In this document: positions 1 through 35,821 of the stretch, piece after piece
Layout of the letters: every line of letters begins with the position of its first letter
Position numbering within the stretch: the stretch's first letter is position 1
IMG/VR virus record: IMGVR_UViG_3300033149_003448
Location: 1 to 35,821 of that record
Length of the DNA stretch: 35,821 nucleotides
DNA from: a virus
Reading direction: 5' to 3' (one strand)
Position numbers and translations under genes: made by a program
Notes under the pieces: model-generated
The model's input: the letters and a program-made list of their open reading frames with translations, nothing else
What the model was told of the DNA's origin: nothing
Databases searched by the model: none

Positions 1-114
1 CGGTGGGTATTAGACCACCTCCGGGAGCTGCGCGGCCGGGACCTGGCCTGCTGGTGCCGGCTGGACAAGCCGTGTCACGCGGACGTGTTGCTTCAGGTGG
101 CGAACGCGCCGAAA
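1..114. repeat. Terminal direct repeat, left copy
   Basis: These 114 bases are identical to 35708-35821. The match stops exactly at the window end, so it is either the overlap left by a circular assembly or a short terminal redundancy. It lies inside the DUF4326 coding sequence and the reading frame is continuous across the join, which favours a circular or circularly permuted molecule. Confidence 0.95.
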
Positions 115-135
115 AACGAAAGGAGAGCGCCGTGA
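1..135 (+). CDS. DUF4326 protein, C-terminal part (gene crosses the window ends)
   Basis: The frame is open from base 1 to a TGA at 133-135. It repeats the last 38 codons of the gene that starts at 35492 and then adds six residues before the stop. Joined across the ends, the protein is about 116 residues. The visible part carries the CWC..DKPCHAD motif typical of DUF4326, a small family common in phages with no established function. The stop overlaps the GTG of the next gene (GTGA). Confidence 0.85.
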   Translation, partial: RWVLDHLRELRGRDLACWCRLDKPCHADVLLQVANAPKNERRAP

Positions 136-254
136 AGAACAAGGACTACCAGCGCCTGCGGACGTACTACAGCTTGAAAAAGGCTCGCGAGGAGTTTCGC
201 GCGTTGCCGCCGGCGAAGGTCGAGGAAGGCCGCGAGCGCAAGGAGGGCGACTAA
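132..254 (+). CDS. Small charged hypothetical protein, 40 aa
   Basis: GTG start at 132 overlaps the DUF4326 stop, with an AAGGAG ribosome-binding site at about 119-125. The product is a 40-residue lysine/arginine/glutamate-rich peptide (KNKDYQRLRTYYSLKK...), probably helical. I recognise no family. Its stop overlaps the ATG of the next gene by one base. A longer frame reading from base 3 is rejected because it has no initiation signal and runs over the DUF4326 frame. Confidence 0.6.
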   Translation: MKNKDYQRLRTYYSLKKAREEFRALPPAKVEEGRERKEGD

Positions 255-847
255 TGCCTAAACTCTCGACCGTGACCCCCAAGGACGTGATGGGCTGGGA
301 GCCATGTCTTCATCGAGAGCGGGTGCTTGACTTCTTCGGCCGGCGCAAGCGCGTCAATGCGCTTGATGTTTTGCAGACAGAAAAGATTCGGAGCGCTCAC
401 AAGCTTTGGTGCGTGCTTCGCCCGGCTATGCTGCCGAGGCAACTTTTGCACGAGTTGGCTTGCGACTTTGCCGCTCGGGTACTAGAGCGTTTTGGCGACG
501 AGAACGACTTCGGGGCGTGGTGGGCCGTTGCGGCGAAACTGGGGTGGCTTGAGGGTTTGGTGAGCGACCGGGCTTTGAGCGAGATAGCCTGCCGGGTCGG
601 GGTTCGAGCCCACGTTCGGGCAATACGGGAGCCCGAGGACTTTCTCGAGCAAGTGACCGAGACAATCTTGTCTGCCGCCTCAACCGACGACATGGCCGCC
701 TTGCACGCCTCAAGGGCTGCTGGGTGGGTAACTTGGTGGGCCATACTAGTTGGCAAGCCCGGATTTAGCTGGACGTCTCGTGCTGTCGAGTACCGGGCGC
801 AGGTTGCTCACGTTCTGGCGCGGCTAAGGGGGCTGAAAGCGAGGTGA
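254..847 (+). CDS. Hypothetical helical phage protein, 197 aa
   Basis: ATG at 254 overlaps the preceding TAA. The product appears all-helical and begins with a PCLHRERVLDFFG-like segment followed by LLHELACDFAARVL. The layout resembles helical phage early proteins often listed as unknown or immunity-like, but no catalytic motif is visible and I do not assign a function. It lies in the early unit upstream of a MazG-like gene. The GGTTCGAGCCC word at 601-611 looks like a tRNA T-arm but is coding. Confidence 0.7.
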   Translation: MPKLSTVTPKDVMGWEPCLHRERVLDFFGRRKRVNALDVLQTEKIRSAHKLWCVLRPAMLPRQLLHELACDFAARVLERFGDENDFGAWWAVAAKLGWLEGLVSDRALSEIACRVGVRAHVRAIREPEDFLEQVTETILSAASTDDMAALHASRAAGWVTWWAILVGKPGFSWTSRAVEYRAQVAHVLARLRGLKAR

Positions 848-851
848 CGTG

Positions 852-1160
852 ATGGTGCCAGAGGAAGACGTTTTGGACCGGGTGGAAGCGGAGTTGAGGT
901 ACGCCCGGAGCAAGTTTCCCGGGTGGCCGACCGACGTGATTCACGCCACCGCCATCGTGGCCGAGGAAGCGGGCGAGGCGGTCAAGGCTGCCCTGCGGTT
1001 CACGTACGAGGACGGTTCGTGGCATAAGCTGCGGGAGGAGCTGGTGCAGACGGCGGCGATGGCAATTCGCGCGCTGCAAAACCTGGACGCCGCAGAGGCG
1101 CGGCGGTCTGAGACGGTGGTGGACCGCGAGCGAGAAGCTGCGGGGGGCGGCCATGGGTAA
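852..1160 (+). CDS. MazG-like nucleotide pyrophosphohydrolase
   Basis: This 102-residue protein contains the EExxE metal-binding motif of the all-alpha NTP pyrophosphatase superfamily (Glu38, Glu39, Glu42 in AEEAGEAVKA), after a FPGWP segment common in phage members. Family enzymes hydrolyse (d)NTPs to the monophosphate and pyrophosphate. In phages they are thought to adjust nucleotide pools or alarmones. The ATG at 852 is preferred over GTG 849 because it is better spaced from the GAGG at 841-844. Its end overlaps the DUF1064 gene by 8 bases. Confidence 0.8.
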   Translation: MVPEEDVLDRVEAELRYARSKFPGWPTDVIHATAIVAEEAGEAVKAALRFTYEDGSWHKLREELVQTAAMAIRALQNLDAAEARRSETVVDREREAAGGGHG

Positions 1161-1488
1161 GCGACACACGGCGGCGGTTCGCAGCGGCAAGTATGCCAGC
1201 AAGGCAGAGGAGGCCCGCGCGGCGGAATTGCGGCTACTGGAGCGTGCCGGCGAAATCTGCGGGCTGGAAGAGCACCCGCGCTTTAAGCTGCGCGGCTTCA
1301 ACGGCGCGGTAGTCAAGCACTACACGGCGGATTTTCGGTATATCTCCGGGGGACGGGAATACGTCGAGGATGTCAAGGGGCGGAAATTCCGCGACTGGCC
1401 GATGACCGAAAAATTGTTTCGGGACAATTACCCGTCGATTCGGTTCCGCGTGATTCGCCGGACCCGTAGCGGGTGGAAGGAGGTTTGA
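1153..1488 (+). CDS. DUF1064 phage protein (PD-(D/E)XK nuclease-like)
   Basis: This 111-residue protein has the recognisable DUF1064 layout: a basic N-terminus (KYASKAEEARAAEL), a YTADFRY strand, then YVEDVKG, in which D and the E-D-V-K pattern look like a PD-(D/E)XK nuclease core. The family occurs in phage recombination and replication modules, where it may replace a Holliday-junction resolvase; that role is inferred. The ATG overlaps the MazG-like gene. Confidence 0.8.
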   Translation: MGKRHTAAVRSGKYASKAEEARAAELRLLERAGEICGLEEHPRFKLRGFNGAVVKHYTADFRYISGGREYVEDVKGRKFRDWPMTEKLFRDNYPSIRFRVIRRTRSGWKEV

Positions 1489-1490
1489 CG

Positions 1491-1763
1491 GTGGAAAACC
1501 GGGACGCGTCGATACTCACAGAGGCGCACAAGCTGGTCACGGGTGACCGGCACGAAGAATATGGCGGCTGGCGAGAGGATTACCAGGCCGTTGCAGATTT
1601 TTTCCGCCTGCTTTCGGGCGTCAAGTTGAGTCCGGAGCAGTGCCTGAAATTTATGCTCGCGGTCAAATTGTCGCGGGAATCGCGCAAACACAAGAGGGAC
1701 AATCTCGTTGACCTCTGCGGTTATGCGGAGGGTCTTAACCGGCTGGAGGAGGGCGCGGAATGA
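1491..1763 (+). CDS. DUF6378-like phage protein, 90 aa
   Basis: GTG at 1491 follows a strong AAGGAGG (about 1478-1484). This is better than the upstream start at 1473, which would overlap the DUF1064 coding end. The sequence contains ILTEAHKLVTGDRHEEYGG...FMLAVKLSRESRKHKRDNLVDLCGYAE. This pattern (TGDR..YG, then K..R......KRDN..D..GY) I know from DUF6378, a small phage family of unknown activity that sits near nucleotide metabolism genes. Confidence 0.8.
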   Translation: MENRDASILTEAHKLVTGDRHEEYGGWREDYQAVADFFRLLSGVKLSPEQCLKFMLAVKLSRESRKHKRDNLVDLCGYAEGLNRLEEGAE

Positions 1764-2191
1764 AGAAGCGGCGATTACGGATTTACGTTGCCGGGCCGTA
1801 CAGCGCGGACAACGTGCTGACGGTTTTCGGGAATATGCGCCGGGGTATAGAAGAGTCGGCGCGCCTGTTCGAAGGCGGGGTTGCTCCGTTCTGCCCGTGG
1901 TTGGATTATCAGTTCGCCCTGGCGGCCCGGCGCATCCACACCGTGGAGGAATACTACGACTACTCCACGGCCTGGCTGGAGGCGTCCGATGCCCTGGTGG
2001 TGGTAGGTAACCGCAGCGGTTTACCGGGGCCGGATACCAGCCGGGGAACGCGGGCCGAGGTTGCGCGGGCGCGAGAGCTGGGCATCCCCGTGTTTTTCAG
2101 CTCGGCCGAGTTCTGGGCAACAGTCGAGCGCGGCGACGTGCCGCGCCGGGAACCCATGGAGCCGCGGGGGGAAGAGGGGGGTGTCGCGTGA
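1760..2191 (+). CDS. Nucleoside 2-deoxyribosyltransferase-like protein
   Basis: This 143-residue protein opens with RIYVAGPYSA, the nucleotide-binding strand and loop of the nucleoside deoxyribosyltransferase/DUF4406 superfamily. SDALVVVG and SRGTRAEVARARELGIPVFF follow, where the Glu of the GTRAEV segment is at the usual catalytic position. Members cleave or transfer N-glycosidic bonds of deoxynucleosides. The phage substrate is not predictable, but salvage or base-modification roles fit the neighbouring MazG-like gene. ATGA overlap with the gene before; GTGA overlap with the gene after. Confidence 0.75.
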   Translation: MKKRRLRIYVAGPYSADNVLTVFGNMRRGIEESARLFEGGVAPFCPWLDYQFALAARRIHTVEEYYDYSTAWLEASDALVVVGNRSGLPGPDTSRGTRAEVARARELGIPVFFSSAEFWATVERGDVPRREPMEPRGEEGGVA

Positions 2192-3150
2192 TTGCCGGAG
2201 GGCAATACAGGATTCCCGTGCACAAGGTCAGCACCGCTTTTTCCCTGTATACCATCGGAGATATTCATTTGGGTAACCGCAGTTGCGCGCTGGACGTGTT
2301 ACGGGCCGACGTGGCGGCCGTTCGTTCTAATCCTCACGCTTACTGGATTGGTATGGGCGACTACGGGGACTTCGTCGCCCCGGCCGACAAGCGCTGGGAC
2401 CCGCTGACGGTAGACGCGCGGGCGAAGGTTACCGACCTGGCCAATTGGGGGGTGTTTCTGGCGGAGATGGTGCGCGACGAGTTAGCGCCGATAAAGGACC
2501 GGTGTATCGGGCTGTTGACCGGCAACCACGAAGACGCCTTCGAAACCCGGCAGGCGCAACGGCTGCACGGCTGGTTGTGCACCGAGCTGGGCGTTCCTGA
2601 CCTCGGCTATTCGTGTTTCCGCGACCTCGTGTTTTTCAAGTCCGGCTGTGGCGACGGCTCCGGCGACGGCTCCGGCTCCGGCGACGGTTCCGGCCACAGC
2701 GATGGCTCCGGCTTCGGTTGCGGCGACGGCGCATGCTCTAGCTACGGCCTCGGCGCGGGCCCCCGGCGCGGTCCAACGCGTTCATACCGAATCTACGCGC
2801 ATCACGGCGCCGGCGCGGCGCAAACCAAGGGCGGAAAACTGAATCGTCTTGACCGCTTTGCCTCTGCAAACAAGGCGGACCTTTATCTTGTCGGTCACGT
2901 CCACGACCAGCTCTTCCTGCCGATATCGCGCCTGGGGGCGGACCGCTGCTGTACTCGGGTTGTCGAACAGAAATCGCTGGCGATTTTCACCGGTACATAC
3001 CTCAAAACATACGGTAAGGGTAAAGCGGGCTACGGCGAGCGCAGGGGGTACAGCCCCGTACCGCTCGGGGCCAGCCGGGTTGATTTCCAGCCGTTCGACC
3101 GCACCTGGTGCCCGCGCCATCCGTCCATGACCGCGCGGGTGGTGGTATAG
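2188..3150 (+). CDS. Calcineurin-like metallophosphoesterase with Gly-Asp/Ser repeat insert
   Basis: GTG start at 2188. The 320-residue protein shows all metallophosphoesterase motifs in order: GDIHLG (24-29), GMGDYGD, GNHED, HHG and GHVHD. A low-complexity block at about residues 151-191 (GDGSGDGSGSGDGSG...) lies between the GNHED and HHG motifs. It is in frame and interrupts the catalytic domain at what should be a surface loop. The same DNA repeat occurs in two other genes (34352 and 35023). Phage enzymes of this type are often annotated as DNA-repair or nucleotide phosphoesterases; substrate unknown. Last gene of the early unit. Confidence 0.88.
   Translation: MIAGGQYRIPVHKVSTAFSLYTIGDIHLGNRSCALDVLRADVAAVRSNPHAYWIGMGDYGDFVAPADKRWDPLTVDARAKVTDLANWGVFLAEMVRDELAPIKDRCIGLLTGNHEDAFETRQAQRLHGWLCTELGVPDLGYSCFRDLVFFKSGCGDGSGDGSGSGDGSGHSDGSGFGCGDGACSSYGLGAGPRRGPTRSYRIYAHHGAGAAQTKGGKLNRLDRFASANKADLYLVGHVHDQLFLPISRLGADRCCTRVVEQKSLAIFTGTYLKTYGKGKAGYGERRGYSPVPLGASRVDFQPFDRTWCPRHPSMTARVVV
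2638..2760 (+). repeat. GGC-NNC hexanucleotide array inside phosphoesterase gene
   Basis: About 120 bases with a six-base period (GGC followed by GAC, TCC, TAC or similar), encoding alternating Gly and Asp/Ser. It shares exact words such as GGCGACGGCTCCGGC with the arrays at 34558-34681 and 35035-35490. The flanking sequence has normal phosphoesterase motifs, so the array looks like an insertion or expansion. Confidence 0.85.
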
Positions 3151-3153
3151 TGT

Positions 3154-3191
3154 CTTGACAACTAGCGTCAAGGCGGCTAATGTTTTTAGCC
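3154..3191 (+). promoter_or_regulatory. Late-unit promoter with two dyads
   Basis: TTGACA (3155-3160) and TAATGT (3178-3183) are separated by 17 bases. A dyad CTTGAC-N7-GTCAAG (3154-3172) covers the -35 box, and GGCTAA-N5-TTAGCC (3175-3191) covers the -10 box and the likely start point. Both would suit operator binding. It lies in the only non-coding gap between the early genes and the methyltransferase/terminase block. The -10 match is moderate. Confidence 0.6.
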
Positions 3192-3266
3192 CTTACGCCC
3201 TCGGTAGAGGTGTAACGCGGTGAAATCTGTTGCAACCGCGGTAAACTTTACTGCAAGGAGGCGGGT
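3192..3266 (+). promoter_or_regulatory. Leader of the late unit with imperfect direct repeats
   Basis: The 75-base leader contains two similar segments, one starting AACGCGGTGAAA (about 3214) and the other AACCGCGGTAAA (about 3234), each ending in TGCA or CTGCA. CGCGGT (3216-3221) can pair with ACCGCG (3235-3240). The ribosome-binding site AAGGAGG at 3255-3261 is left outside this hairpin. The repeats may be protein-binding sites. Confidence 0.35.
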
Positions 3267-4361
3267 GTGTCTGACGTAATTAGTCCCTACGCGCTCGGCC
3301 GCGTCCACCGCGCCGATTGCCTGGAGGCGATGGCCGCGCTGCCCGAGGCATCAATCTCGGCGGTAATCACCGACCCGCCGTATGGGTTGGGTTTCATGGG
3401 CCGGAAATGGGATGCCCAGCCGCCCGGCTCCGAAATCCCTGCGGCGATGCTGCGCGTCGCCAAACCCGGCGCGCACCTGGTGGCGTTCGGCGGTACCGGC
3501 GGATGGTTCGGTTGGGGTACGGCGCTCAAGCCGGCGTGGGAGCCCGTTGTTCTTGCCCGCAAGCCACTGGAGGGCGCGGTCGCGGCGAACGCACAAAAGC
3601 ACGGGACCGGGGCGCTGAATATCGAGGCGGGGAGAATCGGAACGACAAAACAAGTTCCCCGCTCGGTCGGGAAGGGGCCAGCGGGGTATGGGGGCGGCTG
3701 GGGGCCGAGGAAGCCGGAACACGGCGGAATGCGCCCGGACATCGGCCGCTGGCCCGCAAACCTGGCGCTTGACGAGGCCGCGGCGGAAATGCTTGACGAG
3801 CAGAGTGGATACCCTCATGGCAACAAAAACCCATCTCCCCGCGGGGGCTATAACGCCACTTGCTATCGAGTAGGTACCAGCGGAGACCGGATTGACGGGG
3901 CGTGTGGTTGTAGCGGCGGCGGCGCCTCCCGGTTCTTCTACGTCGCTAAGGCGTCGCGGTCCGAACGCGATGCGGGGCAGGAAGGCTTTGCGCCCCACCG
4001 AGAGGCCGATCGCAAGAGGGCTAACGGCCCCGGCGGCGATAACCCGCGCAACCGAACCAATATACCCGTCCGGAATTTCCACCCAACGGTCAAGCCGTTG
4101 GCCTTGATGCGCTGGCTGGTCCGCCTAGTAGCGCCCCCCGGCGGAATCGTTCTGGACCCGTTCGCCGGCTCGGGAACCACCGGGTGCGCGTGCGAGATGG
4201 AGGGCGTTGCCTGGTTGGGATTTGACCGCGAGGCCGGATATTGCGAGATTGCCGGTGCGCGCGTGAAATACTGGCGCGCGGTAGCCGAGGCTCGGGGCAA
4301 AGGCCTGACGCCGGTCGAATACCGCGCGGGGCAAAAAACGCTTTTCGGGGGAGAGACATGA
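3267..4361 (+). CDS. DNA methyltransferase, N6-adenine/N4-cytosine (beta class)
   Basis: GTG at 3267 has an excellent AAGGAGG upstream. The 364-residue protein has DPPY (motif IV, residues 36-39) near the N-terminus and FAGSGTT (motif I, 299-305) near the C-terminus, preceded by HPTVKPLALM and LDPFAG. This order is that of beta-class amino-methyltransferases, which use S-adenosylmethionine to methylate adenine N6 or cytosine N4. The central part (about 100-240) would be the target-recognition region. No restriction partner is nearby, so it is probably a solitary enzyme protecting phage DNA. ATGA overlap with the C5 methyltransferase. Confidence 0.92.
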   Translation: MSDVISPYALGRVHRADCLEAMAALPEASISAVITDPPYGLGFMGRKWDAQPPGSEIPAAMLRVAKPGAHLVAFGGTGGWFGWGTALKPAWEPVVLARKPLEGAVAANAQKHGTGALNIEAGRIGTTKQVPRSVGKGPAGYGGGWGPRKPEHGGMRPDIGRWPANLALDEAAAEMLDEQSGYPHGNKNPSPRGGYNATCYRVGTSGDRIDGACGCSGGGASRFFYVAKASRSERDAGQEGFAPHREADRKRANGPGGDNPRNRTNIPVRNFHPTVKPLALMRWLVRLVAPPGGIVLDPFAGSGTTGCACEMEGVAWLGFDREAGYCEIAGARVKYWRAVAEARGKGLTPVEYRAGQKTLFGGET

Positions 4362-5122
4362 ATGAGCTGGTATTATTTGCGGGGGCAGGCGGTGGAATCC
4401 TGGGGGGAATCCTCCTTGGCTGGCGCACCGTCTGCGCTGTTGAAATTGATGCCTACTGCCGAAGCGTCTTGTTTGCGCGGCAAAAAGACGGTATATTATC
4501 CCCGTTCCCCGTATGGGATGACGTTACGACGTTTGACGGACGGCCATGGCGCGGATACATTGATGTGGTATCGGGGGGATTCCCGTGTCAGGACATATCT
4601 GCGGCCGGGCGGGGCGCGGGAATCGGCGGGGAAAGAAGCGGATTGTGGGCCGAGTTCGCCAGAATCATTAGCGAAGTACAACCCCGCTTTATACTCGTGG
4701 AAAACAGCCCAATACTCACTTCTCGGGGGCTTGACCGAGTTCTCGGGGACCTGGCCACGCTGGGGTATGATGCGCGATGGGGAGTGCTGGGCGCTTACCA
4801 CGCGGGAGCCCCGCACCGGCGCGAGAGAATCTGGATTCTGGCCTACCCCCACGGTAAGCGACAGCTGGTTTGTCGGGATTTCCCGGGAGACGGCGCGTCG
4901 AAATATCGACGGGGGGGGGCGGGGCAAAACACAGCTAGCAGCTGTCGCGAAATACCGGGGCGGGGCTGGTGGCCTGAACCCGGAGTGGGTCGCCTGGCTG
5001 ATGGGGTGGCCCATCGGGTGGACCGGATTAGCGCCCTTGGTAACGGACAGGTTCCAGCGGTGGTTAGATTGGTTTGGCGGTTACTGACCGCCCCGGGGGA
5101 TGAGATACATGAAACGCCGTAA
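4358..5122 (+). CDS. DNA cytosine-C5 methyltransferase
   Basis: This 254-residue protein starts LVLFAGAGGGILGG (motif I) and has the catalytic GGFPCQDIS (Pro76-Cys77-Gln78, motif IV), LVENSPIL (motif VI), PHRRERIWI (motif VIII) and a C-terminal RVDRISALGNGQVPA (motifs IX-X). It transfers methyl groups from S-adenosylmethionine to cytosine C5. It is short for the family, so the recognition domain is small. Nearly the whole gene is overlapped in another frame by an ORF at 4362-5087 that also carries family-like motifs. Confidence 0.92.
   Translation: MNELVLFAGAGGGILGGILLGWRTVCAVEIDAYCRSVLFARQKDGILSPFPVWDDVTTFDGRPWRGYIDVVSGGFPCQDISAAGRGAGIGGERSGLWAEFARIISEVQPRFILVENSPILTSRGLDRVLGDLATLGYDARWGVLGAYHAGAPHRRERIWILAYPHGKRQLVCRDFPGDGASKYRRGGAGQNTASSCREIPGRGWWPEPGVGRLADGVAHRVDRISALGNGQVPAVVRLVWRLLTAPGDEIHETP
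4362..5087 (+). CDS. Overlapping-frame phage protein within the C5 methyltransferase gene
   Basis: The ATG lies 4 bases after the methyltransferase ATG (ATGAATG), so both can use the same GGGGGAGAG ribosome-binding site. The 241-residue product contains GDSRVRTYL, ESAGKEADCGPSSPESLAKY, SWKTAQYSLLGG, TWPRWGMMRDGECW, GFWPTPTVSD and LNPEWVAWLMGWPIGWT. I recall these motifs from a phage protein family encoded near C5 methyltransferases, usually annotated loosely as methyltransferase-associated; no function is established. Chance reproduction of so many motifs is unlikely, hence a dual-coding call. This rests on memory of the family, not on a search. Confidence 0.65.
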   Translation: MSWYYLRGQAVESWGESSLAGAPSALLKLMPTAEASCLRGKKTVYYPRSPYGMTLRRLTDGHGADTLMWYRGDSRVRTYLRPGGARESAGKEADCGPSSPESLAKYNPALYSWKTAQYSLLGGLTEFSGTWPRWGMMRDGECWALTTREPRTGARESGFWPTPTVSDSWFVGISRETARRNIDGGGRGKTQLAAVAKYRGGAGGLNPEWVAWLMGWPIGWTGLAPLVTDRFQRWLDWFGGY

Positions 5123-5309
5123 ACGTCGCAGGTGTCAATGGTGCGATTGCGATATCGAAACGGGGGAGCTGTGTCACGAGTGTCAGCCCAAGCGGGCGGC
5201 CGTCGCTACGGCGCTGGACCGCCTGTGCGCGATACTCTGGCCTCGGCCGCCGCGGCGAAAGCGTCGGGCGGTCGGGAGGGAAAATCGAAACGGGAGAAAA
5301 ACGGCATGA
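5100..5309 (+). CDS. Small zinc-ribbon-like basic protein
   Basis: ATG at 5100 follows a GGGGG run, and the gene overlaps the methyltransferase end by 23 bases. The 69-residue protein begins with a basic stretch (MKRRKRRR) and then CQWCDCDI...ELCHEC, a C-x2-C...C-x2-C arrangement able to hold one zinc. The C-terminal half is Arg-rich. Nucleic-acid binding is plausible; the family is unknown. An in-frame ATG at 5109 is an alternative start. Confidence 0.6.
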   Translation: MRYMKRRKRRRCQWCDCDIETGELCHECQPKRAAVATALDRLCAILWPRPPRRKRRAVGRENRNGRKTA

Positions 5310-5560
5310 CCGAGCCCCCTGCGGTTCGCCGGGCGCTGCGCGACGGGGTCGTGCATGTAGTTCAGGTAGACTACAATCGCCGAAAAATTTGGAAAAAAAT
5401 CCGGCGGCACTGGAACAGCCTCAGCGCCAGGCAGCGCCGCGTCGCCGAACTGCATAGCGGACAAGGATATACGTTCTCCAGCGTCGCCTGGATTATGGGC
5501 CTGAAACGCTCCACGATTACGACGCACTGGATGCGCATACTGCGGAAAATCGACCTGTAG
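5306..5560 (+). CDS. HTH transcriptional regulator (LuxR/sigma region 4-like)
   Basis: ATG at 5306 overlaps the previous stop (ATGA). The 84-residue protein ends in LSARQRRVAELHSGQGYTFSSVAWIMGLKRSTITTHWMRILRKI, which matches the layout of the GerE/LuxR or sigma-region-4 helix-turn-helix: LS..Q..V..L, then A..MG...STI..H...I..K. It is a candidate activator or repressor of phage transcription, located at the head of the late unit ahead of terminase. The regulated promoter is not known. Confidence 0.75.
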   Translation: MTEPPAVRRALRDGVVHVVQVDYNRRKIWKKIRRHWNSLSARQRRVAELHSGQGYTFSSVAWIMGLKRSTITTHWMRILRKIDL

Positions 5561-5725
5561 CGTGTAGACCACCGCCCTATAGGGTAGACGCACAGCCCCG
5601 ATACCAGGGGCGCGTCCGGGTCCGGTGGGCAACCCCCTGGCGACGCAGATGCCCGCCAGAATACTAACCGGCTTGGGGGTCGGTAGACTGCCGGCCCCTA
5701 GGCCACAAAAATACGCGGGGTGCGA
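5561..5725 (+). other. 165-base gap without a clear gene
   Basis: No convincing ORF is present. It holds a perfect 10-base palindrome CCCTATAGGG (5575-5584) and a GC-rich imperfect hairpin at about 5677-5700, where GGGG/CCCC and CGG/CCG are separated by TAGACTG. The hairpin is followed by TAGGCCACAAAAAT. A terminator or a regulatory site for the following short genes is possible. I see no good -35/-10 pair. Confidence 0.3.
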
Positions 5726-5899
5726 GTGCGCAAACGCAAGCTGATTATGACCGTGCCCAGTCTCCTGGCCGAACTAGAGCGGGTCGCAGCCGCCTACCGA
5801 CCCGACCACGAAGACCGCACCGCACACCTGATAGGCGCGCTCGAGTCGGTCAAGTTCGCAATCGCGTGGGAAGCGCAGGAAAAGGGCGAGCTTATATGA
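5726..5899 (+). CDS. Small helical hypothetical protein, 57 aa
   Basis: The frame begins with GTG at 5726, preceded by GCGGGG at 5715-5720; GTG 5720 and ATG 5747 are in-frame alternatives. The product reads RKRKLIMTVPSLLAELERVAAAYRP...LIGALESVKFAIAWEAQEKGEL, with a basic start and two amphipathic helices. No family is recognised. Its stop overlaps the ATG of the next gene (ATGA), which supports its being translated. Confidence 0.5.
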   Translation: MRKRKLIMTVPSLLAELERVAAAYRPDHEDRTAHLIGALESVKFAIAWEAQEKGELI

Positions 5900-6096
5900 C
5901 CGCTTCCCCCGCGTGCCCGACGTGTAAACACTGCCACGGGACGCTGACAATCCTCGTTGGTGTAGACGGTCAGCCGGCCGGCGGAGAGGTGACCCCGTAC
6001 TGCGCCAAGGCCAAGGAGGTTGCCGAACAATTCGACCGCAGGGCAATACCAACAGCTAACGGTTGGTGCCCGCTGTGGGAAGAGGCCGAAAACTGA
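5896..6096 (+). CDS. Small zinc-binding-like protein, 66 aa
   Basis: ATG at 5896 overlaps the upstream TGA. It has CPTCKHCHG near the N-terminus and single Cys residues in PYCAKA and GWCPLW, so a four-cysteine zinc site is plausible. GWCPLW near the C-terminus is a motif I associate with small phage or bacterial cysteine-rich proteins of unknown role. One-base overlap (TGATG) with the next gene. Confidence 0.65.
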   Translation: MTASPACPTCKHCHGTLTILVGVDGQPAGGEVTPYCAKAKEVAEQFDRRAIPTANGWCPLWEEAEN

Positions 6097-6242
6097 TGGA
6101 CTACGGACAACGCAACGGAGCAGGTCGCGGCCGGGGAATGCCCGGCGGCGGTAGACGCAACCGCAACCAAGGCCCTTGCAGGCGCGGCGGGCCAGGATAC
6201 GGTAACGGCGGGGGGCGCGGAAGAGGAAGGGGCCGTGCCTAA
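6096..6242 (+). CDS. Gly/Arg-rich (RGG-box-like) micro-protein
   Basis: ATG at 6096 in a TGATG overlap. The product is 48 residues, made largely of Gly, Arg and Asn: GRGRGMPGGGRRNRNQ, then RRGGPGYGNGGGRGRGRGRA. This composition resembles RGG boxes, which bind RNA or DNA without a fold. No ordered domain is visible. The tight coupling to the gene before suggests that it is translated, but low complexity makes the call uncertain. Confidence 0.5.
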   Translation: MDYGQRNGAGRGRGMPGGGRRNRNQGPCRRGGPGYGNGGGRGRGRGRA

Positions 6243-6299
6243 GCTGATACCATCCATCCCGTGGCTTGATAGCGCGATAGCCGTGATACCCAAACGGTA

Positions 6300-6698
6300 A
6301 TGGACCCAGCGCTCCACAACCTGCTCAAAAAGGCCGCACAGCTCAGGGCTTGCGGCGTAGGCTGGGCGGAAGTTGCGGCGGCGGTAAACCGGAAGCGCAA
6401 CACCGTTGAGCACTGGCCGGGACAATACCCGCAGGAGTGGCGGCGAGAGTTTCAGCGCGCGGCGGATACATTTATCGCGACGGCCGGCCTGGACGCACTG
6501 AAGCGGCAACAGGCGCTGGGGCGCGACGCCGATGACGAGCGGGTTAGGCAGTCGGCCAATCACAGCATCATGGCGCTGTGGGCCAAGCTGTTCGCGCAGC
6601 GGCACGAGGTCAGCGGCCCCGAGGGGGCGGCGCAGGAAATCAAGTTCCGGTTTGCGGACGAGGGGGGAAGGGGAGATGACGGCGACGGCCAGGATTGA
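6300..6698 (+). CDS. Terminase small subunit-like protein
   Basis: This 132-residue protein lies two genes before the large terminase. The N-terminal half has a helix-turn-helix-like segment (QLRACGVGWAEVAAAVNRKRNTVEHW) such as small terminases use to bind the packaging site. A helical middle (NHSIMALWAKLFAQRHE) fits the oligomerisation region, and the tail is acidic and flexible (GDDGDGQD). The assignment rests on position plus HTH, so moderate. Confidence 0.65.
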   Translation: MDPALHNLLKKAAQLRACGVGWAEVAAAVNRKRNTVEHWPGQYPQEWRREFQRAADTFIATAGLDALKRQQALGRDADDERVRQSANHSIMALWAKLFAQRHEVSGPEGAAQEIKFRFADEGGRGDDGDGQD

Positions 6699-6849
6699 CG
6701 ATATCGCGGAGGCCAAGGCGGCCCTGTGGGGGCCGACGGCCGAAGAGCGCGCCCGTTTGCGGGCGTGGAGGCTGGCGCAACTGCGCGGTACAGCACCCCA
6801 GAACCCCACCTACCAGGAATCTCTACGGGTATATCTGGCGGGGCGATGA
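6676..6849 (+). CDS. Small hypothetical protein between terminase genes, 57 aa
   Basis: ATG at 6676 with a GGGGAAGGGGAG run just upstream, overlapping the small terminase end by 23 bases. The product is helical and charged (TARIDDIAEAKAALWGPTAEERARLRAWRLAQLRG) and ends in TYQESLRVYLAGR. ATGA overlap with the large terminase start supports it. No family recognised; it may assist packaging. Confidence 0.6.
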   Translation: MTATARIDDIAEAKAALWGPTAEERARLRAWRLAQLRGTAPQNPTYQESLRVYLAGR

Positions 6850-8132
6850 CCGCGTTTCTGATGGCCCTCAGCGTGACCCTACCGTTCTGCCCGCACCCTG
6901 GGCAGCGAGCCGTGCTGGAGAGCCCGGCGCGGTATCGTGACGTGAGCTGCGGGCGGCGTTGGGGCAAGACCGCGGTCGCGTCGGCAGAGCTATTGCGCTA
7001 CGCGCTTCGCGGGTCCAATCAGCGCGTCTGGCTCGTGACCCCGATCTTCAAGCAAGGTAACGAGGCGTGGAACCTGAACGAGTATAGTCTGCTCCCGATG
7101 CTGCGCGAAGCCGAGCGGCGCTCGGGCCAGACGATTATCGCCGACCTCTCCAAGGCCGACCGCCGTATCGTGCTGGCGAACGGCTCGATAATCGAGGCGC
7201 GCACCGGCGACCGAGAAGAAAACCTGCGCGGGGCCGGTCTGCACCTGCTGGTTATCGACGAGGCCGGGCAGCTTCCCGCGTCGGCCTGGCACGCCCTGGA
7301 GCCCACGGTTGCGCAGACGCGCGGCCGCGTGCTCCGCCTGGGAACGCCCCGCGGGCGCAACTGGTGGTACCGCGAGTGGAAGCGGGGGCAGGAGCCCGAC
7401 CGCGCGGAAACGCACGAGTCCTGGAGTATGCCGTCTGATACCAGCCCGTACTTCCCCGCCGAGAGCATGGCTCAGGCGCGCCGGAACCTGCCGATAGATT
7501 ATTACCGACAGGAATACCGGGCGGAGTTCCTCGAGTCTTCCCAGATGGTATTCCTCGGCCTGGACAAGTGCCTGACGGCGGCGGACCGACGGGAGCCCCC
7601 CGTCACGGGGCACCGCTACTGTCACGGCCTGGACCTCGCCAAGGCCCAGGACTGGACCGTACTGCTCACGCTGGACATCACCGACTCGCCCGCCAAGGTG
7701 GTGCAAATCAAGCGGGTACAGCGTATCGAGTACAATCAGCAGGCGGACATCATCGCCCCGCTGGTCAAGTCGTACGGCGGCGGCGTGTGGGCCGACTATA
7801 CCGGCGTCGGCGGCGCGGGGGTAGAGATGTTCGAGATGCGCGGTTTGCGCATCCACCGCTTCACGCTCACCCCCGACAGCAAGCGCGACGTAATCCAAAA
7901 CCTCCAGGTCGGCATCCAGACGCGCGGGCTGCTGATACCCACCGGCGGCGACTTCGCCCCGCTGGTCTCGGAGTTGCGCGACTACGAGTACCGGGTTACC
8001 GCTGGCCGGCTGACGTTCAACGCGCCGGACGGGCTGCACGATGACTGTGTTATCGCCTTGGCCCTGGCCTACTGGGGGCTCCAGCGCGGCGGCGCGGGGT
8101 TCCAGCGCGACCTGACCTACGGGATGTTTTGA
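6846..8132 (+). CDS. Terminase large subunit
   Basis: ATG at 6846 is chosen because of the ATGA overlap; the frame is open further upstream, but that part overlaps the preceding gene. The 428-residue protein has Walker A CGRRWGKT (35-42), Walker B LLVIDEAGQ (Asp138-Glu139), a coupling LGTPRG segment and a C-terminal RNase H-like nuclease (GLDLAKAQDWTVLLTLD, then DGLHDDCVIALALAYW). It drives DNA into the prohead and cuts concatemers. Length and motifs are complete. Confidence 0.93.
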   Translation: MTAFLMALSVTLPFCPHPGQRAVLESPARYRDVSCGRRWGKTAVASAELLRYALRGSNQRVWLVTPIFKQGNEAWNLNEYSLLPMLREAERRSGQTIIADLSKADRRIVLANGSIIEARTGDREENLRGAGLHLLVIDEAGQLPASAWHALEPTVAQTRGRVLRLGTPRGRNWWYREWKRGQEPDRAETHESWSMPSDTSPYFPAESMAQARRNLPIDYYRQEYRAEFLESSQMVFLGLDKCLTAADRREPPVTGHRYCHGLDLAKAQDWTVLLTLDITDSPAKVVQIKRVQRIEYNQQADIIAPLVKSYGGGVWADYTGVGGAGVEMFEMRGLRIHRFTLTPDSKRDVIQNLQVGIQTRGLLIPTGGDFAPLVSELRDYEYRVTAGRLTFNAPDGLHDDCVIALALAYWGLQRGGAGFQRDLTYGMF

Positions 8133-9610
8133 TGGACAAATCGACGCTCGAAAGCCGGCACTGCGAATACGGGGAGCACGCCGAATCGTGGCAGTGGGCC
8201 GACGCGGTACGCAACGCTAAGCTGCGCTCCGTGCGCGAGCGCCAGCGCTGGCTAGTGCGCGGCGAAAGCGAGCCCATCATGGACTTCGAGCTGCGGGCAA
8301 AGCTCCTGTCCTACTCGGCCGACACGCCGCGGTTGGTGTCGCGGATTACCGGCTCGGTATGGAAGCGCCCGCCCAGCTACGACGTGCCCGAGGGCAAGCT
8401 GTCCGAGTTTGTCGACAGCGCCACCCGCAGCGGCCAGGCGTTGGCCGAGTTGGCCCAGGCGGCCGCCACCGCGGCGCTGTGGCACGGGTGGAGCGTGGCC
8501 CTGCTGGACCGGCGCGCGCAGCCCCAGGGCGCACCCGGCGCGGTAACCCAGGCCGACGCCCAGGCGCTAGGGCTGGACCTGCCCTACGCGGTGTTGTTCG
8601 AGGCCCCGCAGGTACTTGACTGGCGCGTCAACGCCGACGGGCTGTTGTCTTATGTCAAGCTGGTATCGCCGCCGTATACCGAGGGCGGCCTGACCGTCAC
8701 CGAGTACCGGGAGGTTATACCAGGGGGTATCCGCCTTTGGCGCGTAGAAAAAACCGCAGACGGGGCGGAGCGCGTTACCGGCGGCGAACTGATACCCGCC
8801 GCCCCCGCTCTGGCCGCCGCGGGCCGGCTGCCGATAGCCGTCTGTCAGTACGACCCCGTTGACGCGATGGTATCCCGGTCGCCGCTGACAGAGAGCCTGC
8901 AAGCCGAGCGGCGAGCGCTGCTGATACTCAGCGACCTCCTGTGGGACATGTACGTCGCCGGCCACCCCGTAATCAAGCTGTGGAGCCGGGACAAGCCGCG
9001 GGAAGTCGGTGTCGGCGTCACCAAATTCCTCCACTTTCTGCCGCCCGACAAGGGCCAGAGTCGGGAGGACGCCACGTGGATGGAGATTACCGGTAGCGGC
9101 CTGGCGCACCAGTCCCGTGCGTACACCGACGCGCGCCGGGACATCTGGGCGCAGGCAGGTATCAGCCCCGTCGGCCAGGGGGGCGAGACAAGCGAGGGCG
9201 CGTCGGGTTACCAGCTTGATACCGCCTACGAAAAGTCCGAGGGTAACCTTCTCGCCCGCGTGGCGCGAATGGCCGAGGCGTTCGAATGGGATATTCTGAC
9301 GCTGGCCGCGCTGGACCTGGGCGTCGTACCCGACTGGCGGACCGCGCGGGGCCTGGTGGGCGTCACATACCCACACGAGTTTGACCTTAAAAGCCCGGCA
9401 CGAATGCTCGCGGCACTCTCGCAATTGCGGATGCACTTGCCGCCGGACTCGGCCGCGCTGAAGGAGTTGCTACGCCGCGCGACGCTGGCGCACTTGCCTA
9501 ACCTGGGCTCGGAGCTGGCGCAAAAAATCGCCGAGGAAATTGAATCGTCCGGCGCATACGAGGCACAGGCGCCGGATGCCGATGGGGAATACGGAGAGGC
9601 GGCCGAATAG
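8132..9610 (+). CDS. Portal protein (DUF4055-like)
   Basis: ATG at 8132 overlaps the terminase stop (TGATG). The 492-residue size and position directly after terminase fit a portal. The sequence has a W...RERQRWL...E start, LVSRITGSVWKRPP, LYDRR/APQVLDWRVN strands, and a helical ALLILSDLLWDMY segment typical of DUF4055 portals. It forms the dodecameric ring at the unique capsid vertex. The very acidic C-terminus (EAQAPDADGEYGEAAE) is likely disordered. Confidence 0.82.
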   Translation: MDKSTLESRHCEYGEHAESWQWADAVRNAKLRSVRERQRWLVRGESEPIMDFELRAKLLSYSADTPRLVSRITGSVWKRPPSYDVPEGKLSEFVDSATRSGQALAELAQAAATAALWHGWSVALLDRRAQPQGAPGAVTQADAQALGLDLPYAVLFEAPQVLDWRVNADGLLSYVKLVSPPYTEGGLTVTEYREVIPGGIRLWRVEKTADGAERVTGGELIPAAPALAAAGRLPIAVCQYDPVDAMVSRSPLTESLQAERRALLILSDLLWDMYVAGHPVIKLWSRDKPREVGVGVTKFLHFLPPDKGQSREDATWMEITGSGLAHQSRAYTDARRDIWAQAGISPVGQGGETSEGASGYQLDTAYEKSEGNLLARVARMAEAFEWDILTLAALDLGVVPDWRTARGLVGVTYPHEFDLKSPARMLAALSQLRMHLPPDSAALKELLRRATLAHLPNLGSELAQKIAEEIESSGAYEAQAPDADGEYGEAAE

Positions 9611-9662
9611 CCGCCTGGACCGTCCGGGGTGGTCCCGGGCGGGTGTATAACGGAGGGGTATA
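9611..9662 (+). promoter_or_regulatory. Gap between portal and scaffold with a hairpin
   Basis: This contains the inverted repeat GGACC-N9-GGTCC (about 9617-9635) followed by a CCGGGCGGG run, then the ribosome-binding site GGAGGGG before ATG 9663. There is no T-tract, so an RNA-stability or weak attenuator role is more likely than full termination. Confidence 0.35.
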
Positions 9663-10451
9663 ATGCCTGACCAGCCTGACACTGGTGGCGGCCAGCCGGG
9701 AGCCGGAAATCCCGACGCGGGGAAGGGCGCGCCCGAATCTGCGCCCGGCGTGGACCTCGAAGCCGTCAAGGCGGCGGTCGCCGAGTCGCTCAAGGCCGAG
9801 CTGTCACAGCAGGTGACGGGAGCGGTCAAGCGGCAGATAGCCTCCGCGCTGGACGGCGTCGACCTGGACGCGTTGAGGGCGAAGCCGGACGCCCCGAAAT
9901 CCGGCGACGGGAACGATAAGGGCACGAAGGTCAATCCCCTTGAGGTCAAGCTGAGCGAGCAGCAGAAGCAAATCGACGCGCTCACGAAGGCGGCGGACAG
10001 ATACCGCCGTCGGGCTCTGCGCGGCGGCGTAACCGAAATCGTCGGCGGCTTGGGCCTGACGAAATCGGCCGCGGAATTGCTTATCGATTCCTACGCTGCG
10101 AAAGTTCAGGAGGACGACGAGGGTAAGCTCTACGTCCAGGACGGCGATTCGCCCGTCCTGCTCGTCGACCACCTCAAGGCCTACGTTAAGGACCGGCCCG
10201 ACCTGCTCAAATCGGAGGCCCGTGGCGGTTCGGGCGCCGGCGCGCAAACCGGCGGCTGGACCGAGGCGATGCCCGCCAGCATGGCGGAGCTGATGAAGGA
10301 CCCCAAAACCGGACGCCCCACGCCCGAGCGCTGGGCGCGGTTCAAAAGGGCCCACCCCGAGCGCGCCGCCGAGCTGCGCAAAGCGGCGGGCGGTACGTTC
10401 TCGGGCGGCGCAATCGAGGCTCCAGGGCGTCCACCTAACGAAAGGCAATAG
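9663..10451 (+). CDS. Capsid scaffold protein
   Basis: This 262-residue protein sits directly upstream of the major capsid gene. It begins with a Gly/Pro/Asp-rich disordered segment, then a long heptad-like region (VDLEAVKAAVAESLKAELSQQV; LEVKLSEQQKQIDALTKAADRYRRRAL) and a Gly-rich flexible C-terminus. That composition and position are typical of phage scaffolds, which shape the prohead and leave before maturation. No protease motif is seen. Confidence 0.82.
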   Translation: MPDQPDTGGGQPGAGNPDAGKGAPESAPGVDLEAVKAAVAESLKAELSQQVTGAVKRQIASALDGVDLDALRAKPDAPKSGDGNDKGTKVNPLEVKLSEQQKQIDALTKAADRYRRRALRGGVTEIVGGLGLTKSAAELLIDSYAAKVQEDDEGKLYVQDGDSPVLLVDHLKAYVKDRPDLLKSEARGGSGAGAQTGGWTEAMPASMAELMKDPKTGRPTPERWARFKRAHPERAAELRKAAGGTFSGGAIEAPGRPPNERQ

Positions 10452-10453
10452 CT

Positions 10454-11449
10454 GTGGCTGACGGTTATCTTCTCATCGGCGACGTGGCGGTCAATCCCGA
10501 CCTGGTACTGGACTTCGCCCAGGCGCGGTATAACGACCTCACCGCCGAGGTGTTCAACCGGGCCGGCGGCGCGTTCGAGTTCCTGCCGCCCTCGCCCAAG
10601 GTCCACCCTGGGGCAAACGTCAACGCCCCGACGCTCAAGATGGTGGGCGCGTCCTCTCGCTACGACCTGACCAGCGAGACCGACGCCACCGCGACGCAGG
10701 CGCCCGACAGCGCTCAGCGCCGGATGCCCGTGCTCGCCCAGGTCAACGGCCCCTACAAGTTCGCCGACCATGCCATCCGCGGATACGAGATGTCCGAGGA
10801 GCAGGTGGCGGCCGAGCTAGGCCGCCAGATGGCCGAGCGCATCTTCAATTACCGGAAGCTCGCCGCGTACTACGCAATCAAGGGCGCGGCCGGCGTGGTG
10901 ACATCTCACGTCGAGACCGAGACCGACGCCTTCGACGCCGTGGACTTCCTCGACGCCAAGGCGAAGCTCGGCGACGCTTCCAGCGGCCTGGTCACCGCAA
11001 TCATGCACAGCAAGCAGTGGTATAGTCTGCTGAAGGATATCGGGAACACGGCCAACATCACCGGTGACCGCCTGGGTGAGATGGTGTTTATCCAGGGCGG
11101 AGTCCCGGCGCTGGCCGGTATGAACGTTATCCTGGACGACCAGGTGCTGACCGCCAGTGTATCGGCGGGAACGCAGTACGACTGCCTCCTGCTCGGCCCC
11201 GGCGCGCTCAAAATCCAGCCGGCAACTGGGTTCCCGCTTGTGACGATGAAGCTGGACATCTCCATCGGTCGCGTTTTCAAAATCGTGACCGAGGACCACT
11301 TCGCCGTCGGCGTGGCGGGGATGGATTACGACGGCGGACAGTCGAACCCGACGACTGCCCAGCTGGCCGCCGCGGCCAACTGGGGCACCGCATACTCTCA
11401 CGACCATCGGGAAGCCAACTGGGCAATCTTCCGGACGGTGGAAGCCTAG
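10454..11449 (+). CDS. Major capsid protein (HK97-fold type)
   Basis: GTG at 10454, 2 bases after the scaffold stop. The 331-residue protein fits HK97-like capsids: an E-loop-like region early, a helical spine (EEQVAAELGRQMAERIFNYRKLAAYYAIKGA), IMHSKQWYSLLKD, then VIQ/GMNVILDDQV and a C-terminal VTEDHFAVGVAGMDY strand. Members I know of this subgroup have such IMHS and D-DD motifs. A strong hairpin follows the gene. Confidence 0.87.
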   Translation: MADGYLLIGDVAVNPDLVLDFAQARYNDLTAEVFNRAGGAFEFLPPSPKVHPGANVNAPTLKMVGASSRYDLTSETDATATQAPDSAQRRMPVLAQVNGPYKFADHAIRGYEMSEEQVAAELGRQMAERIFNYRKLAAYYAIKGAAGVVTSHVETETDAFDAVDFLDAKAKLGDASSGLVTAIMHSKQWYSLLKDIGNTANITGDRLGEMVFIQGGVPALAGMNVILDDQVLTASVSAGTQYDCLLLGPGALKIQPATGFPLVTMKLDISIGRVFKIVTEDHFAVGVAGMDYDGGQSNPTTAQLAAAANWGTAYSHDHREANWAIFRTVEA

Positions 11450-11465
11450 TCGGTAATAGTTGCGG

Positions 11466-11495
11466 GTGGGGGCGGGCAATCCGGCCCGCCCCCAC
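11466..11495 (+). terminator. Perfect 12-bp hairpin after the major capsid gene
   Basis: GTGGGGGCGGGC (11466-11477) pairs perfectly with GCCCGCCCCCAC (11484-11495) around the loop AATCCG. There is no T-run after it (ACAAACGG), so it is an attenuator or mRNA 3'-end stabiliser rather than a standard intrinsic terminator. It would let capsid mRNA exceed the downstream cassette. Confidence 0.65.
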
Positions 11496-11512
11496 AAACG
11501 GAGGCGTTGCGC

Positions 11513-13750
11513 GTGAAGCCGGCGGTGCTCATAGCGAACGGCCCCAGCGCCGAGGGCTACCAGCCTCCGGATGACGCGTTCGTCGTCTGCCTTAACGACG
11601 GCTTCAAGCGCCACAGGTGCGACGCGGTGATGTCTGTGGATTGTCCGCCGGACCTGAAGGATGCCTGGGTGGCATGGCGCGGAATCAAGGTGATGTCCGA
11701 CCGCAACGCCGCTTACCCCGCGGCCCGCGACGAACGCGGGCGGCGAATCAAGGAGGATATCCGCCTGTTCCCCTGTGACCACATAATGCGCAAATACCGC
11801 AGCTCTACCGCCTGCGCCCTGGCGTGGCTTACCGCCGAGGGATACCGCCGGGTGACGATGGTGGGGGTTGACGCGCTGTTTGGCGGGGGGAAGGCGGGCG
11901 CGCTGTACACGCGTGACGGTCACGCGGATTTTCTGCGCAGGGCGTCTCTCCGGCTTCCGGAAGGGCTTTTCCTCTGGCGTAACGGCAAGGAGGTTGCGCT
12001 TGATGAAACGTTCTTCCGGCGCCTGGGTCGTTTTGTCCGGGCGGCTACTACCGCGACCCCGCGGGCCGATGCCCCCAAGCCCGACCCCGCTACGTGCGCC
12101 ATTCCCCAGCGGCTGGTCGAGTTTGACCCTTCGCCGCGCTGCACCCGCGCGTGTGAGTTCTGCGCGCCGGGTATACCCGCGGGCCGGCGGAGCCAGAAGC
12201 GATGCCTCACCCTGCGGGCGCACAATCGCGTAATTGACCAGCTTGCCGAGGCGGGCTATAACCGGGCCGACCGGTGGCTGTGCTACTGCGGTCACGGCGA
12301 ACCGCTACTTAATCCGCGGCTGCCCGCCATGCTCCGCTACGCCCGGCGACAACTCCCCGCCTGCCGGATGGTGCTCTATACCAACGGCGACAAGCTCACC
12401 GCCGAACTATGCTGTACGCTGGAAGCCCTGGACCTGGATACCCTGATTTGGGATTGCTACGACGACCGCAGCGCCCGCAGGGTGCCCGCCGTCATTGCAG
12501 ATAGCTCGCTGGACCCCGCCCGTGTGCGGGTCAACGACTATCGCCGGGGGTTCCCAAGCGCCTCTTCCCGCTGCTCGGCGGTTCGGGCCGCAGATACCGG
12601 GCCGTGGCGCGACAAGCCGTGCGGGATGCCGGACGGCAAGCTCTTCTTTACCGACGACGGCAAGGGCGGTTCGTGCTGGCTGCTCTGTTGCGAGTGCTAC
12701 GACCGCAAGGTCCGCTGGCCGGGCAACCTCTCACCCGTAGAGCTTAACGCCCGCGCCGATTTCGCGCGCATCCGTGACGGGCTTTTATCGGGACAGCGTG
12801 CGCTGTCCCCCGCCTGCAAGCGCTGTGACCGTGACGGAGGTCACCCCAAGGGCTTCGGCCACGTCCCCGCGCTCGTGGACTCGGGTTTCTGGCCGGTCCC
12901 CGCACCGGTCCCCGCCGCCCCCAAGGGCCGACGCCTCGTAGTGCTCCCGGTCAACGCGCGATGGGCGCAGCACGCGGCCGCCGTGCTGGACACCATAGAC
13001 CGCGCATCGGTAATGCCCGGCAAGTCCCTGGTACTGTGGGGCGACGACGACCAGCCCGGGTGCCCCGATTTCCTGCGTGGCGATACCCGCGAAGTATGGG
13101 AGTTCCCCGGCTCGCTGGGGTGGCGCGGCATCAGCCGCGGAATCGCCAAGGCGTTTCTGTATGCGCTGAGAGAGAAGTACGACTGGGTTATCAAGCTCGA
13201 CACGGACACGGCGATTCTGCGCGGGGGCTGGGATGCCGTTCTTTGCTCTGAGTGCCCGCCGGACACCCAGGCCGGGACATACATGGACGCAAGCATTACC
13301 GGCCAAATCCCTAACAACTCGGACGGGGTTGCGGACGGGCTCTTTAACGGGCAACTGGCAGCGCATTGCCGATGGGCGCGGCGCTTTGTAGAGCGCGGCT
13401 TGCGTCGCTGGGACCATATACAGGGCGGCTGCTACGTTATCGGCGCAAAGGCGCTGGAGCGTATCGAGCGCGTAGTAGGGCTGTCCGCCGAAGACCAGGA
13501 GCACGTCCCCGAAGAGCAGCGAGTCGGCGAAGACGTATATATCGACACCAAGTGCAAGGTAGCCGGGATTCCCCAGCGGGATATTCTGCAGTTGCGAATT
13601 TGGTTCCGGGAGCCGCGCGTCAATCCGCTGACGGAACAACATATCATGCACCAGCGCGATTCGCTCGGTGTGGTGGCCGTCCACCCCGTCAAAGACCTGG
13701 CGCTGCTGCGTCGGCTGGCGGAATACAACCCGCTGGTGGCCCGCACATGA
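11513..13750 (+). CDS. Fusion: sialyltransferase/DUF115-like + radical SAM/SPASM + GT-A glycosyltransferase
   Basis: GTG 11513 is preferred over TTG 11507 because CGGAGG (11499-11504) is 8 bases away. Three domains fill 745 residues. Residues 1-180: VLIANGPSAEGY and STACALAWLTAEGYRRVTMVGVDAL, as in Rossmann-like sialyltransferase/DUF115 proteins. Residues about 195-450: CTRACEFC gives the radical SAM triad Cys210, Cys214, Cys217; GHGEPLLNP matches the GEP motif; further Cys clusters (CWLLCCEC, CKRC) look like a SPASM auxiliary iron-sulfur site. Residues about 475-745: a glycosyltransferase with KLDTDTAIL (Asp563, Asp565 as DxD). The substrate is unknown; capsid or surface-glycan modification is inferred from the cassette. 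ATGA overlap with the next gene. Confidence 0.8.
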   Translation: MKPAVLIANGPSAEGYQPPDDAFVVCLNDGFKRHRCDAVMSVDCPPDLKDAWVAWRGIKVMSDRNAAYPAARDERGRRIKEDIRLFPCDHIMRKYRSSTACALAWLTAEGYRRVTMVGVDALFGGGKAGALYTRDGHADFLRRASLRLPEGLFLWRNGKEVALDETFFRRLGRFVRAATTATPRADAPKPDPATCAIPQRLVEFDPSPRCTRACEFCAPGIPAGRRSQKRCLTLRAHNRVIDQLAEAGYNRADRWLCYCGHGEPLLNPRLPAMLRYARRQLPACRMVLYTNGDKLTAELCCTLEALDLDTLIWDCYDDRSARRVPAVIADSSLDPARVRVNDYRRGFPSASSRCSAVRAADTGPWRDKPCGMPDGKLFFTDDGKGGSCWLLCCECYDRKVRWPGNLSPVELNARADFARIRDGLLSGQRALSPACKRCDRDGGHPKGFGHVPALVDSGFWPVPAPVPAAPKGRRLVVLPVNARWAQHAAAVLDTIDRASVMPGKSLVLWGDDDQPGCPDFLRGDTREVWEFPGSLGWRGISRGIAKAFLYALREKYDWVIKLDTDTAILRGGWDAVLCSECPPDTQAGTYMDASITGQIPNNSDGVADGLFNGQLAAHCRWARRFVERGLRRWDHIQGGCYVIGAKALERIERVVGLSAEDQEHVPEEQRVGEDVYIDTKCKVAGIPQRDILQLRIWFREPRVNPLTEQHIMHQRDSLGVVAVHPVKDLALLRRLAEYNPLVART

Positions 13751-14466
13751 TAGCCGCCGTAATCACCGCTCGTAACGGCTCGGCCAGCCGGATGAAGGAC
13801 AAGAACCTGGTCGAGGTCCACGGCAAGCCGCTGGTGGCTTGGCCGCTGATAGCCGCCCGAGAGGCTGATACGGTAGACGACATTGCGCTGCTGACCGATG
13901 ACCCGCGGATTGCGGCGGTCGGCCGGTCCTGGGGCGCCCGGATAATCCACGAGCCCGACCGCGGCGACGAAGGCAACCACCCCGAGGCTATCCGCTACGC
14001 GACAGCCGCCCTGCTGGCCCGCCACGGCAACGACCTGGAGGCCGTCTGCGTTCTCCTCGGCAACACCGTAATGACTGATGGCCGGACGATAGATGCCTGT
14101 ATCTCCGCTCTGCGCGCCCGGCCGGAGGCCAGCGGCGCGATGACCGTGTGGACCGCGGCCGACGACCACCCGTTGCGCGCGTTGCAAGAGGGCCCGGACG
14201 GCTGGCTGGTCCCCTACGGCGACCCCGCCCCGGTCTCTTCCCGCCGCCAGGACTACCCCGAGGTGCTCTACTACGACCAGGGGCCCTGGTGCTTCCGGCC
14301 GGAGTGGGCCGAGCGCGGCGGTGGTCCCCGGCCCTGGTCCTGGGTGGGGCCGCGGGTGATGCCCGTGCGCCGGCCCTGGGTAGCCGGCCGCGACGTTCAC
14401 GGCCCGCTAGACCTGTGGATAGCTGACCGCTGGTTATCTGACCTGCCCGAAAGGCAACGCAAATGA
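13747..14466 (+). CDS. CMP-sugar (NeuA-like) cytidylyltransferase
   Basis: The real start is ATG 13747, overlapping the fusion gene stop; the open frame further upstream is a shadow. The 239-residue protein starts AAVITARNGSASRMKDKNL, matching the ARxGSxxxxxKN nucleotide-binding signature of CMP-sialic/KDO-type synthetases, followed by GKPLVAWPL and LLTDDPRIAAVGRSWGARII. The enzyme should activate a 2-keto-sugar acid as the CMP-sugar. Sugar identity cannot be read. It would supply donor to the adjacent sialyltransferase-like domains. Confidence 0.82.
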   Translation: MIAAVITARNGSASRMKDKNLVEVHGKPLVAWPLIAAREADTVDDIALLTDDPRIAAVGRSWGARIIHEPDRGDEGNHPEAIRYATAALLARHGNDLEAVCVLLGNTVMTDGRTIDACISALRARPEASGAMTVWTAADDHPLRALQEGPDGWLVPYGDPAPVSSRRQDYPEVLYYDQGPWCFRPEWAERGGGPRPWSWVGPRVMPVRRPWVAGRDVHGPLDLWIADRWLSDLPERQRK

Positions 14467-15104
14467 GATGGGCGCTAGTTGGCTCCGGTCCCGGCGCGCC
14501 GCGCTTCGCGCGGGAAATCGACGCCTGTGACGTAGTGATTCGCATCAACTGCTGGCCGCGCGGCGAAGCCGGCGACAAGTGGGATGTTTGGGCCAGCCCC
14601 TTCCAGGACTACATGGTCGAGGGCGTATTGCGCGAGGTCGGCTCGGAGCGGGTGCCCGGCGAACTCTGGTTCACGATTCCGGAGGGGTTGCCCGACCCCT
14701 GCGCTGACGGCCGCTCCTGGGGGCGGGCCCGCAAGCTGGCCGCCGACGCCGACAACTGCCAAGTACTCCGGGTAGCCCCGGAACTCTACTCCGCCGTGGG
14801 CCGAGCGGTTAGCGACGAGGCCCGTCGGGCAGCAGCGCCTACTACCGGATTTGTGGCTCTGCGCATGGCCTTGGAACAGGGGCCCGACGAGTTGGTCCTG
14901 GCTGGCTTCGACTCGGCGGTCAGTTCCGACCGCGGCCGCTGGGGTCCGTGGTACGGCCAGCGGATGTATTCGGCCCGCTGGTTCAGTGTGCACCACGATT
15001 TTCCTGCCGAGGACCGGCTGATTGAGCGATGGTTGCGCTCGCGCGAATTCTGCGGCCACACGTTTGCGGTAACTCGACCGGTATGGTTACGGTGCGGGGC
15101 GTGA
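14463..15104 (+). CDS. Sialyltransferase/DUF115-like putative glycosyltransferase
   Basis: ATGA overlap at 14463. The 213-residue protein has the same plan as the N-terminal domain of the 745-residue fusion: ALVGSGPGAPRF (nucleotide-binding loop), VVIRINCWP, and TTGFVALRMALEQGPDELVLAGFDSA. The R-x-N and TTG...AL...L.GFD patterns resemble bacterial GT29/GT42-like and DUF115 proteins often found in phages. With the CMP-sugar synthetase next to it, glycosyl transfer from a CMP donor is the best inference. Confidence 0.72.
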   Translation: MRWALVGSGPGAPRFAREIDACDVVIRINCWPRGEAGDKWDVWASPFQDYMVEGVLREVGSERVPGELWFTIPEGLPDPCADGRSWGRARKLAADADNCQVLRVAPELYSAVGRAVSDEARRAAAPTTGFVALRMALEQGPDELVLAGFDSAVSSDRGRWGPWYGQRMYSARWFSVHHDFPAEDRLIERWLRSREFCGHTFAVTRPVWLRCGA

Positions 15105-15355
15105 TGGTGCGCGTCTACGGCAAGCCCGACTGCGGGCTATGCGAGGCGGCGAAACAGAAGCTGGCCGCCATGGCGGTCCCGTTCGAGGCCAGAGACATCC
15201 GGCCGTATACCATACATCACAACGGCTGGCGTACAAACGGCAGCGTTGACATTCTCGCCGTCTATACACAATCCGGCACGTTGCCGGTCATCGAAATCGA
15301 CGGCGAATATATGACTTACCCGGAGGCTATGCGCCGCCTACGGAGGGCAAACTGA
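15104..15355 (+). CDS. Glutaredoxin-like protein
   Basis: ATG 15104 (TGATG overlap) gives MVRVYGKPDCGLCEAAKQKL, with the thiol-disulfide CGLC motif right after the first strand, then the cis-Pro segment GTLPVIEIDGEYMTYPEAMRRL. At 83 residues it has the usual glutaredoxin length. In-frame ATG 15083 is less likely because it overlaps the previous gene further. It could reduce disulfides or support the radical SAM enzyme of the same cassette; that link is inferred from position. Confidence 0.85.
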   Translation: MVRVYGKPDCGLCEAAKQKLAAMAVPFEARDIRPYTIHHNGWRTNGSVDILAVYTQSGTLPVIEIDGEYMTYPEAMRRLRRAN

Positions 15356-15762
15356 TGGCCCTATCCGACGAAAACACGCAGTTGGTATATCTGGCCTGCG
15401 GGCTGTGGGCCGGCGGGGGCACGCGCTACCGATACCGGTTCAACTCGTTCTCGATGGCCGATGTGGAAACCACGTCTGTTTCGTGGGATTACGACAGCGT
15501 CAAGACGGTTGTTGATACCGCGCTCGCCGCTCTCAACGACGCGCAGGAAACGCTGCTGGAAACGTGGTGCGCCACGTTCAAGACTGGGCTCGATTCGGAG
15601 TTCAGCATGGACGGCGGTAGCCAGGGCGTCCATCTGTCCGACGGCGAGGCGGCCGCCAAGGCGCGGGCCAGTATCTGTCAGCTTGTGGGTATCGAGGTGG
15701 AGGCGGTACCGTTCGCAGAAGACCTGCACCGCGGCGGCCTACAGGGAAGGGTGGTACGCTGA
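15355..15762 (+). CDS. Hypothetical structural protein, 135 aa
   Basis: ATG at 15355 in a TGATG overlap. The protein has YRYRFNSFSMADVETTSVSWDYDSVKTVVDTALAALNDAQETLLETWCATF and a short helical C-terminus. No family recognised. The location between the capsid cassette and the tail connectors suggests a connector or head-accessory role, but the sequence alone does not show it. Confidence 0.65.
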   Translation: MALSDENTQLVYLACGLWAGGGTRYRYRFNSFSMADVETTSVSWDYDSVKTVVDTALAALNDAQETLLETWCATFKTGLDSEFSMDGGSQGVHLSDGEAAAKARASICQLVGIEVEAVPFAEDLHRGGLQGRVVR

Positions 15763-15893
15763 TGCCGGTTGTCAAGCGCGGGCGTAAATGGGCTATCGGT
15801 TCCGGTAGGGCTATCTACAAGACCAAGCGCGCCGCCGAACGCGCTTACGCTGGATACCTGGCCAGGAAATACGGCAAGAGGAAGCGGAGGTAA
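15762..15893 (+). CDS. Small basic phage protein, 43 aa
   Basis: The product is MPVVKRGRKWAIGSGRAIYKT followed by KRAAERAYAGYLARKYGKRKRR. This belongs to a widespread class of 40-60 residue basic phage proteins with the pattern MP..K...W..G..G.IY.TK..AERA..A.. ; they are common in virion gene blocks, function unknown. TGATG overlap with the gene before, and 2 bases from the next GTG. Confidence 0.75.
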   Translation: MPVVKRGRKWAIGSGRAIYKTKRAAERAYAGYLARKYGKRKRR

Positions 15894-15895
15894 CC

Positions 15896-16432
15896 GTGGA
15901 CCTTTCGCAAATCAGCGCCCGAATCCGGTTCGAGGCGATACTGTCCAAGGACCTTGACCTTGATGTGACCAGCAAGGCGGCGCTGGCCCGCGAGTTCAAC
16001 CTGGCGTTCGATGACGGTACGGGTGAAGACGAGGTTGACCTGGTGTGGTTCGATTCCATTTCCCTGGCGGCCGGCGCGGATACTGACATCGACCTTTCGG
16101 GTTCGCTGACCGACCCGTGGGGCGACAGCGTGTCGTTCGCCAAAATCCGCGGGCTGTTCATCAAGAACGCCTCCACGACGGACGCCGAAATCCAGTTCGG
16201 CGGCGGCGACGGCGGCGACGGCACAAACGCGTGGGATACGTGGATAACCTCGACTGCGGCCGACGGCTCTGAGGCGGTCAAGGTGCCTCCGGGCTGGACG
16301 TGGGGCGCGGCGCACACCGGCACCGGCGGGTATGCGGTGACGGCAAACACGGGGGACATCCTCCGAATCAAAAACAACGACGGGGCGCTTGCCGCGATTG
16401 TCGAAGTGGTTATCCTGGGGATATCCGCCTGA
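15896..16432 (+). CDS. Putative virion fibre/decoration protein, 178 aa
   Basis: GTG at 15896. The sequence is beta-rich: LVWFDSISLAAGADTDIDLSGSLTDPWGDSVSFAKIRGLFIKNASTTDAEIQFGG, then WTWGAAHTGTGGYAVTANTGDILRIKNNDGALAAIVEVVILG. I know the WFD...DLSGsLTDp.G..vsFakI..l.I.N pattern from uncharacterised phage structural proteins near connector or tail genes. It probably trimerises or decorates the virion; this is inference. Confidence 0.65.
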   Translation: MDLSQISARIRFEAILSKDLDLDVTSKAALAREFNLAFDDGTGEDEVDLVWFDSISLAAGADTDIDLSGSLTDPWGDSVSFAKIRGLFIKNASTTDAEIQFGGGDGGDGTNAWDTWITSTAADGSEAVKVPPGWTWGAAHTGTGGYAVTANTGDILRIKNNDGALAAIVEVVILGISA

Positions 16433-16794
16433 TGGCCTCGAAGCGCTCTACGCTCCAGACAAAGCTGGCCGCCGCGGCGCTGAGGGTCGCACAAAAGGTG
16501 GACGGCGTACAGGTCAGCCTCAGTCACCAGGGGGGCGCGGGGACAACGCTCTGGGCCGTTCCCGGCGACCCGGAGATTAGCCCGCTCGAAGAGCGCGGTG
16601 CGCTTGTCGAGGCGGAGGCCCGCGATTTCAGCATCCCGCTTCAGTCGGGGTTCGCGGCGGGCGGGCTATCGGAGGGCGACGAGATTACGTGGGGTTCGGA
16701 TATCTACGTAGTTTCGGGCTGGGATACGCGGGATTACGATTCGGTATACGTTGCGCACTGCTGGAGGCGCGAGCCGCGGAGGGTTACGGTTTGA
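16432..16794 (+). CDS. Head-tail connector/adaptor-like protein
   Basis: The start is ATG 16432 (TGATG); the open upstream frame is a shadow. This 120-residue protein ends with FAAGGLSEGDEITWGSDIYVVSGWDTRDYDSVYVAHCWRREPR, a beta-barrel-like pattern as in phage head-closure or neck proteins. N-terminal helix LQTKLAAAALRVAQKV. The assignment is from pattern and position. Confidence 0.55.
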   Translation: MASKRSTLQTKLAAAALRVAQKVDGVQVSLSHQGGAGTTLWAVPGDPEISPLEERGALVEAEARDFSIPLQSGFAAGGLSEGDEITWGSDIYVVSGWDTRDYDSVYVAHCWRREPRRVTV

Positions 16795-16937
16795 CCTTGC
16801 CTGCCAACTGGCCTCGTGTAGTTCTGGCGGCGGCGACGCTCGCGGTCCTGGCGGCGGCTCCCTGGTGGGTTCCGGCGCTCCTGGACGCCGTCGGCTCTTG
16901 GGCCTGGGAACTGGCGCACGCGATGGGGGGGCGCTGA
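16791..16937 (+). CDS. Small single-span membrane protein, 48 aa
   Basis: TTG start at 16791 overlaps the previous TGA (TTGA), with GGAGGG upstream. The product has a strongly hydrophobic stretch VVLAAATLAVLAAAPWWVPALLDAVGSW, one or two short spans, followed by ELAHAMGGR. TGATG overlap with the next gene. A membrane peptide inside the virion block is unusual. Holin-like or host-membrane roles are possible; no family recognised. Confidence 0.5.
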   Translation: MTLPANWPRVVLAAATLAVLAAAPWWVPALLDAVGSWAWELAHAMGGR

Positions 16938-17317
16938 TGCCGCTTTACGTCGCGCCCGGGGCGCGCACCGTGACGCGCTACAACGCCGAGGGCGTACCGA
17001 TGCGGGAATGGATTGTTCCCGACGTGCCCGCCCTGGCCGGCCGGCGCTGGCGCTGGATTAGCCAGCGGTTCCTGTACTTCGAGTGCCCCGACCGGCTCGA
17101 CCTGCCCGAGGTGCCCGACACCGTAGACCCGGACGGCGTCAATCGCGGCAAGTGCTATCCAAACGGCGTGCCGCTGGACTCCGGCGAAATCATTGAGCCC
17201 TGGACCGACGGCCTGCCCGAGGGCAACTCCCCGCTGGCGCACCTGGACAACACGGTGCTCCGCGCCGAGGCCGAGCGCCGGGGGATAATCCGCGCGACGG
17301 GGGTGTCCCGTGGCTAA
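16937..17317 (+). CDS. Hypothetical protein, 126 aa
   Basis: ATG at 16937. The beta-strand-rich start is PLYVAPGARTVTRYNAEGVPMREWIVPDVPALAGRRWRWISQRFLYFECPDRLD, followed by a Pro/Gly-rich section and a helical end (LRAEAERRGIIRATG). No family recognised. It overlaps the spike-like gene by 8 bases and probably acts with it as a connector or chaperone; unproven. Confidence 0.6.
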   Translation: MPLYVAPGARTVTRYNAEGVPMREWIVPDVPALAGRRWRWISQRFLYFECPDRLDLPEVPDTVDPDGVNRGKCYPNGVPLDSGEIIEPWTDGLPEGNSPLAHLDNTVLRAEAERRGIIRATGVSRG

Positions 17318-18686
17318 CCGCTACCGCAAGGTGGACGCCAACAACACCACCGCGCCCGACAGTACCCCGCTCCGCAAGACAACGGCCGACGCCGCCCACG
17401 GGCAGAAATTCACCTGCGTAGCGAGCGGGAACATCCTGTCCGTTCGGCTGTGGCTCAAGCGGATAGGCTCCCCTAGCGGCGACGTGTGGGTGGAGATATA
17501 CGCCGACGGGGCGGACCCGCAGACCGGTTCCCTGCTCGGCACGTCCGATACGGTCGCCGCCGGCGACATCGGTACGAGTTTCGAGAAGGTCTACTTCGAT
17601 TTTCAGTCGCCGGTGGCTATCACCGCGACCACGCAGTACTACATCGTGGTCAAGGGCGACTGGACGATTGACGGGTCAAACTACCTGTCGAACTCCTACG
17701 ACAACTCAGAGAATCCCTACGACGGCGGCACCTTCTGGTTGAAGGACTCCGGCACCGGCTGGAGCGAAGACGCCAATCAAGACGCATGGTTCGAGGTACT
17801 GACCGATGCCAACGGCGGGGCGTTCGACCTGGACACCAGCATCGGGGTCCACAGCCTGGACGCGCTGAAGGGCGGCAACGCGCCCCACGTTGACGACACC
17901 ATCTACATCTTTGCCGGGGCCATCCTGGCCGCGGGCGACGCCAGTTCGCTTTCCTGCAAGCAGATTCGCCTGGGCGAAACGTCCGAGGGCGCGGCATCCG
18001 CCTCCGAGCGCTACGGCCTTCTGATGCTGGACAAGGCCGATTTCGCCCTGACGTTCAAGGGCGACGCGACGTATACCAACAGCGGTGTCTACTCGAACCC
18101 GGCCAGCGCCGACGCCAGCAGCAAGAACAGCATCTGCCTGCTGCACGGCTCCGACGGGCACAAGCTGGTCATGGACAACAGCGTCGCCGCGGCAAACACC
18201 AGCTACCGATGGACCATCCACTGGGTTTACGGCGAGCCGCTGGATATCGATTACGTCGAACTGCGCAACTGCTGGTATCGCGGCATCACCTTCTATTGCA
18301 GCGCCACCTACGTCGGCACGCCGGGGGGCATTACGCTTGACCACATGACGGTTACCGGCCTGGGGCAGACCAACGCCGCGGTGCTCTGGCCGCAGCAGGC
18401 GACAATCAACAAGGTATCGGTGCGCGGCCTGGAAATCACCGTGCCGGCGGGGGTGGCCAACTACGGCATCAACGGGGCCAACGGCCCGCTGACTTCGCCC
18501 GACGGCGAAATCGACATGCGGGATATCAAGTTCACCCGCGGCGGCGCCAACAGCAGCTTCCGCGCCGCCAGCATCGAGGAGGCCGGCGGCGACCCGGTAT
18601 ACTCCGACGGCTTCCGCTGGAGCTTTACCGACATCCGCGGCAGCGGCGGCGGCCTGTCCGCCGGGTTCAATCGGGGGTTCAACTAA
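17310..18686 (+). CDS. Spike/fibre-like protein with beta-sandwich and beta-helix-like regions
   Basis: GTG at 17310. Residues about 25-165 (FTCVASGNILSVRLWLKRIGSPSGDVWVEIYAD...ATTQYYIVVKGD...) fit a jelly-roll or choice-of-anchor type carbohydrate-binding fold. Residues about 190-458 have short repeated strands such as ITLDHMTVTGLG, NKVSVRGLEITV and IDMRDIKFTRGG, typical of right-handed beta-helix spikes. It could bind or degrade a host glycan. Its position between head connectors and tail genes is unusual for a tail spike, so a capsid-attached fibre is an alternative. Confidence 0.65.
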   Translation: MANRYRKVDANNTTAPDSTPLRKTTADAAHGQKFTCVASGNILSVRLWLKRIGSPSGDVWVEIYADGADPQTGSLLGTSDTVAAGDIGTSFEKVYFDFQSPVAITATTQYYIVVKGDWTIDGSNYLSNSYDNSENPYDGGTFWLKDSGTGWSEDANQDAWFEVLTDANGGAFDLDTSIGVHSLDALKGGNAPHVDDTIYIFAGAILAAGDASSLSCKQIRLGETSEGAASASERYGLLMLDKADFALTFKGDATYTNSGVYSNPASADASSKNSICLLHGSDGHKLVMDNSVAAANTSYRWTIHWVYGEPLDIDYVELRNCWYRGITFYCSATYVGTPGGITLDHMTVTGLGQTNAAVLWPQQATINKVSVRGLEITVPAGVANYGINGANGPLTSPDGEIDMRDIKFTRGGANSSFRAASIEEAGGDPVYSDGFRWSFTDIRGSGGGLSAGFNRGFN

Positions 18687-19321
18687 TGGCCTATCCCCTG
18701 TTACAGTCCACAGCCGCACAAAAGGTCGTGGTCCGGCTGTTCGATTCCAACGACCACGTGACGCCGGAAACTGGCGTCACCAGCCCGACCCTGACAATCA
18801 GCAAAAACGGCGGCACTCTCGCCAGCCCGTCCGACGGCACGTGGGCGGAGCTCGGCGGCGGGGCGTATACCATACAGTTAGACGCGACCGACACCGACAC
18901 GGTCGGCCCGCTGGTTGTACGCGTAGTCAAGGCGGGTTGTGACGACGGCTTTGCCCTGTGTCACGTCCGGGCCAACACCGAGAAGGAAATCTATGACCGC
19001 GTAGGCGCTCCGGCCGGGGCGGACCTGGCGGCTGACGTTGCCACCGTGGATGCTAACGTCGATTCGATTCTCGCCGACACCGGGACCGACGGCGTCGCCA
19101 TATCTACGGCCACGGTGAACACGATACGCGATGCCGTGTTTGCGAAAACCGGCCTGACCGCCGGGGGGAGTGCCACGTTCGAGGCTATCGTCAAAGCGAT
19201 TTACGCGATGGCGCGCGGCAAAATTTCTGTCAGCGGAAACGATATTACCGTGTACGACGATGACGATTCCACTGCGCTCTTTACCTTGACCATCAGTGCG
19301 ACGGGGAGAACTACGGCGTGA
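18686..19321 (+). CDS. Virion fibre-like protein, 211 aa
   Basis: ATG at 18686. The N-terminal domain (VVVRLFDSNDHVTPETGVTSPTLTISKNGGTLASPSDGTWAELGGGAYTIQLDATDTDTVGPLVVRV) is a beta-sandwich pattern I know from phage fibre or baseplate-type proteins. A helical linker (LAADVATVDANVDSILADTGTDGV...), frequent in such fibres, comes before a C-terminal beta tip (ISVSGNDITVYDDDDSTALFTLTIS). Probably trimeric and coupled to the upstream spike gene. Confidence 0.7.
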   Translation: MAYPLLQSTAAQKVVVRLFDSNDHVTPETGVTSPTLTISKNGGTLASPSDGTWAELGGGAYTIQLDATDTDTVGPLVVRVVKAGCDDGFALCHVRANTEKEIYDRVGAPAGADLAADVATVDANVDSILADTGTDGVAISTATVNTIRDAVFAKTGLTAGGSATFEAIVKAIYAMARGKISVSGNDITVYDDDDSTALFTLTISATGRTTA

Positions 19322-19890
19322 CGTTGCGGGCGGGTACTGCCTGGACTATCGGTAGCTGGGGCTGGTTCCGGGAATCGGCCGTGGCGTCCGACACGGCGAC
19401 CGGCACCTATGGCAAATTCCTGGAAAACCTCTACGACGAAATCTGCAACTCCGCCGCGCTGGACGCCGCCGTGGCCTCGGGCACGCCGTCGAACCACGTC
19501 CGCCTGGGGCGCGAAATCGAAAAGGCCGGCGACAGCCCCACTCGTGCGGAGCTAATCGCCGTCGGCCCGGTAATCGAGATTATCCCCCAGCCGTGCGAGT
19601 TCGCCCCGCACACGGAGCAGCACGCCGCCGGGGAGTTGCGCGCTACGGTTGTTATACACCAGGCGTATGACCAATCCGACAGCGCGACGCTGATAGCGCA
19701 AATCAATTTTCTGGACGCGCTGCGCCAGGAACTACTACAGGGCGCCGACGGCACCGGCGGCGCGGCGTCGTGGTTGGACCGCGGCGGCAACGTCCGAATC
19801 GCGGTTGACGGGCCGCACGACAGCGGCCAGCCGGTGGACGAACTGATAACAGAGATGACTGTGACCGCGTTCTGGCCGGAGGATGTCTAG
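19318..19890 (+). CDS. Tail terminator-like protein, 190 aa
   Basis: GTG at 19318 overlaps the previous TGA (GTGA). The sequence has FLENLYDEICNSAALDAA at the start and later ELRATVVIHQAYDQSDSATLIAQINFLDALRQELLQ and ELITEMTVTAFWPEDV. This alternation of helix and strands and the position before tail completion and tail tube genes fit a tail terminator. No decisive motif. Confidence 0.5.
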   Translation: MTLRAGTAWTIGSWGWFRESAVASDTATGTYGKFLENLYDEICNSAALDAAVASGTPSNHVRLGREIEKAGDSPTRAELIAVGPVIEIIPQPCEFAPHTEQHAAGELRATVVIHQAYDQSDSATLIAQINFLDALRQELLQGADGTGGAASWLDRGGNVRIAVDGPHDSGQPVDELITEMTVTAFWPEDV

Positions 19891-20946
19891 GTGCCCGCTC
19901 TTGTCGTCACCGCGCCGTCGGTGGAGACGCTCTATCTGTTGTACCGCAATTCCCTGGCCGGGGCGTGCGATGAGTTCGAGGCGGAGATAACGCGCGATTG
20001 GCGGGCGTTGGAGCGGCGAATGCGGCGCGACGGAGTTGAGCTACAGGCGCGAATATCTCGCTCTCTCCGCAAGCTCCGCCTGCGCGGCGGCACGCTGGAC
20101 GCCCGCGCCGTGCGGTCCCTGCAAGTACAGGCCGCTTGCGACCGCGATATCTGGCGATGGATGGACAAACAGCGCCGGGCGCTCCGGCTGATACCGTCGC
20201 AGAGTGGGGGCCGCGGTACGGTCGAGGTGATGAACCGCCGCTGGCGTTTCGACCGGGGCGCGCCGCGCGCGCTGATACAGGCGTCGCACCGCCGCGCGCT
20301 CGCCGCGGTCAAGGAAGCGGCCGGGCCGCTCGGCCGCGTCTACGGCGCACAGGGCAAACGGATGGCGCGCCGGTTCGTCCAGCGCGCCCAGGCCGCAGAC
20401 GGGCGATTCGCCGACGGCGCTTCCCGCTCGTGGGCGGACAACGTCATTCGGGCTCTGGAGCAATCTGCGCACCAAGCGTCAATGGCTCTGGTAGACGCTA
20501 CATCCGGCCCCACGACCGAGGCGGCGATTCTGCGCACGGCGGCTAAATTTTCCCCGCCGCTCGGCGTCCTGGCGCTGTCCTACCTGACTCACCAGCGCGC
20601 GGCGTTCCGGGCGACAATCGGCGAGGCCGGTCACGCCGTAGAGGCCCGCCACTACCTCTATTACCTGCCCGCCGGCGCGCGCGCCGGAGCGGCCCCCGGA
20701 GGTTTCGGCGCGGGGCACTATGCCGCGATACGCACCGAGCGCGAATGGCAATCGGTAGAGCGCAAGCGCAAGCGCAAGCGCCCCGGCTCGTACCTGTTCA
20801 CCACCGGGCTACACGTCGGGGACTGCGGCTTTCTCCTGCCGATTCCCGCGCTGATGCTCGGCGCCGCGCGCGCGGTCGAGCGGCGTAACCGCCAGAGGTA
20901 TATCGACTCCCTGGCCCGCCGGGAAGATGTGCGCGATGCCGGCTGA
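19891..20946 (+). CDS. Arg-rich phage protein of unknown function, 351 aa
   Basis: GTG at 19891 directly abuts the previous TAG. The protein is strongly basic and helical (RALERRMRRDGVELQARISRSLRKLRLRGG; WRWMDKQRRALRL), with a KRKRKRKRP patch encoded by tandem CGCAAG units (20761-20780). The C-terminal part has HYLYYLPAGARAG...GDCGFLLPIP. A minor head morphogenesis protein is conceivable, but the usual C-terminal His/Cys motif is not clear. I do not assign it. Confidence 0.6.
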   Translation: MPALVVTAPSVETLYLLYRNSLAGACDEFEAEITRDWRALERRMRRDGVELQARISRSLRKLRLRGGTLDARAVRSLQVQAACDRDIWRWMDKQRRALRLIPSQSGGRGTVEVMNRRWRFDRGAPRALIQASHRRALAAVKEAAGPLGRVYGAQGKRMARRFVQRAQAADGRFADGASRSWADNVIRALEQSAHQASMALVDATSGPTTEAAILRTAAKFSPPLGVLALSYLTHQRAAFRATIGEAGHAVEARHYLYYLPAGARAGAAPGGFGAGHYAAIRTEREWQSVERKRKRKRPGSYLFTTGLHVGDCGFLLPIPALMLGAARAVERRNRQRYIDSLARREDVRDAG

Positions 20947-21424
20947 CGTGAAATACGACCGCGCGTGGCGGCACTTCATGGAGACCGGCGGCATCGGCGA
21001 CATGGCCGTCCGGCAGGGTCTTCGCCGCGCGGGCGCGCGGGCGCTCCTGGAGGTCGGCGAGAACTTCGACCGCGGCGGCCGGCCAAAGTGGCGGCCGCTG
21101 ACTGAGCAATACCGCCGGCGTAAGATGGCGGGCCGGGCGGCCCCCGGACAACTGCCGTCCAGCTACGCGGGCCGGGCCGACCTGATGTTGACCGGCAATC
21201 TGCGGTCAAGCGCCACGTGGAACCCGCGCGTAAGGCTCGGCAAAAACTATATCGAGTTTCGCACGGCGGCGGCCAGTCGAAACTACGCCCGCGCGGTCAA
21301 TCGCCGCCGGAAGTTTTACTTTGTACCCCGAGTAGCCCTCGGGCGCGTTGCGGAGGAGTTCGCAATCGGTTTCTCAAACGTGTGTAACGGAGTACCCGAC
21401 CCGGTAGGTCGGAATTTGGGCTAG
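20936..21424 (+). CDS. Tail completion protein (phage virion morphogenesis/HK97 gp10-like)
   Basis: ATG 20936 is preferred over 20927 because GGGAAG at 20921-20926 is spaced 9 bases away. The 162-residue protein has GLRRAGARALLEVGENFDRGG, KWRPLTEQYRRRK, ADLMLTGNLRSSATWN and FYFVPRVALGRVAEEF, matching the plan of phage virion morphogenesis proteins (W.PL...Y...K, then L..TG.L..s). These finish the tail-head joint. Confidence 0.72.
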   Translation: MPADVKYDRAWRHFMETGGIGDMAVRQGLRRAGARALLEVGENFDRGGRPKWRPLTEQYRRRKMAGRAAPGQLPSSYAGRADLMLTGNLRSSATWNPRVRLGKNYIEFRTAAASRNYARAVNRRRKFYFVPRVALGRVAEEFAIGFSNVCNGVPDPVGRNLG

Positions 21425-21441
21425 TTGCCCAGGAGGTATGT

Positions 21442-21837
21442 ATGGCCCTTTTCAAAAACGCCACGGTAACCTTCGACGGCTCGGCGATTGTGGACGTCAC
21501 GGGCGTTGATATCGAGTTTGGCGGCGAGCGGCTTTCGCACTCCGCCGATACCGACGTTTTCGAAACGTGGCAGGGCGTCCACAAGAAGACCCGCCAGATT
21601 GTCGTGCACACCGATGACGTGTCTGACGCCTTCGGCGTGACGCAGGGCGCTGCCGCCGCAACGCTGAGCGTGGTCTGCAAAACCGCTGACGGCGGTTCGG
21701 ACCTGACCTTCAGCGGGAGCTTCATGTGTGCCGGTATCAGCGGCGGCGCAAACCACGGCGGCGTAGAGCACGGGAACGACATTACGTTCAACGCGGTTAG
21801 TGCGGACGGCTCGACAGACCCCGTTACTATTTCGTAG
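21442..21837 (+). CDS. Major tail (tube) protein
   Basis: ATG at 21442 has a near-perfect AGGAGGT ribosome-binding site, fitting high expression. The 131-residue beta-rich protein (LFKNATVTFDGSAIVDVTGVDIEFGGERLSHSADTDVFE..., later NDITFNAVSADGSTDPVTIS) is of tail-tube type and lies directly before the tail-chaperone pair and the tape measure. It is short for a tail-tube subunit but in range. Confidence 0.72.
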   Translation: MALFKNATVTFDGSAIVDVTGVDIEFGGERLSHSADTDVFETWQGVHKKTRQIVVHTDDVSDAFGVTQGAAAATLSVVCKTADGGSDLTFSGSFMCAGISGGANHGGVEHGNDITFNAVSADGSTDPVTIS

Positions 21838-21862
21838 GCCCTTACCAGTGGAGGAACGCGGC

Positions 21863-22267
21863 GTGGGGAGGGCATACCTGGTTACACCCGACATTGCGGT
21901 CAAGGCGGCGCGACACAACCGTATCCGCCGGCCGGCGAAAAACCCGCTACCGGACGACCTCGTTCTCGGCGGCAAGAACGTCAAGCTGCGGATGCTCGGC
22001 GCGCTGGTAATCGCCTGGGAACTCGCCGAGAAAAAGCTGGGGCCGCGGGTGGAAGGCGTCTGGAACGTGCTGGACGGCGGTTTCGGCGTGCGGCGCTGTC
22101 TGCCCGACACGCTGTTTATCGTCGAGGGGCCGCCGTCGAAAGACGGCCGGCTGCCCGATTGGGGCGACCTCTGCAACCGGACGCGGGTGCCGGTCGAGGG
22201 GGAGCCGGGGCTGTTTGAGTTGGTAGAAGGGGAGGAAGGCGCAGATGGCGAAATACCGACTAAGTGA
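21863..22267 (+). CDS. Hypothetical tail-region protein, 134 aa
   Basis: GTG 21863 is chosen because GGAGG (21850-21854) is spaced 8 bases from it. It contains PLPDDLVLGGKNVKLRMLGALVIAWELAEKKLGPRVEGVWNVLDGGFGVRR and an acidic end (ELVEGEEGADGEIPTK). No family recognised. It overlaps the next gene by 23 bases, within the tail assembly block. Confidence 0.65.
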   Translation: MGRAYLVTPDIAVKAARHNRIRRPAKNPLPDDLVLGGKNVKLRMLGALVIAWELAEKKLGPRVEGVWNVLDGGFGVRRCLPDTLFIVEGPPSKDGRLPDWGDLCNRTRVPVEGEPGLFELVEGEEGADGEIPTK

Positions 22268-22631
22268 CGGCACGGAGTTTGACGTACGGCCCGCCGGCCT
22301 GGGGCCGGAGAGCGACCGCGCGTTTGAGATGCTCTCAGAGCTTCGGGATGGCGCAGAGACAAACAGCATCAAAGTCAAGCGGTTCTTGTACGAGGTGCTG
22401 AAGATTTGCGCGCCCGACGGCGTGGCGGACAACCGCGCGGCAACCGCGTTGATAGGGCGGTTCGATGAAATTATCGGCGACGCATTTCCCGGCGTTGTTG
22501 ACGTTGCGCCGGAGGGCGAATCAAAAAACGCCGAAAGGCCCGGAGACTCAAGCGGTGGCTCCGGGCCGGACTCCAAAGCGTCGGCCTCGACCCCGGCCGA
22601 TACGGAATCGGAGATGCGCGCGAAATCGTGA
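22245..22631 (+). CDS. Tail assembly chaperone, zero-frame product
   Basis: ATG at 22245; the 128-residue protein starts AKYRLSDGTEFDVRPAGL and continues in a helical region (AFEMLSELRDGAETNSIKVKRFLYEVLKICAP). It sits between tail tube and tape measure, the place of gpG-type chaperones that coat the tape measure. After residue 94 the frame enters low-complexity Ser/Gly sequence, where a -1 frameshift site diverts some ribosomes. Confidence 0.78.
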   Translation: MAKYRLSDGTEFDVRPAGLGPESDRAFEMLSELRDGAETNSIKVKRFLYEVLKICAPDGVADNRAATALIGRFDEIIGDAFPGVVDVAPEGESKNAERPGDSSGGSGPDSKASASTPADTESEMRAKS

Positions 22632-22747
22632 CGGGCTTGGTGGTCTGCGGGCGCTGGCCTTCGTGGCGTGATTACGACGCCGCGCTGCACCCGCGCGCGC
22701 CCGACGGCAATGCGCTCCAGGTACTTGGCGGGGCGATGTTCGGGTAG
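22245..22747 (+). CDS. Tail assembly chaperone, -1 frameshift fusion product
   Basis: Reading zero frame to AAC at 22527-22529 and then slipping back one base gives continuous coding to TAG at 22745-22747, about 167 residues. The -1 extension (RLKRWLRAGLQSVGLDPGRY, then GRWPSWRDYDAALHP...) is protein-like, whereas the zero-frame tail is low complexity. This is the gpG/gpGT arrangement of lambda-like phages. A GTG at 22628 in the extension is probably not a separate start. Confidence 0.8.
22523..22567 (+). promoter_or_regulatory. Programmed -1 ribosomal frameshift signal
   Basis: The heptamer A AAA AAC (22523-22529) is in the correct zero-frame phase (tcA AAA AAC). After a 7-base spacer there is a perfect 9-bp hairpin: GGCCCGGAG (22537-22545) with CTCCGGGCC (22559-22567) around a 13-base loop. 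Slippery site, spacer and stimulatory stem all meet the textbook design. Confidence 0.9.
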
Positions 22748-22756
22748 AGGTGGGAT

Positions 22757-23821
22757 ATGGCCGAAGCGGTCTTCAGGGTTCGCACACCGGGCGCGACGCG
22801 CGCCGCGCGGGCGATGGGGCGGCTGGCCCGCGGAATGCGCGCGACGGTCGGTCAGGCCAAGCGGATGTCGGCGGGGTTGTCTGCGCTGGGCGGCCGGCTG
22901 CTGAGCTTTCGCGGTCTCCTGGCGAGCGCGGGCGTTTACGCCGTGGGGCGGTTCGTCCGCGAGTCCATGAATCTGGCCTCCGGCCTGGACGATGCCACTG
23001 CGGCATTTGAGCGCCTGGCCGCCGCGCGCGGCCTGAAAAACGGTGCGCAGATTTTGCGCGACGGCGCCGCGGCCATGGACTACATGATTAGCAAGGCCCG
23101 CGTGGCGTCTATGGGGGTGCGCCTGTTCGGGGCCAATACCCAGCTTACCGGCGAGCAGCTTGTCACCGCGATGAAATACGCGCGGTGGCTCTCTGACAAG
23201 GCGCTGATACCGATGGACGAGGCCGTCGAAAAGGTCACCGGCGGCCTTACCTCGATGCACAGCATTACCTTGAAGGGAATGCTGCTGAACCTCGATGCAG
23301 AAGGCGCGGTTCGGGAGCACGCCAAGGCGCTCGGGGTACAGGCGTCGGCGCTTTCGTTCGCGCAGCGCAGCGCGATAAAGCTCAACCTGATTATAGATTC
23401 CATGAAGGAAAAAATGAAAGCCGCCGGCGACCCGACGCTGGACGCGGCGGACAAAATCAGTCAGCTTGGCGCCGCGTGGGAAGACCTCAAGACTACGCTT
23501 GTCAGGGGTAGGGTCGGCGAAATTCTGGGCCAGGCCGCCCAGGGGTTGACCGCACTGCTGCGTATGGCCGAGGGGGAAGATTTTTTCCCCGAGCGCGTTG
23601 AGGGCCTATCGCCGATGGTCGAAAGGCGCCTGGGCTACGGGGGGGCGCACCGCACGGCGGGCACGGCGGCGCTCTACGCGTCGCGCGCGCGCGAAGCCTT
23701 CCTTGCCGCCGGCGGGCTGGGCCCGCTGGGGTGGTTGCTCGCCGGCCGGGAAATCGGCCAGGCACCGGCGGTTTTCCCTGACGCCAAAGTGCACGTGCGC
23801 GCCGCGCCGGGGGGCTCATAA
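22757..23821 (+). CDS. Tape measure protein (short)
   Basis: ATG at 22757 with a GAGGTGGG site upstream. The 354-residue, mostly helical protein has a basic Ala-rich N-terminus, a hydrophobic segment (LLSFRGLLASAGVYAVGRFVRE), and the conserved tape-measure block around ASGLDDATAAFERLA...KALIPMDEAVEKVTGGLTSMHSITLKGM. Position after the frameshifted chaperone fits. At about 0.15 nm per residue this predicts a tail of only about 50 nm. Confidence 0.83.
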   Translation: MAEAVFRVRTPGATRAARAMGRLARGMRATVGQAKRMSAGLSALGGRLLSFRGLLASAGVYAVGRFVRESMNLASGLDDATAAFERLAAARGLKNGAQILRDGAAAMDYMISKARVASMGVRLFGANTQLTGEQLVTAMKYARWLSDKALIPMDEAVEKVTGGLTSMHSITLKGMLLNLDAEGAVREHAKALGVQASALSFAQRSAIKLNLIIDSMKEKMKAAGDPTLDAADKISQLGAAWEDLKTTLVRGRVGEILGQAAQGLTALLRMAEGEDFFPERVEGLSPMVERRLGYGGAHRTAGTAALYASRAREAFLAAGGLGPLGWLLAGREIGQAPAVFPDAKVHVRAAPGGS

Positions 23822-24231
23822 TGGCTACCATGGCCGTATACGGCGGTACGACGTTCACCTCGCCGAGGCCGTCAACCGACGCGACCAACTTTTTCGCGTA
23901 TGGGTTTTCGTCGATTCGCCCGACGACGCATCGGCTCAAGGAGTGGGTATACGCCGGGTCAGACGGCGTCAGCGTCGTTCGGTTCGGGCTCGACTACGGC
24001 GAGCTGACGATGGTCGGCCACGTCGAGGGCAATTCTCTTGCCAACCTCGAGTCGGCAAAAACCACGGTGGAGAACCTGCTGACCGGCTCGCCGAGCTCGC
24101 TCACCGACGTTTACGGCACGACCACGTATACCAACGTCATTATGACCGGGTTAGAGTGGGGACGCCACTACTCGCTTTCCTCCGGTCGCCACTGCGCCGA
24201 GTTTACGATTACGTTCCGTAAGGTGCAATAG
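23821..24231 (+). CDS. Distal tail/baseplate protein, 136 aa
   Basis: ATG at 23821 overlaps the tape measure stop. Beta-rich sequence (TTFTSPRPSTDATNFFAYGF..., WVYAGSDGVSVVRFGLDYGELTMVGHVEGNSLANLESAKTTVENLL, HCAEFTITFRKV). The pattern resembles small tail-tip proteins (Dit-like or tail-tube fold). Placement directly between tape measure and the large tail protein supports a distal tail role. Confidence 0.65.
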   Translation: MATMAVYGGTTFTSPRPSTDATNFFAYGFSSIRPTTHRLKEWVYAGSDGVSVVRFGLDYGELTMVGHVEGNSLANLESAKTTVENLLTGSPSSLTDVYGTTTYTNVIMTGLEWGRHYSLSSGRHCAEFTITFRKVQ

Positions 24232-26396
24232 TGGCCATTCTCACCGACGCCCCGGTTTTCCGCGTCGATACGGCGGAGGCGTGGACGGAATCAAGCGACC
24301 TGAGCAAGGCCGACTGGACCGAGGCGGCAAATATGGTGCCGGTCGACTTCCACAAGCGCGAGGGGCCGGAACCCAATACGCTGATAGTACGGGCTACATA
24401 CGACCCCGGATTGAGCGGCCCGGCGTATCCTTCCAGCGTCGTCCGCAACGGATACGAGCGGCGGCCGGACGGCAGCGACAACGACCTTGTGCTTCCGGCG
24501 GTCAGCGTTGGCAACGTGACCGGGGGGCTGCCGCCGTTCTCGCTTGTCCGCCTGTACGACGTACCGGCCGGCGCAACGCGCTTTGTCGGTATCGTCACGT
24601 CGTTCAACTGGCACTTCCCGCCGGGGCAACCGGAGTATTGTATAATCACCGTTGCCGAAATCGCCCGCTGGCACATGGCGCGCATCGGCGTATACGGTCA
24701 ACGTATTTGGCAACACCTGCAAGAAACGTCGGCCTGGCTGACCAATACGTTGCCAGTGTACAACGAGGGGGACAAGCCCGACCAGCGGTGGAAGGACGGC
24801 GGGGAAGGGGACGACTCCGCCGACCTGTCTCACGTCCCCCCGCTGCTCAACACGCTGGACGGCTCACAGCACACCGATGGCAAGGACTGGAGCGGATTTT
24901 GGACTTACGGCGACATCTGGAACGCGCTCCGGCGGGAATACAACCTGACCGGGAACGACGCCGACGGCTACGCGCAGGGCAACGGCGCGGTGTCCACTAG
25001 CAAATATCTGGTGTGGCCCGAGGCGATAGTGGGGGGCACGGCTCCCGGCGAGCCGACGCTGGAGCGGCTTTTCTACGACTCCACCGGCGCGGATAACAAG
25101 GCGCTCGATATGGCGCTGGGCGGGATGTCCCTGTGTGAGGCGATAGATACTATCGTCACACGCGCCGGCGGGCTCTCCTGGGCGTGCGAGTGGAACGATA
25201 CCAAACACAAATACGACCTTTACGTCTTTTTGACAAGCGACACCGACGCGTCGTTTGACGGCACCGACGCAATCACGCTCAGCCGAGGCGCGCTGGACGC
25301 CTCGGTTGGCACGTCGCCGCCCGACGTTGCCGGTGGCTCGCTGACGCTCGACTGGAACGACGCGCGAAACAGCATCAAAGCGCTGGGCGCGAAAAAGCGT
25401 TTCGAGGTCACGCTGTCAACCGCGGATGACACGCTCAATTTCGGCTGGACCGCATCCCAGCAGGCCGAATACATTACGGAGCTTGCCGCCGGGCGTCGAA
25501 CGGAACGCTTCCCCGACGTATTTTGCACCTATCGGATTGCGGAGAACGCGACCGACAACCAGGTATACTGGGACCCGTTTTTCGTGGATGAGGATTTCGA
25601 CGGCCGGCGTCCGATTCTGCCGGAGATGCTTTCGCGGGTACTGGCCAGTGACGAGGCTGGCACGGTTCGCCCGGTCTCGGTCGAGATACACGTTTGGCGC
25701 TCGAAGGACGGCGGCTCGACGTGGGAACCCCTGCACGGCGTTCCGGTCGACGTACGCCCGGACGGCTCAATCTGTCTCGGTAACGAGGCGAGAGTCAAGC
25801 GCAGCTACGTTACCGACGACGACAAGACGGTCACCGACATATTTACCTGGGACGGCAGTTCGACGCCGTACGATATCCGCGTCACGATTGCCGTTGAGTC
25901 TACCAACCGCCTGACTACCGCCACGTCGCCGCTGCAGGCCTCCGGGCGGGCTCAGCCGGGAACCTACTGGCCTACGCTTGAGATGGTAGAGGATGCCGGG
26001 GACCGCTTCCGGGGCGACTACCGTTCACAGGCCATACTCTATTCGTATGACGCCGACGGCGAGGGCGGATACGAGCCGCGGCTGAACAAGGACGAGGGGG
26101 CCAATACCTGGGGCGACCACGAATACGGGTCGGGGACGCCGGAGGCGATTCGTAATGACCAGGCCGCCCTGGGGGCGGTGGCCCAGCGGATTCTGGACGC
26201 GCGCGCGCGCCCGAGGGTGCACGGCGAGCTGGTGATTCCGCCGCACGGTATCTCCTGGACGCTCCGGCCGGGAGACTATATCGACAAACTGACCGGCGGC
26301 GGTGGCCGTCCCGACGTACAGCTGAACGCGGTGGTCAACGGCGTCAGTTATACTAGTCTGGACAGTACGGACCTTGCTATGCGGGTGGGCTTCTAA
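24231..26396 (+). CDS. Tail hub/baseplate protein, 721 aa
   Basis: GTG at 24231 overlaps the previous TAG. Large beta-rich protein following the distal tail gene, the usual position of the central hub (Tal/gp27-like). Segments such as FSLVRLYDVPAGATRFVGIVTSFNWHFPPGQPEYCIITVAEIARW (a hub-type barrel) and SLCEAIDTIVTRAGGLSWACEWNDTKHKYDLYVFL fit. The last part (GELVIPPHGISWTLRPGDYID) is like other baseplate hubs. No peptidoglycan-hydrolase domain is recognised. Confidence 0.7.
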   Translation: MAILTDAPVFRVDTAEAWTESSDLSKADWTEAANMVPVDFHKREGPEPNTLIVRATYDPGLSGPAYPSSVVRNGYERRPDGSDNDLVLPAVSVGNVTGGLPPFSLVRLYDVPAGATRFVGIVTSFNWHFPPGQPEYCIITVAEIARWHMARIGVYGQRIWQHLQETSAWLTNTLPVYNEGDKPDQRWKDGGEGDDSADLSHVPPLLNTLDGSQHTDGKDWSGFWTYGDIWNALRREYNLTGNDADGYAQGNGAVSTSKYLVWPEAIVGGTAPGEPTLERLFYDSTGADNKALDMALGGMSLCEAIDTIVTRAGGLSWACEWNDTKHKYDLYVFLTSDTDASFDGTDAITLSRGALDASVGTSPPDVAGGSLTLDWNDARNSIKALGAKKRFEVTLSTADDTLNFGWTASQQAEYITELAAGRRTERFPDVFCTYRIAENATDNQVYWDPFFVDEDFDGRRPILPEMLSRVLASDEAGTVRPVSVEIHVWRSKDGGSTWEPLHGVPVDVRPDGSICLGNEARVKRSYVTDDDKTVTDIFTWDGSSTPYDIRVTIAVESTNRLTTATSPLQASGRAQPGTYWPTLEMVEDAGDRFRGDYRSQAILYSYDADGEGGYEPRLNKDEGANTWGDHEYGSGTPEAIRNDQAALGAVAQRILDARARPRVHGELVIPPHGISWTLRPGDYIDKLTGGGGRPDVQLNAVVNGVSYTSLDSTDLAMRVGF

Positions 26397-27007
26397 TGCA
26401 AACCGCGCTTGACCGCCAGCGCGCCCGGCGCGCGCAGGAACGCCTGACCGCCGGGAGCGCGCTCCGCAAGCACCAGCGCCTGGCCGGGCCGCTGTTACCC
26501 GCGGGGATTCCGCCCGGCGGGATGATTCCCTACGCCGGCGACCCGAACTCCGTACCCCAGGGGTGGCTGCTGGCCGCCGGCCAGGCGGTCAGCCGAACGG
26601 AATACGCCGCGCTCTTCGCGGCAATCGGCACGACCTTCGGCAACGGCGACGGGTCTACGACGTTCAATCTGCCGGACACGAAGAACCGCTTCGTCGTAGG
26701 CTCCGGCGACACCTACGCGCGCGCCGAAATCGGCGGGGCAACTACGCACAGGCACACGGAGAGCGGACACACTCACGACCTACACCTACAGGGCGACACG
26801 GAGGACGCCACTCCCTTTGGCGGGCTGAACGTAGACGACAACGATGACGGCGCGCGCGCGAAAACGGTGGACAACACAGCGGACACGGGCGGCGTCCACC
26901 ACCACGCGATAGATATCCAAACCGCCACCGCCGAAGGCTCTATCGAAACGGACACCGCCGAGCACATACCGCCGTATCTCGGCCTGCCCCATATCATCAA
27001 GACATGA
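26396..27007 (+). CDS. Tail fibre protein with collar domain
   Basis: ATG at 26396. Residues about 41-105 contain GGMIPYAGDPNSVPQGWLLAAGQAVSRTEYAALFAAIGTTFGNGDGSTTFNLPDTKNRFVVG, an unmistakable phage tail collar domain (PF07484 type). The C-terminal part is His-rich (THRHTESGHTHDLHLQ; GGVHHHAID), as in collar fibres that coordinate metal, and ends IPPYLGLPHIIKT, the typical collar ending. It likely contacts the host surface. Confidence 0.9.
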   Translation: MQTALDRQRARRAQERLTAGSALRKHQRLAGPLLPAGIPPGGMIPYAGDPNSVPQGWLLAAGQAVSRTEYAALFAAIGTTFGNGDGSTTFNLPDTKNRFVVGSGDTYARAEIGGATTHRHTESGHTHDLHLQGDTEDATPFGGLNVDDNDDGARAKTVDNTADTGGVHHHAIDIQTATAEGSIETDTAEHIPPYLGLPHIIKT

Positions 27008-27237
27008 CGCGCAAGGTCGAAACCAAAAGTAATCCGCCCTGCCCCATCTGGTGGTTTCTGGCGCTTGTTGGGGCTGTGATTTTCGGGTGGCTCTACGTGC
27101 TGGACGCACAGGCGCGGTCGGCCGAGGTTGAACGCGCCGTAGTCCGTTCCGAAATTTCGCGCATGGTAGAAGACGTGCGAAAAATCCGCGAGGTGTTGGA
27201 GCGCCTTACAGTTGACCGCGGGGGCGACGGCGGCTAG
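27004..27237 (+). CDS. Membrane protein with coiled coil (holin/spanin-like)
   Basis: ATG at 27004 overlaps the collar gene stop (ATGA). The 77-residue protein has one transmembrane span (WWFLALVGAVIFGWLYVLD, about 16-34) followed by a charged heptad-rich tail (VERAVVRSEISRMVEDVRKIREVLERLTV). This topology resembles inner-membrane spanins or small holin-like proteins. Coupled with the following lipoprotein, a two-component spanin is a fair hypothesis. Confidence 0.62.
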   Translation: MTRKVETKSNPPCPIWWFLALVGAVIFGWLYVLDAQARSAEVERAVVRSEISRMVEDVRKIREVLERLTVDRGGDGG

Positions 27238-27317
27238 TCCGCACGGGGCTCGGGCGCTTCCTCCCCGCCCGGCCCCACCCCCCGCGTGTAGGGGGGGAGA
27301 AAGTACGGAGGTGTAGT
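27238..27317 (+). other. Gap with C/G hairpin before the lipoprotein gene
   Basis: CCCCCC and GGGGGG at about 27279-27297 can pair around GCGTGTA. There is no T-run. The ribosome-binding site CGGAGGTG lies at the end. A weak terminator or mRNA hairpin. Confidence 0.35.
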
Positions 27318-27785
27318 ATGCGGTGGTTGGTGTCCCTGGTGTTCCTGGCGGCGGTCGGCTGTGCCCCGATGACGCCGGAGCAGAAGACTAAAATCGATGT
27401 GCTCAACGCGCAGCTCGGCCAGTTGCAAAACGACCTGCGGGTCGTAACGCAGCGGGTCGAGTCCGGCGAGCTGACCGTCAACGAGGGAATCGAGGCGACG
27501 CGGAAAATCTACGCTCAAATCCAGGATGTCCGCCGCGCCACCGACGCCGTGAAGGCCTCGGGCGTCAAGTGGTATCATGTCGCATGGGGAATCCTGTCCG
27601 CCCTGCTGGGCGGCGGCACGCTGCAAAGCCTGCTGCGCGGCGCGGTGCTGCGGCGCGTAGTCAGGGGCGTAGAGAAGGGCGGCAACGCCGATACCAAGAA
27701 GGCAATCGCCCGCGAAGCCGCCAAGGGACCGACCGGCGGGATAATCTCTACTCTGCTCTCCGGCTGGGTCGCCAAATTGACATAG
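27318..27785 (+). CDS. Phage lipoprotein with coiled coil and hydrophobic segment
   Basis: ATG at 27318, after CGGAGGTG. Begins MRWLVSLVFLAAVGCAP: a signal peptide with lipobox A-V-G-Cys15 (less usual Ala at -3). A heptad region (LNAQLGQLQNDLRVVTQRVESGELTVNEGIEATRKIYAQIQDV) and then a hydrophobic stretch (WYHVAWGILSALLGGGTLQSLL) follow. A lipoprotein suggests a diderm host and possibly an outer-membrane spanin, though at 155 residues with a second hydrophobic segment it may be a holin-like membrane protein. Confidence 0.65.
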   Translation: MRWLVSLVFLAAVGCAPMTPEQKTKIDVLNAQLGQLQNDLRVVTQRVESGELTVNEGIEATRKIYAQIQDVRRATDAVKASGVKWYHVAWGILSALLGGGTLQSLLRGAVLRRVVRGVEKGGNADTKKAIAREAAKGPTGGIISTLLSGWVAKLT

Positions 27786-27789
27786 TACC

Positions 27790-27975
27790 GTGTATCCCCT
27801 GGGGGAATATGAGCGGCTGCGGGTGCTCGCCGCAATAGAGCGCCTCGCCGCCGAACTGGGCCGCCGGGAGCGAGAGCTCCCGGCGGTCTCTCCCCTGCGG
27901 CGGTCAATCCTGCTGATAGAGACAGAGGCGATTCGCGCCGAAATGGCCCGCCTGGCCGCGCGACTACAGCGCTAA
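27790..27975 (+). CDS. Small helical hypothetical protein, 61 aa
   Basis: GTG at 27790, 4 bases after the lipoprotein stop, without a good ribosome-binding site. Sequence LGEYERLRVLAAIERLAAELGRRERELPAV...EAIRAEMARLAARLQR, probably a helical hairpin. The coding sequence contains a perfect 11-bp hairpin with a GAGA tetraloop (27861-27886). Last gene before the terminator. No family recognised. Confidence 0.5.
   Translation: MYPLGEYERLRVLAAIERLAAELGRRERELPAVSPLRRSILLIETEAIRAEMARLAARLQR
27861..27886 (+). other. Perfect 11-bp hairpin with GNRA tetraloop
   Basis: CCGCCGGGAGC (27861-27871) pairs with GCTCCCGGCGG (27876-27886), closing a GAGA tetraloop, the most stable loop class. It lies in the 61-aa ORF near the late-unit end. 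No T-run follows (TCTCTCCCCT). It could stabilise the 3' end of the late mRNA. Confidence 0.6.
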
Positions 27976-28007
27976 GCGCGCCTAAATCCAATAACAACAG
28001 GGGGTTG

Positions 28008-28034
28008 AAAAAAGCGGGTTTTTTCCGTTTTTTT
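28008..28034 (+). terminator. Rho-independent terminator of the late unit
   Basis: AAAAAAGCGG pairs with CCGTTTTTT (A28008-13 with T28028-33, CGG with CCG, one bulged G), followed directly by the T-run to 28034. It lies between the last late gene (stop 27975) and the early promoter whose -35 begins at 28037. Confidence 0.65.
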
Positions 28035-28036
28035 GC

Positions 28037-28065
28037 TTGACACCCGCGCGGGGCGGGTGTATAGT
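28037..28065 (+). promoter_or_regulatory. Strong sigma70-type early promoter with spacer dyad
   Basis: TTGACA (28037-28042), exact 17-base spacer, TATAGT (28060-28065). The spacer carries a perfect dyad ACACCCGC (28040-28047) and GCGGGTGT (28053-28060) with 5 bases between, positioned between the two boxes like an operator. Expected start point near A28072, which coincides with the first paired base of the leader RNA helix. Confidence 0.85.
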
Positions 28066-28071
28066 ATAGGC

Positions 28072-28207
28072 AGAGACGGGAGGCAGCAAGATGGCTTACA
28101 ACGGGTACCTCAGACCGGCCGGCGGCGGTAACCCCGGAGCAGCCCGCTCCGGCCTCCCGTCTCTCCAGCCCCGCCGGCCGGCCTGGGGTGCCGCCGGGAG
28201 GTGTGAG
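28072..28207 (+). promoter_or_regulatory. Structured 5' leader RNA, candidate cis-regulatory switch
   Basis: AGAGACGGGAGGC (28072-28084) pairs perfectly over 13 bp with GCCTCCCGTCTCT (28152-28164). Inside are two further stems: GGGTACC (28103-28109) with GGTA-A-CCC (28127-28134), and CCGGAGC (28134-28140) with GCTCCGG (28146-28152), a three-way-junction shape. GCCTCCCG (28152-28159) can instead pair with CGGGAGG at 28195-28201, which is the ribosome-binding site of the GTG at 28208. The two pairings exclude one another. It fits no riboswitch class I can recall. Confidence 0.6.
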
Positions 28208-28603
28208 GTGAGGGAGGCGCGCAGGGTCACCTGGCAGACCGGGGACGGGCGGGCGGTGGTGGTGACCGTCGGGCTCGACGTGCCTGCGAGCCTGGCGGGC
28301 AACCTCCGGACCGCAGACCAGACGCCGGAGCGGGTGGTCCGGGTAGACGTGACGCTGGCCGGCAAGCCGGTCAGCCATGCGGGCCTGGAGCCGGTCGAGG
28401 GGCACCGGGCGGTCGTAGCCCGGCTCGGCAAGGTCGGGCTCGTGCCCGCTAACCTGGAGCGGGTATGCGCGGCAATCGCCGAGGTCGAGGCCACCGAGGA
28501 GTACCAGGCTAGCGAGCGCATGTGGGCCTCCTGGTCGGTAGACCGGGCCCGCTACGAGGCCGAGCGCGCCGAGGTCGAGCGCGCGATGAGGGGGGGAGAG
28601 TAA
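28208..28603 (+). CDS. Early phage protein, 131 aa
   Basis: GTG 28208 is preferred to in-frame ATG 28091. The 5' part is a structured leader with non-protein-like translation (Gly/Pro-rich), and 28198-28210 is the same GAGGTGTGAGGTG initiation box used by later genes. The product (VTWQTGDGRAVVVTVGLDV..., HRAVVARLGKVGLVPANLERVCAAIAEVEATEEYQ) resembles a phage family I recall with an ARIG.vGL...I..AI.E.E core; function unknown. First gene of the early unit. Confidence 0.65.
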   Translation: MREARRVTWQTGDGRAVVVTVGLDVPASLAGNLRTADQTPERVVRVDVTLAGKPVSHAGLEPVEGHRAVVARLGKVGLVPANLERVCAAIAEVEATEEYQASERMWASWSVDRARYEAERAEVERAMRGGE

Positions 28604-28604
28604 G

Positions 28605-28799
28605 GTGGTAATCAGCAGGCGGTATGCGCGGGAGCTAGTACGCGAGGGGCGCGCGCGTGAGGTGGGAGTGACGCGCGGCGACCAGGACTGGGAGAGGTAC
28701 GTGATTGTCGAGCGCCTGGACCTGCAGCGTGTCGACCACTACCGGGGGACGCTAGCCGACGAGCGCCGGGCCGACGCCTACAGCTACGAGGAGGTGTGA
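28605..28799 (+). CDS. Small early hypothetical protein, 64 aa
   Basis: GTG at 28605 behind GGGGGGAGAGTAAG. Sequence VISRRYARELVREGRAREVGVTRGDQDWERYVIVERLDLQRVDHYRG..., a compact alpha/beta protein ending YEEV. The ...REGRA..VG...... pattern recalls small phage proteins (ISRR.A..L...G.A) of unknown function. Its last codons overlap the next initiation box. Confidence 0.65.
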   Translation: MVISRRYARELVREGRAREVGVTRGDQDWERYVIVERLDLQRVDHYRGTLADERRADAYSYEEV

Positions 28800-28800
28800 G

Positions 28801-29082
28801 GTGGAGCGGGTCAGTGTACCCGGGGCCCCGCGCGGTGTCTATTTGGTCGCTACGCCCGACGCAGAGTACCTGTGCAGCGCTACCGCGCTCGACGGGAGCG
28901 CGGAGGCACTCCGGGAGGGGTACGCCCCGGCGGCCGAGCGGGAGGGCTACTGCCGCCGCCTCTACCGGGAGGGCCTGGAGACGGGAGCCGAGTGGGAGCC
29001 GACCCGCGAGGCGCTGAGCGGCCGCTGGGCCGGTACGCCGCTCGCCGGGGCGCTCTACGTCCGGCCGCGCGAGGAGGTGTAA
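28801..29082 (+). CDS. Small early hypothetical protein, 93 aa
   Basis: GTG at 28801, preceded by GAGGTGTGAG. Sequence VERVSVPGAPRGVYLVATPDAEYLCSATALDGSAEALREGYAPAAEREGYCRRLYREGLE..., ends PREEV. No recognised family. GC-rich coding with other open frames overlapping; the GTG-box and stop overlap decide the frame. Confidence 0.6.
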   Translation: MERVSVPGAPRGVYLVATPDAEYLCSATALDGSAEALREGYAPAAEREGYCRRLYREGLETGAEWEPTREALSGRWAGTPLAGALYVRPREEV

Positions 29083-29083
29083 G

Positions 29084-29278
29084 GTGATAGATTTTTGCGA
29101 CGGAATCCGCAGACTGCTCTGTGACCGATGCCTGCGCCCGTCGCCCGCCGTGGACCAACGGACCGACCCGTTTGTGGCGGCCAGGACGGCGGGCTGGCGG
29201 GTAGCCGGGGATGGATTAGACGAAGACCTGTGCCCCGCCTGCCGCCGGCAGCGCCCGCCGGGGGAGGTGGCCGAATGA
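29084..29278 (+). CDS. Small zinc-ribbon protein, 64 aa
   Basis: GTG at 29084 in the box GAGGTGTAAGGTG (29074-29086). The protein has two Cys pairs: LLCDRCLRP and EDLCPACRRQ about 35 residues apart, a standard zinc-ribbon spacing. Probably binds nucleic acid or another phage protein. ATGA overlap with the next gene. Confidence 0.65.
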   Translation: MIDFCDGIRRLLCDRCLRPSPAVDQRTDPFVAARTAGWRVAGDGLDEDLCPACRRQRPPGEVAE

Positions 29279-29475
29279 CTACCGAGGAGCTACTATACGC
29301 GGTCCGGGCGGTCATCGCGACGCTGGAGATTGAGCCGTGTCCACGCTGTGGCGGCGACGGCAGCCTTAACCGCTGGGATGCCTGCGCCACCTGCGGCGGC
29401 ACGGGCGAAATCGTCGTTGGGCGGATACTGCCCGAGGCCCTACGGGGTCTCCGCGAGGCGGCGGCGAAACAGTAA
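29275..29475 (+). CDS. DnaJ-type zinc-finger protein, 66 aa
   Basis: ATG at 29275. The centre has EPCPRCGGDGSL...DACATCGGTGEI, two CxxCxGxG-like motifs as in the DnaJ cysteine-rich domain, here a single pair of repeats that would bind one zinc. N-terminal helix TTEELLYAVRAVIATLEI. Role unknown. One-base overlap with the next gene. Confidence 0.75.
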   Translation: MTTEELLYAVRAVIATLEIEPCPRCGGDGSLNRWDACATCGGTGEIVVGRILPEALRGLREAAAKQ

Positions 29476-29828
29476 TGGCCGGCGACACATCGCTCGTTGC
29501 CGGACAGCCCCTGGCATACTGGGACCAGCCCTTCGGGCGGCGCTCGTTTTGGGCGTGGAAACGCCAGGGAGAAGGGGGGTTCCGGCGTCTCGACTACCGC
29601 CCGGCCGACCCCCAAAAACCCGTTCGGGCGGGTGTGGGGTCGGAAAAAACCCGTTCGCCCCGCCACGGCGGTTCTGCGGCCACAGAGACCCGCCCCTGTA
29701 GCCGGTGCGGGCGGCCGGTACCCCGGCCTAAGCGCGGTCCCTGGGGGCGGTACTGCTCCCCGGCCTGTCGGGGGCGGGCCTACCGAGCCCAGCGGGCCGG
29801 TATACCAGGAGGGATAGATGTACGTTGA
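29475..29828 (+). CDS. Zinc-finger protein, 117 aa
   Basis: ATG at 29475. The N-terminal part is aromatic and basic (YWDQPFGRRSFWAWKRQ). The C-terminal part has CSRCGRPVPRPKRGPWGRYCSPACRGRAYR, a C-x2-C...C-x3-C zinc finger common in phage proteins. The DNA in the middle has two AAAAACCCGTTCG copies (about 29615 and 29645). Chosen over an overlapping 106-codon frame because only this frame has the Cys motif. Confidence 0.65.
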   Translation: MAGDTSLVAGQPLAYWDQPFGRRSFWAWKRQGEGGFRRLDYRPADPQKPVRAGVGSEKTRSPRHGGSAATETRPCSRCGRPVPRPKRGPWGRYCSPACRGRAYRAQRAGIPGGIDVR

Positions 29829-30033
29829 CATTTTCGCCGAACTGGAGCGCGAGAGAAACGAGAGCCCGCAAATCTGCGCGGCGACAACGAGCCCCCCGTC
29901 CGAAATCGCGGGGGGCGACAAAGACCGCCGGCGACTCGGCGCCGAACCGGGCTCCTGTGCTCGGGGCGGGCTCTCGTTTGATTTTTCTCGCGGCGTGACA
30001 GCCGAAGAACGGGAGGAGTTGCTGTCATGGTAG
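29818..30033 (+). CDS. Small hypothetical protein, 71 aa
   Basis: ATG at 29818 after GGAGGGATAG; overlaps the previous gene by 11 bases. MYVDIFAELERERNES..., a Ser/Pro/Gly middle and a helical end VTAEEREELLSW. Overlaps the next ATG. No family recognised. Confidence 0.5.
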   Translation: MYVDIFAELERERNESPQICAATTSPPSEIAGGDKDRRRLGAEPGSCARGGLSFDFSRGVTAEEREELLSW

Positions 30034-30452
30034 AAGTCGTTGACGTTGACGCACCCACGCGCGCGCAATTGACGGCACGGGAGGCCGAACGGCGCTGGAT
30101 TGCGGAGCGGGTGGACGATTACCGGGCGTGCAGAAACGGGCGGGATTGGCGGCACGAACTTCGGTTGAGCTGGCCGCGAATCCCGGGCATCCTGTACCCC
30201 GACGACCCCGCGGCGGCCTCCGCATGGGGCAATACCCTGGCGCTGCTGTCAGCGGAGCGGTATCTCCCCGATTTCGGGGATGCGGTAGACGGGCGAATCA
30301 CACTGATTGACGATGCCGCGCGCGAGCGGTACTGGACGGGGCCGGGCGGCGCGCGTCGCCCCAATCCCGTGTGGACCGCGCTCTATGACTGGCTGGAAGA
30401 GCTGGCCTACCGCGACCTGGCCGCGGAGTACCCGCGGGGACTGGGGGCGTAA
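30027..30452 (+). CDS. Hypothetical early protein, 141 aa
   Basis: ATG at 30027. Mostly helical with many Trp, Tyr and Arg (RAQLTAREAERRWIAERVDDYRACRNGRDWRHELRLSWPRIPG, WTALYDWLEELAYRDLAAEYPRG). Just upstream of the recombination ATPase. No catalytic motif seen; function unknown. Confidence 0.65.
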   Translation: MVEVVDVDAPTRAQLTAREAERRWIAERVDDYRACRNGRDWRHELRLSWPRIPGILYPDDPAAASAWGNTLALLSAERYLPDFGDAVDGRITLIDDAARERYWTGPGGARRPNPVWTALYDWLEELAYRDLAAEYPRGLGA

Positions 30453-30521
30453 AGAATTTTTGCGCCGGCCGCAGCCTGGGCGAATAGGTCGTTCGGGCGG
30501 GCGGGCGAGGGAGGATAGGCC

Positions 30522-31598
30522 GTGACGCTGGAAGCATTGGATACGGGACAGGGATATCTCAAGGCGGGGTTTCTTGGGTTCCCCAAGAGCGGCAAAACGT
30601 ATACCGCCACATTGTTGGCCGCCGAGGTTCGCCGGCGATTCGGGATGAGCGCCCCGCTGGCATATTTCGACACCGAGGGCGGGGCGGCCTACGTTGCCGA
30701 ACTGGCGAAGAAGCTCTGCGGGGCTGCTCCGGTCGGCCGGCGCAGCCGCGCATTCGTGGACCTGCTAGAGGTAGCCCGTGAATGCGAGAGCGGCACCGCG
30801 TCCGTTCTTGTTGTTGACAGCATTACCCACGTGTGGCGCGAGGTTTGCGACGCATACCTGGCGCAGGTGAACCGCGCACGGGACGCCTCGGGCAAGCCCG
30901 CCCGGACGCGCCTGGAGTTCCAGGACTGGAATCACATCAAGCGGCGGTGGAGCGAGTGGACAGATTTCTACCTGAACAGTAAACTACATATTATTATCTG
31001 TGGCCGCGCGGGCTTCGAGTGGAACTTCGAAGAGCATGAAAACGCCGACGGGACCGTGCACAAGGAACTGGTCAAGACCGGCGTCAAAATGAAAGTAGAA
31101 TCAGAATTCGGGTTCGAGCCCAGCCTCCTGGTAGAAATGGAGCGGCCGCAGGTACCGGACCCGGAGCGCCCCGGTCGGTTCCGAATCGTCCACCGCGCCA
31201 CGGTCCTAGGCGACCGGTTCGGGGTGTTGGACGGCAAGAGCACCGAAAACCCTGACGGCGCGTGGTTTGGTCCACACCTCGACATGCTTCGGCCGGGAGC
31301 GCACAACGCCGTAGACACGAAGAGCGAAACCCCCATGGGGGTCGATGAGAGCGGGGACGCCGATTGGCAACGGGAGCGGCGCGAGAGAACTATTCTTTGC
31401 GAGGAAATACAGGGCGAGATTGTATCCGCACTGCCGGGCCAGTCGGCCAAGGAAAAGAAGGCCAAAACCGACCTGCTTGAATCAACCTTCGGCACGCGCA
31501 GTTGGACCGCCGTGGAAAAAATGGATTCGCATCAATTGGCCGCGGGGCTTGCCGCCCTGCGGGAAAAGCTGGCTACCACCGCAAAGGGGGATGACTAA
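30522..31598 (+). CDS. Sak4-like RecA-fold recombination ATPase
   Basis: GTG at 30522 after GGGAGG. The 358-residue protein has Walker A GFPKSGKT (19-26), a sensor-like YFDTEGG, Walker B VLVVDS, and HIIICGRAGFEW. This plan fits the phage AAA_24/Sak4 single-strand annealing ATPases. The C-terminal third is an added acidic/helical domain (LCEEIQGEIVSALPGQSAKEKKAKTDLLESTFG). It is immediately followed by an SSB-like gene, the usual Sak4 partner. Confidence 0.8.
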   Translation: MTLEALDTGQGYLKAGFLGFPKSGKTYTATLLAAEVRRRFGMSAPLAYFDTEGGAAYVAELAKKLCGAAPVGRRSRAFVDLLEVARECESGTASVLVVDSITHVWREVCDAYLAQVNRARDASGKPARTRLEFQDWNHIKRRWSEWTDFYLNSKLHIIICGRAGFEWNFEEHENADGTVHKELVKTGVKMKVESEFGFEPSLLVEMERPQVPDPERPGRFRIVHRATVLGDRFGVLDGKSTENPDGAWFGPHLDMLRPGAHNAVDTKSETPMGVDESGDADWQRERRERTILCEEIQGEIVSALPGQSAKEKKAKTDLLESTFGTRSWTAVEKMDSHQLAAGLAALREKLATTAKGDD

Positions 31599-32044
31599 TG
31601 CTTCCAGGACTATATGCGCCGGAGCAGACGCGGGTAGTCGCGTCCCGTTGGACCGAGAGCCAAAAGACGGGGGCGGCCGGGTTTGCCGTCAAGGTTCTCG
31701 TGCGCGACTCCACCGGCGAAGAGGCCGGGTGCTGGGGGACAATCTGGTTGACCCCCAAGACGCTGCACGGCGGATTTGCCCGCGGCCAACTTAGAGCCCT
31801 GGGTATCGACATGAAAGCCGACCCTATAGAGACATGGGGGGACAAAGCGCAGAACGCGCATCCGCCGGTGATTATCGAGGAATATAATAATGTCTTGCGC
31901 GTCTCTCGGTTCGGAACGCAGGGGCCGAGCAGAGAAAAGCTGGCCGAGCTCCAGGAGAAAATCCGCAAAATCCCGGACATAGTTCCCGAGGGCGCAGACC
32001 CCGAACTGGGGGACGAAACCTTCGACGCGGATGTACCGTGGTAG
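31598..32044 (+). CDS. ssDNA-binding-like protein with acidic C-terminal tail
   Basis: ATG at 31598 (ATG follows the Sak4 stop directly). The first 110 residues are beta-rich (KTGAAGFAVKVLVRDSTGEEAGCWGTIWLTPKTL...), followed by a linker and the tail DETFDADVPW, like the acidic aromatic-ending tail of SSB proteins that recruits partners. Similar to phage DUF669-type proteins. The coupling with Sak4 supports an SSB role. Confidence 0.65.
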   Translation: MLPGLYAPEQTRVVASRWTESQKTGAAGFAVKVLVRDSTGEEAGCWGTIWLTPKTLHGGFARGQLRALGIDMKADPIETWGDKAQNAHPPVIIEEYNNVLRVSRFGTQGPSREKLAELQEKIRKIPDIVPEGADPELGDETFDADVPW

Positions 32045-32097
32045 GAAAAAAGGGGGGCTCGGGAAAAGAGGCTGACAGCACGAAGGGAGGATGCACG

Positions 32098-32364
32098 ATG
32101 ACCCGGAGTTTCCCCCACAGCCCGAGCCCCCCCTTTCCGCCGGAGCGCGTCGGGAAAACGGGCGCGCCGAAACCGTTCGCCGCCTGTTCGTCGGGGACCG
32201 TTTGGTTGCTGCCCTGCTGGCTGATTCGCCGCCGCCAGACGTATACGCTCGCGTTTCCGCGGTCGGACCTGGCCGAGGCGCATTGTCGGGACTGCCGGAA
32301 CGCCGGTGTAATCTGTCCGGCACCCGATAGACATCGCAACCCCATCAAGTATAGGCGAGCCTGA
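32098..32364 (+). CDS. Small Cys-containing hypothetical protein, 88 aa
   Basis: ATG 32098 is chosen because GGGAGG at 32085-32090 is 7 bases upstream; a competing frame from ATG 32091 has no spacing. C-terminal motif HCRDCRNAGVICPAPDRHRN could bind zinc. One base separates its stop from the next GTG. The two frames are hard to separate by composition, so confidence is moderate. Confidence 0.5.
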   Translation: MTRSFPHSPSPPFPPERVGKTGAPKPFAACSSGTVWLLPCWLIRRRQTYTLAFPRSDLAEAHCRDCRNAGVICPAPDRHRNPIKYRRA

Positions 32365-32365
32365 C

Positions 32366-32842
32366 GTGCCGCGCGGCAAGATGCCTTGGGAAAAGTTTTA
32401 CTTCGCCGATTGGCTCGGCGACTCCGGGCTGCTTGCCGTATCGATAGAGGCCGAGGGCGCATGGATACGAGCGTGCGCGTTTATGCTCGACAGGAAAGCC
32501 CATAAATTGACCAAAACGGTCCCCGAATGGGCCGCTCTCTGGCGCTGTACCCCGGCAAAGGCGTCAAAAATCATCGCCGAACTAGAGCGCGAAAAAGTTG
32601 CGGTTGTCACGCGTCGTCACAAAAATGTCACGCTTTTGTCCCGGCGTTACAAACGCCGCTATTTGGCCACTTGTCGCAAGCGGCGGCAACGGTCACGCCA
32701 AGGGTCGCGCGTCTGTCGGGGGGAGAAGCTAGAAGCTAGAAGCCAGAAGCTAGAGGTTAATACAACGGGAGAAGGTTCTTCGGGGTGGTCAAGGACCTTA
32801 AGGGAGGCCGGCGGCGAGCTCCGCCCACGGAGGAAAAAATGA
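32366..32842 (+). CDS. Replication initiation-like protein, C-terminus altered by heptamer repeats
   Basis: GTG at 32366. Residues 8-100 (WEKFYFADWLGDSGLLAVSIEAEGAWIRACAFMLD..., WAALWRCTPAKASKIIAELEREKVAVVTRR) fit the winged-helix N-terminal domain of phage replication proteins (DUF1376/replisome organiser type). The C-terminal third is low complexity (EKLEARSQKLEVNTT), encoded by tandem AGAAGCT heptamers, and the usual C-terminal domain is absent. Immediately upstream of the DnaB helicase, which it would help to load. Confidence 0.7.
   Translation: MPRGKMPWEKFYFADWLGDSGLLAVSIEAEGAWIRACAFMLDRKAHKLTKTVPEWAALWRCTPAKASKIIAELEREKVAVVTRRHKNVTLLSRRYKRRYLATCRKRRQRSRQGSRVCRGEKLEARSQKLEVNTTGEGSSGWSRTLREAGGELRPRRKK
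32724..32758 (+). repeat. Five tandem heptamers (AGAAGCT family)
   Basis: Exact seven-base periodicity: AGAAGCT, AGAAGCT, AGAAGCC, AGAAGCT, AGAGGTT. It is A-rich against its high-GC surroundings. Translated in frame as KLEARSQKLEV. I recall similar KLEARSQKLEAR translations from many uncultured bacterial genomes; here they may be host-derived or act as replication iterons. Confidence 0.8.
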
Positions 32843-34170
32843 CGGTAGCCCCGGAGCCCCCGCGGAATCCCGCGGCCGAGGCCGAAACCCTCGGCGCGCT
32901 GCTCCTGGACCCGCAGGCCGCGGATACCGCGCTGGCAATTCTGCGGGCCGAGGATTTCTACTCAACCGCGCACCGCCAGATTTTTGCGGCGGCGAAAACG
33001 GTGCGCGAGAGCGGGCCGATAGACATGGCGCTTGTCCGGCAGGAGCTGGAGCGCCGCGGCGAACTGAAGAGCTCCGGGGGCGCCGGATATCTCGCCGAGC
33101 TGCTCGCCGCCTGTCCCACGTCGGCGCATGCGGAGCTCTACGCGCGGGCCGTGTTGGAGGCGTCCGTACGGCGGACACTGGAGCGTGACTGTACCCGCGC
33201 GCAGCACGAGGCCCGCGACCCCGGCCAATCGATAGACGCCGTGCTGGAGATTTTCAGCCGGGCCCTGGTGGCCGCCAATCAGCGGTGGGGCGGGGGTATC
33301 GGGGACACGTCGATAGCCGCGGTGCTCAAAGACCTCTTTGCCGAGCTGGACGACCCGGACAGGGACAAGCGCCCTGCGTTGCTGACGTTTGGCCTGCCCC
33401 CGCTGGACGCTATCGTCGGCGGACTGGCACCGGGGGAGTTCTGTCTTCTCGCCGGCCGACCCTCCTGTGGGAAATCGACCTTCGCCTTGCAGACTGCGCA
33501 CTACTGGGCGCGCTACCGGCCGGTCGGATTTTTCTCCTACGAAATGGGGAAAAAGCAAATCGCGTGGGGTATACTTTCGTCCCTGGCCCGCGTGGCGATT
33601 CGCAAGGACGGGAGTTACGACGGCGATTACGCCGACCGCATCGCCACCGCAATGGGTGAGGCCGCCGGTTTGCGCTTATACGTAGACGATACCAGCCCGC
33701 GCCTGGGCGCTTTGCTGGCGCGCTGCCGCGACCTGTACAACCGGCACGGTTGCCGCGCGTTTTTCGTCGACTACCTCCAGTTGGTCAAGCCCGACAAAAC
33801 GCGCGAGGTGCGCGAGCAGGAGGTAGCCGCGATTTCCCGCGCGCTGAAGTTGCTGGCCGGAGAACTGAGCGTACCCGTAATCGCCTGCGCCCAACTGAAC
33901 CGCGCCGGTACAACCGACGGCGTCAAGCCGAGTCGCCCGCGCCTGAGCAACCTACGCGAATCCGGCGCGCTGGAACAGGATGCCGACGTAGTAATTTTCC
34001 TGCACGACCCCGCTGGCTGGAACCAGGACGGGAAACGACCGGCCGAGGGCTCGGCGGAGTTGATAGTTGCGAAAAACCGCAGCGGTGAAACAGGCCTGTG
34101 CCACCTGCTCTGGCAGCGCGGTTACCGGATTTTCGAGGAGGAAGTCTCGCCGTATGAAGACAAGTTTTAG
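32839..34170 (+). CDS. Replicative DNA helicase, DnaB family
   Basis: ATG 32839 after CGGAGG, overlapping the previous TGA; an upstream in-frame ATG at 32785 lacks such a signal. The 443-residue protein has the N-terminal DnaB domain (AEAETLGALLLDPQAADTALAIL...F), Walker A GRPSCGKST (206-214), SYEM, Walker B FFVDYLQLV and SNLRESGALEQDADVVIFL (DnaB motif 4). It unwinds the phage fork. No phage polymerase is present, so replication should use the host polymerase. Confidence 0.92.
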   Translation: MTVAPEPPRNPAAEAETLGALLLDPQAADTALAILRAEDFYSTAHRQIFAAAKTVRESGPIDMALVRQELERRGELKSSGGAGYLAELLAACPTSAHAELYARAVLEASVRRTLERDCTRAQHEARDPGQSIDAVLEIFSRALVAANQRWGGGIGDTSIAAVLKDLFAELDDPDRDKRPALLTFGLPPLDAIVGGLAPGEFCLLAGRPSCGKSTFALQTAHYWARYRPVGFFSYEMGKKQIAWGILSSLARVAIRKDGSYDGDYADRIATAMGEAAGLRLYVDDTSPRLGALLARCRDLYNRHGCRAFFVDYLQLVKPDKTREVREQEVAAISRALKLLAGELSVPVIACAQLNRAGTTDGVKPSRPRLSNLRESGALEQDADVVIFLHDPAGWNQDGKRPAEGSAELIVAKNRSGETGLCHLLWQRGYRIFEEEVSPYEDKF

Positions 34171-34181
34171 CGGGGTGACCC

Positions 34182-34328
34182 ATGGTTGACCGCAGCGGGA
34201 TAGAGGCTCGGGCCGCGTGGGAGGCGGCTCGGGGGTTCGTTCGCGGAGGATTGCGATGCGGCGGCAAATTGGTCTGCTGGCGGTGCGCACGGGAGGACCT
34301 AGTCGAGTACCCGGAGGTCCAGCGGTGA
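34182..34328 (+). CDS. Small Cys-containing protein, 48 aa
   Basis: ATG at 34182, 11 bases after the helicase stop. Translates as MVDRSGIEARAAWEAARGFVR, then GGLRCGGKLVCWRCAREDLVEYPEVQR. C...CWRC is a possible zinc knuckle. A GTG at 34325 overlapping its stop opens the next frame. Too short for a family call. Confidence 0.5.
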   Translation: MVDRSGIEARAAWEAARGFVRGGLRCGGKLVCWRCAREDLVEYPEVQR

Positions 34329-34351
34329 GCGGTGAGCCGAGAGGAGCGACC

Positions 34352-34684
34352 ATGGCAAAGCGCCCAACAGTGACGGTCGAGATTCCGCCGCCGGTACGGC
34401 CCGAAGAGATAAGCAGCGTTACGGCCTACGACCTGGACGGCCGCTGCAACAAGTCCTGTCCCTTTTTGGCGCACGGCGACCCGTGTCAATACTGCACGCA
34501 AGGTTGGGCCGAACGGGGCGAACTGGTACCGATGGCGCGGACGGACCGCGCAGGCTCCAGCTACGGATTTGGCTCCGGTGACGGCGATGGCAACGGCGAC
34601 GGCTGTGGCGACGGCTTCGGCGACGGCTACGGCCATGGTTCCGGTTCCGGTAGCGGTTCCAGAGATAGTTCCGGCAACGGTTAG
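34352..34684 (+). CDS. Cys-rich protein with C-terminal Gly-Asp/Ser repeat
   Basis: ATG 34352 after GAGGAG (spacing 5); GTG 34325 is an in-frame alternative. The 110-residue protein begins KRPTVTVEIPPPVRPEEISSVTAYDLDGRC, then CNKSC...DPCQYC, a likely zinc site. From residue 69 a repeat (FGSGDGDGNGDGCGDGFGDG...) runs to the end. The repeat DNA matches the array in the phosphoesterase gene. Function unknown. Confidence 0.65.
   Translation: MAKRPTVTVEIPPPVRPEEISSVTAYDLDGRCNKSCPFLAHGDPCQYCTQGWAERGELVPMARTDRAGSSYGFGSGDGDGNGDGCGDGFGDGYGHGSGSGSGSRDSSGNG
34558..34681 (+). repeat. GGC-NNC hexanucleotide array at a gene 3' end
   Basis: About 124 bases with six-base period, Gly at every second codon, alternating with Asp, Ser, Tyr or Cys. 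Same unit and same coding phase as the arrays at 2638-2760 and 35035-35490. The gene stop comes immediately after the array. Confidence 0.85.
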
Positions 34685-34741
34685 ACCGGTGGAAGGATTT
34701 GGGGACGGCCGAATCGGCCACAGAGAGGGAGGGAGAACGAC

Positions 34742-35035
34742 ATGGCAAGGCAGGGGAAGTACGTGATTGTGCGGACCTATTCCGCGGGGGTATTTGCGGG
34801 GGAACTGGAGTCGAGGCAGGGGCGCGAGGTTGTTTTGCGGAACGCGCGCCGGCTGTGGTTCTGGCGCGGCGCGGCGAGCTTGTCACAGTTGGCCGTCAGC
34901 GGGACGAGCAAGCCCAACGGCTGTAAGTTTCCGGCGGCCGTCCCGCGCGTCACGCTCCTAGAGGCAATCGAGATTCTCGACGTGACCCCGGCGGCTCGGG
35001 CGAGTATTGAGGCGGTGCCGGTATGGACCGCATAG
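34742..35035 (+). CDS. DUF6948 phage protein
   Basis: ATG at 34742 after GGGAGGGAGA. The 97-residue protein (KYVIVRTYSAGVFAGELESRQGREVVLRNARRLWFWRGAASLSQLAVSGTSKPNGCKFP...VTLLEAIEILDVTPAARASIEAVPVW) matches what I know of DUF6948, widespread in phages and of unknown function. The next gene overlaps by 13 bases and is Gly-rich; I recall Gly-rich repeat proteins next to DUF6948 in other phages. Confidence 0.88.
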   Translation: MARQGKYVIVRTYSAGVFAGELESRQGREVVLRNARRLWFWRGAASLSQLAVSGTSKPNGCKFPAAVPRVTLLEAIEILDVTPAARASIEAVPVWTA

Positions 35036-35499
35036 GCGACGGCTGCGGTGACGGCTTTGGCTCCGGTGACGGCGACGGCTCCGGCTATGGTTGCGGCGAC
35101 GGCTCCGGCTATGGTTGCGGTGACGGCTCCGGCTCCGGCTACGGCTACGGTTCCGGCCCTGGTTCCGGCTCCTACTACGGCGACGGCGGTGGCTACGGCT
35201 GCGACGACGGCGGTAGCGGCGATTCCGGCTCCGGTTCCGGCCGCGGTGACGGCTCCAGCTCCGGCTCCAGCTCCGGCTACGGCTCCGGCGACGGCTCTGG
35301 TTCCGGCCACGGTGACGGCTCCGGCTCCGGCTACGGCGACGGCCCTGGTTCCGGCCGCGGTGACGGTTCTGGTTCCGGCCACGGTGACGGCTCCGGCTAT
35401 AGCTCCGGCTCCGGCCACGGCTCCGGTTCCGGCCCCGGTTCCGGCTCCTGCTACGGCGACGGCGGAGGCGCCTTCTGCGGCGACGGCTACGGTGAGTGA
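35023..35499 (+). CDS. Gly-Asp-Ser-Tyr repeat protein, 158 aa
   Basis: ATG at 35023, overlapping the DUF6948 stop. Almost the entire protein is an alternating Gly-X repeat (X = Asp, Ser, Tyr, sometimes Cys or His). No signal peptide and no folded domain. Possible roles are metal binding by the acidic residues, phase-separating linker, or adhesion; all speculative. Its stop overlaps the DUF4326 GTG (GTGAGTGA). The opposite strand also has a long open frame, but that is a by-product of the repeat. Confidence 0.65.
   Translation: MDRIGDGCGDGFGSGDGDGSGYGCGDGSGYGCGDGSGSGYGYGSGPGSGSYYGDGGGYGCDDGGSGDSGSGSGRGDGSSSGSSSGYGSGDGSGSGHGDGSGSGYGDGPGSGRGDGSGSGHGDGSGYSSGSGHGSGSGPGSGSCYGDGGGAFCGDGYGE
35035..35490 (+). 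repeat. Long GGC-NNC hexanucleotide array
   Basis: About 450 bases of six-base periodic sequence (GGC then GAC, TCC, TAC, TTC and others; some units GGT). Longer internal repeats such as GGTTCCGGCCACGGTGAC recur near 35310 and 35373. It is the largest of three arrays in the genome and the likely source of the others. Confidence 0.9.
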
Positions 35500-35821
35500 G
35501 CCCAAGCGTATCCGCCTCTCGCGCCGCAAGGGCTGGCGGCTGCCGCCGAATGCGGTCAACGTCGCGCGTCCCTCGCGCTGGGGCAACCCGTTCCGGGTCG
35601 GCGTGGACGGGACGGCGGCCGAGTGTGTGAGCGCTTACCGAGAGCTGTTATCCGGCCGCATCAAGCCGCGTGCGTCGGTTGAGCCAATCGTACAGCTCCA
35701 GCGCCGTCGGTGGGTATTAGACCACCTCCGGGAGCTGCGCGGCCGGGACCTGGCCTGCTGGTGCCGGCTGGACAAGCCGTGTCACGCGGACGTGTTGCTT
35801 CAGGTGGCGAACGCGCCGAAA
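35492..35821 (+). CDS. DUF4326 protein, N-terminal part (cut by window end)
   Basis: GTG at 35492 overlaps the repeat-protein stop. The product reads SEPKRIRLSRRKGWRLPPNAVNVARPSRWGNPF..., with the VxVARPSxWGNPF signature of DUF4326, and continues without a stop to the window end. The frame continues at base 115 of the window to a TGA at 133-135 after the 114-base overlap, giving about 116 residues. Function of the family is not established. Confidence 0.88.
   Translation, partial: MSEPKRIRLSRRKGWRLPPNAVNVARPSRWGNPFRVGVDGTAAECVSAYRELLSGRIKPRASVEPIVQLQRRRWVLDHLRELRGRDLACWCRLDKPCHADVLLQVANAPK
35708..35821. repeat. Terminal direct repeat, right copy
   Basis: Identical to bases 1-114. See the left copy; the unit length without it is 35,707 bases. 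Confidence 0.95.

Follow-up and report, generated by a model that had tools for sequence, protein, structure and literature searches.

Known systems and organization of the locus

Phage-encoded glycosylation is already known. In mycobacteriophages, glycans detected on the capsid and tail tube proteins of virions are ascribed to phage glycosyltransferases (Freeman et al. 2023, as cited in PMC12619734). Modified DNA bases are frequent targets of phage glycosyltransferases (PMC12619734), and the pelagiphage enzymes have been read as acting on the host surface (PMC7029224). Two enzyme groups outside phages are also relevant here: BtrN from butirosin biosynthesis (PDB 4m7t), a radical SAM enzyme that oxidises a hydroxyl of an aminocyclitol (PMC9012708), and the GT29 sialyltransferases, the eukaryotic members of which have been traced to bacteria by published phylogeny (PMC5811610).

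The window, i.e. the whole analysed stretch of 35,821 nucleotides, is a complete phage genome (35.8 kb) with a 114-bp direct terminal repeat. The gene order is TerL, portal, scaffold, major capsid protein (MCP), cassette, and then head-tail genes. The cassette lies directly 3' of the major capsid gene, as originally predicted and as confirmed by MCP matches in Pfam and PHROG. The ORF coordinates likewise confirm the length of the fusion, the genes following it and their overlapping ends, each start within the cassette overlapping the preceding stop (ATGA or TGATG). The genes are as follows.

10454..11449, plus strand: major capsid protein (context, directly upstream of the cassette); Pfam PF20036 (Gp13-like) 1.3e-21, PHROG 247 6e-23
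11513..13750, plus strand: three-part fusion of 745 aa (GTG start) with an N-terminal domain, a BtrN-like radical SAM/twitch domain and a GT-A-like domain; single open frame, homologous radical SAM-glycosyltransferase fusions in two other phages
13747..14466, plus strand: NeuA-like CMP-sugar synthetase; Pfam PF02348 5.8e-11, over the cut-off; clade profile against 6ifd, 9e-39
14463..15104, plus strand: small GT29-type sialyltransferase-like protein, 213 aa, with sialylmotifs L, S and VS; Pfam PF00777 over the cut-off, PDB sequence matches, fold
15104..15355, plus strand: glutaredoxin with CxxC being CGLC (alternative upstream start at 15083); Pfam PF00462 4e-8, 33.7 bits against a cut-off of 22.9

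Two DNA methyltransferase genes are also present in the window.

We interpret the cassette as a mobile glycan-decoration unit in the late structural region (probability about one half). It probably decorates either the virus particle or the host surface. The mycobacteriophage system differs in that virion glycans are reported there, whereas here they are predicted; it is not known to include a radical SAM enzyme, a CMP-sugar synthetase or a GT29 enzyme.

Recurrence and position of the cassette

The search for the same fusion in virus contigs, proposed in the original prediction, yielded two further examples with 52-55% identity, and thus the fusion is not a chance event. In all three phages (the window, G001 and G004) it occurs together with NeuA-like and GT29-like genes. 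The capsid genes of G001 and G004 differ, and the only genes shared according to phmmer are those of the cassette and one small early protein; the same set being found in two otherwise different phages indicates that the cassette works as a unit. Additional tailoring genes in these two phages encode an FkbM methyltransferase, a sulfotransferase, or a GT9 heptosyltransferase-like protein.

In all three phages the cassette genes overlap and belong to the late region. The capsid had been suggested as the target; the cassette indeed follows the MCP gene in two of the three phages, but the MCPs belong to different families, and G001 has the cassette upstream of its terminase gene. Hence, the assignment to the late structural region is firmer than the assignment of the capsid as the target.

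The same chemistry could instead be directed at LPS, capsule or exopolysaccharide on the host surface, thereby keeping other phages out or aiding release; this is a real possibility, though not the outcome we expect. Consistent with it, relatives of the radical SAM domain in plasmids and in a fecal contig are found in surface-polysaccharide, aminocyclitol or other sugar-gene loci, and within the phage collection the NeuA-like protein is most closely related to one from a Moritella capsule locus. Moreover, G004 may be temperate, since it has an integrase, and temperate phages often alter O-antigens. On the other hand, there is no integrase match in the window or G001, and we saw no flippase and no membrane transferase in any of the three cassettes. 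The location of the genes between the capsid and head-tail genes, their overlapping ends and the lack of sigma-70 promoter-like sites between positions 9400 and 17500 of the window fit late expression, which argues against a host-surface target.

Beyond these three phages, no match to the fusion, to its first and third domains or to the GT29 gene was found by tblastn in 50,697 phage records, and single-sequence scans of viral contigs with the fusion and the capsid protein found nothing. A second scan with the DxD pattern yielded 60 contigs; searching these stretches with profiles gave no new relative. The scan of bacterial representative genomes revealed only a weak relative of the radical SAM domain; as it relied on two short peptide patterns, bacterial copies of the fusion may well exist outside its reach. 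The record MT835743.1, labelled as a phage, was rejected as a phage example, as it carries V-ATPase genes. The original statement that no phage system with this fusion had been described thus holds for the phage records and for searchable papers: neither a radical SAM enzyme joined to a glycosyltransferase nor a CMP-sugar synthetase paired with a GT29 sialyltransferase was encountered in any described phage.

Domains of the fusion protein

The following features were assigned within the fusion.

11513..12037, plus strand: domain 1 (about residues 1-175), in this phage only; no Pfam match at E values up to 10 and no relative among the retrieved loci
12095..12922, plus strand: radical SAM and twitch domain (residues 195-470); Pfam PF04055 at the cut-off, profile match to BtrN (4m7t/4m7s) over the whole length, E 2.5e-15
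12140..12163, plus strand: CX3CX2C motif (C210, C214, C217), predicted radical SAM cluster ligands; aligned with BtrN C16/C20/C23, invariant in the three phages
12569..12826, plus strand: R353 (12569-12571) and auxiliary-cluster C370, C392, C435, C438; aligned with BtrN R152 and C169, C187, C232, C235
12929..13732, plus strand: GT-A-like glycosyltransferase domain (residues 473-740); the two phage relatives share 60% and 52% identity with it
13199..13684, plus strand: GT-A core motifs, namely DxD 563-565, G-loop QGG 637-639, xED (GED) 672-674 and candidate C-His H724; invariant in the three phages

Judging by its sequence, the radical SAM part is related to BtrN along its full length and has a one-cluster twitch domain. 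The PF04055 score of the fusion only just exceeds the cut-off (29.6 vs 29.5 bits), its relatives scoring higher, while the whole radical SAM and twitch domain can be aligned with BtrN, all seven cluster cysteines being conserved. Arg152, also retained, is presumably catalytic in BtrN, a role that does not enter the argument here. The phage protein deviates from BtrN in having His in place of Tyr62 (according to the alignment) and in its fusion with a glycosyltransferase-like domain and, for the protein of the window, with the N-terminal domain as well.

The Cys210/214/217 and GHGEP motifs are present as originally described, while the SPASM-like cysteine clusters reported with them turned out to be a four-cysteine twitch pattern. 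A SPASM domain was rejected, since the seven-cysteine pattern is absent (CX2C at 435-438 is not followed by CX5CX3C) and only four auxiliary cysteines, forming a single cluster pattern with the BtrN spacing, align with BtrN. Action of the radical SAM domain on a protein side chain, followed by that of the sugar enzymes on the product, is unlikely. Many radical SAM enzymes with auxiliary clusters do modify peptides (PMC9012708), and a glutaredoxin is adjacent, but such peptide-modifying enzymes usually contain SPASM and two auxiliary clusters, whereas the nearest relative here, a cyclitol dehydrogenase, has one; nor did we see a precursor peptide or a recognition domain.

Radical chemistry on a sugar, one of the two substrates predicted (sugar or peptide), is supported by the sugar-oxidising ancestry of the domain evident from the BtrN match. 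The reaction itself does not follow from this ancestry, as relatives are encoded in loci for polysaccharides and for other sugars. No cyclitol synthase was seen in the gene list of the window.

The third domain is glycosyltransferase-like, as suggested by the four core motifs of the GT-A fold (DxD, G-loop, xED and C-His, as defined in PMC7185993): D563-D565, QGG, GED and H724 are all found. The proposed DxD glycosyltransferase thus stands as far as the motifs are concerned, but the domain has no Pfam or PDB sequence match, and the AlphaFold model of the full-length fusion is poor (pLDDT 39).

For domain 1, the proposed similarity to sialyltransferases or DUF115 did not hold, as no significant family match was obtained (in particular, none to DUF115/MptE-like PF01973 up to E 10). 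Homology to GT29 was not accepted: the match to the GT29-like profile is weak and partial (35 columns), and the same profile run against the genome did not recover domain 1. It is at most a putative glycosyltransferase.

NeuA-like CMP-sugar synthetase and sialyltransferase-like protein

The NeuA-like protein belongs to the cytidylyltransferase family (PF02348, 43 bits vs the cut-off of 22.6), and the NeuA-clade profile matches the CMP-NeuAc synthetase 6ifd. It shares the fold family and the N-terminal CTP-binding region with CMP-acylneuraminate synthetases (NeuA/PseF). Unlike them, it has LLGNTVM in place of the usual QPTSPLR-like stretch, forms a separate clade, and scores far below the NCBIfam cut-offs for PseF (equivalog, 59.4 vs 205.7 bits) and KdsB. 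The clade is present in eight other virus contigs. Two of them carry NeuB, which points to keto-deoxy acids as substrates; in one contig a dehydroquinate-synthase-like cyclase adjoins. Two more contigs have a separate radical SAM gene close to the gene of the NeuA clade; in all, a radical SAM gene occurs in 5 of 9 NeuA-clade records vs 4 of 50 other virus records.

The phage had been predicted to make and transfer a CMP-activated acidic sugar. Activation and transfer agree with the NeuA-like and GT29-like proteins, but making does not: no match to NeuB or to a KDO8P/DAHP-type synthase was found in the window, G001 or G004, and since the genome is complete, the sugar can only be activated once supplied.

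The identification of the second predicted sialyltransferase-like protein is borne out by both family and fold. The PF00777 (GT29) score is 28.6 bits vs the cut-off of 23, the relatives having 32-38 bits, and four phage proteins exceed the cut-off. All 16 matches in the PDB profile search are sialyltransferases (E 3.5e-10), as are the first 12 Foldseek PDB matches of the predicted fold (pTM 0.75), which include ST6GALNAC2, ST8SiaIII, ST6Gal1 and CstI. The model aligned with ST6Gal1 (Z 10.4, rmsd 3.7, 164 residues aligned) has the GT-A variant 2 fold. Sialylmotif L is VGSGPG...ID..DVVIRIN, sialylmotif S is PTTGFVALRMAL, and sialylmotif VS contains the candidate catalytic His.

14994..15011, plus strand: sialylmotif VS, H178-x4-E183, kept in the three radical SAM cassettes; assigned by motif only, in a loop of low model confidence

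In contrast to known GT29 sialyltransferases, the phage protein has only about 200 residues and no clear sialylmotif III, the corresponding region aligning poorly and having low model confidence. As in bacterial GT29 enzymes, the disulfide cysteines of motifs L and S are absent (PMC5811610).

Glycosylation of phage DNA as protection from restriction is very improbable: phage glycosyltransferases with such targets and the two methyltransferase genes would fit it, but in known or found cases glycans are the substrates of GT29 and NeuA-type enzymes, the cassette is in the late structural region away from replication genes, and no base-hypermodification gene was seen on going through the gene list.

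Proposed function and significance

The analysis establishes the gene content, families, motifs and conservation of the cassette as a unit. As a glycan-decoration unit, it may function in the following way. The NeuA-like protein would join CMP to a host-derived 2-keto-3-deoxy sugar acid (sialic, legionaminic, pseudaminic, Kdo or a relative), as its family suggests, and the GT29-like protein, judging by its family, its motifs and its fold, would move the sugar from CMP to an acceptor glycan, His178 probably serving as the base. Another sugar may be added by the GT-A-like domain of the fusion. By analogy with BtrN, the radical SAM/twitch domain would oxidise one hydroxyl of the added sugar or the growing glycan, using the 5'-deoxyadenosyl radical and the auxiliary cluster as an electron acceptor, and the resulting keto group would mark or tailor the glycan. 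The relatives probably also attach methyl and sulfo groups. As the most likely acceptor we regard a virion protein encoded in the same late region.

A more specific version, somewhat doubtful at present, is that the fusion would be a coupled enzyme of a new kind, in which the BtrN-like radical dehydrogenase oxidises the sugar during its transfer by the unclassified GT-A domain, while the minimal GT29 enzyme of the cassette caps the glycan with the CMP-activated acid sugar. To our knowledge, this would be the first phage glycan made by radical chemistry.

If the proposed function is correct, radical chemistry would join the ways in which phages tailor glycans, and the cassette would provide a compact enzyme with an assayable substrate, as well as a phage-borne minimal GT29 enzyme, which would bear on the origin of eukaryotic sialyltransferases.

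Organization of the late region

The window (GC content 65.5%) is very probably a complete genome, since the virus contig of 35,821 bases ends with the same 114 bases with which it begins, as a direct repeat. The late genes follow the order terminase large subunit, portal, scaffold, major capsid protein, cassette, and head-tail and tail genes, and the composition of the cassette region resembles that of the remainder of the genome. The phage collection contains no close relative, the best match of the capsid protein there being about 30%. Gly-Asp-Gly-Ser-rich repeats, with units of 12 and 18 bases, are observed at 2640-2770, 34548-34660 and 35035-35500 in three separate genes (one phosphoesterase and two small ORFs); the tract is missing from the homologue of this phosphoesterase in phage G001 (locus L014).

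The original prediction of a sugar and radical SAM cassette next to the capsid gene was confirmed in its coordinates and features by re-reading ORFs and gene ends in the window. The fusion gene starts at GTG 11513 (alternative TTG 11507) and ends at 13750, and each of the three genes 3' of it starts inside or at the stop codon of the preceding gene.

Recurrence of the cassette

The fusion is also present in G001 (IMGVR_UViG_3300028883_000067, 46,854 bases), found by a pattern scan, and in G004 (IMGVR_UViG_3300029267_003811, 35,659 bases, terminal repeat of 134 bases), found by an alignment-based scan with the synthetase. The gene order is fusion, FkbM methyltransferase, sulfotransferase, GT29, NeuA, followed by terminase and portal, in G001, and major capsid protein, fusion, GT29, NeuA, FkbM, GT9-like in G004 (genes named by Pfam, FkbM of G004 by similarity to G001). 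According to phmmer, the window has early genes in common with G001, and tail genes and the helicase with G004, its capsid gene is without counterpart in either, and G001 and G004 overlap in the genes of the cassette and in a single family of small early proteins. This recurrence with differing gene sharing is the strongest evidence for the cassette being a functional unit that passes from phage to phage. The large terminase of G001 (22332-24617, L013) contains an intein-like insertion running from 'MANGTFKPISEVRPGDKVIGF' to 'VVWGIGSKN'.

Domains of the fusion protein

The radical SAM domain of the window fusion scores at the Pfam cut-off, and the profile built from the fusions of the three phages aligns with BtrN along its entire length (E 2.5e-15). 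In particular, C16, C20 and C23 of BtrN align with C210, C214 and C217 of the fusion, C169, C187, C232 and C235 with C370, C392, C435 and C438, and R152 with R353; the seven cysteines and R353 are invariant in all three phages. BtrN belongs to the twitch enzymes, has a single auxiliary cluster and catalyzes the two-electron oxidation of 2-deoxy-scyllo-inosamine (PMC9012708), and hence the domain, initially described as SPASM-like, should be labelled twitch. One of its nearest relatives, on a Sodalis plasmid, is encoded two genes away from 2-deoxy-scyllo-inosose synthase.

Domain 1 is found only in the window phage; it has no family match and shows only partial similarity to a profile of GT29-like proteins. 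The G001 and G004 fusions have in its place a short segment, which matches neither Pfam nor PHROG and seems to be present also at the end of domain 1; it could serve as a docking module.

Segment 'MxNPAGRxVEV...LGF', 5' of the radical SAM domain in the three fusions
L019 (locus with the G004 fusion), 7405-7480
L013 (locus in G001), 5329-5400
Window, about 11966-12037

Domain 3 has no sequence match in Pfam or PDB. The GT-A core is defined by four active-site features (PMC7185993), and domain 3 carries all of them, namely DxD (563-565), the glycine loop (637-639), xED (672-674) and the C-terminal histidine (724), invariant across relatives of 52-60% identity, which suggests that it is GT-A-like.

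Synthetase, small transferase and glutaredoxin

Family and profile comparison identifies the CMP-sugar synthetase as NeuA-like. The small transferase exceeds the Pfam GT29 cut-off and contains sialylmotifs L, S and VS, and all PDB matches to its profile (16/16) are sialyltransferases. Sialyltransferases also rank first for its predicted fold (pTM 0.75), though the fold alone is unspecific, as the scores of MptE-like folds and of thiamin pyrophosphokinase folds come close (Z about 9); thus the putative GT29 assignment is carried by sequence and motifs. GT29 was absent from all 14 control genomes. Bacterial sialyltransferases were placed outside GT29 in a review (PMC4202792), but members of this family were later reported from certain proteobacteria (PMC5811610). 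A phage protein named GT29 is already listed in a library of viral protein models, so the occurrence of such a gene in a phage is not novel as such. The glutaredoxin gene is missing from the G001 and G004 cassettes.

The wider NeuA clade

Besides the three fusion phages, the clade of the window synthetase comprises six further virus contigs, in two of which (L017, L021) a GT29-like partner adjoins the NeuA-clade gene. NeuB is encoded in L087 and L090, and separate radical SAM genes lie close by in L017 and L090. Radical SAM genes occur in 5 of 9 NeuA-clade records vs 4 of 50 other virus records, which serves as a hint rather than as a test, since three of these five genes are related copies of the fusion and the records differ in length.

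In contig L018, an HpcH/HpaI aldolase gene lies between two cytidylyltransferase genes (290-1006 and 4064-4750), one of the GNTVM clade and the other canonical. In L020 (4979-11558), the NeuA-like gene is flanked by a sugar-cyclase-like gene of the dehydroquinate synthase family and by oxidoreductases (hydroxyacid dehydrogenase, short-chain, Gfo/Idh/MocA), a possible cyclitol pathway. Two phage-collection records look bacterial: L002 (MT835743.1), with a V-ATPase operon, and L005 (FPLJ01000048.1), with a Moritella capsule locus.

Possible function

Judging by their families, the NeuA-like protein would activate an acid sugar with CTP and the GT29-like enzyme would transfer it, while the GT-A-like domain of the fusion would add a sugar and the radical domain would oxidise a hydroxyl. 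The acid sugar is probably host-derived, since no synthase for keto-deoxy acids (NeuB and KDO8P/DAHP families) was matched in the complete window genome.

The late-region position of the cassette in three phages favours virion proteins as the target, with a probability of about 0.5. Modification of the host surface, to which we would give about a third, is favoured by the relatives found on plasmids and in a capsule locus and by the integrase in G004. Phage glycosylation cassettes are already known; no paper on this radical SAM-glycosyltransferase fusion or on a phage cassette with NeuA and GT29 was found in the open-access library searched, and among such cassettes the present one is a new form.
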